A stretch of 64,000 nucleotides of DNA from Leptospirales bacterium (GTDB lineage Bacteria > Spirochaetota > Leptospiria > Leptospirales > Leptospiraceae), in NCBI GenBank assembly GCA_013297885.1, contig JAAFIR010000001.1, forward strand, positions 248,001-312,000, given 5' to 3'. Positions 1-64,000 of this stretch are shown here, piece after piece. Positions within the stretch are counted from its first letter, which is position 1, and the number at the start of each line of letters is the position of its first letter. The position numbers and the translations under genes are program-made. Under the pieces are notes generated by a model. The model did not search any database and was not told the origin of the DNA. It saw only the letters and a program-made list of their open reading frames with translations.

Positions 1-43
1 TGATTTAATTCCTCTTTGGGATAAAGATTTTAATAAAGAATCA

Positions 44-991
44 ATGAATATACCTTGGGTTGAATCACCTTTTTTTAATGATATACTTATTGAAAAAAAA
101 TTAACTAAAACAGAAGTTTCAATAGCAAAAGAATACAATGAAAATGGATACATTATATTAGAAAATTTGAATATTTCTGATGAAATTTTAACTGGGATCA
201 AAACTGACTGTTCACCCTTGCTTGGATTTAATCCAACAACAAAAAAATTTAGGGATACAAGAATACAAGATGCATTTAAAATTTCTAAGAATGTTAAAGC
301 TTTAGCTTGTCTTGAACAAATTTTAAATATATTAGAATTATTATATGGGAGAAAACCAATTCCTTTTCAAACTTTAAATTTTCCAATGGCGACTGAACAA
401 GGAGCTCATTCAGATTGTATCCATTTTAGTAGTCTTCCAAAAAATTATATGTGTGGTGTTTGGATTGCATTAGAAGATATTACACTTGAAAACGGACCAG
501 TATTTTATTTTCCTAAATCTCATAAATTAGCTGAATATTCTTTAACTGATATTTCAAACATTCAAGATGGATGGAATTACCAAAATTATGAAAATTTTAT
601 TATAAATTTAATGAAATCTAAAAATTTAACACCAAAGTTTTTAACTCTAAAAAAAGGTTCAGCACTAATATGGAGTGCAAATTTGGTTCATGGCGGTTCA
701 CTTCAAAAAAATAAACAACTAACAAGATGGTCACAAGTTACACATTATTTTTTTGAAGATTGTATTTATTACACACCTTTAAATTCACTAGTTCCATTTG
801 GACAATATTTTGTTAGAAACAATTTATCAAATATTATTAATGGAGAAAAAATCAAATTAAACTATAATAAATATGATATAAAATTAAATAAAGGTTTCTC
901 GGGTATGAGTACTATTTTTTTAAAAAATCAAATTCAGAATATTATAAAAAGAACTTGGTTAAGGGTTAAATACAAAATTAATTCCATTTAA
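44..991 (+). CDS. PhyH-family Fe(II)/2-oxoglutarate oxygenase
   Basis: A phytanoyl-CoA dioxygenase-like protein of about 315 residues. The iron-binding facial triad is visible as H122-x-D124 in the stretch AHSDCIHF and a distal His at 216 (LVHGGS), with R228 a candidate 2-oxoglutarate anchor. Members of this family hydroxylate small molecules, often lipids or secondary metabolites; the substrate here cannot be told. The start is uncertain: the reading frame stays open upstream to base 2 of the window, and there is no clear ribosome binding site before the ATG at 44, so the gene may begin outside the window. It is followed by structured element A1. Confidence 0.8.
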   Translation: MNIPWVESPFFNDILIEKKLTKTEVSIAKEYNENGYIILENLNISDEILTGIKTDCSPLLGFNPTTKKFRDTRIQDAFKISKNVKALACLEQILNILELLYGRKPIPFQTLNFPMATEQGAHSDCIHFSSLPKNYMCGVWIALEDITLENGPVFYFPKSHKLAEYSLTDISNIQDGWNYQNYENFIINLMKSKNLTPKFLTLKKGSALIWSANLVHGGSLQKNKQLTRWSQVTHYFFEDCIYYTPLNSLVPFGQYFVRNNLSNIINGEKIKLNYNKYDIKLNKGFSGMSTIFLKNQIQNIIKRTWLRVKYKINSI

Positions 992-1061
992 ATTTAATCT
1001 AGATTATTAAAAAATGATTTTGACTTTTTATTTAAATAAAAAAAATTTACAAATTTGTTAT

Positions 1062-1240
1062 GAGTTAGGGATTGAAACGGCGTAAAAAAATTTCAAGTGA
1101 AATTTTTTTACGGGAGTTGAAAGCCCGACCTTTTTTTTATTCACAGAAAAATAAAAATGAAATATTTAAAATTAAATTTTATTTTTTTAGAAATTTTTAA
1201 TTTTTAATTTTACATTTTAATTAAAAAAAAGGAACTCCCA
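1062..1240 (+). ncRNA. structured intergenic element A1 (Flavo-1-like)
   Basis: First of six related elements. Box 1 is GAGTTAGGGATTGAAAC (1062-1078) and box 2 is AGTTGAAAGCCCGA (1115-1128). Between them is a perfect 15-bp hairpin (P3, 1081-1112). Box 2 runs into a T tract whose arm CCTTTTTTTTA pairs with TAAAAAAAAGG just before the end (P4). The closing pair P1 is GAGTT with AACTC (about 1234-1238), and P2 is GGG with CCC. P1 differs from the GCGAA/TTCGC of other copies yet still pairs. The next gene starts 25 nt downstream on the same strand. Identity with the Flavo-1 RNA family is from memory and unconfirmed. Confidence 0.7.
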
Positions 1241-1264
1241 TCAAAATAAAAGAAAAAAGATCTT

Positions 1265-1489
1265 ATGATTTTAAAAATTAGAACAAAACCATCTTCCAAA
1301 AAAGAAGGAATGGTTTTTTTAAAACCAGATGAATATTTGGTAATGTTAAAAGAAGAACAAACTGATCCTGAGATCAATTATTCACTTTTAAGAGTTATCT
1401 CTGAAAAATTTTTAGTTCCTAAAGAAAACATTTTGCTTTTAAAAGGATCAAAAGCTAGGCGAAAAATTATAGAAATTCTAACAACCTAG
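1265..1489 (+). CDS. DUF167 (YggU/UPF0235) family protein
   Basis: A 74-residue protein with the compact DUF167 pattern: KIRTKPSSKKEG near the start, a central LLRVISEKFLVPKENI segment and the C-terminal LLKGSKARRKIIEI, matching the usual GxxSRxKxxxI ending. The family is a small conserved alpha/beta domain of unknown biochemical role. It is slightly shorter than the usual 90-100 residues and lacks the typical AN motif in the middle, so it is a divergent member. It lies alone, directly after structured element A1 and convergent with the next operon. Confidence 0.75.
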   Translation: MILKIRTKPSSKKEGMVFLKPDEYLVMLKEEQTDPEINYSLLRVISEKFLVPKENILLLKGSKARRKIIEILTT

Positions 1490-1544
1490 TTAATAAATTT
1501 TTTAAATAAGTATTATTAATTTTTATAGTAAATATTCTTGGAAA

Positions 1545-1925
1545 TTAAACAGAAATATTTTGAAGAATTTTTGCTACCCTTTCAACAGCGATTTCTTTTC
1601 CAAGCTCAGCCTTTCCAAAACCATAAACAGCCCCAAGTAAAACTGCTTCTTCTTGAAATTCTGGATAATTAGAAATTAGCATAACTGGAATAGATTTGAA
1701 ATTTTCAATAGATTTCATTTTAGTAATCAAAATGGTTCCGTCAGTATAATCTATATCTAATTTACGATTTATTAAAACTAAATCATAAGAATTATTTTGT
1801 AGTTCAGTTATAGCTTGTTCAGTAGAATCAATACGAATAACATCACATTCAAAATTTCTGGTTAAAAAAGTTTTTATTGAAGAGTGATCTGGATTACATT
1901 GTCCAACACTAAGAATTTTTTTCAT
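1545..1925 (-). CDS. receiver-domain protein, phospho-site replaced
   Basis: A stand-alone receiver-like domain of 126 residues. I place the start at the ATG at 1925, where it overlaps the msrB stop by one base (TAATG); the longer frame to 1970 would run into msrB. The fold pattern is clear (KKILSVGQCNPD, then SYDLVLINRKLD, VMLISN, GAVYGFGKAE). The phosphoacceptor Asp expected in DLVLxD is Asn53, and the acidic pair near the N terminus is reduced to one Asp. It is therefore probably a pseudo-receiver that works by protein contact rather than phosphorylation. It is the last gene of the operon. Confidence 0.7.
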   Translation of the reverse strand: MKKILSVGQCNPDHSSIKTFLTRNFECDVIRIDSTEQAITELQNNSYDLVLINRKLDIDYTDGTILITKMKSIENFKSIPVMLISNYPEFQEEAVLLGAVYGFGKAELGKEIAVERVAKILQNISV

Positions 1926-2323
1926 TATGATATTTCCTTTATAAATTTCATTGAAACTGAATTCATACAATACCTCAAACCAGTTGGATTTGGTCCGTCA
2001 GTAAAAACATGTCCCAAATGACCATCACACTTAGCACAATGTACTTCAGTTCTTGTCATAAAAAAACTTTTATCAACTGTAGTTTCAACAGAATTATTAT
2101 TTAATGGAGCATAAAAACTTGGCCAACCTGTACCTGAATCAAATTTTGTTTCTGAACTAAACAGCAAGTTTTCACAACCAGCACAAATATATTTTCCATT
2201 TTCATAATTTTTATTTAATTCTCCTGAAAAAGCTCTTTCTGTTCCATGATTTCTTAAAACTTGAAAAGCTTCTTTTGAAAGGATTAATTTCCATTCTTCA
2301 TCTGTTTTGGTGATTTTAGTCAT
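1925..2323 (-). CDS. msrB: peptide-methionine (R)-S-oxide reductase MsrB
   Basis: Repairs oxidised methionine by reducing methionine-R-sulfoxide. The 132-residue protein carries the whole MsrB signature: zinc cysteines C47/C50 (CAGC) and C96/C99 (CAKC), the GTGWPSF motif at 64-70, GHLGHVF at 101-107 and the catalytic Cys119 in LRYCMNS. There is no signal peptide, so it acts in the cytoplasm. It is the fourth gene of the minus-strand operon and is translationally coupled to the receiver gene that follows. Confidence 0.95.
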   Translation of the reverse strand: MTKITKTDEEWKLILSKEAFQVLRNHGTERAFSGELNKNYENGKYICAGCENLLFSSETKFDSGTGWPSFYAPLNNNSVETTVDKSFFMTRTEVHCAKCDGHLGHVFTDGPNPTGLRYCMNSVSMKFIKEIS

Positions 2324-2334
2324 ATCTTTTAGAC

Positions 2335-2631
2335 CTATTTCGCTTCATAAAAAAATATAAAAATTCCTAAAAATAAAGTCATTAGTATTACTCCTATAAA
2401 AAAAGCTTTTAGTATAAAATGAATTTTTATAGAATAATCTTGAATTGCCTCTAGTCTTTGAATTTCAGCAATCCTTGTTCGATTTTGTTTATTTTTTTCT
2501 ATTTTTTTAAAGTATTTACCAAGTAAATATGTTACTAAAATAGCAAGAAAGAGTGCAAAGATCAAAGGTAAAAAATACAAAAACAACCAAGTTGAAAAAT
2601 GAACAAAAAATAAATAAAAATAATTATACAA
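2335..2631 (-). CDS. small two-helix membrane protein, unknown
   Basis: A 98-residue protein with two hydrophobic segments, about residues 5-37 (long, possibly a signal anchor) and 72-95, separated by a basic, charged loop (KYFKKIEKNKQNRTRIAEIQRLEAIQD). I recognise no family. It overlaps the end of folC by 8 bp and lies 11 bp before msrB, so it is translated as part of that operon. Its role is unknown. Confidence 0.6.
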   Translation of the reverse strand: MYNYFYLFFVHFSTWLFLYFLPLIFALFLAILVTYLLGKYFKKIEKNKQNRTRIAEIQRLEAIQDYSIKIHFILKAFFIGVILMTLFLGIFIFFYEAK

Positions 2632-3766
2632 TTTTTTTCACTTTTTCATAAATTCTAAATGAACCAAGTATTAAAATATTTTCATTTGATTGAAAAATTT
2701 TTTCTAAATCTTTTTCAGAAATATAATTTATTTTTTTAGAAGAAATATTTTCTTCATTCCAAGTTTCACCAATTATTTGGTAAATTTTTTTGATTCTTGA
2801 ATCATTATTTAAGATTTCTAAAATAGAAAAAACATTTTTATCTTTTAATACAGCAAGAACTACATCAAATGAATTAAAACTTAAAAAAGATAATTTTAAA
2901 GATCTTAAAAGTTCACTCACACCTTCAGGATTATGGCTAACATCATAAATTACAAGAGGATTGTTTTTTAAAATTTCCATTCGACCAGAAATTTGTATTT
3001 TTTTTGTTTCAATTTTTTTATTAAATAAATTCTCTAGAATAAATTTTGCATATTCAGTATTAAAACTAATATAATCCAATTTTTCTATTGTTTCAAAAAA
3101 ATAAGATTCTAAATTAAACTCTAAAATTTTTTCTTCTATAATTTTTTTTAAAGGGAAATCTTTTTCAAAATAAAAAATTTTTTTTGTATTTTTTGTAATG
3201 ATCCCTAGTTTTTCTATTAAAATTTTTTCTTTTGTATCACCTAAAATTTCTTTATGGTCTAAACCTATTTTAGTTAGTACAATAATTTCAGAATTCATTA
3301 ATTTTGTTGCATCTAGTCTACCACCAAGACCAGCTTCATAAAGATTAATTTCAGTTTGATTTTCGGAAAAATAATTTTTAGCTATTAAAGTAAAAAATTC
3401 AAAATAAGAAAGTTTTTTTAATGTTTCTATTTCATTAAAATTTTTAGAATTTAAAAAATCTTCAAAAAATTTTTTTGAAATATTTTTATGATTAATTTTA
3501 ATTCTCTCAAATTCAGAAATCAAATGAGGTGAAGTATAAGTTCCTACAAGCTCTGTCAAATTATTTTTTAAAATCAATTCTTTTAAAATTTCAGTAGTAG
3601 AACCTTTTCCATTTGTTCCAACAATTGAAATGTTTAAAGCTTTACTAGAAGTAGAAAATTTATCCAATAAAACTTTGAAATAATCAAGGGTATAATTTAA
3701 AAACCGATTTTTATCTCGGCTTTTTTCCATATTGCTAAGTGAAGATAAAAATTTTTCTAAATTCAA
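2624..3766 (-). CDS. folC: folylpolyglutamate / dihydrofolate synthase
   Basis: A Mur-ligase-type enzyme that adds glutamate to folates and, in bifunctional forms, to dihydropteroate. The 380-residue length is near the family norm. The ATP loop VGTNGKGST is at 49-57, EAGLGGRLDATK is in the middle, and DVSHNPEG in the C-terminal domain matches the Mur/FolC HNP motif. It lies 3 bp after the AAA+ gene. The window also encodes a PTPS-III-type pterin enzyme (16303), so two folate steps are present. Confidence 0.92.
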   Translation of the reverse strand: MNLEKFLSSLSNMEKSRDKNRFLNYTLDYFKVLLDKFSTSSKALNISIVGTNGKGSTTEILKELILKNNLTELVGTYTSPHLISEFERIKINHKNISKKFFEDFLNSKNFNEIETLKKLSYFEFFTLIAKNYFSENQTEINLYEAGLGGRLDATKLMNSEIIVLTKIGLDHKEILGDTKEKILIEKLGIITKNTKKIFYFEKDFPLKKIIEEKILEFNLESYFFETIEKLDYISFNTEYAKFILENLFNKKIETKKIQISGRMEILKNNPLVIYDVSHNPEGVSELLRSLKLSFLSFNSFDVVLAVLKDKNVFSILEILNNDSRIKKIYQIIGETWNEENISSKKINYISEKDLEKIFQSNENILILGSFRIYEKVKKIV

Positions 3767-3769
3767 AAA

Positions 3770-5188
3770 TTAATAAGCATCCACAGTTTTAAAAGTTGAA
3801 ATTTCTCCAAGTCTTCTTCTTGCAAGTTTTCCAGTTGTAGCAAGTCCTTCCAAAATAAATTCTATTACTGTAACCGATAAAGCTTCATCTTTATCATAAG
3901 ATTTTTCATGAAGTAAATCCCAAAGAGCTGGAACTTGTTTTAAAATTTCTTTATAAGATTCTTTTGGCATTTGTTCTGAAATTTCAAGTTTTCCCAAAGC
4001 ATAAATTTGTTTTGCAATTTCACTAAAATTAGAACTGTATTTTTTTGGAGAAAAATATTCTTCAAATACAATTCTTGTTGCCTGATCTAAAAGTTTAATC
4101 ACAACTTGGTATTCAGAAATTGCTTCATCACGATATGGGTCTAATTCAATTTTACCAGAACACGATGCAAAAATATTTCCAATGTCTGTGAGTCTTGCAA
4201 TTGCTTTTTCTTCCCCAAATACTAAAGCTCTTTTTCTTGCAGAGCTTAATACAACTTCATAATTAGCAATAGAAAGTCTTGCACTCACACCAGATTTTTG
4301 ATTTACTAAATGAGAACTTCTAGCTTGAATTGTAAATTCTTCAATGATATCTTCTACAAATTCTGGCATTACAACTTCTGGAGTTGAAATAGGAAGATCA
4401 ATTTCTTGTTTAGTAATCTCAAGTCCAATGCTTCTTGTTTTTGGATAATGTGTTCTAATTTCAGAACCAATTCTATCTTTTAGTTGAGAAATAATTTTTC
4501 CACTTCTTGAATAATCATCTGGGTTTGCAGTGAAACAAACCATCACATCCAGAGGAAACCGAACTGGAATTCCACGAATTTGTATATCAGCTTCTTCTAA
4601 TATATTAAAAAGTGAAACTTGAACTAAATAATCTAAATCAGGCATTTCATTTACAGCAAAAATTCCACGATTCATTCTTGGGAGCAATCCAAAATGAATT
4701 GCACCTTCAGAGGACAATGCTTCTCCATTAACAATTCTAGATGGATCTAAGTCCCCAATGATATCACCAATTTTTGCACCTGGAGCTAGTCTTTCTCCAT
4801 ATCTTTCTTCACGATGAAGCCAAGAAATTTCTGTGTCGTCTTTTTGTTCAGTTATAATTTTTTTTCCTTTTGCTGTGATTGGTGCAAAAGGGCTTTCAGG
4901 AATTTCTGTACCTTTGATGATAGGAATAAATTCATCAAGTAGCGAGGTTAGTGAACGCATAATTCTACTTTTAGCTTGTCCTTTTTCTCCCAGCATAACA
5001 ATATTATGCCCCGACAAAATTGCATTTACAAGAGAAGGAACAACTGTATCTTCATAACCATGAATTTTAGGAAATAGAGTTTCTTTGTTTTTGATTTTTG
5101 TAGACAAGTTCCAAGCAAGTTCAGCTTGAACTGTTCTTTCTTTATAATTACTTGATTTTAATTCTTTAAATGTTTTTGGGAGATTCAT
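3770..5188 (-). CDS. AAA+ ATPase, magnesium-chelatase ChlI-like
   Basis: A 472-residue AAA+ ATPase of the magnesium-chelatase/MoxR type. Walker A is GEKGQAKS at 67-74 and the Walker B-like strand is GIFAVNEMPDLD. It carries the ChlI-like FTANPDDYSRSG sensor segment and arginine-rich C-terminal helices. There is no chlorophyll pathway here, so it is more likely a remodelling chaperone-like ATPase, which usually partners with a von Willebrand A protein; no such partner is adjacent. It heads the operon that continues with folC, the small membrane protein, msrB and the pseudo-receiver. Confidence 0.8.
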   Translation of the reverse strand: MNLPKTFKELKSSNYKERTVQAELAWNLSTKIKNKETLFPKIHGYEDTVVPSLVNAILSGHNIVMLGEKGQAKSRIMRSLTSLLDEFIPIIKGTEIPESPFAPITAKGKKIITEQKDDTEISWLHREERYGERLAPGAKIGDIIGDLDPSRIVNGEALSSEGAIHFGLLPRMNRGIFAVNEMPDLDYLVQVSLFNILEEADIQIRGIPVRFPLDVMVCFTANPDDYSRSGKIISQLKDRIGSEIRTHYPKTRSIGLEITKQEIDLPISTPEVVMPEFVEDIIEEFTIQARSSHLVNQKSGVSARLSIANYEVVLSSARKRALVFGEEKAIARLTDIGNIFASCSGKIELDPYRDEAISEYQVVIKLLDQATRIVFEEYFSPKKYSSNFSEIAKQIYALGKLEISEQMPKESYKEILKQVPALWDLLHEKSYDKDEALSVTVIEFILEGLATTGKLARRRLGEISTFKTVDAY

Positions 5189-5308
5189 AATTACCTTATT
5201 TATTAGACTTCCAAAGTAATTGCTTTTTCTATTTTTTTTGGTGATTCAGTGCAATTCAATTGATCGAGTTTTAGCTTTTTTTTAATTCTAGCAAAAAATG
5301 ACTTATAC

Positions 5309-5404
5309 AGACTTAAAAATAATAATTACCTTTTTTAAACAACAAAATTCAATCGGGATATTTAAGCTACCACAAGTAATGGGTAATTACTTTTAGTACT
5401 TGTA
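5309..5404 (+). repeat. element B, copy 1 (diverged)
   Basis: Shares a long stretch with the element at 39868-39964: AATAATAATTACC, then TTTTAAACAACA, ATTCAATCGGGA, AAGTAAT and GTAATTACTTTT, ending TGTATATAA. The hairpin seen in the second copy is eroded here (AAGTAATgggtAATTACTTT is still visible) and the leading CCGATTGA is not conserved. It lies in the approximately 500-bp gap between ileS and the AAA+ gene. I see no convincing gene or further structure in the rest of that gap (5405-5686). Confidence 0.6.
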
Positions 5405-5686
5405 TATAAAAACTTTTATTAGAATGAATTATAAGATTATCTTAATTCATCTAATTACTTTGGAGTCTAGAAAAACATTCTCTGTTTGTAATAGTTACTA
5501 TCGTATCTTGAATTGTATTGCAATAACATATTTGGTAAATTTTAGAAAAATAGCTTATAGAAATTTCAAAAAAACAATATTTTTTTTGGTTAGTTAAAAA
5601 AAATCACCTTAAAAAAAACGATTCCAAGTTTAATCCAAATTAAAGGAAAAAAATAAAACCTTTAAAAAAGCTAATTCCTAAACAAA

Positions 5687-8446
5687 CTATTTTACGGCAT
5701 CATTGCAACGGGAACAAAGATCGCCTTCATGTTCTATATCTTCAGTATGTCTCCAACATCTTGGGCATTCAGATTGTTTTGGTTTTAAAACTTGAATTAG
5801 GAAATTTTCATCATCTAGTTCAGACAAATTTTCATCATCTAGTTCAGACAAAATTTCATCATTAGAAGATTCTAATATAATCCCTGAAACGACAAAATAC
5901 ATAGAAAGTTTTTCTTTATCAAAATCTTTTAAATAAGTTTCTTTTTTTTCTTTGATGAATAATTTTGCTTCTAAAGATTTTCCAAGTTTTCCATTTGCAC
6001 GAGCAAGCTCCAATACTTTTTGAACAGAAGTTTTTATTTCAAATAGTTTAGAAAATTTTTCGATTAAAGAATCATTTTTGTATTTTGTAAGGTCAGGAAA
6101 TTTTTCCAAAAAGACAGATTCTTTTTTTCCATACATTGCCCAAACTTCTTCAGAAGTAAAACTTAAAATTGGTGCAAGATAAATCACCAATGTTTCTAAA
6201 ATAATTTTTAATGCTGTCGAAGAAGATCTTCTAGACTTGGAAGACTTTTTATCACAATACATTCTATCTCTAATAATTTCAAAATAATCCCCTGATAATT
6301 CTGCACTACAAAATTTTAGAGTTTTTTGGTACACCAAATGAAATTGGTATTTATCGTAACTTTCATTTAATTCCGTTGATAAATTTGCAAGTAATGCTAA
6401 ATAGTATTTGTCTATTTCATCTAGTTCGTTTAACTCTAAGTTGTCGCTTTCAGAATGATCATTTAAATTTCCAAGTAAATACCTAAATGTATTTCTAAAT
6501 TTTCTGTATTGATCACTCACAGCTTCCACAGATTTGATTCCTGCTTTGATATCATCTTTAAAGTCTAGAGAAGAAATCCAAAGTCTCATCACATCAGCAC
6601 CAAATTTTTGGATGATATCTTTGGAAGGATCTATTCCATTTCCTAAAGACTTGGACATAGCTCTCCCTTTTTCATCTAGTATATAACCATGTGTTAGAAC
6701 TGATTTATATGGTGGATGATTTCTTAATGCCATCGAAGGCCAAAGACTAGATTGAAACCAACCACGATGTTGGTCAGTTCCTTCTAAATACAAATCTGCT
6801 GGTTCGTTTTTTCCGTCATATTCCATTACAGCAAAATTGGAAACTCCAGAATCAAACCATACATCTAAAATATCATTTTCTTTTACTAAATCTTTGATGT
6901 CACAATATGGACAAATAACATCTTTAGGTATTAATTCTTCAGGAGTTTTTTTGTACCAAACTTCGATGCCTTCTTTTTTTACAAGCTCAACAAAATATTT
7001 TACAGTTTCTTCAGTCATAAAAGTTTCACCGTTTGGGGCTTTAAATGCTGGAATTGGAACACCCCAATTTCTTTGGCGAGACAAACACCAGTCTGGACGA
7101 TTTTCCACCATTGAATGAATTCTTGTAATTCCCCAATCTGGAATCCAATTTACTTTGTCTATTGCTTCGATAGATTTTTTTCTTAAATCTTGTTCATCAA
7201 TTTTAAAAAACCATTGAGGTGTTGCTCTGAAAATTAAAGGTTTTTTTGATCTCCAAGAATGTGGATAAGAATGTTTAAATTCGCTAAAATGAAGTAGAAC
7301 ATTTTTTTCTTTTAATAGCTCCACTATTTTTGGGTTTGCTTCAAATACTGAAATTCCTTTCATGAGTTCAAATTCATCTGTATATTTTCCACGATCATCC
7401 ACTGGGCTATATGGCTCTAGACCATATTGTAATCCAACTTTATAGTCATCTGTTCCATGTCCTGGAGCAGTGTGCACAACACCGGTTCCAGCATCAATTG
7501 TAACATGTTCTCCAAAAACAATTTTAGATTCTCTATCTAAAAATGGATGAGATACTTTTAAAGATTTAATTTCTTCAATAGAAATTTTTTTGGAAGAAAT
7601 TTCTTTGAGGCTAATTTCAGCAAAAACTTTTTCTTTAAGTTCTTTAGCTAAAATTAAATTTCCTGAATTTGTGTTCACTATTTCATATTCAATTTTTTCG
7701 TTAAAACAAACTGCTAAATTTGCAGGAAGTGTCCAAGGTGTTGTAGTCCAAATTGCTACAAAAGTATTATCTAAATTTTTTACTGGAAATTTTACATAGA
7801 TCGAAGGAGATGTATGTTCTTCATATTCAATTTCAGCTTCAGCGTGTGCTGTTCCAAGTGCAATACACCAATATACTGGTTTTTTTCCTCTGTAAATATA
7901 TCCTTTTGAAAATAAATCACCAAATACTTCAATAATCTTAGCTTCAAATTCTGGGTTCATGGTAAGGTATTTTCTATCTTCATCAAAAAAACATAAAAAT
8001 CTTCCAAGGTCTTCAGATTGTTTTCCCACAAAAAGGTTTGCATATTCTCTACATTTTTCTCTTAGCTCAGATGGAGCAAGTTTTGCTGCATCTTTACCTA
8101 AATTTTTTAAAACTTGAACTTCAATTGGAAGTCCATGACAATCCCAACCAGGAATTATATCTGTTTGGTAACCAAGAAAATGTTTCGATTTAATTACTAA
8201 ATCTTTTAAAGTTTTATTTAGTGCATGACCTAGATGAAAATTTCCATTTGCATAAGGAGGACCATCGTGAAATTTAAATGATTTATTTTTATCTCTTTTA
8301 TCTTTCATCTTAGAAAGAATTTTTTCTTTTTGCCATTTTTCTATTTGAGCTAGTTCACGTTTTGCAAGATCTGCTTTCATTGGAAAATCTGTTTTTGGTA
8401 AAAAAACAGTTTTTGAATATGGATTTTCTTGTTTTACTTCTGTCAT
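5687..8446 (-). CDS. ileS: isoleucyl-tRNA synthetase
   Basis: Charges tRNA-Ile with isoleucine. The 919-residue protein has the class I HIGH motif as HLGH (71-74, in [12 protein letters not shown]), the editing-domain pattern [13 protein letters not shown], the KMSKS motif as AMSKSLGN, and a C-terminal zinc knuckle with CPRCW and CSRC cysteines. The length matches bacterial zinc-containing IleRS. A duplicated acidic octapeptide lies in the linker before the zinc domain. It is transcribed away from the mechanosensitive channel gene, with a 79-bp shared upstream region. Confidence 0.97.
5802..5863. repeat. 24-bp tandem repeat inside ileS
   Basis: Two identical 24-bp units (5802-5825 and 5826-5849) plus part of a third. 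They encode the duplicated acidic octapeptide SELDDENL / SELDDENF in the linker before the C-terminal zinc domain of IleRS. The reading frame is kept, so it is a tolerated, probably recent, slippage duplication. Confidence 0.85.
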
Positions 8447-8525
8447 GATGCCATTTTTTTTAAGACTACCAAACTATCATTTTAAAAATGTATAGACTAA
8501 TTGCTTGAAAATAGTTTTTTGCATT

Positions 8526-10259
8526 ATGAGATTTCTTGTTCTGTTTTTTATATTCTTTAATTCCATTTTACCCCAAGACCAAAAACTAAATCCACTCGAA
8601 GCAAATAAATTTGAAACACCAAGAGAAACTTTTGTGGTTTTTATAAAAGCCATGAACGATTATAAAAAAGGTCTAGAAACAAAAGATCAAAAATTACTAA
8701 ACGAACTTGATACCGCGGTTAGATGTTTGAACCTTGAGGGAATTTCTTATTTATTAAGGTCTGAAAAAGGTAGAGAAGCTGCCATTTTTTTAAAAGAAGT
8801 AATTGATAGAATTGAAGTAGTAGATCCAAATTCAATTCCTGAAACAACAAAACCTCCTGAAGTACCTTTAACAAAATGGACTTTAGAAAAAACTGAAATT
8901 GCAATTTCAATTGTAGAAAGTGGGGACAGAAAAAACGAATTTTTATTTTCAAGAGACACAGTTTATCGAGCTACTGAATTTTACAAAAAAACAAAACATT
9001 TACCTTTTTTAAAAAATTCTGGTAAAGGTGCAGGATACGAAGATCCTTGGTCTGAAAAATATCTCCCTGAGTTCTCTAAAGTAAAAATTTTCCAAGTTTA
9101 TTTGTGGCAAATTTTTGGTTTAATAATAGCCATTATTTTAGGGCTATTTCTCAGGGTTGTAACAAAATTTATTTCTAAAATATTTTTAAAAATCATAATT
9201 CGTGTTCCAGATTCAAAAATCAAATGGAAAGATAGAGTTATTGTTTTTTTAGATAAACCACTTTCTCAGTTAGTTATCATTGGTTTTTGGTTTTTTTGTT
9301 TAAATATTTTAGATTTTGAAGGTGCTGTATTAAAGTTCCTAAGCATCATTTTACAAGTTTGGTTAAGTATTAATATAGTTCGATTTTTTTATGATCTATC
9401 TTTAGCATTTACTGAATACTTAGAACAATTATCCCATGAAAAAAGAAATGATGATTTTATTTTAGATAGCCAAGTAATTCCATTTATATCCAGAAGCACA
9501 AGAATTGTTGTTCTAATAATTGGCACACTAGTTACTATTCAAAATTTAGGAATTAATATCATGTCAATTCTCGCTGGTCTTGGAGTTGGTGGTTTAGCAT
9601 TTGCCCTAGCGGCTAGAGATATGGCTGCAAATTTATTTGGTTCTATTATGATATTATTAGATAGACCTTTTAAAATTGGGGATCAAGTTTTTATAAATGG
9701 AATTGAAGGGGATGTAGAAGAGATCGGATTTCGCTGTACTAGAGTTAGGACATTTAATGATTCGATTGTATCAATTCCAAATGCGGAAGTTGCAAATGCA
9801 AAAGTAGAAAATTTAAGTTTAAGAAGAAAAAAACGTGTGCACTTTTCTTTTCACCTTCTTCCAAGCACTAAAGGTGTAAAAGTGGAAGCAGTGCTTGAAG
9901 GAATTAAACAAATTGTTCTAAATTATTCAGAGGTGAAAAAAGAAGATATTCATATTGTGCTAAAATCTATTTCATCTCTTGGTTCAGAAATTTCTGTTAG
10001 TTTTTATTGTAATTTTAAAGATTGGTATGACGACCATATCATCAAACAAAATGTGAGTTTAGATATTTTAGAACTTTTAGATTATCTAGGAATTAGTATG
10101 GTTGAAAAACTAAATGAAAATGAATTTGATGGTAATGAAAACGAAAAAGAAGAAGCATTAGATGAAATTTCCACAGAAGAATTAATTGATAAAGTTAGAA
10201 AATACAAAAATCATGAGAAAGGTTTTGGAATTTATTCTTATCCAAAAAAAGACAAATGA
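8526..10259 (+). CDS. MscS-family mechanosensitive channel
   Basis: A membrane channel of the small-conductance mechanosensitive family, releasing solutes on osmotic downshock. I choose the ATG at 8526, which gives a good signal peptide (MRFLVLFFIFFNSILPQ); a TTG seven codons upstream is possible. A periplasmic domain fills about residues 20-180, followed by several membrane helices. The MscS pore and beta domain is clear: a glycine/alanine-rich helix (LAGLGVGGLAFALAARD), then GSIMILLDRPFKIGDQV and the VEEIGFRCTRVRTFNDSIV strand region. A charged C-terminal tail of about 60 residues follows. Confidence 0.9.
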   Translation: MRFLVLFFIFFNSILPQDQKLNPLEANKFETPRETFVVFIKAMNDYKKGLETKDQKLLNELDTAVRCLNLEGISYLLRSEKGREAAIFLKEVIDRIEVVDPNSIPETTKPPEVPLTKWTLEKTEIAISIVESGDRKNEFLFSRDTVYRATEFYKKTKHLPFLKNSGKGAGYEDPWSEKYLPEFSKVKIFQVYLWQIFGLIIAIILGLFLRVVTKFISKIFLKIIIRVPDSKIKWKDRVIVFLDKPLSQLVIIGFWFFCLNILDFEGAVLKFLSIILQVWLSINIVRFFYDLSLAFTEYLEQLSHEKRNDDFILDSQVIPFISRSTRIVVLIIGTLVTIQNLGINIMSILAGLGVGGLAFALAARDMAANLFGSIMILLDRPFKIGDQVFINGIEGDVEEIGFRCTRVRTFNDSIVSIPNAEVANAKVENLSLRRKKRVHFSFHLLPSTKGVKVEAVLEGIKQIVLNYSEVKKEDIHIVLKSISSLGSEISVSFYCNFKDWYDDHIIKQNVSLDILELLDYLGISMVEKLNENEFDGNENEKEEALDEISTEELIDKVRKYKNHEKGFGIYSYPKKDK

Positions 10260-10284
10260 GTTCTATTTGCTAACACTTCACTAT

Positions 10285-10357
10285 AAAAATCAGGCTCTAA
10301 TATTTGGTCAAAATTTTGTATTCATAAAATTCTCGCTTCAAGTCAATCCCGTTTTGC
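10285..10357 (-). repeat. possible degenerate copy of element A
   Basis: On the minus strand, 10357-10331 reads like box 1 with a short insertion (GCAAAACGGGATTG, then TTGAAGCG). About 35 nt further there is a box 2-like AGAGCCTGATTTTT (10298-10285). P2 could still form as GGG with CCT (one wobble), but the closing P1 partner is not found before the end of the MscS gene. If related, it is a decayed copy. Confidence 0.3.
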
Positions 10358-10363
10358 ATAGTA

Positions 10364-11245
10364 TTGGAGAGATTTGTAAATAAGTTTTTTTGTTTAAGTT
10401 TAATTTGTTTCTTTTTTTTGAACAATAAAGTAATTCATGTATCTTTGGATTCAGTAATGTTTAAAGCAAAAATTAAAAATGAATTTATTACTGTTTATTT
10501 AAAAAAAGAATATATTATAGATTGCACAGATGGAAATAAAACGATTAAGGGCTGGTTTTTCTTTGATAAAAATAAAATAAAAATTCCACTTGATGGATTT
10601 TTGGTGGATAAAGAAATCAGAGTTTATAATTTTCATCCTAATTTTAAAAAATCACAAGAAATTTTTGAAAATAAACATACAGAATTTAATACAGATGAGT
10701 TAAAAGACCAAATTTATTGGCTTGATTATAGATTAGAAAAAATTTATCAAAATTCAAATCCTAATTACTTCTTTGAATTTTATGATAACAATACTGGAAT
10801 TTATAATAAAGCTGGGAAAAAAGTAAAATTTGTTTTTCAAGGGAATGGAATTTTTTTTGCAAGACATCAAGAATTTTTCACCCTACCCAATTTTAAAAAA
10901 ATAATTCTGGATGGATGGGGTTTTAGGTATCATAAATTTTTAAGCCTTAAAAAGGATAAAAATGAAAATCGAATACTATTTTATTTTTCAGAATTGCCAA
11001 ACCCCAATGCTTGTCGAAGATGTGGAGGGGGAGATCTCACTGAAGGTTATTCGATTCTTTATTTTGATAAAAAATGGAAGTTCAAAAAAGATGTTCAACA
11101 TTATTTTTATTTTTGTAGAGCAGATATTGTATCTAAAAAAAAATTTACAGATAAAAATAAAATCAAATATTTAATCAAAGAAAAAAATGAATTCTATAAT
11201 TTAGAAATAAATAAAAAAAATTCTACTGTTAAAATAATTAAATAA
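10364..11245 (+). CDS. exported protein of unknown function
   Basis: An approximately 290-residue protein with a hydrophobic N terminus (FFCLSLICFFFLNN) that looks like a signal peptide or anchor; I recognise no family. The start is a TTG at 10364; GGAGAG just inside it could be a ribosome site for a slightly later, non-ATG start. The rest is rich in Lys, Phe and Tyr, with a cysteine-containing ACRRCGGGD cluster about two thirds along, which might bind a metal or form a disulfide. It lies between the MscS gene and a small membrane protein. Confidence 0.6.
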   Translation: MERFVNKFFCLSLICFFFLNNKVIHVSLDSVMFKAKIKNEFITVYLKKEYIIDCTDGNKTIKGWFFFDKNKIKIPLDGFLVDKEIRVYNFHPNFKKSQEIFENKHTEFNTDELKDQIYWLDYRLEKIYQNSNPNYFFEFYDNNTGIYNKAGKKVKFVFQGNGIFFARHQEFFTLPNFKKIILDGWGFRYHKFLSLKKDKNENRILFYFSELPNPNACRRCGGGDLTEGYSILYFDKKWKFKKDVQHYFYFCRADIVSKKKFTDKNKIKYLIKEKNEFYNLEINKKNSTVKIIK

Positions 11246-11361
11246 TCTTACAAAGAATTATTGAGAAATTAAATTTATAAAAAATTTTGTTTTTTTATTT
11301 GTTATTAAATTTATTTTTACACTTTGGATAATTTTAAATAAACACTTTAAGTCTAAAATTT

Positions 11362-11775
11362 ATGAATTTAATAAATCAAAGTAGTAGTTTAATTTTAATG
11401 GGATTAATTTGGACAATTCAAATTGTTCATTATCCTTTAATGGCAAAAGTTGGTGAAGAAAATTTTTTAGACTATCACTCTTCTCATTCTAGTTTGATTG
11501 GCATTATTGTAATTCCAATGATGTTTTCAGAGCTTGGAAGTTCTATTTATTTAGTTTCAGAAAATTTTAACAAACAAAATTTGATCGGTTTGATTTTAGT
11601 TGTTCTAGTTTGGGCATCTACTTTTTTAATTCAAGTTCCAATCCATAACGAGCTTTCAAAAGGATATTCCCTAGATTTAATTCAAAAATTGGTGTACACA
11701 AATTGGATACGAACCATTCTTTGGACTGCAAAAGCTATGATGATTTTTTTCTCTCCTTTTAGTCGAGGAATGTAA
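11362..11775 (+). CDS. small four-helix membrane protein, unknown
   Basis: A 137-residue integral membrane protein with about four hydrophobic segments (residues 8-25, 45-68, 70-92, 112-132). The start of the protein, WTIQIVHYPLMAKVG, with FLDYHSSHSSLIG, looks like a conserved motif of small DUF-type membrane proteins, but I cannot name the family. The ATG at 11362 is the only sensible start. It is followed by element A2 in the opposite orientation. Confidence 0.6.
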   Translation: MNLINQSSSLILMGLIWTIQIVHYPLMAKVGEENFLDYHSSHSSLIGIIVIPMMFSELGSSIYLVSENFNKQNLIGLILVVLVWASTFLIQVPIHNELSKGYSLDLIQKLVYTNWIRTILWTAKAMMIFFSPFSRGM

Positions 11776-11800
11776 AATTTAAAATGATGAATGAAGAATG

Positions 11801-11944
11801 GGGCGAATTTTTTTACCTAACCCAATTTTATTTGAATTGAATAATATTACACTACCGTCCCTACCCTATTAGGCTAACAGGGTTAAGGTAAAAAAACCGT
11901 GCTTTACGCTACTTTGCTTCGCAAAACGCTACAATCACTCTCGC
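11801..11944 (-). ncRNA. structured intergenic element A2 (Flavo-1-like)
   Basis: Reads on the minus strand. Box 1 is GCGAGAGTGATTGTAGC (11944-11928), box 2 is AGCGTAAAGCACGG (11910-11897) and box 3 is ATTCGCCC (11808-11801). P2 is GTG with CAC, a full covariant replacement of GGG/CCC. P1 is GCGAG with TTCGC (one wobble). The P3 hairpin is short (TTTTGC/GCAAAG, loop GAA). P4 is a long stem pairing a T tract plus ACC(T)TAACCC with GGGTTAGGT plus an A tract. This is the only copy not placed upstream of a gene in its own direction. Confidence 0.7.
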
Positions 11945-11971
11945 TTGTGTTGGGAAAAACTTTTTTGTTCA

Positions 11972-12007
11972 AATAGGTAATTTCCATAATGGTGGATTCT
12001 ACCTATT
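11972..12007. other. nested inverted repeat upstream of a lipoprotein relic
   Basis: Outer arms AATAGGTA (11972-11979) and TACCTATT (12000-12007) enclose a smaller palindrome CCATaATGG. It lies 28 nt after element A2 and 34 nt before the broken lipoprotein gene. It has no T tract on either side, so it is not an obvious terminator; an operator or decayed mobile-element end are both possible. Confidence 0.4.
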
Positions 12008-12040
12008 GATTCTTTTAAACTTTTATGCAATAATTTTAAT

Positions 12041-12550
12041 ATGAAGATAAAAATGAAAATGTGGGTTTTATTACTTTGTTATATAATTTTAAATTGTTCA
12101 CCTATTCAATTACTAGAAGAAAATTTAAGACCTAAAGAATTATTTTTTGTTCAGAAAAATTTATTTGATTCCATCTCAGTTGAAAAAATTTATTTGAATA
12201 CATTTGAAAAAATTGAAATAGAACATCTTAGTATAATTATTAAAGAAGAACAATTTAAAAAAATTTTAGAAGAATCTATTTTAGAATCAAGTATTACTAA
12301 AAAAATTGAAAAATGAAAATATTCTATCGAAATTGAAATCAAATCTTTGGGTTCATATTCTAGGAGGTATTATGAAGGTAGTGCTTCTGTAGAGATAATA
12401 TATTTATTAAAAAATAATGGTAACAAAATTAAAAACTATATAATTTTTGCTCAAGAGAATAGTTTTGGTAGTGAAATATTTTTAATCGAAAAAGCCTTCC
12501 AGCAAAATTTTCAAAAATTTATTTTTGAATTATCAAAAACTAAGTTATAA
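12041..12550 (+). pseudogene. lipoprotein gene interrupted by an in-frame TGA
   Basis: One reading frame runs from the ATG at 12041 to the TAA at 12548-12550, broken only by a TGA at 12314-12316. The first part has a lipoprotein signal ending LLLCYIILNCSP (lipobox Cys about residue 20). The part after the TGA continues smoothly (KYSIEIEIKSLGSYSRRYY and onwards) to a total of about 169 residues. TGA is a normal stop elsewhere in this window and TGG serves for tryptophan, so this is most simply a nonsense mutation. No family recognised. Confidence 0.7.
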
Positions 12551-12627
12551 TATTTTTTCAAAATAACCAAAAAAAAATTTTGACAAATTTTAAAAAAAAT
12601 ACTGATAATTTTTTTTTGATCGCATTC

Positions 12628-13193
12628 TTGCTCGATACACCAACTATAACTAAAATTAACCCTGATGAAAATTTCTAGAAGTCTGTAAACAAAATCCTGA
12701 AGCAAGAATTGAAAGAGGCTTAGAAGGAGAAATTATCATCAAGCCACCAACAGGAGCTGAAACAGGTTATAGAAACTCATCTTTAAATTTTGAATTTGTA
12801 AAATGGAATAAAAAAAATAAACTTGGTTTGATTTTTGATTCTTCAACTGCATTTAAACTTGGTGAAAAAGCTATTTTTTCTCCTGATGTTTCTTATATGA
12901 AAAACTTTCGCTGGGAAAAATTATCATTAGAAGAAAGAAAAAAGTTTTGTCCAACCCCACCTGATTTTGTTTTGGAACTAGTTTCTGAATCAGATTCACT
13001 TAAAAAACTTCAAAAAAAAATGGAAGATTGGATTTTTTTGGGAGTGAGTTTGGCATGGCTTTTGGATTTTGATGAAAAAACTTTATACATTTACAGACCA
13101 AACAAAAAAGTAGAAATTTTAAAAGATATTAAAAAAATTAAAGCAGATCAAAAAATCCTTCCAAACTTCACTTTAGATTTTTCTAAAATTTAA
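12628..13193 (+). pseudogene. Uma2-family (DUF820) nuclease-like gene, frameshifted
   Basis: The intact frame from 12828 covers only the C-terminal two thirds of a Uma2/DUF820 protein (SPDVSYMKNFRW, PPDFVLELVSESDSL, LGVSLAWLLDFDEK). Upstream in the same frame lies NPEARIERGLEGEIIIKPP, and before 12675 the match continues in another frame (LDTPTITKINPDENF). Restoring one T in the run at 12672-12674 joins the two. The family has a PD-(D/E)XK nuclease-like fold; the catalytic region SPDV and ELVS remain. The likely start is a TTG at 12628 or 12616. Decayed, probably acquired. Confidence 0.8.
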
Positions 13194-13305
13194 ATTTTAA
13201 TTTTTTATTTCAAAATAAATTTCAAATATATATTAAAAACTCATAAAATAATTAGATTTACTTTTCATAAAAACTTTATTTATTCATTTTAGTGAGATAA
13301 ATAAA

Positions 13306-14745
13306 ATGAATTCAAATATTCTAGATACAATCCTAAAAGAAAGAAGTTTTAAAAATGAAAAATCCTTGGCGATTACAAGACTTATCATTTTTTTTATTCC
13401 ATCAGCAGTTGACTTTCTTTCATTTATTGGATTTAGTTCACTTACTCTTTTTAAACCTACCCTACTATCACTTTTTATCAACTCACTTCTACTTTCGATT
13501 TCGTTAATAACTTTGATTTTGTTATATAAAAAAATTTATAATGAATCAATTAAACTTTTTATTATTGTTTGCGACTATTCTATTATTGCATTTGCATTAA
13601 ACTTTGATCCAACAATTCCAAGAGAAGGAAGTTTACCATACTGGACATCTTTTTCAGCAGCAATATTTTTGTTCGTGTTAAATTTACTACGTTATTCCAA
13701 ATTTACTACAATTTTTTCTGGCATTATGTCATTGTTATTATATATAGGAATATGTTATAATTTGCCATCGGATGCAAATGTAGATTTACCTAGAATGATA
13801 GTAGTTCTTATAATTTTTATATTTATAGGATATTTAATTACTGACTCCAATATGAAAATGATGAAAGAAGCAAATACAAAAACTTTAATGGAAAGATATT
13901 TACCACCACAGCTTGTAAATGAACTTTATAATAAAAATGCAAACATCGAACCGGGTGGAAAAAATCAAATAGTTACGATTTTATTTTCAGATATTAGAAA
14001 TTTTACTTCTATTTCTGAAAAAATTTCTGCATCTGAAGTAGTTAGTTTTTTAAATTTGTATCTTTCCAAAATGACAGAAGTAATTTATTCTCAAAATGGC
14101 ACAATTGATAAATTTATTGGTGATGCAATTCTTACAATTTTTGGAGCTCCCATTCAAAATGAAGATGATTCTATTCGAGCAATTCACACTGCACTAAATA
14201 TGCAAAAAAATTTGAAAAACTTAAATAAAGAAAAATTATTTTTTGAAAAAGAAATTAAAATGGGAATTGGAATTCACACTGGAGAAGTTATTGCAGGAAA
14301 TATTGGATCAGATAAAAGGCTAGATTATACAATCATAGGAGATAATGTAAATTTATGCTCCAGAATTGAAAGTTTAACAAAGTTTTATCCTTGTTCTATT
14401 TTAATTTCCGAGTCAACTCTTCAATCAATCCAAAATTTATCAAAAGATGAATTTTTAATTCGTGAAGTTGATACTGTTATTGTGAAAGGTAAAACAAAAC
14501 CAATTAAATTATTTGAAGTATTAGATTATTCTAATGAACTTGAAAAAGAAAAAATTGAAAACTTAATTAATGAATTTACGAATGGATTAAATTTTTATAA
14601 AGAAAAAAAATTCAATGAAAGTTTAAATATTTTTTCAAAACTTACCTACGATGAATTATCCAAATTTTATATCGAAAGAATTAAAGGATTTCAAAAAAAT
14701 CCTCCGCTAGAGTGGAATGGAGTTTATACTTTAGATCATAAGTAA
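13306..14745 (+). CDS. membrane class III adenylate cyclase
   Basis: Makes cAMP from ATP. Residues 1-180 hold about five to six membrane helices with no recognised sensor domain. The cyclase domain is about 222-400: metal-binding D229 (FSDIRNF) and D273 (IGDAI), substrate-selecting K269 (DKFIGD) and T342 (DYTIIGDN), which is the bacterial adenylate pattern, and R353 (CSRIES). A C-terminal helical tail (about 415-479) ends with the PPLEWNGV-type motif seen in spirochaete cyclases. It stands alone with its own upstream region. Confidence 0.9.
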   Translation: MNSNILDTILKERSFKNEKSLAITRLIIFFIPSAVDFLSFIGFSSLTLFKPTLLSLFINSLLLSISLITLILLYKKIYNESIKLFIIVCDYSIIAFALNFDPTIPREGSLPYWTSFSAAIFLFVLNLLRYSKFTTIFSGIMSLLLYIGICYNLPSDANVDLPRMIVVLIIFIFIGYLITDSNMKMMKEANTKTLMERYLPPQLVNELYNKNANIEPGGKNQIVTILFSDIRNFTSISEKISASEVVSFLNLYLSKMTEVIYSQNGTIDKFIGDAILTIFGAPIQNEDDSIRAIHTALNMQKNLKNLNKEKLFFEKEIKMGIGIHTGEVIAGNIGSDKRLDYTIIGDNVNLCSRIESLTKFYPCSILISESTLQSIQNLSKDEFLIREVDTVIVKGKTKPIKLFEVLDYSNELEKEKIENLINEFTNGLNFYKEKKFNESLNIFSKLTYDELSKFYIERIKGFQKNPPLEWNGVYTLDHK

Positions 14746-14792
14746 GTTAAAAAAATTAAAGCTTTCTAATTTTACAAAAAAAACATAGAATC

Positions 14793-16082
14793 ATGTCTAT
14801 TAAAATTAAAGAAATTTCTATTCATAACAAAGAATTAATCAATCAAATTTTATCTAGAGCAAAAAATGATTTGACTGAAGCGATGGATATTGTTGTTCCC
14901 ATTTTAAATGAAGTAAAACAAACTGGTGATAAAGCAATTTTAAATTATACAAAAAAATTTGATTCTGTTGAATTAAAAAATTTTAGATATGATACTTCAA
15001 AATTAGAAGCAAATATTTCTGGAGACATTAAAACTGCTCTTGAAAAAGCAAAATCAAATATTCGTGAATTTCATAAACACCAACTAAAAACAACAAATGA
15101 ATTTGAGGTTTCTGGAAATCGTTTAGGAATTAAATACACGGCAATAGAATCTGCTGCTGTTTATGCTCCTGGCGGAAAAGCACTTTATCCATCTTCAGTT
15201 CTAATGGGAGCAATTCCTGCTAAAATTGCTGGTGTAAAAAAATTAAGTTTAATTACTCCACCCTCAAAAGACGGAAGTTTAAATCCTGTTCTATTATACG
15301 CTGCTCAAATTTCAGGTGTTGACACAATTTATACAATTGGTGGTGCACAAGGTATTGGAGCATTAGCTTATGGAACAGAGACAGTTGAAAAAGCTGAATT
15401 TATTGTGGGACCAGGAAATCGTTTTGTCACTGCAGCTAAAACCTATCTAGCAGGAATTGGTCAAATTGGAATTGAGTCTCCAGCAGGACCATCAGAGGTT
15501 TTAATCATTGCAGATGAATTTGCAAATCCAAATTGGGTAGCTTGTGATTTACTTTCTCAAGCAGAACATGGTGAAGACTCAGTAGCCATTTTAGTTACAG
15601 ACTCGATGAAATTAGCAAAAGTTGTTAGTGAAGAAATAGACAAAGCATTAAACACTAGAACCAAAAGAAAAGAAATGAAGCAAAAAGCAATTGAAGACAA
15701 TTCATATATATTAGTTTTTCCTAATATAGATGAAGGAATTGAATTTTCTAACCTATATGCACCAGAACATTTAGAAATAATGACTAAAAATTATAATTCA
15801 GATTTTGAAAAAATTGTTCATGCAGGTTCAGTTTTTTTGGGAAATTATTCTCCTGTTGCTATGGGAGATTATATTTCTGGAACAAATCATGTTTTACCTA
15901 CTGCTGGTGGTTCAAGAATTTATTCTTCACTAGGAGTTGATACATTTTTAAAACGAGTCACGTTTCAAGAAATTAATAAAAAATCTTTGAAGGAACTTTA
16001 CCCATTTGTTAAAGTTTTATCAGATGTGGAAGGGCTTGATGAAGAGCATGGAAATTCAGTTTATGTTAGAACTTTAGAATAA
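14793..16082 (+). CDS. hisD: histidinol dehydrogenase
   Basis: Catalyses the last two oxidation steps of histidine synthesis. The 429-residue length fits. Diagnostic stretches include YAPGGKALYPSSVLMG, GPGNRFVTAAK, AGPSEVLIIAD, SQAEHGEDS with the catalytic Glu-His, and the NHVLPTAGGSR end motif. It is not part of a his operon here. Element A3 starts 16 nt after its stop. Confidence 0.96.
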   Translation: MSIKIKEISIHNKELINQILSRAKNDLTEAMDIVVPILNEVKQTGDKAILNYTKKFDSVELKNFRYDTSKLEANISGDIKTALEKAKSNIREFHKHQLKTTNEFEVSGNRLGIKYTAIESAAVYAPGGKALYPSSVLMGAIPAKIAGVKKLSLITPPSKDGSLNPVLLYAAQISGVDTIYTIGGAQGIGALAYGTETVEKAEFIVGPGNRFVTAAKTYLAGIGQIGIESPAGPSEVLIIADEFANPNWVACDLLSQAEHGEDSVAILVTDSMKLAKVVSEEIDKALNTRTKRKEMKQKAIEDNSYILVFPNIDEGIEFSNLYAPEHLEIMTKNYNSDFEKIVHAGSVFLGNYSPVAMGDYISGTNHVLPTAGGSRIYSSLGVDTFLKRVTFQEINKKSLKELYPFVKVLSDVEGLDEEHGNSVYVRTLE

Positions 16083-16098
16083 AATTTTTCAATATTAT

Positions 16099-16236
16099 GC
16101 GAAAGGGATTGAAGCAATGTCAAAATTTTTTCTATAAAAAATTTTGACAAAAGCGAAAAGCTCGGTTTTACCCACCTAACCCTCTTTCCCTTCCCTGCAA
16201 GGAAGGGAAAGAGGGTTAGGTGGGTAAAATTCGCCC
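16099..16236 (+). ncRNA. structured intergenic element A3 (Flavo-1-like)
   Basis: Box 1 is GCGAAAGGGATTGAAGC (16099-16115), box 2 AGCGAAAAGCTCGG (16152-16165), box 3 ATTCGCCC (16229-16236). P1 is GCGAA with TTCGC and P2 is GGG with CTC (one wobble). P3 is a perfect 14-bp hairpin (TGTCAAAATTTTTT arm, loop CTAT). P4 is exceptional: a perfect stem of about 29 bp rich in C and G on opposite arms, filling 16166 to 16228 with a 6-nt loop. The pterin-enzyme gene starts 66 nt further on. Confidence 0.75.
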
Positions 16237-16302
16237 AAAAAAAACAAAACAATTATAAAATAATTTTATTTAAAGACTTGGACTTTCAAAAATAATGGAA
16301 AT

Positions 16303-16710
16303 ATGTTTTTAGAAGAAAAAGGGAATTTTTATATTCGAATTGAAGCAAGGTTTGAATCATCTCATTATTTGTACAAATATTATGCTGATGGATCTGATGA
16401 AGCTATTCATGGGCATTCTTGGAAAGTAGAAATTTATTTGGCTTCTAAAGAAAATATTAGGCAAGACGGAATTAGTTTTGATTTTTTAACTGTCAAAAAA
16501 AAATTTGCTAGTTTAATTGAAACAATAGATCATATTTTAATAAATGACTTAAAAGAATTTGAAAGAATTAATCCTACTTCTGAAAATATAGCTCGTTGGT
16601 TTTATTTTCACATTAAAGAGGAAGTAAAAAATTCAAATGGCATAGTAAAAAAAATAATTATCCATGAAGGTCCAGAAAACTTAGCTTATTTTGAACCAGC
16701 AAATGAGTGA
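16303..16710 (+). CDS. PTPS-III-like pterin enzyme (FolB substitute?)
   Basis: A 135-residue member of the 6-pyruvoyl-tetrahydropterin synthase/QueD family. The zinc ligands H21, H36 and H38 (HGHSW) are present. The catalytic Cys of QueD and classical PTPS, four residues before the HGH motif, is absent; instead Glu33 gives the ExxHGH pattern (EAIHGH). In the PTPS-III subfamily this pattern marks enzymes that make 6-hydroxymethyl-dihydropterin for folate, replacing dihydroneopterin aldolase. The C-terminal IHEGPENLAYFEP is typical. An ordinary QueD role is less likely but not excluded. Confidence 0.8.
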   Translation: MFLEEKGNFYIRIEARFESSHYLYKYYADGSDEAIHGHSWKVEIYLASKENIRQDGISFDFLTVKKKFASLIETIDHILINDLKEFERINPTSENIARWFYFHIKEEVKNSNGIVKKIIIHEGPENLAYFEPANE

Positions 16711-16770
16711 AGATTCTTAATTGAAACTTATTTTTTTATATCTGTTTTTATTCTTAAGCTTTTCTTAAAA

Positions 16771-16797
16771 AAATACTATCGACTAGCGATAGTATTT
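16771..16797 (-). terminator. intrinsic terminator hairpin
   Basis: An 11-bp perfect stem (AAATACTATCG at 16771-16781, CGATAGTATTT at 16787-16797) with loop ACTAG. On the minus strand it runs into seven T residues, so it reads best as the terminator of the minus-strand relic at 16829-16927. The plus-strand side has only four T and could weakly terminate the pterin gene. Confidence 0.7.
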
Positions 16798-16828
16798 TAT
16801 TCACTTATTGTTCAATACAAACCAATCT

Positions 16829-16927
16829 TCAAATTGAATTAGAAGTAGTACTTTGGTTTACTATACCACCAATACCTAATAGATTTTCATTATTCCCAAT
16901 ATTTGTAGTAATAACAGTAGTTGTTTG
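16829..16927 (-). pseudogene. C-terminal scrap of a lost minus-strand gene
   Basis: About 32 codons are open before a TGA at 16829-16831, encoding a Thr/Asn/Gly-rich end (VITTNIGNNENLLGIGGIVN). Upstream the frame is broken by stops at 16928 and 16943. A strong terminator lies 31 nt past the stop in the same direction. Together these look like the surviving 3' end of a deleted or decayed gene, possibly a repetitive surface protein. The rest of the gap to 17100 shows nothing I can support. Confidence 0.4.
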
Positions 16928-17100
16928 TTAAATTAGATTACTTCAAAAATTTAAACAAATTACCCTTAATCATGTTCTAAAGTAGACAACAAAAAAAGAC
17001 TTCACACAACCAAGATGATGCCCAAAAAAGGGCTGTTACAAAAAAATTCACTTGCTATTCTAGAAAGTTTTGTATTTCTAAAATTTAGCTCATAAATTAA

Positions 17101-18261
17101 ATGAAAGTAGAATCATTTTATAAACATTTCCTTGTTACCCAAGTCTCTCAAATTCCAGTAGTTAATGATAAATTTGAAGTGATTGGTCTTTTATCAAAAC
17201 ATAAAGTTACTATGGAAATGGCAGATTTATCTGATTCAAAAGAATTTGAAAAAATCCCAGATGAATTTTTAGAAAAAGAAATGTCTGAATCGATTTTATT
17301 TTATTTCCAAGCTCATACTCATATTCCTGTTATAAATGAAAATTCTCAAAGGGTAGATTCTTGGGACAAACCTAGATTCTTAGCTGAATTTTCGAGAATT
17401 AACAAAACTAGTTTTCCTATAATGGAAATAAAAAAAGAAAATAAAAAAGAAGAATTTACTGAAAACAAACAAGCTATTTTTCATTTAATGTCTGAGCTAT
17501 TATCGAATTTTCCTGATGCCCTTTTTTCGACAGATAAAGATGGTGCCACAACATTTTATAATGAGAAATTTGAAAACGAAATTTTAACACATCCAAAATT
17601 TAAAGACTCAGTATCAATTGCAGAAAAATATTTTTTAGAACTTTCAAGAGATTTAATTTCTAATTATTTAAAAAATCATAGCTTAAACCAAAAATCAAAA
17701 TTACCAAATATAAAATCACATCTTAAAGAGATTGGTTTTACTGTTAGAGTGATTCCATTAAAAGAAAAAGAAAATTTAACTGGTTATTTATTTCACTTTT
17801 TAAACCCTGAAGATTTTATTTTCAAACAAAACGATAAAGGTTATTTATTTCCCTCATTTGAAGAAGGATTTTATATGAATGTCGGATTTGATCAACTGAT
17901 GAATGATATTGAAAGTAGATTTATTTATTATAAACTATTAGATAATGATGAAAATATTTCGCATACTGCTTCAGCTTTAAAAATTCCAAGAACTACCTTA
18001 CAAAATAAAATTAAAAAATTAAAAATTTATAAAAAATTTGCAGAAAAAACATCTTCCCCTATTCCCCGAAAAGAAAAAAAAGTGCTAGAAAAAAAATCAA
18101 CCGATAATAATAAGGTAATAGATTCTATTCCTTCAAAAAGAAATTCTAATAAAAATTCACTGAAATCAAAATTACAATCAAGTAAAAGTTTAAATAAGAA
18201 CAAATTGAAGAAGAAAATTTCAAGAGGTAAAAAAAAGCCTACTAACACTAAAAAGCGTTAA
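17101..18261 (+). CDS. PAS-type regulator with Fis-like helix-turn-helix
   Basis: A 386-residue putative regulator. Residues about 1-110 resemble CBS-like halves (VSQIPVVNDKFEVIGLLSK and THIPVINENSQRV). A PAS-like segment follows at about 125-245 (LSNFPDALFSTDKDGATTFYN). At about 280-315 a Fis-type helix-turn-helix is visible (ENISHTASALKIPRTTLQNK). The last 70 residues are a Lys/Ser-rich basic tail. There is no sigma-54 AAA+ domain, so it would bind DNA without being a classical enhancer activator. It ends 34 bp before rho. Confidence 0.75.
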   Translation: MKVESFYKHFLVTQVSQIPVVNDKFEVIGLLSKHKVTMEMADLSDSKEFEKIPDEFLEKEMSESILFYFQAHTHIPVINENSQRVDSWDKPRFLAEFSRINKTSFPIMEIKKENKKEEFTENKQAIFHLMSELLSNFPDALFSTDKDGATTFYNEKFENEILTHPKFKDSVSIAEKYFLELSRDLISNYLKNHSLNQKSKLPNIKSHLKEIGFTVRVIPLKEKENLTGYLFHFLNPEDFIFKQNDKGYLFPSFEEGFYMNVGFDQLMNDIESRFIYYKLLDNDENISHTASALKIPRTTLQNKIKKLKIYKKFAEKTSSPIPRKEKKVLEKKSTDNNKVIDSIPSKRNSNKNSLKSKLQSSKSLNKNKLKKKISRGKKKPTNTKKR

Positions 18262-18295
18262 CCCCCACTCCGCGTTACCAAGGCATTAAATACTT

Positions 18296-19735
18296 ATGGC
18301 AAATAAAAGCAAAGAAACAAATCAAGTAGTTGTAGAAGAAGACTACTCTGCACAAGTCACTGAAACAGAAGAAACAAATTTTTCTGAACAAAATATAAAT
18401 ACTAATTCAAATAATAAAAAGAATAATAATAACAACAATTTTCACAAAAAGAAAATTCGTTATGAAGGTCCAATTCCTGAACCAATTGATCTTGTAAAAT
18501 TAAAACAAAAATCAATTAGTGAGCTCACTGAACTTGCAAAAAGTTTGGGTGTGGAAAATACGAATGGCTTAAAAAAACAAAATTTAATTTTTGCAATTTT
18601 ACAGTGCCAATCTGAAAAAGATGGTCAAGTTCATGCTGCTGGTGTGATGGAAAAACTTCAAGATGGTTATGGATTTTTACGTTCTCCAGATTATAACTAT
18701 GTTCCAGGTCCTGATGATATTTATGTTTCTCCATCTCAAATCAAATTATTTGGTTTAAGAACTGGTGATACTGTTGAAGGTTTAATTAGGCCCCCGAAAG
18801 AGTCTGAAAGATTTTTTGCAATGTTAAGAGTGGAAACTGTAAACGGAGTTTCACCTGAAGTTGCAAACAGAAGAGTTCTTTTTGATAACCTAACTCCATT
18901 ATATCCTGATAAAAAACTTCATATGGAATTTGATCCTTCTCATATGGACACAAGAATTATGGATTTGATGACTCCAATTGGAAAAGGTCAAAGAGGAATT
19001 ATTGTTGCTCCACCAAGAACAGGAAAAACAATTTTAATGCAAAGTATTGCAAATGCAATTACAAAAAATCATCCTGAAGTTTATTTAATAGTTCTTTTAA
19101 TTGATGAACGTCCTGAAGAAGTAACAGATATGGCTAGAAATGTTAAAGGTGAAGTTGTTAGTTCCACATTTGATGAACCTGCGCAACGTCATGTTCAAGT
19201 TGCTGAAATGGTAATTGAAAAAGCAAAAAGACTTGTTGAACATGGAAGAGATGTTGTGATTTTACTAGATTCCATAACGAGACTAGCTCGTGCTTACAAT
19301 ATTGTCGTTCCAACTTCAGGAAAAATTTTAACAGGTGGTGTTGATTCAAATGCACTTCACAAACCAAAACGTTTTTTTGGTGCTGCTAGAAATATTGAAG
19401 AAGGTGGTTCACTCACAATTTTAGCAACAGCTTTAATTGACACAGGTTCAAAAATGGATGAAGTTATTTTTGAAGAGTTTAAAGGAACTGGAAATATGGA
19501 AGTTCATTTGGATAGAAAACTTTCTGATAAAAGAATTTTTCCTGCAATCGACATTAACAAATCAGGAACAAGAAAAGAAGAACTTTTGCTTCCTCCAAAT
19601 GTTTTACAAAAAGTATTTATTTTAAGAAAGGTGCTTTCACCCATGAGTATCACTGAAAGTATGGAATTGTTGCTTGATAAAATGAGATCAACTAAAACAA
19701 ATGATGCTTTTTTAGCAAGTATGAATTCAAATTAG
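18296..19735 (+). CDS. rho: transcription termination factor Rho
   Basis: Hexameric RNA helicase that ends transcription. 479 residues: an acidic then Asn/Lys-rich extension (about residues 1-55) precedes the usual Rho N-terminal domain ([15 protein letters not shown]) and the cold-shock-like RNA-binding fold ([18 protein letters not shown]). Walker A is APPRTGKT, followed by [13 protein letters not shown] and the Q- and R-loop region ([24 protein letters not shown]). The polar extension is an insertion of the kind seen in several phyla. rpmE follows after 9 bp. Confidence 0.96.
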
Positions 19736-19744
19736 GAGTTTAAA

Positions 19745-19990
19745 ATGAAAGAAGGAATTCACCCAAACTATAGAGAAGTTATTTTCAAAGACTTATCTTC
19801 TGATTTTGTTTTTAAAACAAGATCAACTGCAAATTCTGCTGAAAAAATTAAATGGACTGATGGTAAGGAATATCCATTAATCAAAATTGAAGTTTCTTCT
19901 GCATCTCATCCATTTTTCACTGATAAAGCAAAAACTATCATGACTGCAGGTAGAGTTGATAAATTTAAGAAAAAATATAAAATGCAGTAA
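19745..19990 (+). CDS. rpmE: ribosomal protein L31, type B
   Basis: An 81-residue L31 of the type B (zinc-free, YkgM/RpmE2) form: [16 protein letters not shown] at the start, then the [12 protein letters not shown] and [11 protein letters not shown] motifs. There is no cysteine at all, so it cannot bind zinc the way type A L31 does. It is 9 bp after rho and overlaps the next start by one base (TAATG), a rho-rpmE arrangement common in bacteria. Confidence 0.95.
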
Positions 19991-20301
19991 TGTCTGAATT
20001 TAAAGACATCACTTTAATCAAAAAAGGAAATATTTATTTTGATGGTAAAGTTGTTAGCCGTTCTATTATATTTCCTAATGGTGAAAAAAAAACACTTGGT
20101 TTTATGCAAATTGGAGAATATGAATTCTCAACTGAACTTGCAGAAGTTATGGAAATTCAATCAGGTAAATTAAAAACTAAAATTGCAGATTCAGAATGGA
20201 AAGAAATTTCTTCTGGAGAAAGTTTTTCCATTCCAGCAAATTCAAATTTTAAAATGATAGTTTCTGAAGTCACAGATTATATTTGTAGCTTTATAAAATA
20301 A
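19990..20301 (+). CDS. ppnP: pyrimidine/purine nucleoside phosphorylase PpnP
   Basis: A 103-residue cupin-fold protein of the PpnP (YaiE, DUF1255) family, which splits nucleosides by phosphorolysis. Characteristic stretches are KGNIYFDGKVVSRSIIF, TLGFMQIGEYEF, EVMEIQSGKL and SFSIPANSNFK. The length matches the family. It is coupled to rpmE by a one-base overlap and is followed, after 92 bp, by element A4. Confidence 0.9.
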   Translation: MSEFKDITLIKKGNIYFDGKVVSRSIIFPNGEKKTLGFMQIGEYEFSTELAEVMEIQSGKLKTKIADSEWKEISSGESFSIPANSNFKMIVSEVTDYICSFIK

Positions 20302-20393
20302 TTTATATCAATTTTTGCTAATAAAAAAAAACTATTTTTTTCAAATTAATTCATTACCTTTTTTATATTTTAAAAGAAATATCTCAACACTAA

Positions 20394-20535
20394 GCAAAAG
20401 GGATTGAAGCGTTTCTGACTTGTTTGTGTTTTTGTTCGATGCAAGTCAGAAGTAGCGAAAAGCCCGGTTTTTTTGTGAAGATTTTAAAATTAAATTATAA
20501 AAAAACTAAATTTTTTGTCACAAAAAAATTTGCCC
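20394..20535 (+). ncRNA. structured intergenic element A4 (Flavo-1-like)
   Basis: Box 1 is GCAAAAGGGATTGAAGC (20394-20410), box 2 AGCGAAAAGCCCGG (20454-20467), box 3 ATTTGCCC (20528-20535). P1 is GCAAA with TTTGC, covarying with the GCGAA/TTCGC of other copies. P2 is GGG with CCC. P3 has arms TTCTGACTTG/CAAGTCAGAA. P4 pairs TTTTTTTGTGA with TCACAAAAAAA around an AT-rich loop. Box 2 followed by seven T would also work as an intrinsic terminator for the rho-rpmE-ppnP group. Confidence 0.75.
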
Positions 20536-20576
20536 ATAACTTAAATAAAATGCAATTCTTATTAAAGAATTATGTC

Positions 20577-20606
20577 TTGACATTCTATTTTAGGAACAAA
20601 TAATTA
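20577..20606 (+). promoter_or_regulatory. putative sigma-70-type promoter
   Basis: A perfect -35 TTGACA (20577-20582) lies 18 nt before TAATTA (20601-20606). The -10 box ends only 4 nt before the ATG of the trans-sulfuration gene, so a transcript from here would be nearly leaderless, and the true -10 may lie elsewhere. Low confidence for that reason. Confidence 0.3.
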
Positions 20607-20610
20607 GATT

Positions 20611-21747
20611 ATGAATTTAGAGACCTTGCTAGTGCATGGTAGTAATACAAATAAATCATCTACAGGATCTATTAGTACACCAATTTACCAGACTGCTACT
20701 TTTGAACATCCTGAACTTGGAAAATCAACAGGATACGACTACTCTCGAACCCTAAATCCAACCAGAGAAAAACTTGAAAAAACTTATGCTTTAATTGAAA
20801 AAGCACATGATGCTTTTGCTTTTTCTACAGGTATGTCTGCAATTTCTGCGATTTTTGAAATGTTTTCAAGTGGTGATGAATTTTTAGTTTGTGACGATTT
20901 ATATGGGGGAAGTTTTAGAATTTTTGAACATATTGCTAAAACCCGTAAAATGCAGTTTCATTATATTGATACTGAAAAATTAGAAAATCTAGAATCAGCA
21001 ATTACAAAAAATACAAAAGCAATTTTTATTGAAACTCCGACAAATCCAATGATGAAAATTACAGATATAATTGAAGTTGTAAAATTAGCAAAAAAAAACA
21101 ATATTCTTGTAATCGCAGATAATACTTTTTTAACTCCTTATTTTCAAAGACCAATCGAGCTTGGTGCAGATATTGTCATCAGTTCAGGAACAAAATATTT
21201 AGGTGGGCATAATGATACTCTTTCAGGTTTAGTGGCAGTTAAAAACCCTGAACTCGCTGAAAAATTAAGATTCATCCAAAATTCATTTGGAGCTGTTCTT
21301 GCACCATTTGATTCTTGGTTGATATTAAGGGGAATTAAAACTCTTGGAATAAGAATGAAACAATCGGAACAAAACGCATTAGAACTTGCTAATTTTTTAA
21401 AATCAATTTCTTTAGTTACAAAAGTTATTTTTCCTGGTTTAAAAGAACACCCTTATTATGAAATTAATTTAAAACAATCAACTGGATTTGGAGCAATGAT
21501 TTCCTTTGAAGTAACTTCAAAAGAAATTGTAGAAAAAATTTTAAAAAATGTTAAAGTTATATCTTTTGCAGAAAGTTTAGGTGGTGTTGAAAGCCTAATT
21601 ACCTACCCTATTTTACAAACTCATTCAGCTATTCCTGTAAAAATTTTAGAAAAATTAGGCATAACTGATAGATTACTAAGACTATCTGTTGGAATTGAGT
21701 CTTGTGAAGATTTAAAAAAAGATTTAAGAGATGCTATATATGGTTAA
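20611..21747 (+). CDS. Cys/Met-metabolism PLP enzyme (cystathionine lyase/synthase type)
   Basis: A 378-residue trans-sulfuration enzyme. The PLP lysine is K195 in SSGTKYLGGHND, and the cofactor-binding YDYSRTLNPTR is at 42-52. FSTGMSAISAIF and ETPTNPMMKI are also typical. The family includes cystathionine gamma-synthase, beta- and gamma-lyase and methionine gamma-lyase; sequence alone does not settle the reaction, and no partner gene is adjacent. The J-domain gene overlaps its 3' end by 17 bp. Confidence 0.88.
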   Translation: MNLETLLVHGSNTNKSSTGSISTPIYQTATFEHPELGKSTGYDYSRTLNPTREKLEKTYALIEKAHDAFAFSTGMSAISAIFEMFSSGDEFLVCDDLYGGSFRIFEHIAKTRKMQFHYIDTEKLENLESAITKNTKAIFIETPTNPMMKITDIIEVVKLAKKNNILVIADNTFLTPYFQRPIELGADIVISSGTKYLGGHNDTLSGLVAVKNPELAEKLRFIQNSFGAVLAPFDSWLILRGIKTLGIRMKQSEQNALELANFLKSISLVTKVIFPGLKEHPYYEINLKQSTGFGAMISFEVTSKEIVEKILKNVKVISFAESLGGVESLITYPILQTHSAIPVKILEKLGITDRLLRLSVGIESCEDLKKDLRDAIYG

Positions 21748-22858
21748 AAAAAAAATCTCTAAAAAAAAAATAAGTTTAAAACTTGAGCCAAAATCTAAAA
21801 AAAATTCCATAAAAAATAAATTTGATTTTTCAAAATTTGATATAGAAATTTCTGCAAAAGATAAAATTTTAATCCCTTTAAACTCTGATCAAATAAGAGA
21901 AAAAGCTGAAAAAGAATGCAAAAAAGTTATAGATAAAATCGATTTGTTAAAAACTGAAATAGATCAATTTGAAACAAGAGACAAACCGACTTACGACTCA
22001 TGGGTTCAATCCAATTTTCAAGATAAAATAGAATCTACTAGAAAAAAAATGCAAACAGTAGAAGAAAAAAGAGAAATAGTAGAAGAGGTTTATAATCTTT
22101 CATTTTTAAGAAAACTTAGTTTCCCAGAATGTTATAGAATAGTTATGGAAGAAAGAAAATTAGAAAAAAAAAGAGAAGAAGAATTTAAAAAAAGGCAAGA
22201 GTCAAATGATAATTCATATGATGATGATTTAGAAGATGATGAATTTGAAGAAGAGGACGAAGATGATGTTTTTAAAGAAGAGTTAAATGATTTTTTTAAG
22301 AAATTTAATTACAATTTTCGAAATGAAATTCCAAAAGAAAAAAATCCTGAGCATAGTGGAAGTTTTAAAGAAAAATATAGAGAACTTGCAAAAAAACTAC
22401 ATCCTGATAAAAATAAAAATCAATCTAAAGCTGATCTTGATTTATGGAATGAACTTCAAGATGCTTATAGAATGAATGATGAATCAAAACTAGATTATAT
22501 TTTACAAAATTTAGAAATGAGAACAGGTAAAAAAATCTTACAATCTTCTATTTTTGATTTAAGGAAAACTAAACTTTCACTTGAAAAATCATTAAGAGGT
22601 ATTCAGACCCAAATTAGAAAATTTAAAAAGGATGTTGCTTGGAATTTTTTTTCAAAGTCTACAAAAGAAAAAAATAAAATTAAACAAGAAATTGAAAGCG
22701 AATTAAGACAAACAAATTTTGAATTAGATAAAGAAAATACTCAATTTACAAAATTAATTGAAACTTGGAAAAATTCTAAATTCCAATCTAAAAGTAAAAT
22801 ACATAATAAAGACATTATTTTTTCGGATGATTTTTTTGAATTTTTTACAAAATTTTAA
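21731..22858 (+). CDS. J-domain protein with coiled-coil flanks
   Basis: A 375-residue, strongly charged protein. A single J-domain sits at about 205-260, with the HPD tripeptide at 224-226 (AKKLHPDKNKN); this motif stimulates Hsp70 ATPase. Around it are long Lys/Glu helices likely to form coiled coils (residues 50-150 and 280-350) and an acidic stretch rich in Asp/Glu at about 155-185. It lacks the Gly/Phe and zinc regions of true DnaJ. The start is at 21731 or at the Met three codons later, either inside the preceding gene. Confidence 0.8.
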   Translation: MLYMVKKKISKKKISLKLEPKSKKNSIKNKFDFSKFDIEISAKDKILIPLNSDQIREKAEKECKKVIDKIDLLKTEIDQFETRDKPTYDSWVQSNFQDKIESTRKKMQTVEEKREIVEEVYNLSFLRKLSFPECYRIVMEERKLEKKREEEFKKRQESNDNSYDDDLEDDEFEEEDEDDVFKEELNDFFKKFNYNFRNEIPKEKNPEHSGSFKEKYRELAKKLHPDKNKNQSKADLDLWNELQDAYRMNDESKLDYILQNLEMRTGKKILQSSIFDLRKTKLSLEKSLRGIQTQIRKFKKDVAWNFFSKSTKEKNKIKQEIESELRQTNFELDKENTQFTKLIETWKNSKFQSKSKIHNKDIIFSDDFFEFFTKF

Positions 22859-23739
22859 AAATGGATAAAACCTATATTTTTCGGAATATAAATTTTACCT
22901 TCTAAAAAAAAACTTACTTTTCCAGTTCCCTTTTTTACTTCTCCAATTTTTATTAGATCAGGAATATTTTCACTCGAAGTACATAGCAGCTCTAGCTCTT
23001 CTCCTGAGGTTAATATATCATCAATGCTTAAATATTTATTTAAAAATTTTAATTCTGGTAATAAATTAATATTTATATAAAAATCATTTTTTGATTCAGT
23101 AGCCATTTTTTTTGAGTCCTGAATTAATCCATCACTGATATCCATCATTGAATGGATTTTGTTTTTTTTTAAAATTTTTTTAATTTCAAAAAATCTGGAT
23201 TTTGGAGTGAGATGCTTTTTTATAGCTCGGGTAGAATTTTTTTTATTTGCAAGATTTATTTTTTTGGATAAAATTTTATAACCCAATATAGAATAACCAA
23301 GACACCCTGTTAAATAAATATAATCTCCCACTTTAGAATCTTTTCTACCAATAGAAAAATTATTTTCAGAAATTAAAGTTAAGTTCAAATTGATTTTTTT
23401 TGAAAAATAAGTATCTCCGCCTATAATCTCATGATTGTATTTTTTTAATAGTTTTAACAACGTTTTTGAAAATTCATTAATCCAAATTTTAGAAATTGTT
23501 TCTTTGTTAAGTCCTAGGTTTAACAATGCATAACCTTTTTTAGAACCACCTGAAGATGCTATATCTGAAATATTTACTTCTACAAGTTTAGTAGCAATGT
23601 CTACAGGTGAACTCCAATTTAGTTTAAAATGTGTTCCTTGGGAAATTGTATCAGTTGTAACTAAGTATTTTTTTTTTAGAAAAAAAGTATCATTAAAATT
23701 TGATTTTAAAAATAGTTTAATTATTGAGTTTTCAATCAT
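22855..23739 (-). CDS. thiL: thiamine-monophosphate kinase
   Basis: Phosphorylates thiamine monophosphate to the active diphosphate. The 294-residue protein has the AIR-synthase/ThiL pattern: TTDTISQGTHFKL, VDIATKLVEVNISDIASSGG with the metal-binding Asp residues, GGDTYFS and SMMDISDGLIQD. It is convergent with the J-domain gene (4-bp overlap) and divergent from the chemosensory operon. It is slightly short compared with typical ThiL (about 310-330). Confidence 0.9.
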   Translation of the reverse strand: MIENSIIKLFLKSNFNDTFFLKKKYLVTTDTISQGTHFKLNWSSPVDIATKLVEVNISDIASSGGSKKGYALLNLGLNKETISKIWINEFSKTLLKLLKKYNHEIIGGDTYFSKKINLNLTLISENNFSIGRKDSKVGDYIYLTGCLGYSILGYKILSKKINLANKKNSTRAIKKHLTPKSRFFEIKKILKKNKIHSMMDISDGLIQDSKKMATESKNDFYININLLPELKFLNKYLSIDDILTSGEELELLCTSSENIPDLIKIGEVKKGTGKVSFFLEGKIYIPKNIGFIHF

Positions 23740-23832
23740 TTTTAAGTATATAGAATTAAAAGTTATATTTTAGTCAAAAAATAAATTGCTAGAATTTTTT
23801 TTGCTTTTAGATAAATATGTCATGAGGTAGAA

Positions 23833-24924
23833 ATGTTGGTTAATTTATTTCTTTTTTTATTATTGGTCTGTTTTTCAGTTTTCTCTGAAACAGTTATTTT
23901 TAGAGATGGAAATACAATTAAAGGAAAATTAAAATCACAAGATGCAAATTCTTTAGTTATAAATATTAAGGGCAAAGATAATATAGTATCAAAATCTAAA
24001 ATTAGAAGAGTAATTTATGCAATAACCCAAGAACAAGAAGAAAAACAAGTAAAAGAAGAATTAATAAAACTGAAAATAGAAAAAAGTAAAAAAGTAAAAA
24101 AAACTAAAGAAGAAGAAGATGCTGAAAATTTAGAATTAGAAGTTGAAATTGCTAAAGCAATTGAAGAACAAGAAAAACAAGAAAAATTAAACTTAAATTT
24201 CCAAGATAGAATTAAACTTTTAGAAACAGATATTTATAAATTAAAATCTGAAAATAATTTAGAAGATTCTGGTTCAAAGCTATCTAAACTAGAAGAAGAA
24301 GTTAGAGATTTAAAAAAAAGAACCAGAAGAATTGAACGATTTTTAAGTATAGATCCTGATATTGAAGAATATTATTCAAAACCAAGAAGTCTCTGGTCTG
24401 TAATCTGGAGATCAACTTTAATACCAGGTTGGGGACTTAATTATGCTAGGGACTCTTTTGGAACCATGTATACATCGTTATTTTTTATTGGAGCATTTGG
24501 TTATGTAGGCTTAAATACAAATGTAAATTCATTAGAACAAAAATACAATGACAAATTATTAAATGATTTTCTAATTCAACCTTTTATACTTAACCAAACA
24601 ATTACTTCTACTAGTAGTTTTACTGTTTCATCAAGAAACGATTTTACAAATTTAATTAATCTTAATCAAAATACTAAATTATTTTCATTATATAAATTGC
24701 AGAGAGATGTGGATGATGAAAAAGAAGCAGTTCAATCAATTGCAAATGGACTTGCTGGACTATATGTTTTGCAACTTTTACACTCAGCAGTAGTTGGATA
24801 TTTTTGGTCTAAACAAACAATAAAAAAATTTGATGAGGATTCTAAAACCTCATTAAGAATGAATCTGTTTACAGATCAAAATAAAAACCAAAATTTTCAA
24901 ATTGGGATTCTTTCAAGGTTTTAA
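23833..24924 (+). CDS. membrane/coiled-coil protein heading the che operon
   Basis: A 363-residue protein of unknown function. A signal peptide (LFLFLLLVCFSVFSE) is followed by a small beta-rich part (ETVIFRDGNTIKGKL), a long charged coiled coil (about 70-170) and a C-terminal half with membrane-type segments, including STLIPGWGLNYARDSFGTMY, a pattern seen in DUF5683-like envelope proteins. GAGG 6 nt before the ATG is a good ribosome site. Its stop overlaps the cheR start by one base, so it is co-translated with the chemosensory genes; whether it takes part in sensing is unknown. Confidence 0.65.
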   Translation: MLVNLFLFLLLVCFSVFSETVIFRDGNTIKGKLKSQDANSLVINIKGKDNIVSKSKIRRVIYAITQEQEEKQVKEELIKLKIEKSKKVKKTKEEEDAENLELEVEIAKAIEEQEKQEKLNLNFQDRIKLLETDIYKLKSENNLEDSGSKLSKLEEEVRDLKKRTRRIERFLSIDPDIEEYYSKPRSLWSVIWRSTLIPGWGLNYARDSFGTMYTSLFFIGAFGYVGLNTNVNSLEQKYNDKLLNDFLIQPFILNQTITSTSSFTVSSRNDFTNLINLNQNTKLFSLYKLQRDVDDEKEAVQSIANGLAGLYVLQLLHSAVVGYFWSKQTIKKFDEDSKTSLRMNLFTDQNKNQNFQIGILSRF

Positions 24925-26249
24925 TGGAAGAAATTTTCTTTAGTCATTTATCAAACTTAATAGCAGAAAAAACAGGCGTAAGAATAGGTGAAAATAAAAA
25001 AGAAATTTTTTTAAAGTCATTATTTTCAAAATCAAATATTGCCACTAAACTTAATTTTGAAAAATATACTCTTTATCTTAAAGAAAGATCAGTTCAATTT
25101 GATGCAGAGTGGAAATTGATTTTTCAGATATTAAATATTTCTGAAACCTATTTTTTTAGAGATAAAACTCAAATAGATTTTTTAAAATATACAATACTTC
25201 CTAAACTTATCGAAAAAAATAGAGATCAAAAAAAAATTAAAATTTGGATAGCAGGTTGTTCAACTGGTGAAGAAGCTTATACTATTTCATTTCTAATACA
25301 AGATTTACTTCTAGATATAAGATCTTGGAATATACAAATTCTTGCTACTGATATAAATTTTGATTCAATTGAAAAAGCAAAAAAAGCTGAATATTATAAT
25401 TGGTCTTTTAGAGGAGTTGATAATAACACAATACAAAGATATTTTGATTTTTTTAAAGACAAATATATTGTAAAACCTGAATATAGATTTTATATTAAAT
25501 TTATACAAGAGAATTTGTTAAGTTCATTTCTCAGAAATGAAGTTGATTTTATTCTTTGTAGAAATGTATTTATTTATATGGAAAAAAATATAATTTATTC
25601 AATATTAGATGTTTTTTCAAAAGCACTAAAAGATAATTCTTTTTTAGTAACTGGGCATAATGAAATTAATGGAAATATTCCTGTCGAACTATCGCCTAAT
25701 ATTCAAAATGGAAATACTTTTTATCAAAAAATAATTTTAAAAAATGAAAATTATCCTTTAAAACTAGAAGCTAGAACTAATAAAATCAAACCATCTTTTC
25801 AAGATAAGAAATTTAAGCAGGAAAAGTTGAACACTCTAATCAATCTCGAGTCAGAAAGTTCTTTATTAAATAAAGCTCTTATTTTAGCTGATAGTGGAGA
25901 AACTTTAGAAGCAAAAAATCAATGTAAAAAAATTTTATATATAAACCCTAAAAATTATGAAGCAAATTATTTAATGGGGCAAATATTAGAATCAGAAAGT
26001 AATTTTTCCGAATCAATTAATTATTATCAAAGAGTAATTTCAATTAACCAAAAATATTTAGAAGCATACCTTTCATTAGCAAGTCTATTAACTCTTACAA
26101 ATAAAAATTTAGAATCAAAAGAAATTCGAAAAAAAGGCTTGGAATTATTCACAAATGATGAAACTCTGCGTAAAGAATATGAAACCAAAGGTTATAGCTT
26201 GAATAGTTTTGAATCATTTTTTAAAGATGAAACAGCAACATGGGTATGA
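24924..26249 (+). CDS. cheR: CheR methyltransferase with C-terminal TPRs
   Basis: Methylates glutamates on the chemoreceptor. The CheR N-terminal helical domain covers about residues 5-65 and the SAM-binding domain about 75-275 (IWIAGCSTGEEAYTIS, ILATDINFDSIEKA, DFILCRNVFIYME). Residues about 310-430 form tetratricopeptide repeats (ALILADSGETLEAKN, NYEANYLMGQILESE). The TPR extension resembles FrzF-type methyltransferases of alternative chemosensory systems rather than flagellar CheR. It is coupled to both neighbours by overlaps. Confidence 0.92.
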   Translation: MEEIFFSHLSNLIAEKTGVRIGENKKEIFLKSLFSKSNIATKLNFEKYTLYLKERSVQFDAEWKLIFQILNISETYFFRDKTQIDFLKYTILPKLIEKNRDQKKIKIWIAGCSTGEEAYTISFLIQDLLLDIRSWNIQILATDINFDSIEKAKKAEYYNWSFRGVDNNTIQRYFDFFKDKYIVKPEYRFYIKFIQENLLSSFLRNEVDFILCRNVFIYMEKNIIYSILDVFSKALKDNSFLVTGHNEINGNIPVELSPNIQNGNTFYQKIILKNENYPLKLEARTNKIKPSFQDKKFKQEKLNTLINLESESSLLNKALILADSGETLEAKNQCKKILYINPKNYEANYLMGQILESESNFSESINYYQRVISINQKYLEAYLSLASLLTLTNKNLESKEIRKKGLELFTNDETLRKEYETKGYSLNSFESFFKDETATWV

Positions 26250-27268
26250 AAATTAAAAATTCTTATTTAGTTTTTGAAGTGAATAAATCTTTATACGCTT
26301 TAACTTCTGAAAATGTAGTTGAGTTGATTTGGTTACCAGAATTAAACCCTATCGAAACTACTTATAGTTTTATTGTTGGTTATTTTAATTTTAGAGGTAC
26401 AATTATTCCTGTAATTGATTTATCAATTCGACAAAATTTAAAAACAAAAAAATATTCAACTAATGATAGAATATTAGTCACTTCAGTTAATTCAATAATT
26501 TTTGGAATTCATATTCATGAAATTTATAATGTTGTCCAGATTGAAGAAGGTTCATTAGAAAAATTTATACATAAAGATAATTCTCAAATAATTTCACATG
26601 TAATAAATACAGAATTTGGATTGACCCAAATATTAAATATCAATGATCTTTCAAAATTTGAATTATCAGATATTGAAACAAAAAAAAATATAACCAATAC
26701 TTTTTTAAGTAAACTAATTGGTGAATTGTCAGAAAGAGAAAAAGAAATTTATAATAAAAGAAAAAATTCATACCAAATTCAAACTAAGACAAATGATTAT
26801 TCTGAAAAAATTTCATATGTTTTTTTTAGGATTTTTAATGAATTTTTTTGTATAGAGTTAAAATATATTTTAGAATTTGTATCCGCTGAAACAATTTCCA
26901 GAATTCCTTGCACTCCAAAACATATAACAGGATGTTATAATCAAAGAGGAGATATTTTAGTAGTTTTAGATTTAAGTTATATTCTAAAAAATATAGAAAG
27001 CACAGGAATTGAAAATAAAAAAATCATTGTCGTAAAATATAATGAACTTAGCCTAGGTTTTTTAGTAGATGAATTATTAGATGTAACATATCTAACTAGT
27101 AATTCAATAATTAATACACCACTAGACCAAAAACATTCTGAAAAAGAATTTTTAAAAGGGACTTTTACTTTTAAAGAACAAATTGCTGGTATACTAAATA
27201 TACAAAAAATTTTTGAATTTGAAAAACTAAATGTAGAAGAATACGTAACTCCGGAGATTAATAAATGA
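26246..27268 (+). CDS. cheW: double-domain CheW adaptor
   Basis: Two CheW domains in one 340-residue chain: residues about 5-145 ([19 protein letters not shown]) and about 190-330 ([36 protein letters not shown]), joined by a charged helical linker. CheW links receptors to CheA. I choose the ATG at 26246, which forms an ATGA overlap with the cheR stop; the ATG at 26240 would add two residues. Tandem CheW proteins are unusual; the two halves could bind CheA and receptor differently. Confidence 0.9.
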
Positions 27269-29223
27269 ATCCTATTTTTAATAAACTTGATTTAGCTAAA
27301 AGGCTAATTTTATTTACTGTTTTTTCTACTTTATTAGTTGCATTAAGTATTTCGTTACCAACTTATTTTTCAGGTAAAAATATCATATATGAAACAACTG
27401 AAAAACAAATTGAAATCATTCGAGAAAGTAAAAAACAAGAATTAGAAGAATACTTTAAGGCAAAAATCAACGATGTAAAAATTTTCAGAAAAGGTTATTT
27501 TGTAACTGAAGGATTTATTGAATTAAGAAATGCTTTTGAAGAATATTGTAAAAATTCTGATATTGATAAATGTATGGATGATTTTAGAAAAATTTATTTA
27601 GCAAATAATAATAAAACTGGTTTTTCCTCTGATACTTCAAATTATACTAAAGTATTAAAAAAAATCTCTCCTTATTTTAGTGCGGTAGTTAAAGAAAAAA
27701 AATATTATGATTTATTCTTAATAGATGCAAAAACTGGTAACATTCTTTTCACAGATGCAAAAGAAGATGATTATATGAGTAATTTATTAACTGGAAAATA
27801 TAAAGACACAAATCTAGGTAAATTATTCAGAAGAATTTTAAGCAATAATGACTCAAATAATGATGTAATTCTTTCAGAATATGAACCTTATGCTGCTTCT
27901 AATTATGAAGTGAATGCTTTTATGGGTTCAAATGTTTATGTTGCTGGAAAAATAGAAGCTGTATTTGTTATCCAATTACCTTTAAATGAAATAAGTCAAA
28001 AAGTAAGAAAACCAATTATACCAAATTTAAACGAAGAATCTTATTTAGTTGGTGCAGACTATTTTTTAAGAACAGATATAGAAGAAAAACCAAAAGAAAG
28101 TTTAATTTTAAAAAAGAAAGCTGAAAATGAAGCTGTAAAAAAAGCACTTTTTGGTGAATCAGGAATTATAGTGCAAAATAGCCCTTTTGACCAAAGAAAA
28201 GTTTTTACATCTTATGCACCTTTAGATTTATTAGGCCAAAAATTTGCAATTATAATTGATTTAGACTTTGACCAAACTTTATCAAGTTATAATTCTTTTC
28301 AAAATAGAACATTGTTCTTAACTCTCACTGTTCTTGGTATTATGATTATTGCAAGTTATATACTTTCAAAATCACTTTCTTCTCCAATTAAAGAGTCAGT
28401 AAATTTACTTTCAACTTCTTTAAGAGAAATTTCTTCTGTGATTGAAAATCATGAAAGAAATGCGAATATGCAATCTGCATCAGTGAATGAAACAACAACA
28501 ACTTTAAATAATATTTCACATTCTTCAAGAATTTCTTCTGAAGAATCTATGGTTGTAACAAATAAAGCCAAGGATGCCGAGGAAATGTCTACAAACGGAC
28601 ATTCTTCTGTTGTAGAAATGTTAAACTCAATTGATCAATTGAAAATTAAAGTTAGTGGTATTGCTGAACAAATCATGAAATTATCCGAAAAAAATTCTCA
28701 AATTAGTAATATTATTAGTTTAGTAAGTGAACTTGCAAATGAAACAAATATGCTAGCGTTAAATGCTGCAGTTGAAGCTGCAAGAGCTGGAGAAAATGGA
28801 AAAGGTTTTGAAGTTGTTGCAGTTGAAATTAGAAAATTAGCTGATGAAAGTAAAAAATCAGCATTTAAAATTCAAGAAATAGTTTTTGAAATTAAAAATC
28901 AAACTGACTCTACAGTAATGGCTACTGAAGAAGGTGTAAAACAAGCCGAACAAAGTTATAAAATGGGTAATAGGCTTTTGGATTCACTCTCAGGAATTAG
29001 TGATTCAGTAAGTGGAGTTTTTGATAGTATTGAAAAAATTTCGCTTAATATAAGACAACAATCAATTTCTATTTCTGAAATTGTAGAAGCAATGAACTCT
29101 ATTAATAGAGGAGCACAAGAAACTGCTTCTGGAACAGCACAAACGAAAGTTGGTGTTGATCAAATCACTGATGCTACAAGAAAATTAAAAGAATTAGTTG
29201 AAGGTAAAGTAGAAATTATCTAA
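27265..29223 (+). CDS. methyl-accepting chemoreceptor
   Basis: A 652-residue transmembrane receptor. TM1 is about residues 13-33, a periplasmic ligand domain about 35-345, TM2 about 350-368. Only a stub of a HAMP-like segment ([15 protein letters not shown]) precedes the signalling coiled coil. The hairpin tip is intact: [20 protein letters not shown] and [20 protein letters not shown]. No CheR-tethering pentapeptide is present at the C terminus. It is the only receptor in the operon and is likely its dedicated input; the ligand is unknown. Confidence 0.93.
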
Positions 29224-31769
29224 TGATAGATGACGAAGAGTTAAGAGAATTATTTCAAATAGAGAGTGATGAACATCTTCAAGTAATTGAAAGTTGTTTA
29301 CTTGAACTTGAAAAAAAACCAAATGATCATGATACTCTGCACTTAATTTTTCGTGAAGCACACTCTATGAAAGGTGCTTCGAGAATGTTAGGATTATCAG
29401 ATATTGAATCAATCTCTCATATCTTCGAAGAATCACTAGGAAAAGCTGGGCGTGGTGAATTTACATTAACTAGTTCACATATCGATATTTTTTATGAAGG
29501 TCTAGATGCAATTCGTAAACTTGTTCATGAAGCTGTAACTGATGAAAAAGTAGAATTAGATATTGTAAATTTATTAGAAAGACTATTACATCCTGATAAA
29601 GGAGTTACAAATTCACCAAAAAAACCAAGAGAAAGTAATTTAGAATTATCAGAAATTCATAAATTAAAACTTGTTCCTGAATCAATGAATACTGTTATAA
29701 TAGAAGATCATTCAAAAAACTTAAATATTCATGAATCTTCAAATTCTTTATCAGAAATAAAAGAATTTAAAGAGCAAGAAATTCCAGAAAATCCAATTGA
29801 TATAGTTGAAGATAAGAAGGAACAAATTCTTGAAAAACCAAACAGTTTTGAAATAGAAAAACTTCAAAACTTACAAAAAGAAAATGATTCTAATGAACAA
29901 ACTACTAAAATTGAAAAAGAATCAAATATAGATATTGAAAAGATTATTCAAAGCAAAAAAAAATCTATTGTTAGTTTTGTAAAAACTGATATTGATGAAT
30001 CAAAAAAACCTGCCTCTACAACTGAACAAAAAAAACAAGACACAATGCGTGTTGAACCGGCAAAATTAGATGCTTTAATGACTCAAGCAGGTGAATTAAT
30101 TGTTACAAAAAATAGAATTTCAAATAGATTAAAAGATGTAAGTTTAATTGAAGAATCATTTTCTGAAATTTCAAATATTTTCCAAGAAACTAGAAAAATG
30201 TTTCAAATATTAAATAGCGAAAATAAAACTAGTTCAGTAAATAATTTAATTCAAAATTTTGAAAAGCAAAATTTAAAATTTGAAGAAACTGTAATTAAAT
30301 TAGATAATCTTAAAAAAACGATATCACATGATATAACAAGACTTAGTGCAACTTCTGTTAAAATTGAAAGAAGTATTTTTAGCATGAGAATGCTTCCATT
30401 AAATTCAGTTTTCAACTTATTTCATAGAAGTATAAGAGATTTAAGTAAAGAGACAGATAAAAAAGTTAATCTCGATATAATTGGTGGTGAAACTACAATT
30501 GATAAACAGATTTTAGAAGAAATGAAAGATCCATTAATGCATGTTCTAAGAAATGCTGTTGATCATGGAATTGAAACCAAAGAAGAAAGGTTAATTTCAG
30601 GAAAAGAAGAAATAGCAACTTTGACATTATTTGGTAGAGCTCAATCTGATTCTATTATTATTGAAATTATTGATGATGGTAAAGGAATCAATCCTGAAAC
30701 AATAAAACAAAAAGCAATTGAAAAATCTTTATATACAAAAGAAGAATTAAACTTAATGGATGAAAAAACAATTTTAAATATTATTTTTCATCATGGCTTT
30801 TCAACAAGAACTGATGTATCTAGTCTTTCTGGAAGAGGAGTCGGTATGGATGTTGTAAAAAATTTTGTTGAAAAATTTAAAGGTGATATCGAAACAATTT
30901 CAGTTCTTGGTAAAGGAACAACTTTTAGGATCAGACTACCACTAAAATTTTCGACTACAAATATATTAATTTTTAAAGTTAATAATCAAAAATTTGGCAT
31001 CCCAACTGAAAATGTAATTTTAACAAAAACAATTAGACAAAAAGATATTTTTGAGTTGGAAGGCAAATCTACAATTATAATTGAGAATGAACCATATTAT
31101 CTTTTTCCCTTAGAACCTTATCTTGAAATGAATTGGTATAAGAACGAAAAAAAAATTAATTCTTCACCTAGTATATTATTAAAATCTAATAATGTAAAAA
31201 TTGCACTTCTAGTTGATGAGTTAATTGAAAAAAATGAAGTAATTGTTAAAGCCTTCGAAGGTATTTTAAAAAGAGTTAGAAATGTTTCTGGAATGACAAT
31301 TCTAGATTCAGGAGAAATTTGTATTGTATTAAATCCCAAAGATTTAATAGAATCAATTCTGAAATTTAAGCGAAATGTAGTATTTGAAGAAAACTCCAAA
31401 ACAGAAGAAAAAAAGAAAATTTTAGTTATAGATGATTCATTAACAACAAGAGTTCAACTAAAACGAATCATTGAATCAGAAGGTTTTCAAGTTGAACTTG
31501 GAGTAGATGGTGAAGATGGTTGGGAAAAGTTGAAAAAAGATAAATTTAGTTTTGTATTAACAGATTTAGAAATGCCTCGACTTACTGGAATAGAATTAAC
31601 TAAAAGAATTAAAGATTCAAAATACAAAGAAACACCGGTAGTATTATTAACTTCGCTTGGTAGTGAAGCACAAATTCAACATGGATTAGAAATAGGGGCA
31701 GATGCTTATCTAATTAAAAGTAAATTTGATAGAAATGATTTGATAAGCACAATAAAAAGGTTTATATGA
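29223..31769 (+). CDS. cheA: CheA histidine kinase fused to a receiver
   Basis: An 848-residue hybrid kinase. The Hpt/P1 domain carries phospho-His47 (EAHSMKG). A long acidic, low-complexity linker (about 135-275) lacks an obvious P2 domain. The dimerisation and ATPase domains follow (MRVEPAKLDALMTQAGELI, HVLRNAVDHGIE, GRGVGMDVVKNFV), then a CheW-like P5. The C-terminal receiver starts near 732, with acceptor Asp about 781 (VLTDLEMPRLTG). The fused receiver may act as a phosphate sink or relay. There is no separate CheY gene here. It overlaps the MCP stop by one base. Confidence 0.95.
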   Translation: MIDDEELRELFQIESDEHLQVIESCLLELEKKPNDHDTLHLIFREAHSMKGASRMLGLSDIESISHIFEESLGKAGRGEFTLTSSHIDIFYEGLDAIRKLVHEAVTDEKVELDIVNLLERLLHPDKGVTNSPKKPRESNLELSEIHKLKLVPESMNTVIIEDHSKNLNIHESSNSLSEIKEFKEQEIPENPIDIVEDKKEQILEKPNSFEIEKLQNLQKENDSNEQTTKIEKESNIDIEKIIQSKKKSIVSFVKTDIDESKKPASTTEQKKQDTMRVEPAKLDALMTQAGELIVTKNRISNRLKDVSLIEESFSEISNIFQETRKMFQILNSENKTSSVNNLIQNFEKQNLKFEETVIKLDNLKKTISHDITRLSATSVKIERSIFSMRMLPLNSVFNLFHRSIRDLSKETDKKVNLDIIGGETTIDKQILEEMKDPLMHVLRNAVDHGIETKEERLISGKEEIATLTLFGRAQSDSIIIEIIDDGKGINPETIKQKAIEKSLYTKEELNLMDEKTILNIIFHHGFSTRTDVSSLSGRGVGMDVVKNFVEKFKGDIETISVLGKGTTFRIRLPLKFSTTNILIFKVNNQKFGIPTENVILTKTIRQKDIFELEGKSTIIIENEPYYLFPLEPYLEMNWYKNEKKINSSPSILLKSNNVKIALLVDELIEKNEVIVKAFEGILKRVRNVSGMTILDSGEICIVLNPKDLIESILKFKRNVVFEENSKTEEKKKILVIDDSLTTRVQLKRIIESEGFQVELGVDGEDGWEKLKKDKFSFVLTDLEMPRLTGIELTKRIKDSKYKETPVVLLTSLGSEAQIQHGLEIGADAYLIKSKFDRNDLISTIKRFI

Positions 31770-32800
31770 GTGATAAAATAAAAGTTATCCTAGTCGAAGA
31801 TTCAGCAATCGTTCAATTGATTCTAAAAAGAATATTAGAAAAATCAAACGAGATTGAAATTTTAGGTATAGCTAATAACGGTAAAGAAGGTTTGGAGTTA
31901 GTAAAAAAATTAAATCCTGATGTTGTATGTACTGATTTAATAATGCCAATTATGGATGGTTTAGAATTCACTAAACAATTGATGGCAATTTTACCAAAAC
32001 CGATTTTAGTTATTTCAGCTTCTCTTCAAGGAAAAGATGAAACAAATGTTTTTTCACTTTTACAGGCTGGAGCTGTTGATGTATTTCCCAAACCTCTTGG
32101 AGGAGAGGAAAAAGATTATGAATTAATTGGAAAAAGATTAGTTTCAAAAATTAAAATTTTAAAATCTGTTCCTGTTTATAAAAAAAATAATAAAGATGTT
32201 TCTCAAACTAGTTCTTATGAAGCAATTTCATTTAGTAGATCAAAAATTGAATATTTATTAATTGGAGCATCTACTGGTGGACCAAAAGCAATTCAAACAA
32301 TACTTTCTTCTTTTGGAAAAGATTTTCCAATTCCAATTATTTGTGTTCAACATATTTCAGATGGTTTTATTGATTCAATGGTGAGCTGGCTTAGTGCGAA
32401 TATTAAATTAAAAGTTAAAATTATGCAAGAAGGTGAGAAAGCAGAAAAGGGGACAGTTTATTTTCCGCAAAATATGAAACATTTGAGTATTAATAAGGAT
32501 GGTACTTTAAGAATTTCTAAAGAAATTTCTTCTAACGGTCATACTCCATCTGTTAATGTAACTTTTAAATCATTTGCACAGTATTTTGGTTCGAAGACAA
32601 TTTCTGTTCTCTTGACAGGAATGGGAGATGACGGAGCAAGTGGGATGTTATCACTAAAACATTTAGGTGGGCGGACTATTGCTGAGGACCATACAACTGC
32701 TGTTGTATATGGAATGCCTAAAGTAGCTAATGAGATTGGTGCAGCTGAATTCACTTTACCATTAGATAAAATAAGTCAAAAAATTTTTTCTTTAATTTAA
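31766..32800 (+). CDS. cheB: CheB receptor methylesterase
   Basis: Removes methyl groups from the receptor under kinase control. The receiver domain (1-125) has Asp57 (CTDLIMPIMDG). The esterase domain (about 160-344) has the catalytic triad Ser169 (IGASTGG), His196 (CVQHIS) and Asp288 (LTGMGDDGASG). It overlaps cheA by an ATGA junction and completes the adaptation pair with cheR. The length of 344 residues is standard. Confidence 0.95.
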   Translation: MSDKIKVILVEDSAIVQLILKRILEKSNEIEILGIANNGKEGLELVKKLNPDVVCTDLIMPIMDGLEFTKQLMAILPKPILVISASLQGKDETNVFSLLQAGAVDVFPKPLGGEEKDYELIGKRLVSKIKILKSVPVYKKNNKDVSQTSSYEAISFSRSKIEYLLIGASTGGPKAIQTILSSFGKDFPIPIICVQHISDGFIDSMVSWLSANIKLKVKIMQEGEKAEKGTVYFPQNMKHLSINKDGTLRISKEISSNGHTPSVNVTFKSFAQYFGSKTISVLLTGMGDDGASGMLSLKHLGGRTIAEDHTTAVVYGMPKVANEIGAAEFTLPLDKISQKIFSLI

Positions 32801-32801
32801 A

Positions 32802-34007
32802 ATGAATAATACAATTGTTTTTGCTGAAGATTCTGCGGTTCAAGGTGTAGTATTAAAAAGAATTTTAACTGAAGAGAATTATAAGGTTTTTTGGGGAAAA
32901 AATGGAAAAGAGGCATTTAAGCTAATTGAAAAAGAACGACCTGATATAGTTATTACTGATGTTGAAATGCCTGATATGAATGGTTTTGAATTGTGTAGAA
33001 TAATAAAAAGTAGAGATGATCTAAAAGATATCCCTGTAATAATTTGTTCTTCTTTATCTAGGCCTGAAGATATTATGACTGGTATCGAAGTTGGTGCAGA
33101 TGGGTATGTAACTAAACCATACGATAAAAAATTTTTAATGTATAGGATTAAAGCATTATTAGAAAATCCACTTTCAAGTAATGAAGAAATACTACCAATT
33201 AAAATTAACTATTCAGGAAAAGAGTTCGTAATCTTATCTGATAGGCTTCATATCTTAAATATGTTACTTTCTACTTATGAAAATTCGCTAAAACAATACA
33301 ATGAATTAGTAACAGCTCAAATTGAACTTAAAAAATTAAATAAATCACTTGATTTAAGTAAAAAAGAAACAGAAGAATTACTTCTAAATATTCTTCCAAA
33401 AAAAATAGCTGGTGAATTAAAAGAAACGGGTGTAACTAAGCCAATTTTTTATGAACAAGCAAGTATTTTGTTTACAGATTTTAAAGGTTTTACTAAAATA
33501 TCTGAACTGTTAACTACAAATGAGTTAATTGAATCATTAGATAAATTTTTTAGGTATTTTGATTCAATATTACAAATTTATAAAATTGAAAAAATTAAAA
33601 CCATCGGTGATGCCTATATGTGTGTTTCTGGTATTCCCGAGGAAGATCCCTTTCATGCAATTAATTTAGTAAAAGCGGCATTAGAAATAGCTGATTATAT
33701 GCAAGTAGTAAATCTATATAATGAGGGAACAAATGTTCCTAAATGGGAAATACGAATAGGTATCCATTCAGGTCCTTTAGTTGCTGGTGTTGTTGGTTCA
33801 AAAAAATTCTGTTATGATGTTTGGGGAGATTCAGTAAATGTTGCAAGTAGAATGGAATCATCCGGTGAACCAGGAAGAGTTAATATCTCAGGAGCTACCT
33901 ATGAAATTATTAAAGATTACTTTGATTGTGACTACAGAGGAAAGATCAAAGCTAAGAACAAAGGTGAAATTGATATGTATTTTGTAAATTCAATTAAGAG
34001 AGCTTAG
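32802..34007 (+). CDS. receiver-linked adenylate cyclase
   Basis: Likely the output of the chemosensory operon. The receiver domain (1-120) has acceptor Asp53 (ITDVEMPDMNG). A coiled-coil linker (about 160-200) leads to a class III cyclase domain (about 215-395). Metal-binding D226 (FTDFKGF) and D270 (IGDAYM), ATP-selecting K264 (EKIKTIG) and D339 (YDVWGDSVN), and R350 (ASRMESSG) are all present, matching adenylate rather than guanylate cyclase. There is only one base between it and cheB. CheA phosphotransfer to Asp53 controlling cAMP synthesis is the natural inference. Confidence 0.92.
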   Translation: MNNTIVFAEDSAVQGVVLKRILTEENYKVFWGKNGKEAFKLIEKERPDIVITDVEMPDMNGFELCRIIKSRDDLKDIPVIICSSLSRPEDIMTGIEVGADGYVTKPYDKKFLMYRIKALLENPLSSNEEILPIKINYSGKEFVILSDRLHILNMLLSTYENSLKQYNELVTAQIELKKLNKSLDLSKKETEELLLNILPKKIAGELKETGVTKPIFYEQASILFTDFKGFTKISELLTTNELIESLDKFFRYFDSILQIYKIEKIKTIGDAYMCVSGIPEEDPFHAINLVKAALEIADYMQVVNLYNEGTNVPKWEIRIGIHSGPLVAGVVGSKKFCYDVWGDSVNVASRMESSGEPGRVNISGATYEIIKDYFDCDYRGKIKAKNKGEIDMYFVNSIKRA

Positions 34008-34734
34008 AGTTATCTTCTTTAAAATATTTTTCTATCAAGTTATGTATTAAATAAATTGCAGGTGTTAGTAAAATAGCAATTATCAATTTGTAAAAAAAAT
34101 TTGTTAAAGATATATTTGTTAAACTAGAAATATTTGTATAATGAAAAAAAGGTAAACCGAATATTTCACTTGATTCATATTTTCCAAATGCAATAAAAAT
34201 GACCACAAATGAATCAATTAATTGAGAAATAATTGTGGATCCAGTTGCTCTAAGCCAAACCATCTTTCCTTTTGTTTTTTCTCGTATAAAATGAAATACT
34301 TGGATATCAATTAATTGACCAATTAAATAAGCTGTTATAGAACCAAGTATCACTAGTCCTGCACTAGCAAAAACTTTTTCAAAGGATATATCATCTACTG
34401 GTGAAATTTCATTTGCTGGAATTCTTAGATCAATAAAAATAATCACATAGGCAATTGCGACCATAAACATTCCAAGTAAAGTTGTAAATCTTACCATTTT
34501 TTTTCCATAAAATTCATTTAACACATCAGTAATTAAAAAAGTCATTGGAAATGGAATTACTCCCATCGTCATAATAAACTTAGTTGGTAATAAAGTGGAG
34601 ATTCCAATTAATGTAAAAAGATTTGTCAAATCTAAAGTAATTAATTTAAAACCTGTTAGTTCTGCGAGTAACAAAAAAGTTAAGAATAAGGCGTTTAAAA
34701 TTATATATAATTTTGTTTTTTTATCTAAAATCAT
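33994..34734 (-). CDS. yhhQ: queuosine precursor transporter (YhhQ/VUT family)
   Basis: A 246-residue membrane protein with about six helices. The conserved stretches PTKFIMTMGVIPFPMTFLITDVLNEFYGKK, shortened here to its hallmarks MGVIPFPMTF and TDVLNEFYGKK, and SQLIDSFVVIFIAF are typical of the vitamin-uptake-like YhhQ family that imports 7-cyano- or 7-aminomethyl-deazaguanine. It is the last gene of the lysA operon (4-bp overlap with the gene before) and is convergent with the cyclase gene (14-bp overlap). Confidence 0.88.
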   Translation of the reverse strand: MILDKKTKLYIILNALFLTFLLLAELTGFKLITLDLTNLFTLIGISTLLPTKFIMTMGVIPFPMTFLITDVLNEFYGKKMVRFTTLLGMFMVAIAYVIIFIDLRIPANEISPVDDISFEKVFASAGLVILGSITAYLIGQLIDIQVFHFIREKTKGKMVWLRATGSTIISQLIDSFVVIFIAFGKYESSEIFGLPFFHYTNISSLTNISLTNFFYKLIIAILLTPAIYLIHNLIEKYFKEDNSKLS

Positions 34735-36692
34735 TCAATACCGTTTACTTTAATATTTAGGTGTGGATTTTTCAAACCTTTTTCTGAAATTTTTAAAGGA
34801 ATTTTTAAAGAAAATTTTTTTATTAAAATTTCTGCATCTTTTTTTACTTCTTTATAAAATAGTATCTGATTTACAAAAACTTCAGCTTTAGAAGGATTAA
34901 GTTTTAAACTTAGAATTCTATTTGGAGTAAACTTTTTTGAAATTAAAGAATTTTGATTTAAAATTTTTATATTTCCATCTTTAGAAAAAGAATAAAAATA
35001 ATAAGGTGCATTATCTAAAAATGAAAATCCTGATTCTATTTCAAATTTGAGATTAATTTCAGTGGAAGTTTTATCAATTTCAATTTCCTGAACTGATATA
35101 ATTTCTTCAAAAGTTTCATTTTTATTTTTAGATAAATGAATTAATTTTTCAGATAATTTAAAATCAAAATTATTTAAAGTAAATTTGTTTAAGTCTAAAA
35201 TTTTTATTTGGTGATTAAATTTATCAGTAATATAAGCCAAATTTTTATGAATAAAAATGGAACTTGGATAAAAAAATTCAGAATTTGTAAAATCTGAATT
35301 TATATTTCCTACTTTTCCAGAACCAGCAAGTGTAGTTAACTCTTTTGTATTAATATCATATATTTTAAATTTATTATTTAAAGAATCTGCAAAGTAAATT
35401 TTAAAATTTTGGTAATGTAAAAAATTTGGATATTGAATTTTAGAGTTTTCAATTTTTCCATCTGTATCACCAAATTCCATTATTCCTGATCCAATCAAAG
35501 TTTTTACAAGACCATTTTTTTCTAGATCAATTTTTCTAATTCCTGAAGAATTTGCTTCAGAAGTATATAATTTTAAATTATCATGGGTAAGTCCATAAGG
35601 CATAGAAAAAGTCGCTTCTAGGTGATTTCCGTCTTGATTATTTTCTCTTCCAGAACCAGAAAATTTTTCAGTCTCTAAACTAATCAAATCCAAGACCCAA
35701 ATTTGATTTGCTGAAGATTCACTAAAATACAATTTATCTTTTAAAACAACAATATCTATTGGAGAAATTAAAGAAATATCTCTACCTTTTCCTTCTACAA
35801 TCAGACCTTCAGCAGGTTTACCAGATCCTAAAATTGTAACAACTTTTTTTGAATTAAAATCAATTTTTCTGATTGAATGATTCGAAGTATCTGCAACATA
35901 CAAATAATTATCTTTTAAATAAATTCCGTTGGGAGAATTAAACTTTGCTTCTGTAAATATTCCATCTTCAAAACCTTCAATCCCACCTACTACATCCAAA
36001 ATTTCTCTACTATCAATATCAATTCTTAAAATTCTATGATGATTAGTGTCTGAAATATAAATTTCATTTCCTTTTGGATTTAAAATTAATTTTGAAGGAT
36101 AAGATAATAATCGATCAGGAAGTTTATCTTTTTCTAAACCAAGTTTAATTTCTTTTTTTTCATCAATTTGAAAATACTTTTTTTGATTTAAAATTGATTC
36201 CTCAATTGAAGGAAATACTTTTTCTCCTGAAATTTTACCTATAATTTTTCCTTTTGGGGTAATTAAAATAAAACTAGGCCAAGAATTAATTTGATAATTA
36301 GACCAAGTTTCTAAATTTATATCATTAGCAATCGGGAATAAGATATTTTTTGAAATAACTTCTTGTCTTAAATATTCAATATTTTTTTCGTTTGAAAATT
36401 TTGGAGAATGAATTCCTAAAACAATTAATTCTTTTTGGTATTTTTTTTGTAATTCGTTTAATTTTTTTAGAACTTGAATAGAGTTGATATTTGTACAACG
36501 GATAAAAGATAATAAAATAATTTTACCTTTTAAATTTTCTAATTTAATTTTTTCTTTAGTGTTTAACCATAACAAATCTTCTTTTAACTCGATTAAATTT
36601 GGTCCTTCTTCTAAAGTATTTGCCGTTAAACCTGAAAAATATTTTGTATTTTTACAAAAAAATAAACTAAAAATTAAAATTAAAACTTTCAA
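34731..36692 (-). CDS. lipoprotein with thioredoxin-like and NHL-repeat domains
   Basis: A 653-residue exported protein with a probable lipobox (IFSLFFCKN). Residues about 40-165 form a thioredoxin/AhpC-like fold (GKIILLSFIRCTN, SWPSFILITPKGKIIG) but with CTN in place of the CxxC pair, so disulfide exchange is unlikely. From about 200 to 500 come NHL beta-propeller repeats (NEIYISDTNHHRILRIDI, NYLYVADTSNHSIRKID, LAYITDKFNHQIKILDL). The layout resembles NHLRC2-type proteins. A C-terminal beta domain follows. It overlaps both neighbours by 4 bp. Confidence 0.8.
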   Translation of the reverse strand: MKVLILIFSLFFCKNTKYFSGLTANTLEEGPNLIELKEDLLWLNTKEKIKLENLKGKIILLSFIRCTNINSIQVLKKLNELQKKYQKELIVLGIHSPKFSNEKNIEYLRQEVISKNILFPIANDINLETWSNYQINSWPSFILITPKGKIIGKISGEKVFPSIEESILNQKKYFQIDEKKEIKLGLEKDKLPDRLLSYPSKLILNPKGNEIYISDTNHHRILRIDIDSREILDVVGGIEGFEDGIFTEAKFNSPNGIYLKDNYLYVADTSNHSIRKIDFNSKKVVTILGSGKPAEGLIVEGKGRDISLISPIDIVVLKDKLYFSESSANQIWVLDLISLETEKFSGSGRENNQDGNHLEATFSMPYGLTHDNLKLYTSEANSSGIRKIDLEKNGLVKTLIGSGIMEFGDTDGKIENSKIQYPNFLHYQNFKIYFADSLNNKFKIYDINTKELTTLAGSGKVGNINSDFTNSEFFYPSSIFIHKNLAYITDKFNHQIKILDLNKFTLNNFDFKLSEKLIHLSKNKNETFEEIISVQEIEIDKTSTEINLKFEIESGFSFLDNAPYYFYSFSKDGNIKILNQNSLISKKFTPNRILSLKLNPSKAEVFVNQILFYKEVKKDAEILIKKFSLKIPLKISEKGLKNPHLNIKVNGIE

Positions 36693-36979
36693 ACAATTTT
36701 CTCCATAAATTCTAAACTAGTATCAATTAGTTTAATTATTTCAGTAATTTTTTTTTGCTCTTTTTTAAATTGGATGATTTCAAGGGATAGTTTTTCTAAG
36801 GAATTTAAAACTTTTTTATAATCATTACCCGTTTCTTCAATTTTACTCTCTAAAACTTTTTGGTAAAGATCTGAAAGTTCAGTATATTTTACTGTTAAAT
36901 CTTTTCTTTCTTTACCTTTTGATTCTTTAATTATTTTTTCTAGCTTTTCTAAACTAGTTTGAAAATCAATTAGTTCCAT
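36689..36979 (-). CDS. small coiled-coil protein
   Basis: A 96-residue, almost entirely helical and charged protein (FQTSLEKLEKIIKESKGKER, LEKLSLEIIQFKKEQKKI). There is no signal peptide or recognised domain. The length and heptads suggest a cytoplasmic coiled coil. It overlaps the preceding lipoprotein gene by 14 bp and the NHL gene by 4 bp, so it is real and co-translated, but its role is unknown. Confidence 0.6.
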   Translation of the reverse strand: MELIDFQTSLEKLEKIIKESKGKERKDLTVKYTELSDLYQKVLESKIEETGNDYKKVLNSLEKLSLEIIQFKKEQKKITEIIKLIDTSLEFMEKIV

Positions 36980-37766
36980 AAATTTTTCTCAATTCTTTTA
37001 ATTCTAAAATAATAGAATTCAAATCTTCTAATGATTTAATTTCTGTATTTTCTAATGATTTTGCTAAATTCTCATTTATAATTAAAAAAAATCTTAGGGC
37101 TTCAGAAATTTTTTTTAAATTTTTTTCATTTCGATTTAAACTATCTTTAATAAATAAATAATCTTCAATTAATTTTTCTTTTTTTTCTTTGGATAAATTT
37201 GATTCATAAAATTTTGTTTCTAACAAAACTCTATTTTTTTTACAAGTATTTTTAAAACTTAACAGAAGGAGTCCTTTTTCAGGATTAAAATCTTTATCTA
37301 TTAAATTCACAAAATCTTTAAAAATGGGAACTGAAGATTGGATAACATCTTTTAAAAGTTCTTTTTTTTTATTAAAAAAATAATATTCTGAAATTTTTTT
37401 GGATATTTTAAATTTATTTCCAGTTACTTGTTTAAAACTTTGGCTATTTAAAAAAAATTCTTCTTCATTATCTTCTAAAATTGAATTAATTAAAATTGTA
37501 TATTTTTTTAAGGAAGAAAATAATTTTAATCTTTCCTCCAAAGTTGAATGTTTAAAATTTCCAGTAAGTTCAATCTCATCTAAATTTTTAAATTCAACTA
37601 AATTCATTTTATTTATTTTAATTGTAGAGTTTAGCATAAAAATTAATTCATCTTCTAAACTATCAGCTAAATAATTTGAATTAACGGAAAATTTTTTTAA
37701 TAAATATTTTTGTTCTGAATTAAACCCACAATTAAATAAAAATAAAACTAGAAATAAAAATCTCAT
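36966..37766 (-). CDS. lipoprotein of unknown function
   Basis: A 266-residue protein with a short lipoprotein signal (MRFLFLVLFLFNCGF, lipobox Cys14). The mature part is helical and highly charged, with no family I recognise. It is second in the lysA operon, starting in an ATGA overlap with lysA and overlapping the coiled-coil gene by 14 bp. Confidence 0.65.
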   Translation of the reverse strand: MRFLFLVLFLFNCGFNSEQKYLLKKFSVNSNYLADSLEDELIFMLNSTIKINKMNLVEFKNLDEIELTGNFKHSTLEERLKLFSSLKKYTILINSILEDNEEEFFLNSQSFKQVTGNKFKISKKISEYYFFNKKKELLKDVIQSSVPIFKDFVNLIDKDFNPEKGLLLLSFKNTCKKNRVLLETKFYESNLSKEKKEKLIEDYLFIKDSLNRNEKNLKKISEALRFFLIINENLAKSLENTEIKSLEDLNSIILELKELRKIYGTN

Positions 37767-39028
37767 ATATCAATCGAAATTTCATTTTGATATATTTGAG
37801 AAACTTCTTGGTGTTTACGTATTAAAACTTTATCCCCATTTTTTCTAACTAATACTTCAGGAAGTTCTGGATAGGAGTTGTAATTTTTTGTGGACATACC
37901 AGAACAATAAGCACCTGTTCCTTCCATCACTAAATAATCATTTATTTCAGCTTCTTCAATTTCACGAGTATCAATATCCCCACCCATTTTTTGAGTAAAC
38001 AAATCTCCACTTTCACAACAATGCCCAACTACTACGTAATTTTTTTTGTTCCCAGTTTTTTTTCTTTTAGTAACTAAAATAAATGGATGCCTTGAACCAT
38101 AAAGTGAAGGTCTAGTGTTTGAGTCCATCCCAGTATCTAGTTTTATAAATTCGTACCCATTTTTTCCAGTATCAATTTTATCCATCACTCTTGTGAGAAT
38201 AACTCCACATAAAGCAATTAAATATGTTCCTGGTTCAATTTCTAATTTTAATTTTCTTCCATGTTTTTCATAAAATTCTTTAAATAATTCTTTTGCAGGT
38301 TGACCAATTTTTTGAAGGTCAGTGGATTTTTCATCAAGCATTCTTCCCACTTTGTATCCGCCACCAAGACTAACTGTATGAACTTCTTTAAAAATTTCCG
38401 CGTATTCCAAAGTATATTTTGCAACTGCTTTCCAAACTTCTGGATCTGAACCAGAACCAATATGAGTATGAACTTTTGTGATTTTTAAATTGTATTTTTT
38501 TTGAAGTTCAAGAACTTTATCTATGTATTCATGCCAAATTCCAAAAGCAGAGCTTGTTCCACCTACATCCGTTTTTTTTGTAGCACCAGATCCAAGCCCA
38601 GGATTAATTCTAACTGAAATTTCATGCCCTTGAAATTTTTTACCAAACTCTTCAATTTGGTAAAGTGAACATGCATTAAAATGAAGACCTTGATTTATAT
38701 ATTTATCTAAATTATTTGGAAATTCTTGTGCAGTAAGCATAATTTGATTTGCTTGGTAGCCACCAATTTGAATAGCTCTTTCAACTTCAAAAATGGAAGA
38801 AGCGTCAATTAAAATTCCATTTTTTTTCATAATTTTTAAAATTGTAGAGTTTGGATTTGCTTTCATTGCATAACGAACTATTAAACCAAATTCGTTTGGA
38901 AAATTTAATGCTTCTTGGCATTTTTTTTCTATCTCTGTTTCTCCATAAACATGAATTGGGGTTTGAAATTTTTCAGCAATTTCAAAAATATCTTCTTCGT
39001 TCAAAAATTTTAATCTTTCTAGTTCCAT
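37763..39028 (-). CDS. lysA: diaminopimelate decarboxylase-like PLP enzyme
   Basis: A fold-III PLP decarboxylase of 421 residues, most likely making lysine from meso-diaminopimelate. The PLP lysine is K56 (YAMKANPN). Other hallmarks are THIGSGSDPEVW, SLGGGYKVGR (phosphate-binding glycine loop), EPGTYLI and CCESGDLF, which supplies the active-site Cys from the second subunit. Related decarboxylases act on ornithine or carboxynorspermidine, so the substrate is probable rather than certain. It heads a five-gene overlapping operon and has element A5 in its leader position. Confidence 0.82.
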   Translation of the reverse strand: MELERLKFLNEEDIFEIAEKFQTPIHVYGETEIEKKCQEALNFPNEFGLIVRYAMKANPNSTILKIMKKNGILIDASSIFEVERAIQIGGYQANQIMLTAQEFPNNLDKYINQGLHFNACSLYQIEEFGKKFQGHEISVRINPGLGSGATKKTDVGGTSSAFGIWHEYIDKVLELQKKYNLKITKVHTHIGSGSDPEVWKAVAKYTLEYAEIFKEVHTVSLGGGYKVGRMLDEKSTDLQKIGQPAKELFKEFYEKHGRKLKLEIEPGTYLIALCGVILTRVMDKIDTGKNGYEFIKLDTGMDSNTRPSLYGSRHPFILVTKRKKTGNKKNYVVVGHCCESGDLFTQKMGGDIDTREIEEAEINDYLVMEGTGAYCSGMSTKNYNSYPELPEVLVRKNGDKVLIRKHQEVSQIYQNEISIDI

Positions 39029-39082
39029 AATCCTATTTTTTTTGAACTGTGAATAATTAAAGAGATTTTGTATTTAATTTTT

Positions 39083-39205
39083 GGGCAAATTTTTTGTTTT
39101 GTAAAGATAACTTGCAGTTTTCTTTACAAAACAAAAAACCGAGCTTTACGCTCTTGTCATAAAATTTCATACGAAATTTTATGACACCGCTTCAATCTCT
39201 TTTGC
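39083..39205 (-). ncRNA. structured intergenic element A5 (Flavo-1-like)
   Basis: Minus strand. Box 1 is GCAAAAGAGATTGAAGC (39205-39189), box 2 AGCGTAAAGCTCGG, box 3 TTTGCCC ending at 39083. P1 is GCAAA with TTTGC. P2 is GAG with CTC, covarying with GGG/CCC and GTG/CAC of other copies. P3 is a 14-bp perfect hairpin (TGTCATAAAATTTC arm). P4 pairs TTTTTTGTTTTGTAAAGA with its complement around a 13-nt loop. It ends 54 nt upstream of lysA in the same direction. Confidence 0.75.
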
Positions 39206-39407
39206 TTTCTGTTGAAAAACTTAATTTATAAACTAAAATTTTTATATTTACTTCTTCATTAATTAAAAAAATTCACTTTTCAAAAATTTTTTCTCATTTT
39301 TGCTTTCCCAACGGCACTACTAGTACAAACGATAACCCACTTTCTAAATAGCTTTAGAAATAGAGAAGAATTTTGAAGATGAAAGGGATAGAAAGGAGAT
39401 ATATTTT

Positions 39408-40129
39408 ATGAAAAAAAATTTACTTATCACATTAATTCTATTCTTCACCTTACAGCCATTATCCGCTAGTGAAGTGATAAGCATCACTGAGCCAGAAGGA
39501 AAAATTGTTCTAGGAATACATACAGAATATTTTGAAGACAAAGACGACAAATTAGAGTTAAACGATATTCAGAAAATGGAAACAGGTTGGAAAAAGTCTG
39601 AGCAGAAAAATTTGAATTTTGGAGTCACTGCATCTCGCTTAGAAGGTCTTACTAAAACTTATTCAACTGCAATTTTAATTTCTGAAGATGTGTTGAAGGA
39701 AGTAGAAGATAAATCAAAATATGAGTATCGTTATTTGGATACTGTAAAAGTAAAAGGTAAAAACAAAGCTGTTAGAATATTAGAAATTCTGAATGGAGTA
39801 TCTAGTAGAATTCGAGAATTAAAAATCCAAACTAAAAAAGATTTTGAAAATGGAATTTTGTTTTATACCGATTGACAATAATAATTACCTATTTTAAACA
39901 ACATAATTCAATCGGGACATACAACTAGCCAAAAGTAATAAGTAATTACTTTTGGCTAGTTGTATATAACCAAAAAAAATTTGATGAATGTTTCCTAAAA
40001 ATGAAATTCATTTTGGATATTGATCCTAAAGACAAAACAGCTGAGCTTTATATACACCGTTGTAATTTTTATTTAAAAAACGGAACAGATCCCAATTGGG
40101 ACGGAATAGAAAAGTTGGATTTTAAATGA
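39408..40129 (+). pseudogene. wrecked 7TMR-DISM nucleotidyl cyclase
   Basis: A strong ribosome site (AAAGGAG, 39392-39398) and a signal peptide (LLITLILFFTLQPLSA) begin an exported 7TMR-DISMED2-like start (GKIVLGIHTEYFEDKDDKLE, LNFGVT). In mid-sentence it jumps to the end of a cyclase domain (ASRLEGLTKTYSTAILISED, VKVKGKNKAVRILEIL), so the rest of the sensor, all membrane helices and the catalytic core are missing. The C-terminal tail is then split by element B. After the insert it resumes in another frame (KKFDECFLKMKFILDIDPKD) and ends at the TGA at 40127. Clearly inactive. Confidence 0.8.
39868..39964 (+). repeat. element B, copy 2, inserted in the cyclase relic
   Basis: An approximately 97-bp insert with a left half bounded by CCGATTGA (39868-39875) and TCAATCGG (39908-39915), which can pair. 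The right half is a perfect inverted repeat with 20-bp arms (39920-39939, 39945-39964) and a 5-nt loop. It is flanked by TATA on both sides (39864-39867 and 39965-39968), consistent with a 4-bp target duplication. Removing it together with one TATA restores the cyclase tail (LFYNQKKFDECF). It codes for nothing and is likely moved by an enzyme supplied elsewhere. Confidence 0.75.
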
Positions 40130-40141
40130 GCTCTAAAGATT

Positions 40142-40170
40142 GTAACATCAGAATTTATTCTGATGTTACT
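40142..40170 (+). terminator. hairpin after the cyclase relic
   Basis: AACATCAGAA pairs imperfectly with the downstream CTGATGTT around a short AT loop. It lies 13 nt past the relic stop codon and 10 nt before element A6. There is no proper T tract, so it would be a weak intrinsic terminator at best. Confidence 0.4.
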
Positions 40171-40179
40171 TGGTACAAT

Positions 40180-40289
40180 GCGAAAACGATCGAAGCGTTT
40201 CTGAATAGCCTCGGACTTTAGTCCGAGGATTCAGAAGTAGCTGAGAGCGTGTTTTTTGAAGCCATGAAATGGCTTGCAAAAATTCGCCC
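40180..40289 (+). ncRNA. structured intergenic element A6 (Flavo-1-like)
   Basis: Box 1 is GCGAAAACGATCGAAGC (40180-40196), box 2 starts AGCTGAGAGCGTG (from 40238), box 3 ATTCGCCC (40282-40289). P1 is GCGAA with TTCGC. P2 is ACG with CGT: both strands differ from every other copy yet pair perfectly. P3 has TTCTGAAT/ATTCAGAA closing a CCTCGGAC/GTCCGAGG stem. P4 has AAGCCAT/ATGGCTT with loop GAA, flanked by T and A runs. The receiver gene starts 115 nt downstream. Confidence 0.72.
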
Positions 40290-40404
40290 AATTATCACAA
40301 AAAATTGATTTTTCTCATAATTCTAAAAAACTGAAATTATTTTTTTGAAATTAAAAACTTACTTTTCAATTTCAAACTTTAAGAATAAATTGTATTAATA
40401 TTAT

Positions 40405-41160
40405 ATGGAAATTTATAAAGTACTACTTGCAGATGACGACTTGATTATAGCTGAAGTAGCAATTCGAGTTTTAGAGAGATACAACTTCAAAGTAGATCAT
40501 GTTATGGAAGGTAGATCTGCTGGTTTAAAACTTAAACAAGGTTATAATTTAGTTATAACTGATATAATGATGCCAATAGTAGATGGCTTTACATTTATAG
40601 AAAAAAATCAAATCCAATTAAAAGATATTCCAATTATAATGATGACTGCTTTAAATGAAAAAGATGATATCCTTAAAGCTGCCTCACTAAAAGTTTTTAA
40701 TTATATTGTAAAGCCATTCAAACCCGAAGCTTTACTTCAAAAAGTAGCAGATGCTCTTGAACTCGATAGAAATGAATTAGTTTTAAAAGAAAATTTTAAA
40801 CTTAAAATTACCCATGAAGTTTTAGCAAAAAATAAAGTTAGAATAATCATTTCAGGGTATACTTTTGGTGTGGAATTTCAATCACAGACGAGAAAATATT
40901 TAAATGAACTAGCACAAATTCTCACAAATGAATCTCATCTTTTAGTTTTATATATTGGGAAAGAATTCCTTTATACAGCAGACTCAACTCTTTTAATAGA
41001 TGAATTTATTGAATTATATAAAAATCGTTTTAGGCTTAAAGATGATGATTTTTTGTTAAAAGGTGACTATTTTACTAAAATCTCAATCGAAGATATTGAA
41101 AAATCAATTATGATAAAAAAAATTATGAATTTAGAGAGTTCAAATAAAAAATTACTCTAA
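40405..41160 (+). CDS. response regulator with unknown output domain
   Basis: A 251-residue protein. The receiver (1-120) has the acidic pair in LLADDD, acceptor Asp in LVITDIMMPIVDG and Lys in YIVKPF, so it should be phosphorylatable. Residues about 130-250 form an alpha/beta output region (VRIIISGYTFGVEFQSQTRK, LLVLYIGKEFLYTA) that I cannot assign to a family. There is no kinase gene next to it. An XPB-N-like gene follows 48 bp downstream and may be co-transcribed. Confidence 0.75.
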   Translation: MEIYKVLLADDDLIIAEVAIRVLERYNFKVDHVMEGRSAGLKLKQGYNLVITDIMMPIVDGFTFIEKNQIQLKDIPIIMMTALNEKDDILKAASLKVFNYIVKPFKPEALLQKVADALELDRNELVLKENFKLKITHEVLAKNKVRIIISGYTFGVEFQSQTRKYLNELAQILTNESHLLVLYIGKEFLYTADSTLLIDEFIELYKNRFRLKDDDFLLKGDYFTKISIEDIEKSIMIKKIMNLESSNKKLL

Positions 41161-41208
41161 AATTTCCTTTACAGAATAGAGTTTTCCTAAAGTATAGATT
41201 CAATTTTT

Positions 41209-43236
41209 ATGTCAAATGGTTCAACCACTCAAATAATCGATAAAGAAAGCATCTTAGTCCAAGAACTTGCAAAATTAGAACTACCTGACCTCAAAAAAGT
41301 AGCAGGTCACTGGAATATTCAAAAATTCCATGGTAAAGATAGAAGGTTTAGTATCAACCAACTTCTCACAGCTTTTCAAGATGATTTTTTACTTAAAGGA
41401 ATTTTAGAAAAACTAACACCGATTCAAGTTACAATTTATACTCAAATTTTAAAAAATAAATATGTTCAAACTCTTGGAGAAGTTGTTAGAAAAACAACAC
41501 TACCGGGTTTAAATGCTGAAACTGAATTAACTGTTTTAAGAAAATACAATTTAGTCTATCAAAGAAAAAATAGAGAGCGATTAACAAATAATTTAGACAA
41601 ATACCATGCTTATCCTGAAATTGCAGATTTAGTTAAACTTGATACAAATCCAAAAGCAGAGAAATTTAAACTCTCCTTAGACAAATTTTTTTATAAAATT
41701 GATATTAGAAAAATTTCTCCTGATTGGATTAAAATTTTAGGTTTTAAAAAAGCTGAAACAATTGAAGAAGTTGGAAAACTTGCTCTATCAGAAGAAGGAA
41801 TTTCCAAAACAATTCTTTCATTAACTGAATTAGAAAAAGATGTTCTATTATATATTTATACCAATGGTGGGGTTTTAGAAGCTGATGTCGTAAGAAGTTA
41901 TATCATTGCTAACAGGGGTAAATTTGAAATTGTATTACCTTCACTAATTAGTAAATTTATACTAATTGATACATATTATATTGATGAAAAGTTTATTCGT
42001 ATTGTTGCAATTCCAAAAGAAATTTTAAATTTTATTCAAAACAATACAGTATTACCAACTGTTAAGAAAAATACTAAACAAAAACAAGAAAAGACTTCAA
42101 AAAATGAATTGGACTTTTTTTTAAATATTAAAAAAATGATTTCATTTGTTTCGAGAAAAGGTTTGAGTTTAGCTAAGTCTGGTAAAATTAAACAAGCAGA
42201 CAATAAAAGAACTGAACAAGATTTATTAAAACCTGATATTGAAATTTTTCCAGAAAAAGGTCAAGTTTATCAAATTGAATTAATCCTACCTATCTTAAAA
42301 ATATTAAACTTAGTGGATATTAAAGGTGAAAATGTTGTTTTACTTCCAGAGATTGAAGAGTTTCAAAAAAAAGATATTTTTGAAGTAATGAATTTAGTAA
42401 TTCATGAAGTAAATGAAGTTAGGACTAGAAGATACAATCCACCAGAAGTTTTTTCTCCAATTGAAGTTCCATTTTATGATAAACCAATTTTAGATAAATG
42501 TATAAATATTATTTTAGCTATGGGAAAAGTAAATCCAGCTGTAATTTTTTGTAATATCATTCGTGAAAATCTACTTTTAGCTCCAGGATTTAGAATGAAA
42601 AATTTTCAATCTGACTTAATGGATTTAAGAAAAGAAATTATTTCTGGAGTATTTTATCTTCATTTGTTTGGACTTCTAGAAGTTGAATATCCAAATAGAA
42701 TGTTATTTATTTCTGATTTAGGTAAGTATTATTTTCAAAATAAATCAATTCCTAAACATACTGAAAAAGGTGGAATCACAATTAATCCAGATTTCAGCAT
42801 AATTGCATTTCCTGAAAAATGTTCAATGCAAGGAATCCATTTACTGAAAGTATTTACAGAACTCAAAGATTATGATAGAGTTTATACATTTATATTAAAT
42901 AAAGAATCTTTTCAAAATGGAATATTGCTTGGTTATGAACCAAATCAATTTATTCAATTTTTAAAAGAATCTAGTAAAGCTGAACTTGCTCAAAATTTAA
43001 TATTCTTATTTGATGATTGGGGAAGAAATCTTCCTATGGTCAATATAACCGAAGATTGTGTATTACTCAAAACAAATGATCTTCATGTAATGGAACTCCT
43101 ACTTGGTCAAATCAAAGGTAAAAAAATTATTTTGGAAGAAATTTCAGCTGATGCAATAATGATTGATAAATCAAAAATTCAAGATGTAATTTCAGTTGCT
43201 GAAAAATTAAATTTAATTATCAAATTAGTAAGATAG
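41209..43236 (+). CDS. XPB/helicase N-domain-like protein without ATPase
   Basis: A 675-residue protein. Several winged-helix-like stretches ([40 protein letters not shown]) precede a C-terminal region about 525-675 ([43 protein letters not shown]) that resembles the Helicase_C_3/XPB N-terminal domain. No Walker A or other helicase motif is visible, so it is not itself a helicase. Proteins like this may bind DNA or a partner. Its neighbour upstream is a response regulator. Confidence 0.65.
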
Positions 43237-43271
43237 TCTTGATATTTTAAAATTAAAATTAATTTTGAATT

Positions 43272-44135
43272 ATGAAATCAATTTTTTTTTTAATTTTAAT
43301 TTTTTCTTGTAATACCTACAAACCAACTCTTGATTTAGTAAAAAGCCAATTACCAAAAGTTCCTTCAAATGTAGAATTTGCAGGTGAAAGAGTACCACTT
43401 GAAGATAAAGATGTTTATGAAAGATTGGAAAGAGAATTAATTGTAAATCAAAACTATCATTCTTCAACCATTTTAATTTTTAAAAATATGGCAAGGTACA
43501 AAAAACAAATACTTTCTGTTCTGAATGAAAATAATGTTCCAGATGATTTTTTTTATTTAGCTGTTGCAGAAAGTGCTTTAAATCCTAATGCTACATCTAC
43601 AGCAAATGCTGTTGGAGTTTGGCAATTTTTACAAGGAACAGCTGAGGGTTATGGTTTAGAAGTAAGTTCTTCAATTGATGAAAGAAGAAATACTTTTAAA
43701 GCAACAAAAGCTGCTTGTAGATATTTAAATGAAGCTTATAAAGAATTTGGTTCTTGGGCACTAGCAGCAGCATCATATAATCGAGGTTTAAAAGGAATGA
43801 AGGATGCAGTAAGTGGACAAAAAGTTAATGATTATTATAAATTATATTTAAACCAAGAAACTTATCGTTATTTATTTAGAATCATTGCTTTAAAATTAAT
43901 TTTGTCTAATCCAAAAGATTACGGTTTTGATTTAGAAGAATCAGTACAATACGAAGATTATAAATTTGAAAAAGTTTTAGTAAAAGATTCTATTCCAGAT
44001 TTACCTGATTTTGCACTCAAAAATAAATCTAACTATAAAGAATTGATATTACATAATCCATGGATCAGAACAGGAAAATATAGTTTTGAAATTGGAAATG
44101 GTAAGACATATGAATTTTTATTTCCAAGAAATTAA
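43272..44135 (+). CDS. membrane-bound lytic transglycosylase (MltD-like)
   Basis: Cleaves peptidoglycan glycan strands. A 287-residue lipoprotein (lipobox in LILIFSCNTYK). The GH23 lysozyme-like domain (about 75-215) contains the catalytic Glu in YLAVAESALNPNATS, then VGVWQFLQGTAEGYGL and AAASYNRG, typical of MltD/family 1D. No LysM repeats are present. It converges on the soluble transglycosylase gene with a 4-bp overlap of the 3' ends. Confidence 0.88.
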   Translation: MKSIFFLILIFSCNTYKPTLDLVKSQLPKVPSNVEFAGERVPLEDKDVYERLERELIVNQNYHSSTILIFKNMARYKKQILSVLNENNVPDDFFYLAVAESALNPNATSTANAVGVWQFLQGTAEGYGLEVSSSIDERRNTFKATKAACRYLNEAYKEFGSWALAAASYNRGLKGMKDAVSGQKVNDYYKLYLNQETYRYLFRIIALKLILSNPKDYGFDLEESVQYEDYKFEKVLVKDSIPDLPDFALKNKSNYKELILHNPWIRTGKYSFEIGNGKTYEFLFPRN

Positions 44136-46393
44136 TTTTTTTCTATAATTTGTAAAACTTTATAATTTATAAAATTAGAAATAATTATTCTACAATAATC
44201 CCTGGATTCTTTTGTAGGTAACTCTTCTAGAAAATGGTTAAAATCATTTTTATAATGTCTTCTTTTCCATTTTCTTAGATTTCCGGGTCCTCCATTATAA
44301 GCAATACTAGCCCATTTTAGATTTCCATAAGAATCCATTAAATCTGTTAAAAATTTTGTCCCAAACTTAATTGATACTTCAGGATCATGAAGAGAATAAT
44401 CTGTTACTTTTAATTTTTTTGCAATTAATCTACCAGTTGCAGGCATTACTTGCATCAAACCTCTTGCATTAGAAGAAGAAATTGCGTTTTCTCTAAAAAA
44501 AGATTCTTGCCTCATTACAGCATAAACAATATTTTCATCAATACCAAACTCTTTTGTATTTTCTAAAACTATTTCTCTATGAGGTCTCGGATACAACCTA
44601 GAGTAAATACTATAAGGCAATAGAAGTGGGTCATCTGGAATTTTAAAATGTTTCATCAACTGCCTAGTGTAAAATAAAGACAAATAATGGTTTTTTGATA
44701 AATCGCCTACTCCAACATAAATTTCAAATTTTTCTAATTCAGAAGATTTATTTTTTAAAAAATAAGCTTCTAATAAATAAGATCCTTTATCTTGTTCACC
44801 TAACTTTAAGTATTCTACAGCAGTTAAAAGAAGTTTACTTGATTCAATTTTTGACTTCATCGAATTTAACTTTTGTCCGAGTTCATATGAATCTTTAAAA
44901 TAAGCATAACTTAAATTTTGATTGGAAAGTTTTATAGCATATTCTAAATAATTTTTTCCTGAAATAAATTTGAATAAATTTTCTTTTGTTCCAAATGATT
45001 CAACTTGAGGTAAAGAGCTAATTTCTTGCTGAAATTCTTCATGAATTACCATTGTATAATAAGAACCTGGACAAAATGTATAATAATTCGATAACATAAT
45101 TTTTAATTTCTCAAAATCACCTTTATATCTCAAATACCTTAAATACCAATAAATAAGACGACCTTTAATAGCTAAGTTGGGTAAAGTTTCAATAGCTCTT
45201 ACCCAATATTCTTCTTGTTGATAAGATACTGAATTAGAATCTGAATTAGCTAAAGTTTCAATCAAGGTATCATAAAGTCTGACATCATAAGGATTGTTTT
45301 TTAAATATTCAATTAAACTAGAAAAAGTTTTATCAAAATTATCATATCTTTTTGCTAAACGATATTTTAATTTAAAATAATTTTGATTGGAAGAATTTTT
45401 CAAATAAAGATTTAAATAATCTTCTGCAAGTGTAAATTCTTTTTTGTTTACTAAATTTTCAACCAAGTTTAAAATTATATCTTCTTCTTTTTTCGAAAAT
45501 TCTTGATTTAAATTTAAAAAAGGACTTAAAAAAGGAACTGAATTATTTAAATAATAAATACATAAATTTCTAAATAATGTTCTTGTTGAAACTTTAAGAT
45601 TTGGTGGTAGTAATTTTAACTGATAAATTTCTTTTTGTTCTTTTAAAGGAAGATGGTTTACTAAATAAATTAAATCATCCACAGGAAAAGACTGTTTATC
45701 CTCACCTATAATCTGTTTATATAGTTCAATAGATTTTTTTTTCATATCAGAATTTAATTCTCTAGAATGAAATATATGAATTAAAATTTTTCTTGCCTCT
45801 TCAGACTTTCCCGATTTATAATATGACTTTGCAATTTGATATCTAGATTCATGATTTAAAATAAAATTTTTTTCTTCTTCTGTTAAAGAATCATATTTTT
45901 TTTGGATTATAAAATTTTCTCCCATTTCTATTAATGAAGAAATTGATTCTTGAAATGCATGAATAGATGTTGGATCTTGTTCTATAGGAATTTTTTGTAG
46001 CAATTCATATTTTTCTAGATTTGAAATTAGACTTTGCTTTTTTAAATCTTTAACTAATTTATAAAAAGCTAGTTTTGTTAAAGTTTTTGAATCTTTTAAA
46101 TTTAAGTTTTTTAAGAATAAAACTGATTTAGAATCAACTTCTTGAACATGCGAATTAGTGATAATAAAATATAATAATGTAGATCTTGTTTTTTCTTTTT
46201 CGTTATTCTCTTCATATAACCGATATAAAGCAAATGCTTGGTTTGCTGAATTTGGTTTAGTATCATATAAATTTCTAGAAATTTTTTTCCATGCCATTGA
46301 TTTTAAAAGATAAGCATAATCATCTTCACTGAAAATAAAACTAGAATTGAAAAATAGGATGAATAAAAATAGGGCTTTAATTACTATGGACAT
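44132..46393 (-). CDS. soluble lytic transglycosylase (Slt-like)
   Basis: A 753-residue periplasmic enzyme. The signal peptide (ALFLFILFFNSSFIFS) is followed by a long alpha-helical superhelix (about 30-580) typical of Slt70. The C-terminal GH23 domain (about 600-745) shows the catalytic Glu in YAVMRQESFFRENAIS, then ARGLMQVMPATG and AYNGGPGNLRKW. The length fits the family. It presumably recycles peptidoglycan with the lipoprotein transglycosylase encoded opposite. Confidence 0.92.
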   Translation of the reverse strand: MSIVIKALFLFILFFNSSFIFSEDDYAYLLKSMAWKKISRNLYDTKPNSANQAFALYRLYEENNEKEKTRSTLLYFIITNSHVQEVDSKSVLFLKNLNLKDSKTLTKLAFYKLVKDLKKQSLISNLEKYELLQKIPIEQDPTSIHAFQESISSLIEMGENFIIQKKYDSLTEEEKNFILNHESRYQIAKSYYKSGKSEEARKILIHIFHSRELNSDMKKKSIELYKQIIGEDKQSFPVDDLIYLVNHLPLKEQKEIYQLKLLPPNLKVSTRTLFRNLCIYYLNNSVPFLSPFLNLNQEFSKKEEDIILNLVENLVNKKEFTLAEDYLNLYLKNSSNQNYFKLKYRLAKRYDNFDKTFSSLIEYLKNNPYDVRLYDTLIETLANSDSNSVSYQQEEYWVRAIETLPNLAIKGRLIYWYLRYLRYKGDFEKLKIMLSNYYTFCPGSYYTMVIHEEFQQEISSLPQVESFGTKENLFKFISGKNYLEYAIKLSNQNLSYAYFKDSYELGQKLNSMKSKIESSKLLLTAVEYLKLGEQDKGSYLLEAYFLKNKSSELEKFEIYVGVGDLSKNHYLSLFYTRQLMKHFKIPDDPLLLPYSIYSRLYPRPHREIVLENTKEFGIDENIVYAVMRQESFFRENAISSSNARGLMQVMPATGRLIAKKLKVTDYSLHDPEVSIKFGTKFLTDLMDSYGNLKWASIAYNGGPGNLRKWKRRHYKNDFNHFLEELPTKESRDYCRIIISNFINYKVLQIIEKN

Positions 46394-46447
46394 TGATTAT
46401 GGTTTCCATAAATTATTTGATTTTAGGGTTGGCTATTCAGTTTTATT

Positions 46448-47746
46448 ATGTTTAAAAAAAAGTCTTTTTTAAATTGGGATGAAATTTACATTACATCAAA
46501 TAGTGAAAATACTCTAGCACCATTTCAATCTTTAGATACAGGTTTTGAAAAAAAAACTTTAAGAGAAAAAACTGACCTTTTAGAACTAAAATCCTACTGG
46601 AAAGAAAAATCAATATCTATAAAATTTGAACCTGAAAAATATTTAAGAACAAATTTACATGGGGAAATTTTTTTTGAACCTGAGCTTGATTTAAAATTTT
46701 CCTATTTTCAAAATAAAAATTCAGAAAAAGAAACTGCATTTCGAATTAATAAAATTCAAAATTTTTATGATAAAAATTTTATAGATGATATTGAAATTTT
46801 AGAAATAATTTCTGTTTATCTTTTAGAAGAAAAAAAAATTGCTGATTTGGTTTCAATTTGTAATAAATTTCTAAATAAAAATTCCTTACCTCTTAAGTTT
46901 CAATTTTTTTTAATTTTAGCAGGAGTTTACAAAAATAATCTTCAAAACATCATTTTATCTGGAGATGAAAAAATTGTTATCAATATCTTATATAAATATA
47001 ATTATTTAGAGTTAAATCAAAACGAAAAAAATTTACTTTACGATATTGTGATAACAGGAAAGTATCCTAACTTACTTGGTGTAGTTTTTTATTTATTTAA
47101 AAATGAATTTAAAGGAATTAGAAATATCTTTCCAATTTTACAACTATTATCCAATGAATCAACTAATTTAGCTAAAGAAGAAAAAAGAGCTTTTGTCCAA
47201 GTTTATCAAAATACAAATCAATATTTAAAAACTTTTTTTTTAATGAAAAACTTTTTTTCAAGAATAGAAATTGAGACTTGGATTAAAAAAATAAATATTA
47301 TGAATGGAAAAGATAAGAAATTTAATTTATCTATAAATGAAAAACTATCAGGTATTTCAGAAAAAGATAAATTAATAAAAAAATACCAATTTTTAAAAGA
47401 AGCACACAATTTAGCTATACTAACACCATTTGAAATTATTTTATTACTTAGTTCAAATAAATCTTTTGAATTGATTGAAGGTTTAAATAAATTTTATGAA
47501 TCATATCCTTACTCCTATTCAGGTAATCGTGCAATAGCGGTTTTACATTTTCATAACGAAGAATATAAAAAGTTTTTACTTCAAATTTCAAAATCAGGTA
47601 ACTTTAAATTTCAAATGGAAGTTTTATATTTAAAAGCAATAGCTTACAGAGAAATTGGAATGAGCGAAGAAAGTAAAAAAATTTTCCAAGCATTAAAGAA
47701 TAAATTTCCTAACTCAGAAATTTTAATTAAGGAATCAGGGATTTGA
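46448..47746 (+). CDS. TPR-like cytoplasmic protein, unknown
   Basis: A 432-residue protein without signal peptide. It is mostly helical; the last 100 residues look like tetratricopeptide repeats (YPYSYSGNRAIAVLHFHNEE, VLYLKAIAYREIGMSEESKK). No enzymatic motif is visible. Its stop codon overlaps the TTG start of the methyltransferase gene, so the two are co-translated. It shares a 54-bp divergent region with the Slt gene. Confidence 0.6.
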   Translation: MFKKKSFLNWDEIYITSNSENTLAPFQSLDTGFEKKTLREKTDLLELKSYWKEKSISIKFEPEKYLRTNLHGEIFFEPELDLKFSYFQNKNSEKETAFRINKIQNFYDKNFIDDIEILEIISVYLLEEKKIADLVSICNKFLNKNSLPLKFQFFLILAGVYKNNLQNIILSGDEKIVINILYKYNYLELNQNEKNLLYDIVITGKYPNLLGVVFYLFKNEFKGIRNIFPILQLLSNESTNLAKEEKRAFVQVYQNTNQYLKTFFLMKNFFSRIEIETWIKKINIMNGKDKKFNLSINEKLSGISEKDKLIKKYQFLKEAHNLAILTPFEIILLLSSNKSFELIEGLNKFYESYPYSYSGNRAIAVLHFHNEEYKKFLLQISKSGNFKFQMEVLYLKAIAYREIGMSEESKKIFQALKNKFPNSEILIKESGI

Positions 47747-48600
47747 ATTATAAAGTTTTAGATTCAGGAGATTTTGAAAAACTTGAACAAATTGGTGAGT
47801 TTAAAATTATTCGACCTTCCCTTAGTTCAGCTTATAAAAAAACTAATCCTGAAATTTGGAGAGATATATCTGCACATTATACTAAAAACGAAAAAGGAAG
47901 TGGTTCTTGGAGATATATAAAAAATATTCCTGAAAGTTTTGAAGTTAATTTTGGTGACTTATCTGCTAAATTAAAATTTACTCCGTTTGGTCATATCGGT
48001 ATATTCCCAGAGCAGGAAAAAAATTGGAATTTAATTTCTAAATTTGGTAGTATAAAAAATGATTTTGAAGTTATTAATTTATTTGCTTATTCTGGAATGT
48101 CAACACTTGCTGCATTAAATTCAGGTTATTCAATTTGTCATGTTGACTCTTCTAAAGGAATGATTTCTTGGGCAAAAGAAAATGCAACTTTATCTGGGCT
48201 AATTGAAAACAAAGTTCGTTGGATTGAAGATGATGTTTTAAAATTTTTAAAACGTGAAGTTAAACGCGAAAAAAAATATAAAGGTTTTATTCTTGATCCA
48301 CCTACTTTTGGTAGAGGTTCAAAAGGTGAAATTTGGAAAATTGAAAATGATTTAATACCACTTTTAGAAGAGTTAATGCTGTTATGTAATTCTGCTCCTG
48401 AGTTTGTAATTTTATCTTGTCATTCAAGTGGCTTTAGCCCAATGACTTTATCTAGAATTTTAGAATCTATGATTAAAATTGAGGGAAAACATTTTTACAA
48501 AGAATTATTTATTAATGAAAAAACAGGAAAAAAACTTCCATCAGGTTTTTGTGCATATTTTTTATCAAATACATTTAAATCTCTTGAAGTTCATCTCTAA
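47743..48600 (+). CDS. class I SAM methyltransferase (RlmI/RlmK-like)
   Basis: A 285-residue methyltransferase. The SAM-binding motif is VINLFAYSGMSTLAALNSGY, motif II is HVDSSKGMISWAKEN, and the catalytic-type motif is FILDPPTFGRGS, as in the RlmI/RlmK family that methylates 23S rRNA cytosine or guanine. The N-terminal PUA-like part is short. The start is a TTG in a TTGA overlap with the gene before. It is convergent with the next TPR gene (26-bp overlap). Confidence 0.82.
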   Translation: MNYKVLDSGDFEKLEQIGEFKIIRPSLSSAYKKTNPEIWRDISAHYTKNEKGSGSWRYIKNIPESFEVNFGDLSAKLKFTPFGHIGIFPEQEKNWNLISKFGSIKNDFEVINLFAYSGMSTLAALNSGYSICHVDSSKGMISWAKENATLSGLIENKVRWIEDDVLKFLKREVKREKKYKGFILDPPTFGRGSKGEIWKIENDLIPLLEELMLLCNSAPEFVILSCHSSGFSPMTLSRILESMIKIEGKHFYKELFINEKTGKKLPSGFCAYFLSNTFKSLEVHL

Positions 48601-49036
48601 GTCTGATTGCTTCTTTAAAATCTGGCATTAATTTAATCGCACGATATAGATATTGTAAAGAACGCTCTGGTCTATTCCAAATTTTGTATAAAGTTGCGAG
48701 ATTATATAAGGGTATATGTGGTGCATCATTTACCATACATCGAATAGAACGTTTTAACCAAAATACTGCTTCTCTTTCTTTTCCGTGTCTCAATAAAATT
48801 ACGCCAATTTCATTACATGGATTTCCATAATCAGGATTTACTAAAATTGCTCTATAATACAATGATAATGCTTGGTGAAAATTTCCTTTTTGGTTTTCAA
48901 TGAGTCCCAAATAAAAAAGTGATTCACAATTTTCTTCTTCTTCAAGAGTTTTTAAAAAATAAAATTCTGCTCTTTCAATATCACTCGAATAAAAAAAGTT
49001 TTTACCAAGTTCTAGATTTGCTAAAATATAATCCAT
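48575..49036 (-). CDS. TPR-repeat protein
   Basis: A 153-residue protein made of about four tetratricopeptide repeats (ESLFYLGLIENQKGNFHQAL, CNEIGVILLRHGKEREAVFW, YNLATLYKIWNRPERSLQYL). It has no signal peptide, so it is probably a cytoplasmic adaptor. The partner is unknown. It lies 110 bp beyond dxs on the same strand. Confidence 0.8.
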   Translation of the reverse strand: MDYILANLELGKNFFYSSDIERAEFYFLKTLEEEENCESLFYLGLIENQKGNFHQALSLYYRAILVNPDYGNPCNEIGVILLRHGKEREAVFWLKRSIRCMVNDAPHIPLYNLATLYKIWNRPERSLQYLYRAIKLMPDFKEAIRLRDELQEI

Positions 49037-49146
49037 GTAGTATTATTTTCGGGTTTTAAAAATTCAGTCTTTAATTTTAGTTAAAAAACTAATTTTTTAA
49101 TACAAAAAAAACAAACTATTATTTAAGACATAGTTATTTTATGTTA

Positions 49147-51033
49147 CTAATTTTTATTAATTAAAAAATGTTTTAAAATTTCTTTCGAAATTGATTCTTC
49201 ATCCATTGCATAATGTTTAAAAATTTCTGTTTTATCTCCATGAGCAATCACTTCTGGAGGAAAAGCAAAAGTTTTAATAAACCTGTTTAAATTCTTGGGG
49301 TCAATTCGATTTAATAAATAACCAGAAGCCCCTGAGTCCAAGTAGCTTTCATCTAATATAATAAATTTTTTATGTCTAGAAATAAAGCCATTTAATTTTA
49401 AATTATCTAAAGGTCTAAGCCAGAATAAATCAATTATCCCAGAATGAATTTTATTTTTTTCTAGAATAGAATCTATTTTTTTTGCTATGGGGAGCATAAA
49501 TCCTAATGATATTATTGCAAGATCAGAACCTTCAGTTAATATTCTAATTTTTGATTTTTCAATTTTTGTATCTTTATTATATGAAAAATTTTCGAATGGC
49601 TCAGAACCTTTTGGAAATCTAATTGCAATTGGTGATTCAGTATAACTTTCCATAAATTTTAAAGAATCAATTATATCTTGTGCTGATGAAGGCAAAATAA
49701 TATCCATATTTGGAAGTCCAGTTAAATAACCTAAATCAGATAAACCTTGATGGGTTTCTCCATCAGGCCCAACTACACCAGCTCTATCAATTACTATTCT
49801 TACTGGTAAATTCATTAACGAAATATCTTCAACTATTTGATCCATTGCTCTTGTTAAAAAAGTAGAATAAATACATAAAAAGGGAATTGCACCACCACCA
49901 AGCATTGCACCTGCAAAAGCGGCAGAATGTTGTTCAGCGATACCTACGTCAAAAATATTTGAAGGAAACTTTTGAGAATAGGCTTTTAAACCAGAACCTT
50001 CAATCATTGCAGGTGTAATTGCAACAATAGCTTTATTTTTTTCAGTTAACCCGATTAGTGTTTCTCCTACTATTTTACTATATGCAATTTTTGAATCTGA
50101 ACCCATAGCACCATCTTCGATATTAAAAGGTGTAACTCCATGATATTTTATAGGGTCATTTTCCGCTGGAAAATAACCTTTCCCTTTTTGAGTAATTACA
50201 TGTAAAAGAATAGGTCCTTGTAATGATTTAATTTTTTTTAAAACATCAACAAGTTTATTAACATCATGCCCATCAATTGGTCCAATATATTTAAATCCTA
50301 AATCTTCAAAAAGATTTCCTCTAAAAAGTGCTTCTTTAAAACCTTTTTCGACTCTTCTTGAAATAGAAATTAATGCTGGTCCTATTAATGGTAACCATTT
50401 TAAAAATGTATAATAAAATTTTTTATAGGAATTAAAAAAATGAGAAGTAATAATATTATTTAGGTAATTAGAAATTGAGCCTACATTTTTAGAAATAGAC
50501 ATAAAGTTATCGTTTAAAATCACTAAACAATTTGGTTGAAGATGACCACCATGATTTAATGCTTCTAAAGCCATTCCTGATGCAATTGAAGCATCGCCAA
50601 TTACTGATACAACGTTATATTTTTTTCCAAGTAGATCTCTTGAAACTGCCTCACCGAGCATTTGAGAAACAGAAGTTCCAGCATGACCAGTATTATATAA
50701 ATCAAAATTAGATTCTTCTCGTTTTGGAAATCCTGAAATTCCATTATATTTTCGAACGGTCTTTAAAGCTTCTCTTCTTCCTGTTAAAATTTTATGTGGA
50801 TAAGTTTGGTGACCTACATCCCAAATTAATTTATCTACAGGAGTATTCAAAACATAATGAAGTGCAACAGTTAATTCAACTACCCCTAAATTACTTGCAA
50901 AATGTCCACCAATACTTGCTAAAGTGTCAATTATATATTTCCTAATTTCATCACAAACTATTGGAAGATCTTTTGGATTTATTTTTCTTAAATCTTCTGG
51001 AAAATTAATTTTTTCTAAATACTCATAACTCAT
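49147..51033 (-). CDS. dxs: 1-deoxy-D-xylulose-5-phosphate synthase
   Basis: First enzyme of the non-mevalonate isoprenoid pathway, joining pyruvate and glyceraldehyde phosphate with thiamine diphosphate. 628 residues. It shows WDVGHQTYPHKILTGR, the thiamine-binding GDASIASGMALEALNHGG, YIGPIDGHDV, and GIAEQHSAAFAGAM with the catalytic Glu, then DRAGVVGPDGETHQG. The thiamine motif reads GDAS rather than the usual GDGA, a mild variation. It follows the CHASE2 cyclase gene by 12 bp. thiL, which makes its cofactor, is also in this window. Confidence 0.95.
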   Translation of the reverse strand: MSYEYLEKINFPEDLRKINPKDLPIVCDEIRKYIIDTLASIGGHFASNLGVVELTVALHYVLNTPVDKLIWDVGHQTYPHKILTGRREALKTVRKYNGISGFPKREESNFDLYNTGHAGTSVSQMLGEAVSRDLLGKKYNVVSVIGDASIASGMALEALNHGGHLQPNCLVILNDNFMSISKNVGSISNYLNNIITSHFFNSYKKFYYTFLKWLPLIGPALISISRRVEKGFKEALFRGNLFEDLGFKYIGPIDGHDVNKLVDVLKKIKSLQGPILLHVITQKGKGYFPAENDPIKYHGVTPFNIEDGAMGSDSKIAYSKIVGETLIGLTEKNKAIVAITPAMIEGSGLKAYSQKFPSNIFDVGIAEQHSAAFAGAMLGGGAIPFLCIYSTFLTRAMDQIVEDISLMNLPVRIVIDRAGVVGPDGETHQGLSDLGYLTGLPNMDIILPSSAQDIIDSLKFMESYTESPIAIRFPKGSEPFENFSYNKDTKIEKSKIRILTEGSDLAIISLGFMLPIAKKIDSILEKNKIHSGIIDLFWLRPLDNLKLNGFISRHKKFIILDESYLDSGASGYLLNRIDPKNLNRFIKTFAFPPEVIAHGDKTEIFKHYAMDEESISKEILKHFLINKN

Positions 51034-51045
51034 TATTAATTAGAC

Positions 51046-53316
51046 TTATCTACTACTTAAAGGTCGCCTGATTAATTCCATATCAGCATCATTAACTAAT
51101 CCAATTAATTCATAAATTCTAACAGGTTGTGTCTTACCTTTAACTTGAACTAAATCTAATTCTCTTGCATAAACTCTATCTTTTACTCTTTCATAAGTGT
51201 ATTCAGATATAATAATATTAGTCCCATAAGTTTTATTTGAACCTTCAAGTCTTGAACCTAGATTAATTGTATCCCCCATTACAGTATAATTCATTTGATG
51301 TGAACTTCCCATATTTCCAACAACTGCATGACCAGAATTTAAACCAATTCCAATATCTATTGTTGGAAGATTTCTGGCAGCGAGTGAAATTTGTAACTCT
51401 TTTAATTTATCCATTTGTACTAGACTTGCAACACATGCATAATAAGGATGATCTTCTAAAGCAATTGGAGCACCCCAAAAAGCCATTATAGCATCACCCA
51501 TATATTTATCAATAGTGCCTTTATATTCAATTACTAAATCTGTCATTGTAGTTAAATATTCATTTAATAGTTTAACTAGATCTTCTGGACTAAGTGCCTC
51601 TGATAAAGTTGTAAAACCTCTCACATCCGAAAAGAAAATAGTAATTTCTTTTCTTGCACCACCAAGTGCAATCATGTCAGGATTTTTTAATAATTCATCT
51701 ACAACATCTTTGGATACGAATTTAGAAAAAGTGGTTCTGATGAATTTTACATTTTCTTCTTCTGCTAAAATTTTATATGCAATTATAGAAACAAAAATAA
51801 ATAAAATTGAAATAATTATTGTTGGTTGAATTATAATAAAATCAAATAAATCAAAAATCTTTGTGGTTATTAAGTAATACAGAATTACAACTGCAAAAAA
51901 TAATAGGATGGAAGTATAAGTTTTAAATCTGGATTGTAAGTAAGCAAAACCTAAACCCAAAATTATTAAAACTATCAAATTTAAAATTTCTGGTGCATTT
52001 GTTAAAAATCTTTGATTTAAAATGGTATTGATTGCATGAGCATGATGTTCTATACCGGAAATTTCACCAAAAGGAGAAAGATGTGTATCTTTAGAAGCAC
52101 CTCTACCTGTTGCATAATACATTGCAGTTAAAAAAATATGGTTTTTAAAATTATTTGCAAATTCTTTTCCAAAATCAGCAACATCAAAAATATCATAATC
52201 CTCAAAAGAAAATAATGAACCTTCAAAATTAATTTGCATTTGTCCGAAATAATCAATTGGAATTTTAATTTCACGGGCTTCATTTGGATAATTCATTATA
52301 TCTTTATCTTGACCATCAAGATTGGTAATCATTTTCTTTGGAATATTTTTAATTTTAACATATTCTCCAAAAACAACTTCAGTATCTTTAATTAAATCCA
52401 CTCCATAATAATTACAAACTGTTACTAAATCAATTGAAGGAAAAAATTCAGTCTCTTTGTTTGGTCCATGATTAATAAGTTTAACAACTAATGGCATTTT
52501 TCGATTTGATTTTTGATCTTCTTTTCTTATATTTGCAAAACCAATACCAGTAGAATTTTCAGTAATATGTTCAATTGGTGGTGAAGCAAAATTTAACCAA
52601 ACTTTTCCTAAATCATTTTTATCTATTACATTTTTAAGTTGAAATCTTCTCAATTTCTCAAGTCTTGATTCTAAATTTATTACAGAGTCTTTAGATTCTG
52701 ATGTCGACTCAATGGAATAGTCAAAAATCATATTTGTAGAACCTTTTAAAGACTTCTCCATTAATTCCATTTGTCCTTTTTTATAATCTACAAAAAAGAT
52801 ATCAAAAAAAACAGTATTAGTAGAATTTTTAAATCCATCTACAATTTTTGCATACATACTCCAATTAATTGGCCAAGTTCCCTGAAGTTTCTCTAAAGTA
52901 TTAGTTGTGATTCCAATGATTTTTATATTTTGATTAATATTGGGAATAGCAATTCTTTGAAAAGTTTCTGAACCATCTTCAAGTTGTTTTACACCTTTAC
53001 CTACGATTCCACGAGTCACAGCAAATCGATTTGAAATAGAAGATTCTTCTAGAGCTTTACCAAAACTTTCAAATTTCAAACCATAAAAAATAAATAAAAT
53101 TGAATTTGCGATTAATAAACTTCCATGAAGTTGCTTATTATTACTTTTTGAATCATTTAGTTTATAAACAAAATAAAAAGTTAACAAAATTAAACAAATA
53201 CCCACTCTACTAAAATTTTGTATTACAAAAATTTCACTATCTAAATAAATTCCTGCACAAGCAAGAATAATTCCTATTATATAAAATATAATTGCTATAT
53301 AACTAATAACTTTCAT
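51046..53316 (-). CDS. CHASE2-domain adenylate cyclase
   Basis: A 756-residue membrane cyclase. About three N-terminal helices (residues 1-82) precede a periplasmic CHASE2 sensor (about 95-430), followed by further helices (about 435-515) and a cytoplasmic class III domain (558-735). The metal sites are D564 (FFSDVRGF) and D608 (YMGDAIM); the selectivity residues are K604 and T678 (MNYTVMGD), the bacterial adenylate pattern. The signal bound by CHASE2 is unknown. It shares an operon with two unknown upstream genes and dxs. Confidence 0.93.
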   Translation of the reverse strand: MKVISYIAIIFYIIGIILACAGIYLDSEIFVIQNFSRVGICLILLTFYFVYKLNDSKSNNKQLHGSLLIANSILFIFYGLKFESFGKALEESSISNRFAVTRGIVGKGVKQLEDGSETFQRIAIPNINQNIKIIGITTNTLEKLQGTWPINWSMYAKIVDGFKNSTNTVFFDIFFVDYKKGQMELMEKSLKGSTNMIFDYSIESTSESKDSVINLESRLEKLRRFQLKNVIDKNDLGKVWLNFASPPIEHITENSTGIGFANIRKEDQKSNRKMPLVVKLINHGPNKETEFFPSIDLVTVCNYYGVDLIKDTEVVFGEYVKIKNIPKKMITNLDGQDKDIMNYPNEAREIKIPIDYFGQMQINFEGSLFSFEDYDIFDVADFGKEFANNFKNHIFLTAMYYATGRGASKDTHLSPFGEISGIEHHAHAINTILNQRFLTNAPEILNLIVLIILGLGFAYLQSRFKTYTSILLFFAVVILYYLITTKIFDLFDFIIIQPTIIISILFIFVSIIAYKILAEEENVKFIRTTFSKFVSKDVVDELLKNPDMIALGGARKEITIFFSDVRGFTTLSEALSPEDLVKLLNEYLTTMTDLVIEYKGTIDKYMGDAIMAFWGAPIALEDHPYYACVASLVQMDKLKELQISLAARNLPTIDIGIGLNSGHAVVGNMGSSHQMNYTVMGDTINLGSRLEGSNKTYGTNIIISEYTYERVKDRVYARELDLVQVKGKTQPVRIYELIGLVNDADMELIRRPLSSR

Positions 53317-53334
53317 TTATAAACTCCTACAAAA

Positions 53335-54165
53335 TTATTTTACTTCTTCAAATTTACCATTTTTATAAATTAGTTCTTTATATTTTTCTTTAACATCATC
53401 TGGAGATAAACCAGGTAATAAAATTTTAACTCGTTTTGTTTTGAAGTCAATATTACCAGTTAGAGATAAAGCAGTCATTTTTCCATTTACATATCCATAA
53501 AAATTGGGAGTATCAACACTTGTTCTAACTCTTATTTTTTGGTGAATCTCAGGAACTCCATCTTCATCCAAATCTATATCTTCTACCGAATCTTGAAATA
53601 AGATCATTCTTCCATCAAAAATTTTAAATTTCCCTGAGTTTTCTTTTTTAACTAAATAAGAAAAATTTTTATATGTCCCAAACCCTTCTTGGTTATAATA
53701 ACCTTCAAGTAAATATAATAAAAAAAAATCTTTAGTTTTTAATTTTTGTAATGAAGATTTTTCAAAATTTATAATTATATTCTTATCTTTTTGCAAAATT
53801 TGTTTGGCTAATTCTTTAGGAAAATTTTCAGGTAGTTTTTTCAAACTTTCGGTACTAAATTCTTCATTATTGTAAAAAACTCCTAAACTAGATTCTATAA
53901 ATCCAGTAAAGTTTTTTTCTTTTTTACCCATACCCATATATCTGGTTTTCATATTTACTTCATAGTAAGTTTTATTTTTTTTCTTTAATTTTGAACTAAT
54001 AATTAAAAATTCATTTTTTTTGGAAGAACCAATTAATTCATCACTAGAAGAAATTTTAGAACTAAGATTTTTTTTTAAATAAATTGGTTTTTCAGTTAAT
54101 TTAAAAAAACCTATTTCGCTAGAGTGAATATAGAACGAAATTAAAATTATAAATAAAAATTTCAT
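53335..54165 (-). CDS. exported SH3-like protein, unknown
   Basis: A 276-residue protein with a signal peptide ([15 protein letters not shown]). The first 110 residues are strand-rich in the manner of bacterial SH3 domains (KPIYLKKNLSSKISSSDELI). The C-terminal part has an acidic DLDEDGVPEIHQKIRV segment that could bind calcium. I recognise no named family. It is translationally coupled (1-bp overlap) with the gene upstream and precedes the CHASE2 cyclase by 18 bp, so it may act at the same envelope. Confidence 0.55.
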   Translation of the reverse strand: MKFLFIILISFYIHSSEIGFFKLTEKPIYLKKNLSSKISSSDELIGSSKKNEFLIISSKLKKKNKTYYEVNMKTRYMGMGKKEKNFTGFIESSLGVFYNNEEFSTESLKKLPENFPKELAKQILQKDKNIIINFEKSSLQKLKTKDFFLLYLLEGYYNQEGFGTYKNFSYLVKKENSGKFKIFDGRMILFQDSVEDIDLDEDGVPEIHQKIRVRTSVDTPNFYGYVNGKMTALSLTGNIDFKTKRVKILLPGLSPDDVKEKYKELIYKNGKFEEVK

Positions 54166-54848
54166 TAGATTTGTTCAATAAGATATGGTTTAGTATATTC
54201 TCTAACAATTTCAACAACAAATCTTCCCCAACTTCTTGGATCTTCTGTAATTGGAATTTGTTTAATTTTTGGAAAATAACCATTTGGTTTGTGAATGGAA
54301 TGAGTTAGCTCTAAAGTTCTTAAATAATTATCAATTCTTTTAACTCTAACAAAATTAATCATTTCACTTTGAAGTCGTTCTTTAGGAATATAACCAATAA
54401 TGATTAGTTTTGGAAAAAGAGCTTTTTTTAAATGATTAATAAAATCTGTAAAGCTATCAACTCTGTCAATGAATCCTTCATAAGCTCCTCCACCCAGATT
54501 CATAATTTGAGTAACGATGTCCATAGTTAAAGTAACACCTTCCATAGTCGCCATATCAGAAATAATAACAATTCCTTCATCTGGTTGAAAAGTTTTAAAA
54601 GTTATATCACTTTTAAAATTTCTTCTAAGTAACATTGCACCAGAAATATCAATTTCAGCAGCTTTAGGAATAATGATTTTTTGGGAATTGTCGCGAATAT
54701 TATCTCTTGTAATAATATATCTTCTTTTAGCGGCATTTTGGTTCATAATTCGGAAAGCTTTAACTTTTTCTTCTATTTCGACTAATGTGTTAAAGCCGAT
54801 TTTAAGAATATTTTCCCGATTTTTTCTATTTATTTCAGTTTCTTCCAT
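54165..54848 (-). CDS. conserved-looking cytoplasmic protein, unknown
   Basis: A 227-residue protein with no signal peptide or membrane helix. It is an alpha/beta protein with repeated hydrophobic strands ([40 protein letters not shown]) and a glycine cluster (LGGGAYEGF). I do not recognise the family. It heads the operon that continues with the SH3-like protein, CHASE2 cyclase and dxs. Confidence 0.6.
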
Positions 54849-54916
54849 TTACCAATTCTTTTAAAAAAGACTAACTAAATACAAAAATAAATTTTCTCTA
54901 TAAAAGAAAGTATTTT

Positions 54917-55909
54917 TTATTTTTTAATCAATTTTCCATAATTAAATTTAGAATTTTTTTTAAAATTTATTACTGCTAGATTTAAAATTTCCTGAATTAA
55001 TTCTGTGTAATTCCCAAAACTAGCCTCATAACAAATTGGAAATGAACTATAAAATTTAGAAATCCCTGGAGTTAGGTTAATTTCTAAAAAAAAGGGATTA
55101 TTCCTTTCATCCAATTTATAATCAATTCTAGCAAAACCATCTATTTTTAACTCTTTAGCTAATAAAATCGAATCTAAAGCTATTTTTTTTTCTAAATTTG
55201 TATCAATATTAAAAAATAATTTCTCTGGCATTTCTGATTTAGATTTAGTTTTGGAATCATAAATTTTATTTGGATATTTTATTCTTGCTACTTTTGTTGT
55301 TTTATAATCTGGATAATTTCCAATCACTCCAATAGTTAAATCATCTCCAGACAAATACTCTTCCAAAATAAGTTCATTATAAATTGGAAGAAGTTCTTTT
55401 ATTTTTTGGTTTAATTCAAATTTATTTTGAATAATATTTTTTGAATCAATTCCTAAACTTGATCCTTCTAAATTTGGTTTTATAAATGCAGGATATTTAA
55501 AATCGATTTCATCAAAAGAATTTATTTTTAAATACTTTTTTGTAGGTATATTATTTTTTTTTACTATATCTTTTGTAAGGGATTTATCTATAGAAATATT
55601 AATTGCATATGAATCTGAACCAGTATATGCACACCCAAAAAATTCAGCTAAATTAGGAATATATGATTCCCGATTTCTTGATTCAAAACCTTCACATAAA
55701 TTAAAAAAAATTGTTTCAATTGCAAAATTAATTTTATTTAAAAAATTTGCTTTTAAAGGTTCAATTAATTGAACTTCATAATTTAAACTTTGAATTATTT
55801 CTATTAAATAATCAATTGATTTTTTACTTTCCCATTCTTGTTTTAATATTGAATTAAATTCTTGAAAAGAATCATAAATATCAGCAAATATTATTACTTT
55901 AGGCAACAT
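54917..55909 (-). CDS. ATP-grasp ligase, D-Ala-D-Ala ligase-like
   Basis: A 330-residue ATP-grasp enzyme. The N-terminal domain shows [20 protein letters not shown] and [19 protein letters not shown]. The ATP-grasp core shows [47 protein letters not shown] and [12 protein letters not shown] with the metal-binding Glu/Asn. It is shorter and more divergent than Ddl and starts inside the KamA gene (11-bp overlap). This suggests a ligase that uses the KamA product, or another amino acid, rather than cell-wall D-Ala-D-Ala; inference. Confidence 0.8.
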
Positions 55910-57107
55910 GTGCAGTTTTGAAATTTAATCTAATTTTTTCCCATAAGGAATTTGGAATTTCTTTGTATTTTAAATCATACTCAGAACCTTCAACCTCTGG
56001 GCTTAAATGATAAGTTCCTCTTAAAGCAGAAAGAAATACATGAGATCTTGTTTCTCTATGAAAACCTAAATACCATTCAGGTGTTAAAGTGATTTTGCCA
56101 CCACCACCAGGAAGATCATTTACAAAATGTGGAATTCCCATACCTGAAATTTTTCCTCTCATATATTCTATAATTTCAAATCCTTTCGCAAGAGGTACTC
56201 TAAAATCTTTTGAACCAGGAATGAGTTCAGGATCATACATATAATAAGCACGGACTCTTTGTTCCAAAAGTTTTTTATGAAGAGAGAGCATCTTTTCACC
56301 TGAATCATTTATTCCTTTTAATATAACTGTTTGATTGCCAACACTAACACCTGCTTTGATCAATTTTAAAATCGCTTTTTTTGATAACTCTGTACATTCT
56401 TTTTCATGATTAAAATGTGTATTACAAAAAATGGATAAATTATTATTATTGTATTTTTCAATTATTCTGCAAACCTCATCAGTAATTCTCATAGGTAATG
56501 TAACTAAATTTCTAGTTCCAATTCTACAGATTTTTACAGATTCTATCTCGTTTAAATTTTTTAAAATAAATTCAAACTTTGAATCAGATAAATTTAATGG
56601 ATCTCCACCGGATATTACTACATCAGAAATTTCAGGATGCTGTTTTAAATAATCAAAAACATTTTCAAGGTCATTTGTTTCCATTCGTTGATCATTATAT
56701 GAAACTTTTCGACCTCTCATACAATGACGACAAAAAACAGAACAATCTTGGTTTGAAAAAAGTAAAACTCTATCATCGTACATTCTTGTTAAACCTTTTA
56801 CAACAGAAAGTCTTTCTTCATGTAAAGGATCTTTTGATTCTTCTTTGGAAAAAATAGTTTCACCTATATTTGGAACAATTGTTTTTCTGATGGGACAATG
56901 TTCATCAAATGGATCTGATAAAGATAAATAATAAGGAGTAGAACCTATATTTAATCGAATAGAATTTTTTATGGCAATTTTTTCATTTTCTGATAAGTTA
57001 AAAAATTTTTCTAAATCATTAGCTCGAATTCTATTTTGAAGTTGGAATTTCCAATCCAAAAAATTTGGATTAGAAAATAATTTTTCTCTATTTTCTAAAA
57101 TACTCAT
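55899..57107 (-). CDS. kamA: lysine 2,3-aminomutase family radical-SAM enzyme
   Basis: Converts L-lysine to beta-lysine by a radical mechanism with PLP. The iron-sulfur motif is C122-x3-C126-x2-C129 (CSVFCRHC). The two aspartates that bind the lysine amino group in KamA appear intact in [11 protein letters not shown] and in [10 protein letters not shown], which argues for lysine rather than glutamate as substrate. The 402-residue length is closer to KamA than to the shorter EpmB. It overlaps the haem-binding gene by 4 bp and the ATP-grasp gene by 11 bp. Confidence 0.87.
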
Positions 57108-57523
57108 GGATGATTTTTTACAAAATTTTTTATTATTTCCAATTCTTCAGATTTGATTTTTGAATTCCAGTGAATCAATCTATATGAAAAAATTGGCATT
57201 TCATCAGATTGAATTTCTTCGACTATATCTTCTAATTTAGATTTTTTTTTCTCTTCTGTATAATCTTCCCAAATTGAAAAATTTAATTCCTCTCTACCTT
57301 CATCTATATGTGATTTTAAAAAACTAGAAATTGGAAAAATATATGAATAAAAAGGATATTTTGTTTTGAAAGAATGACAATCATAACATGATTTTTCTAA
57401 AATTTGTAAAACTTCTTTTGTAGCTTTAAATTCTTTTTCAGATTCAAATACTGGGTTATTTTTATCAATTTGAAAGAGCTGTAAACCTAAAATAATTAAA
57501 CATCCTAAATATAATTTTTTCAT
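57104..57523 (-). CDS. haem-binding domain protein (CxxCH)
   Basis: A 139-residue exported protein. A signal anchor ([14 protein letters not shown]) is followed by a single c-type haem motif CYDCH, then [20 protein letters not shown] and [17 protein letters not shown], which match the Haem_bd family found in envelope cytochromes of Leptospira and Bacteroidetes. It is coupled by 4-bp overlaps to the lipoprotein gene before and kamA after. Its role in electron transfer or sensing is not known. Confidence 0.8.
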
Positions 57524-58074
57524 TTTAATTCAACTCGTTTTATTTCATCCATTTCAACTTTCCATAATAACCTTACTTGATTAAAAATTTCTCTTAAATT
57601 AGAATTCATTTTGTATTCATCACTTAGAAATTTTAATTTTTCAATCTCATTATTTTTTTTTAGTTCATTCAAATCAATTTTAACTCTAAAAATTTCAAAT
57701 TCTGAAACAGTTTCTTTTCCATCTGGACTTGAAAAAAAAGGTTTTGAATAAGAAATTCTTAATTCTTTAAAATTTCTTTTTTTTGCAAAATAGTGAAAAT
57801 TTAATATAAATCGGACAATCTGAAACTGAATTAATTCAGAATATTTACTACTTGAATTAAAAGTATAAGCTAAGTTGGAACCAAAATTTATATAAATTAA
57901 ATTTTCTTGGTATTCAAAATTTTTTAATTGTTCTTTTAAAATTATTTTACAGATTTTGAGAGAAAGTTCTTCATTTGAAATTTTATTATTTAAAGTAGAA
58001 TTTTCTAGTTCTAAAAAATCTTTATTAACTGGTCTACAAAAAAATAAAATTAGAAAAAAAAATATTCGAATCAT
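57520..58074 (-). CDS. lipoprotein of unknown function
   Basis: A 184-residue protein. I choose the ATG at 58074, which forms an ATGA overlap with the phosphatase stop and gives a clean lipoprotein signal (MIRIFFFLILFFCRPVNK); the upstream Met at 58098 would lie inside the phosphatase gene. The mature part is charged and has no recognised domain. It sits between the phosphatase and haem-protein genes. Confidence 0.6.
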   Translation of the reverse strand: MIRIFFFLILFFCRPVNKDFLELENSTLNNKISNEELSLKICKIILKEQLKNFEYQENLIYINFGSNLAYTFNSSSKYSELIQFQIVRFILNFHYFAKKRNFKELRISYSKPFFSSPDGKETVSEFEIFRVKIDLNELKKNNEIEKLKFLSDEYKMNSNLREIFNQVRLLWKVEMDEIKRVELK

Positions 58075-59816
58075 AACTCCAATAAAACCAAAGTACAATC
58101 ATCTTCTAAAAAATCTTTATTTCCTCGAAAATTATTTGTCTCATTTAAAATTAAAGATTTTAGTTCTTCTAGAGTTTTTTCTTGATTAGACTCGATTAAC
58201 TCCATCATTTTTTCTTCAGAATAAAGCTCTTTTTTATTATTTCTAGTTTCAGTAAATCCATCTGTGTATAATATGATTTTATCCCCAGATTCATAAAATA
58301 ATTCTTGTTCAGAAATTATAAAATCTTTCATTCTTGTTCCCAGTGGTATGCCTTTACCAGAAAGTAATGAAATCTTTTTTGTTTTTTTACTTAAGAAAAA
58401 TTGTCTATTATGACCAGCACTAGAATAAATTATTTTTTTCTCATTCATCATAATCCTAAGTAGCATAATTTCAACTAACATCATATAATTGAATCTATCT
58501 TTAATAATTAAATCTGCATCCAAAAGACTTTTTGATGGTGAATTAGTTTTTGATATTTCTGTTGATAAAATTGTTTTTGAAAATTCCATAAATAATGCTG
58601 CAGGAATTCCTTTACCAGAAACATCTCCAATTAAAATAGATATTTCATTTTCAGTATGATAAATCAAATCATAAAAATCCCCACCAACTTCCTTTGAACT
58701 TTGGTAATGAGATTCTAATTTTAATTCATTAATTTGTTTTGGAATAATAGGTAAAGAATACATTTGTATTTTAGAAGCAATTTGTAGATCTCTTTGTAGG
58801 TTTTGAAGAGTTTCATTTTGTTCTTTTACTAATAAAGATTTGTAACCTTCTACAATATTATTTGCAATAAGGACAAATAAATTTAGTTCTGATTTTGTAA
58901 AGGGAGTTAAATCTTTTTTATCTGAAACATTTAATACTCCTAAAATTTCTCCGTTTATATATAAAGGAATTGAAACAAAAGATTTACTTTTGTATCTTCT
59001 GGGAAACATATTTTTTAATTTTTCATCATCCATGTTTTCCATTAAAATTGGCTTACCCTCAGTAATAACTTTATTTAAAACACCAGACTTAACATCAATT
59101 TTTGAATTTTTTGGGAGATCAAATCCAAATGATTTTAAAAGTCTCCACTCGTTAGTATTCCGACTTTTATATATAAAAGAAAATCTTTCTATTGGAACTA
59201 AACTTACAACAGATTCAAAAGCGATTTCTAGAAAATTTTCTAAGTTAGTTATACTGCGTAATGCATTACTTAATTTTAATAATGAATTTATCTGGTCATA
59301 TTTGGATTTTATATCATCTAAAAGTATTCTATTTTTAATTGCAATTGCAGCAATTTCAGACATATTATTTAGGAGGTGTAAGTCTTCATCTGTAAAAAAT
59401 CCATCTTTTGAATTTACAGCTTCCAAAACTCCTTGAACTTCCCCTTGAGTAATCATGGGAACACATATTAAATTTTTTGTAGTTATTCCTATCTCAAGAT
59501 CAATTGTTTTATAAACACGGTCATCATTTTCAGCATCATTTACTAAAATGGGTTGTTGAGTATCGAGTACGATACCAGCAATTCCTTTGCCTTTTGGAAC
59601 TTTCAAAGTCTTTAATAGTTCTGATCTTTCACCTTTAGCTGTATGAAATAATAATGAGTTTTCTTCTTTTGAAAAAAGTAAAAGTGAACAACCTGAAGAA
59701 TTTAATACTTCTTTAGTAATATCAATTATATAATCTAATAGGCTCGGTAAATCTTGTAGAGAATTTATTTTGGAAGTAATTTGAAAAACTTGATCTAGAG
59801 TTAATTCTTTTTTCAT
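58071..59816 (-). CDS. GAF-domain PP2C/SpoIIE phosphatase
   Basis: A 581-residue signalling phosphatase. The first GAF domain is about 20-165 (SSGCSLLLFSKEENSLLFHT, KGIAGIVLDTQQPILVNDAE). A second GAF domain lies at about 185-325 (FVSIPLYINGEILGVLNVSD). The SpoIIE/PP2C domain (about 370-580) shows GGDFYDLIYH, ILIGDVSGKGIPAALFM, YSSAGHNRQFFL, YTDGFTETRN and DDCTLVLLEL, with metal aspartates present. Such proteins reverse Ser/Thr phosphorylation of anti-sigma-antagonist pairs; no STAS or anti-sigma gene is adjacent. Confidence 0.92.
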   Translation of the reverse strand: MKKELTLDQVFQITSKINSLQDLPSLLDYIIDITKEVLNSSGCSLLLFSKEENSLLFHTAKGERSELLKTLKVPKGKGIAGIVLDTQQPILVNDAENDDRVYKTIDLEIGITTKNLICVPMITQGEVQGVLEAVNSKDGFFTDEDLHLLNNMSEIAAIAIKNRILLDDIKSKYDQINSLLKLSNALRSITNLENFLEIAFESVVSLVPIERFSFIYKSRNTNEWRLLKSFGFDLPKNSKIDVKSGVLNKVITEGKPILMENMDDEKLKNMFPRRYKSKSFVSIPLYINGEILGVLNVSDKKDLTPFTKSELNLFVLIANNIVEGYKSLLVKEQNETLQNLQRDLQIASKIQMYSLPIIPKQINELKLESHYQSSKEVGGDFYDLIYHTENEISILIGDVSGKGIPAALFMEFSKTILSTEISKTNSPSKSLLDADLIIKDRFNYMMLVEIMLLRIMMNEKKIIYSSAGHNRQFFLSKKTKKISLLSGKGIPLGTRMKDFIISEQELFYESGDKIILYTDGFTETRNNKKELYSEEKMMELIESNQEKTLEELKSLILNETNNFRGNKDFLEDDCTLVLLEL

Positions 59817-59821
59817 AAAAA

Positions 59822-60331
59822 TTAGATTTTTAATTCTTTAGCTAAATTTTGAATTGCCTCAAAATAAATTGCACCTCTTGGTTCTGCAAAAAAATCAATT
59901 ATTAAAAAAACTATAGATTGAATACCTAATCCAACTGAAAGTCCATTTAACCATTCGATTTGTTTAGGAATAGAATAAAATAATAAAATGTAAGAAATGA
60001 GTATAAAAGAAATTTCAATAATTTTATAGTTTTTAAATGAAGCCATAACAATATTCATTCTATTCATTTCAGAATTAGCAAAATCATTTTTTGAAGTTTC
60101 ATATGTCGATATTAAATTTGAGACTTGTTTTTCAGTTCTAAAATAAACTATTCCACCGACACTTAGTTGTATTAATGCAAGAAGAAATATTGGTATGGAC
60201 ATGAATTTTAAAAAACTAGAAATTTGGAAAAACAAATAAATTGAAATAAAAATCATAATTATACCTACTATTAAAATCGAAAAAGCTTCTAACTTTTCAG
60301 CAAGAAAGTAGGTATATATGATTTCTTTCAT
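59822..60331 (-). CDS. membrane protein of a local three-member family (a)
   Basis: A 169-residue protein with about four membrane helices. LIQLSVGGIVYFRTEKQVSN and YKIIEISFILISY recur in near-identical form in the 61361 gene (LIQLTVGSTVFFRTDNQVAF, YKIIEYSFVIAGV), so the two are paralogues. No family name known. It is coupled to the gene upstream by a one-base overlap and lies 5 bp before the phosphatase, so it is likely functionally tied to it. Confidence 0.65.
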   Translation of the reverse strand: MKEIIYTYFLAEKLEAFSILIVGIIMIFISIYLFFQISSFLKFMSIPIFLLALIQLSVGGIVYFRTEKQVSNLISTYETSKNDFANSEMNRMNIVMASFKNYKIIEISFILISYILLFYSIPKQIEWLNGLSVGLGIQSIVFLIIDFFAEPRGAIYFEAIQNLAKELKI

Positions 60332-61230
60332 TAAAAACGAATTATAGCACTCAAAGAATACATTCCTTCACCAGGAACACCGCCAATAGGTGACATTAAT
60401 GATGAATAAGAATTAGCTCCTTTAACTCCTGGAATATAAGAAAAATTAATATTTAAAGATTCAATTTTGTTTTTATACTCAGTTAAACGATTTTGTAAAA
60501 CTAACTTATCTAGTAATAAAGAAAGTCCACCTTGAATTAATAAACCTAAACCTAACCCTTTCATGTATTCATCACTATCTTTTCTATCTCCTGCAAGTGT
60601 TTTTGAACTAGCGATTGTTGCATAGGCTCCAGCACCAACTAAGGTCCAGTTAAAATAATTTAAATATTTATTGTAGGTTTCAAGTCTTTCAATTCTTTTT
60701 GACTCTTCGTTTTTAAAGCCTTTTAAGTCAGAATCTAATTCTCTATGTGCGTTATTCTTTCTAGTTTCAGAATTAAAATACATAAGAAGTCCAGAACCTA
60801 AATGAAACAGACCAACACCTAACATTGGATAAGAAAACCCTAAGGAGAAACTTGGATTATCCTTACCACCAAAATGTGGAAATGTTGAACTATTTTTAGA
60901 ATCAAAGGGAACTCCAATTGTTGTATAAGGAAAACCATTGCTTCGTTCTTTAAAAGGAATTTGGACTGGATCGGGAACATAATTATCATATTCCCTTTTA
61001 TAATACAAACCTAATGCAGTAGTAGATGCTCCAGAGAATATATACCAATAAGCTGCTCTTCTTTCGGAATTATAATAATCGGAAACATACTCTTTGGTAT
61101 CATTTTTCGTTTTTTTAATTTCATTTTCTGAAATTTGATTTGGCTCTTCACTTGGTGTGACAACAGTTCCTTGCGAGAATACACTTGCACTCATTAGGAA
61201 TAAAGTAAACAAAATTGAAAAAAGTTTCAT
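60331..61230 (-). CDS. exported/membrane protein of the local family (b)
   Basis: A 299-residue protein. I take the ATG at 61230, preceded by GGTGGAG as ribosome site; a GTG five codons upstream lies within that site. A signal peptide (LFSILFTLFLMSASVFSQ) is followed by helices with SYPMLGVGLFHLGSGLLMYF and GLGLGLLIQGGLSLLLD, the same layout as the neighbouring genes at 59822 and 61361, plus an added N-terminal region (about 25-110). Distant paralogue of both. It is likely in the phosphatase operon. Confidence 0.65.
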   Translation of the reverse strand: MKLFSILFTLFLMSASVFSQGTVVTPSEEPNQISENEIKKTKNDTKEYVSDYYNSERRAAYWYIFSGASTTALGLYYKREYDNYVPDPVQIPFKERSNGFPYTTIGVPFDSKNSSTFPHFGGKDNPSFSLGFSYPMLGVGLFHLGSGLLMYFNSETRKNNAHRELDSDLKGFKNEESKRIERLETYNKYLNYFNWTLVGAGAYATIASSKTLAGDRKDSDEYMKGLGLGLLIQGGLSLLLDKLVLQNRLTEYKNKIESLNINFSYIPGVKGANSYSSLMSPIGGVPGEGMYSLSAIIRF

Positions 61231-61360
61231 TCTAAATAGCTCCACCTGACATTGGTCAAATTTGATCTTTTGTTATGATCGATAAGATTACATAAACATT
61301 CTGTAAAACATAGCTTTACTGTCTAGTTAATATTTATTATCGGATAGATAATTTTTCATT

Positions 61361-62047
61361 TTAAAAATTAATTTTATATGCAAGAGCATAATAACCTTCA
61401 TTTCCAAAATTTTTTCTATTGAGATTTTTTAAAAATCCAATTTCATTTTGCTTTTCAGCACCTTCAGGAATTACTTCAAGTTGAAAATCTTTTAAATTTT
61501 TTGAATATTCAAATGCTCTACTTTCAGCTAAATAATCTAGCCCAAGCATAATAGCTGATTGAATTACTAAGCCAGTTCCAAAACCTTTGGCATATTCATT
61601 CTCATTACTTGAACCATAAATATAAAGTCCCACTCCTGCTATAACAAAAGAATACTCTATAATTTTATAAACCTTAAACCAATAATTAACAACTTCCATT
61701 CTTTTTAATTCATCTTTTTTATATTTTTCAGGATTAGAAAATATTTCTTTTTCAAGAAATGCAACTTGATTATCAGTTCTAAAAAAAACTGTTGAACCAA
61801 CAGTTAATTGAATCAAACCAATCCCTAAAAGTGGTACTCCCATACCTTTTTGGTAATCACCTTCTGAATTAAGCAATAAACCACCACTAAGAGAAGTTAA
61901 AATTCCAAAACCCATAAAAAATAAAGCTTCGTTTTTTTCGTAAATAAAATATTCGTTCATTTTATCTTTCATTTTTTGTTTATGATCTAATTCTTTTGAA
62001 TATAGAAGACTACTTGCTAACATAAAAACTAAAATACACTTCAACAT
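61361..62047 (-). CDS. membrane protein of the local family (c)
   Basis: A 228-residue protein with signal peptide (CILVFMLASSLLYS) and about four helices. It is closely related to the 59822 protein over GVPLLGIGLIQLTVGSTVFF and GFGTGLVIQSAIMLGLDYLA. GAGGT lies just upstream of the ATG. The 130-bp gap before the (b) gene holds AT-rich DNA without a clear terminator, so it may be the first gene of the same transcript or a separate one. Confidence 0.65.
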   Translation of the reverse strand: MLKCILVFMLASSLLYSKELDHKQKMKDKMNEYFIYEKNEALFFMGFGILTSLSGGLLLNSEGDYQKGMGVPLLGIGLIQLTVGSTVFFRTDNQVAFLEKEIFSNPEKYKKDELKRMEVVNYWFKVYKIIEYSFVIAGVGLYIYGSSNENEYAKGFGTGLVIQSAIMLGLDYLAESRAFEYSKNLKDFQLEVIPEGAEKQNEIGFLKNLNRKNFGNEGYYALAYKINF

Positions 62048-62116
62048 CTAAACCTCATATTTTTAAATATTCCAAAATTTAAAATTACATTTTTTTTAAA
62101 TCAATTCATATTTATT

Positions 62117-63673
62117 TTAATTATTTTTAAATTCCAAACTTAATTTTTCAATTTCTTGAGAAATAGATCTATCGATGATAAGACTAGGAACTATTTTTCT
62201 TACTCGTTTAGAAATTTTATTTGAACTTTCAGAAAACTTATCTTTTGATTTTTCCAGAATAATTTCTTTTGCCTCTGTTACAAGCATAGCGAGTATTGTT
62301 ATTAAATAATAATACTTTTCAATTAATTCTTTTGATTTATTCGCAGATATTGTTCCCATACTCACAACATCTTGGTTATTAGCATTTGTAGAGATACTTT
62401 GAATAGATGCAGGAGTTGAAATTGATCTCATGTAAGCTAAGATAGAAGTTGCTGTAACTTGAGCACCCATAAACCCTGAATGAAGTCCGTTTTGGTTATT
62501 TTGTAAAAATGCAGGAAGGCCATTATTTAAATTCTTATCAGTGATTCGAGCAATCATTCTTTCAACTAAATTTGCCATATTTATAACAGATATTGAAATC
62601 AAATCTGAAACAATCGATATGTGGCTTCCTTGAAAATTTCCACCATGAAAAATTTCATCAGAAATTATTGGATTATCAGAAACTGAATTTAATTCTTTTT
62701 CAATTAAACTTTCTGAATAATCTAAAAAATCTTTCACTCCACCTAAAATCTGAGGAATTGTTCGGATCGAATACGGATCTTGAAATAGTTCATCCTCTTT
62801 GATATTTGTCAAATTTTTTAATAAATAATTCTGGTTTTTTCTAAATCGAGTAGAAGTTTTTTTATTCTCTTGAAAAAATTCAATAACATATGAAATTCCT
62901 TTATGGAGTTTTACTTTTTTATGAATTGCTGAGAAATTTTCTTCTCTTGCATTTAAAATTTCTGCATAAAAAAAACTAAGACCTAAACTTAAATCAAATG
63001 CTTTAATCGCATAATAAATGTTAAGTGAAGAAATTGCAGTCATTACTGATGTTCCATTGACAATTGATAAACCATCTTTTGGTCCAAGTTTTAAGATTGG
63101 AATTTTATTTTTAAGTAAAACTTTTTTTGAATAAGTTTTTTTTCCATTAACTAAAAAATAACCTTCTCCCATAAATGAAAGTGCTAAATGAGCTAATGGT
63201 GTTAAATCTCCACTAGCACCAACAGTTCCAAGGCTTGGTATAAATGGATTTAATTTTTGATTAAATCCATTTATTAATATTTCTAAATTAACAAAACTAA
63301 TTCCAGAATAACCTTTACCCAAACAAATAATTCTAGCAAGTAAAATTGACCTTGATTCTTCTTCAGAATATGGTTTATCAACACCTGATGCAAGATGATA
63401 AACAAGATTTTTTTGGTGTTCTAAAAAATTTTTTTCAGGTATTCTAATATTTGCCAATGGACCAAAACCAGTGTTTATTCCATAAATTACTCTATTTTTT
63501 TTTATTTCTTTTTTTAAAAACTCTTCAGAAAATTTAATTTTTGAAATTTGGGAATTTGACAATTGGAATTTTCTAAAATTTTTAACAAAATCTATAAATT
63601 TTTTTAATGAGTAATACATTGATACTTTAGTACTTTTTTTTAATCTTGATTTTTTTTCAAGTAAACAAATCAA
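62117..63673 (-). CDS. aromatic amino acid / histidine ammonia-lyase
   Basis: An MIO-cofactor lyase of about 500-518 residues. The Ala-Ser-Gly triad that forms the cofactor is at 153-155 (VGASGDLTPLAHLAL), and the catalytic Tyr64 is in YGINTGFG. The selectivity position reads H93-L94 (NLVYHLASG), as in tyrosine ammonia-lyases, where HutH normally has Ser-His. No other hut gene is nearby. It may therefore act on tyrosine rather than histidine. The start could be the Met at 63619 (residue 19), giving a more typical N terminus. Confidence 0.88.
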   Translation of the reverse strand: MICLLEKKSRLKKSTKVSMYYSLKKFIDFVKNFRKFQLSNSQISKIKFSEEFLKKEIKKNRVIYGINTGFGPLANIRIPEKNFLEHQKNLVYHLASGVDKPYSEEESRSILLARIICLGKGYSGISFVNLEILINGFNQKLNPFIPSLGTVGASGDLTPLAHLALSFMGEGYFLVNGKKTYSKKVLLKNKIPILKLGPKDGLSIVNGTSVMTAISSLNIYYAIKAFDLSLGLSFFYAEILNAREENFSAIHKKVKLHKGISYVIEFFQENKKTSTRFRKNQNYLLKNLTNIKEDELFQDPYSIRTIPQILGGVKDFLDYSESLIEKELNSVSDNPIISDEIFHGGNFQGSHISIVSDLISISVINMANLVERMIARITDKNLNNGLPAFLQNNQNGLHSGFMGAQVTATSILAYMRSISTPASIQSISTNANNQDVVSMGTISANKSKELIEKYYYLITILAMLVTEAKEIILEKSKDKFSESSNKISKRVRKIVPSLIIDRSISQEIEKLSLEFKNN

Positions 63674-63738
63674 ATTAAATTTTTATTTTTCAAAAAAAAT
63701 CTTAAGCAAAATAAAAATCATTCGATGATAGATGTGAA

Positions 63739-64000
63739 ATGCAAATATTTAATTCATTAACTAGTTTTTTCAGCTCCAAAGATGATTCACTTAAAAATGA
63801 ATTTATTTCAGAATCTTCGACAAAAACCAACTTTAAAGACTATTTGCATGGTGCAATGGATGAAGCTAGTAACCAAAAATTGGAAACATTAGTTGGAATA
63901 ACCGAAATTCAAAATTTACAAACAATTGAAGCAAAACCTATTGAATTAAGTCAAAACCCAAAATTAGAAACTAATTTTAATACTGAATTACCTAAATTTA
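63739..64000 (+). CDS. protein of unknown function, cut by window end
   Basis: An open frame from the ATG at 63739 runs off the window (87 codons seen). It encodes a polar, Asn/Glu/Lys/Thr-rich N terminus without signal peptide (MQIFNSLTSFFSSKDDSLKN). Low-complexity starts of this sort occur in flagellar hook-length (FliK) proteins, but nothing here proves that. It is divergent from the ammonia-lyase gene. Confidence 0.5.
   Translation, partial: MQIFNSLTSFFSSKDDSLKNEFISESSTKTNFKDYLHGAMDEASNQKLETLVGITEIQNLQTIEAKPIELSQNPKLETNFNTELPKF

Follow-up and report, generated by a model that had tools for sequence, protein, structure and literature searches.

Which response does a chemosensory gene cluster control when the gene after cheB encodes a receiver fused to an adenylate cyclase? 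Such a cluster occupies part of the 64,000-nucleotide stretch of Leptospirales DNA analysed here (the window, to which all coordinates refer). We examined its gene content, its predicted active sites, its conservation and the ancestry of its parts.

Gene content and predicted active sites

All seven open reading frames (ORFs) were confirmed at 23833-34007 on the forward strand (Table 1). The first gene product, MEM, has no Pfam family; the following products were assigned CheR and TPR, two CheW domains, MCPsignal, Hpt/H-kinase_dim/HATPase/CheW/REC, REC and CheB, and REC and Guanylate_cyc, the last being the protein that we call CyaR. Adjacent genes overlap by 1 nt (MEM/CheR), 10 nt (CheR/CheW), 4 nt (CheW/MCP), 1 nt (MCP/CheA) and 4 nt (CheA/CheB), and a 1-nt gap separates CheB from the cyclase. 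These junctions agree with an earlier reading made from the sequence alone, which had described overlaps or 1-bp gaps, and which had also claimed the absence of CheY, CheX, CheC, CheD and CheZ; none of the five is present in the ORF list of the cluster. A motif scan found 77 promoter-like sites where 64 would be expected and detected no terminators, which is uninformative in such AT-rich DNA.

Table 1. Features of the chemosensory cluster and its co-directional neighbour (window coordinates).
Feature	Position	Strand	Basis or remark
MEM, 363 aa, N-terminal signal segment and coiled coil	23833..24924	+	Co-directional neighbour, probably outside the pathway
CheR methyltransferase with C-terminal TPR	24924..26249	+	Pfam, relatives
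TPR repeat of CheR, residues 345-378	25956..26057	+	Pfam
Double CheW coupling protein	26240..27268	+	Two CheW stretches, Pfam
MCP: two TM helices, periplasmic dCache-like domain, MCP signalling domain	27265..29223	+	
MCP periplasmic ligand-binding region, residues 36-347, tandem-Cache fold	27370..28305	+	Foldseek of AlphaFold model
CheA hybrid: Hpt-dimer-HATPase-CheW-REC	29223..31769	+	Pfam; H47 and kinase boxes intact
CheA C-terminal receiver, residues 733-844, acceptor D781	31419..31754	+	Pfam, residue check
CheB methylesterase with REC	31766..32800	+	Pfam, residue check
CyaR: REC, linker, class IIIa adenylate cyclase	32802..34007	+	Pfam, alignment, residue check, AlphaFold model
CyaR receiver, residues 4-119, acceptor D53	32811..33158	+	Pfam, residue check
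CyaR conserved linker, residues 121-200, modelled as beta-hairpin and long helix	33162..33401	+	
CyaR class IIIa cyclase catalytic domain, residues 217-396; D226, K266, D270, D339, N346, R350	33450..33989	+	

The ORFs and positions of the seven-gene system proposed earlier were correct, but the count was not. In three congeners, the MEM orthologues adjoin a type I phosphodiesterase gene and none lies by che genes; MEM was thus rejected as a seventh component, and the pathway comprises six genes. MEM is probably a neighbour, although it may be co-transcribed with the che genes in the source genome.

The catalytic and phosphoacceptor residues are present throughout. CheA carries H47, the N-box, G1/G2 and D781 of its receiver, and CheB carries D57 and S169/H196/D289. 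The CheA receiver and CheB are two other possible phosphoacceptors for CheA within the operon. The CyaR receiver holds the set required for phosphorylation (E9 and D10, D53, S83/S84 and K105), as does that of every orthologue (5/5), which bears out the earlier claim of an intact acceptor at D53. Its catalytic domain contains the residues expected of a class III adenylate cyclase, namely two metal-binding Asp (D226 and D270), a Lys/Asp adenine pair, and the transition-state residues N346 and R350; receiver and cyclase residues alike are intact in all five genomes with the operon. The adenine pair had been read as K264/D339. D339 stands, but alignment to mammalian C2 and other class III cyclases places the adenine-selecting Lys two residues away, at K266 (EKIK*TIGD), a correction that leaves the predicted ATP-type specificity unaltered.

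No HAMP domain was detected by Pfam in the MCP. Foldseek matched the AlphaFold model of its ligand-binding region to the ligand-binding domains of McpH, PctA, CtaA and PscC, and dCache_1 was found at low score in a homologue (L097).

Conservation of the operon and origin of CyaR

The earlier reading had suggested searching relatives for the same gene order and had accepted that it would be refuted if none of them kept the cyclase in the cluster. That condition did not hold: the order, cyclase included, was found in four relatives from the same genus, family and order (G003, G005, G006 and G023). The arrangement CheR-CheWW-MCP-CheA:REC-CheB-REC:CYC is complete in the last three, and G003 matches as far as its contig reaches. 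The distribution is patchy: when 30 genomes of the order (G000-G029) were searched, 5 had the cluster.

The genome encodes 51 class III cyclases, and one of them might have come to lie beside a che operon by chance. This explanation is effectively refuted, because four other genomes share the order, with the cyclase position constant at CheA identities of 39-61%, and because a receiver is found in only 5 of the 51 cyclases. Three of the 51 have a receiver without a fused kinase, and two of these three directly follow CheA/CheB. The receiver and linker of CyaR are, moreover, homologous to regulators encoded at the same place in other phyla.

The order CheR-CheWW-MCP-CheA:REC-CheB is also widespread outside the spirochaetes, where a gene for a hybrid histidine kinase follows it in many phyla. 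Receiver-linker-hybrid histidine kinases after CheB were found in Nitrospirota, Magnetococcales, Betaproteobacteria, Desulfobulbaceae and one spirochaete; in another homologous operon, that of spirochaete G362, the gene after CheB encodes a GGDEF protein. The receiver-linker portions of these regulators align to CyaR residues 1-205 with 34-43% identity (E 1e-33 to 1e-51), so a homologous receiver with a linker of ~80 aa, hereafter the socket, occupies the same operon position. Across 19 operons, the divergence of the receiver-linker is correlated with that of CheA (Mantel r 0.66, 0/5000 permutations). The AlphaFold model of CyaR derives from a shallow alignment (9 rows) with a linker pLDDT of about 65, and for the linker we drew on its secondary structure alone.

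CyaR holds the genome's sole copy of the linker. Its cyclase domain clusters with class IIIa cyclases encoded elsewhere in the same genome. Since the receiver and linker are homologous to those of the post-CheB kinase and the linker is single-copy, the comparison indicates that the socket stayed in place and the output domain was exchanged. CyaR thus appears to be a chimera, combining the receiver-linker of the operon family with a catalytic domain of separate ancestry, from the spirochaete's own class IIIa expansion.

These relationships also bear on whether the output might be behavioural, with CheA phosphorylating CheYs encoded elsewhere or using its own receiver, and the cyclase forming a side branch that tunes adaptation or motility. 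The genome does have flagellar genes, including FlaA, which also supports its placement among the spirochaetes, and its other che clusters carry single-domain, CheY-like REC proteins (L056, L057); the receiver on CheA itself would also suit such a route. However, none of the five genomes has a CheY in this cluster, and what stays with the operon family is the receiver-linker of the cyclase rather than a CheY; in the CheA tree, the operon's CheA falls with the kinase-output operons, far from the genome's CheAs at C51 and C24. We regard a behavioural output as quite unlikely.

A second lineage and the proposed signalling route

A separate lineage of CheA and REC-cyclase proteins has near full-length matches in about 44 of 393 spirochaete genomes. 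Here, too, the cyclase (REC-X-CYC, ~600-670 aa) is encoded directly downstream of CheA:REC, which it adjoins in 30/30 loci checked, but its CheA belongs to another clade and the cyclase is of a different class, having Lys with Thr/Ser instead of Lys/Asp. A single origin of all cyclase-output CheAs was rejected, for the joint clades I+II+III and I+II (p-AU 0.0016); II+III as one CheA clade was not rejected (AU test, p 0.25). These trees indicate that spirochaete Che operons gained a cyclase output more than once. If the cyclase is indeed the output, cAMP would be a common readout of chemosensory arrays in this phylum rather than an exceptional one.

In one family of the second lineage (f22), the receiver is degenerate and the cyclase, beside CheA, is intact in 16/16 loci. 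Adjacency alone is therefore no proof of phosphotransfer, and the CyaR receiver might likewise be a phosphate sink or a phosphorylation-independent dimerisation or docking module, the cyclase being regulated by binding to the array. We consider this unlikely for CyaR: the degenerate receivers belong to the other CheA lineage, whereas the acidic pair, acceptor Asp, Ser/Thr and Lys are kept in all five members of the CyaR lineage.

Because the gene order is conserved, the receiver and cyclase are intact, and the receiver-linker is tied to the operon family across phyla, the genes at 24924-34007 probably constitute an alternative-function chemosensory pathway with cAMP as its dedicated output (probability roughly 0.8). 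The earlier proposal that the MCP sets cAMP, not flagellar rotation, thus gains support in its first part; the second part we infer, and the pathway probably translates an outside chemical signal into cAMP and not into altered swimming.

In the proposed route, the dCache MCP would sense a periplasmic small molecule, as its modelled fold suggests, and would control CheA autophosphorylation at H47 through the double CheW, with CheR-TPR and CheB adapting the receptor through methylation. Phospho-CheA would phosphorylate its own C-terminal receiver, CheB and CyaR (at D53), and the CyaR receiver would alter the rate of the cyclase homodimer via the beta-hairpin/long-helix linker. Phosphorylation is expected to activate CyaR. 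As one of 51 cyclases, CyaR might shift total cAMP only slightly or only locally; the genome's 26 cNMP-binding-domain matches are candidate effectors.

A broader scheme seems moderately likely. The operon family would have a fixed post-CheB socket that takes a histidine kinase, a diguanylate cyclase or a class III adenylate cyclase, so that the array is read out as a phosphorelay, c-di-GMP or cAMP. Spirochaetes would have made the adenylate cyclase junction on two or more occasions, one family later losing phosphorylation and keeping the genetic linkage. A conserved receiver-linker with interchangeable outputs would be a natural example of modular signalling, and the present operon, if the proposed route is correct, a self-contained array-to-cAMP converter with every wire in one operon, offering a simple system for direct CheA-array control of a second messenger with methylation adaptation.

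Comparison with known systems

The cluster departs from F-class flagellar chemotaxis systems, CheY and CheX/CheC/CheZ/CheD being absent from its ORF list. In cyanobacterial CyaC, a receiver-controlled class III cyclase as CyaR is proposed to be, the kinase and cyclase are one protein, without a chemoreceptor array; the source genome encodes analogues of CyaC at L200 and L220, with the architecture kinase-REC-CYC. Receiver-mediated activation of CyaC by phosphotransfer is the subject, by its title, of Kasahara and Ohmori 1999 (listed in PMC1183210).

The Pil-Chp system of Pseudomonas aeruginosa likewise has a CheA-REC hybrid and is a chemosensory pathway that raises cAMP, controlled through CyaB (PMC3019171, citing Fulcher 2010). 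It links to CyaB through two CheYs (PilG and PilH) and FimL and also controls type IV pili, whereas CyaR itself bears the receiver and is encoded in the operon; no CheY-type gene that could correspond to PilG/PilH lies within 22.8-36.7 kb. Wsp likewise combines a nucleotide cyclase fused to a receiver with an MCP, CheW, CheA-REC, CheR-TPR and CheB (PMC3447774), but its output WspR is a REC-GGDEF protein making c-di-GMP and CyaR is a class III cyclase (Guanylate_cyc, PF00211). A GGDEF version of the socket is the one in spirochaete G362.

The cluster agrees with the alternative-cellular-function (ACF) clusters in having the CheR-TPR typical of them and a multidomain response regulator, here REC-linker-cyclase, in place of a single-domain CheY. 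A mononucleotidyl cyclase was listed in 2012 among the response-regulator outputs of CheR-TPR/ACF clusters (Munoz-Martinez et al., PMC3447774). The main text of that paper does not mention spirochaetes and shows no function, and the section that lists these outputs describes no homology of the receiver-linker among cyclase, kinase and GGDEF regulators. The earlier view that no spirochaete system with direct cyclase output had been characterised is consistent with the literature searched, in which we found no such operon, but a receiver-cyclase gene beside cheA is not unusual in spirochaetes, given the frequency of the second lineage among their genomes. A CheR-TPR cluster with a REC-nucleotide-cyclase regulator is a kind known since 2012, and the present operon is a variant of it.

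Anatomy of the operon

The sequence-only reading had placed seven genes of one chemosensory system between 23833 and 34007, and the ORF list bears out these positions, with all seven on the same strand. Neighbouring genes overlap by 1-10 nt except at one junction, which has a 1-nt gap, and the divergent and convergent flanking genes bound the group on both sides (table). Pfam identified CheR with TPR, a protein with two CheW domains (CheWW), the signalling domain of an MCP, a CheA that combines Hpt, dimerisation, ATPase, CheW, and REC domains (CheA:REC), CheB with a REC domain, and the final REC and Guanylate_cyc protein, CyaR. A residue check found the key residues of CheA (H47, the N/G boxes, and REC D781), CheB (D57, S169, H196, and D289), and CyaR (D10, D53, K105, D226, D270, D339, N346, and R350), including the intact acceptor Asp53 noted earlier. 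Within the previously proposed ATP-type pair K264/D339, D339 is present, while alignment with mammalian C2 domains and K/T-type class III cyclases identifies K266 as the adenine-selecting lysine and K264 as its neighbour. This column selects the purine in adenylate versus guanylate cyclases.

The first gene, MEM, overlaps cheR by one base. Its orthologues in three congeners (48-50% identical) adjoin a type I phosphodiesterase/nucleotide pyrophosphatase gene, based on gene content in all three and Pfam in two, and no MEM-like gene occurs upstream of cheR in the relatives G005, G006, or G023. The earlier inclusion of MEM is thus not upheld; as it lacks che linkage in relatives, gene neighbourhoods indicate a working unit of six genes. 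MEM and the phosphodiesterase gene form a conserved pair in the congener loci L186, L187, and L188, Pfam-confirmed in L186 and L188.

CheA matches with E below 1e-100 come from four relatives: G003 in the same genus, G005 and G006 in the same family, and G023 in the same order. The order read in the window recurs in all four as CheWW-MCP-CheA:REC-CheB-REC:CYC, with CheR upstream wherever the contig reaches. In G005 and G006 another MCP lies downstream of the cyclase. The five-gene core CheR-CheWW-MCP-CheA:REC-CheB is common in named genomes of cyanobacteria, Nitrospirota, Pseudomonadota, and Thermodesulfobacteriota, where the gene 3' of CheB differs from the CyaR type.

The MCP has transmembrane segments near residues 8-35 and 348-372, and its signalling domain aligns with Thermotoga TM1143 with no net indel. 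The AlphaFold model, built from an alignment of seven rows (mean pLDDT 68, with 80-95 across the greater part of the periplasmic region), matched the tandem-Cache ligand-binding domains of McpH, PctA, CtaA, and PscC (E between about 1e-8 and 1e-6; TM at most 0.7 of target), making a small molecule the likely ligand.

Coordinates of the genes and loci discussed
Feature	Location	Coordinates	Strand	Remark
AIR synthase-like gene	window	22855-23739		divergent flank
MEM	window	23833-24924	+	first gene
CyaR	window	32802-34007	+	REC-linker-class IIIa cyclase
Vut_1 transporter gene	window	33994-34734		convergent flank
Class III cyclase, 479 aa	window	13306-14745		no receiver
Class III cyclase, 756 aa	window	51046-53316		no receiver
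Second che cluster	L055 (G000:C50), same genome	10401-18419		MCP, CheWW, CheA-REC, 672-aa two-REC + cyclase protein
Extra MCP	L060 (relative)	11976-13859		downstream of cyclase; no such MCP in window
Extra MCP	L062 (relative)	14135-16021		downstream of cyclase; no such MCP in window
REC-cyclase	L127 (Planktothrix sp. UBA8402)	5528-8085		adjoins CheB on cyanobacterial contig; no linker

A proposed receiver-linker socket with exchanged outputs

Beyond the spirochaetes, the homologous operons that were examined (Magnetococcales, Nitrospirota, Betaproteobacteria, Desulfobulbaceae, Sedimenticola, and others) carry after CheB a gene for a receiver joined to a histidine kinase, as do those of four spirochaetes (G196, G083, G200, and G015); a fifth, G362, encodes receiver-PAS-GGDEF there. 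CyaR residues 1-205 share 34-43% identity with these regulators over ~180-200 residues (E 1e-33 to 1e-51), except in L078 (Armatimonadota), where the match is confined to the receiver. The linker consensus is Y-A-G-x-x-Y-x-I...R-x-Q-I-L-N-L-L-L-S-T-Y-E-N...E-L...Q-x-E-L-K-x-L-N. A profile search of the window's genome returned exactly one match, the CyaR gene, and none among the other receiver-cyclases. Receiver-linker and CheA distances were correlated across 19 operons (Mantel r 0.66, 0/5000), shared species history being part of the effect. The catalytic domain falls among a dozen or so class IIIa cyclases encoded in the same genome, apart from other che-linked cyclases. Since the receiver-linker tracks the operon and the catalytic domain groups locally, CyaR is best read as a chimera whose receiver-linker is specific to the operon and whose cyclase was recruited locally.

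Cyclase outputs in other operons and across the genome

A second spirochaete lineage, in which CheA:REC is followed by a REC-X-CYC protein of 600-670 aa, was matched at near full length in some 44 of the 393 spirochaete genomes; the cyclase adjoins CheA in 30/30 loci examined. A single clade for the CheAs of both lineages was rejected (p-AU 0.0016), and the second-lineage cyclases belong to the Lys/Thr(Ser) type, which together indicate at least two independent origins of cyclase output in spirochaete Che operons. In 14 loci from families other than f22, the receiver is fully or almost fully intact. All 16 f22 loci (L258-L273, CheA-adjacent REC-X-cyclases) have lost at least two of the acid pair, acceptor Asp, and Lys (the Asp in 15) and keep the cyclase site; these proteins may be pseudo-receiver outputs.

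The 4.6-Mb genome, whose FlaA marks it as a spirochaete, encodes 51 class III cyclases, with 13 CheW, 29 MCP, and 26 cNMP-binding matches. Only five of the 51 have a receiver: CyaR, one in the second che cluster, L206 (a free REC-cyclase), and two hybrids that join kinase, REC, and cyclase. Two of the three without a fused kinase therefore lie directly downstream of CheA/CheB. The hybrids, L200 (G000:C68; 1096 aa) and L220 (G000:C8; 1003 aa), resemble cyanobacterial CyaC in layout.

Proposed circuit and known systems

Gene order, residues, and homology are established from sequence. In the proposed circuit, CheA, controlled by the MCP and CheWW with adaptation by CheR-TPR and CheB, would transfer phosphate to CyaR D53. 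In the structural model the linker forms a beta-hairpin and a ~60-residue helix that enters the catalytic domain; it would pass the change on to the cyclase dimer, and the cyclase, presumably activated, would act on downstream targets. The anatomy is solid, and the proposed circuit is complete and testable.

The literature searched yielded no characterised REC-cyclase Che system of this type. New here are a proposed receiver-linker socket whose outputs have been exchanged, the two spirochaete recruitments, and the family with degenerate receivers. The type of system is expected: a 2012 listing includes REC-mononucleotidyl-cyclase regulators in CheR-TPR clusters (PMC3447774), so the kind was already known. 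Each half of the mechanism also has precedent, since cAMP is under chemosensory control in P. aeruginosa (PMC3019171) and the class III cyclase CyaC is under receiver control (cited in PMC1183210).
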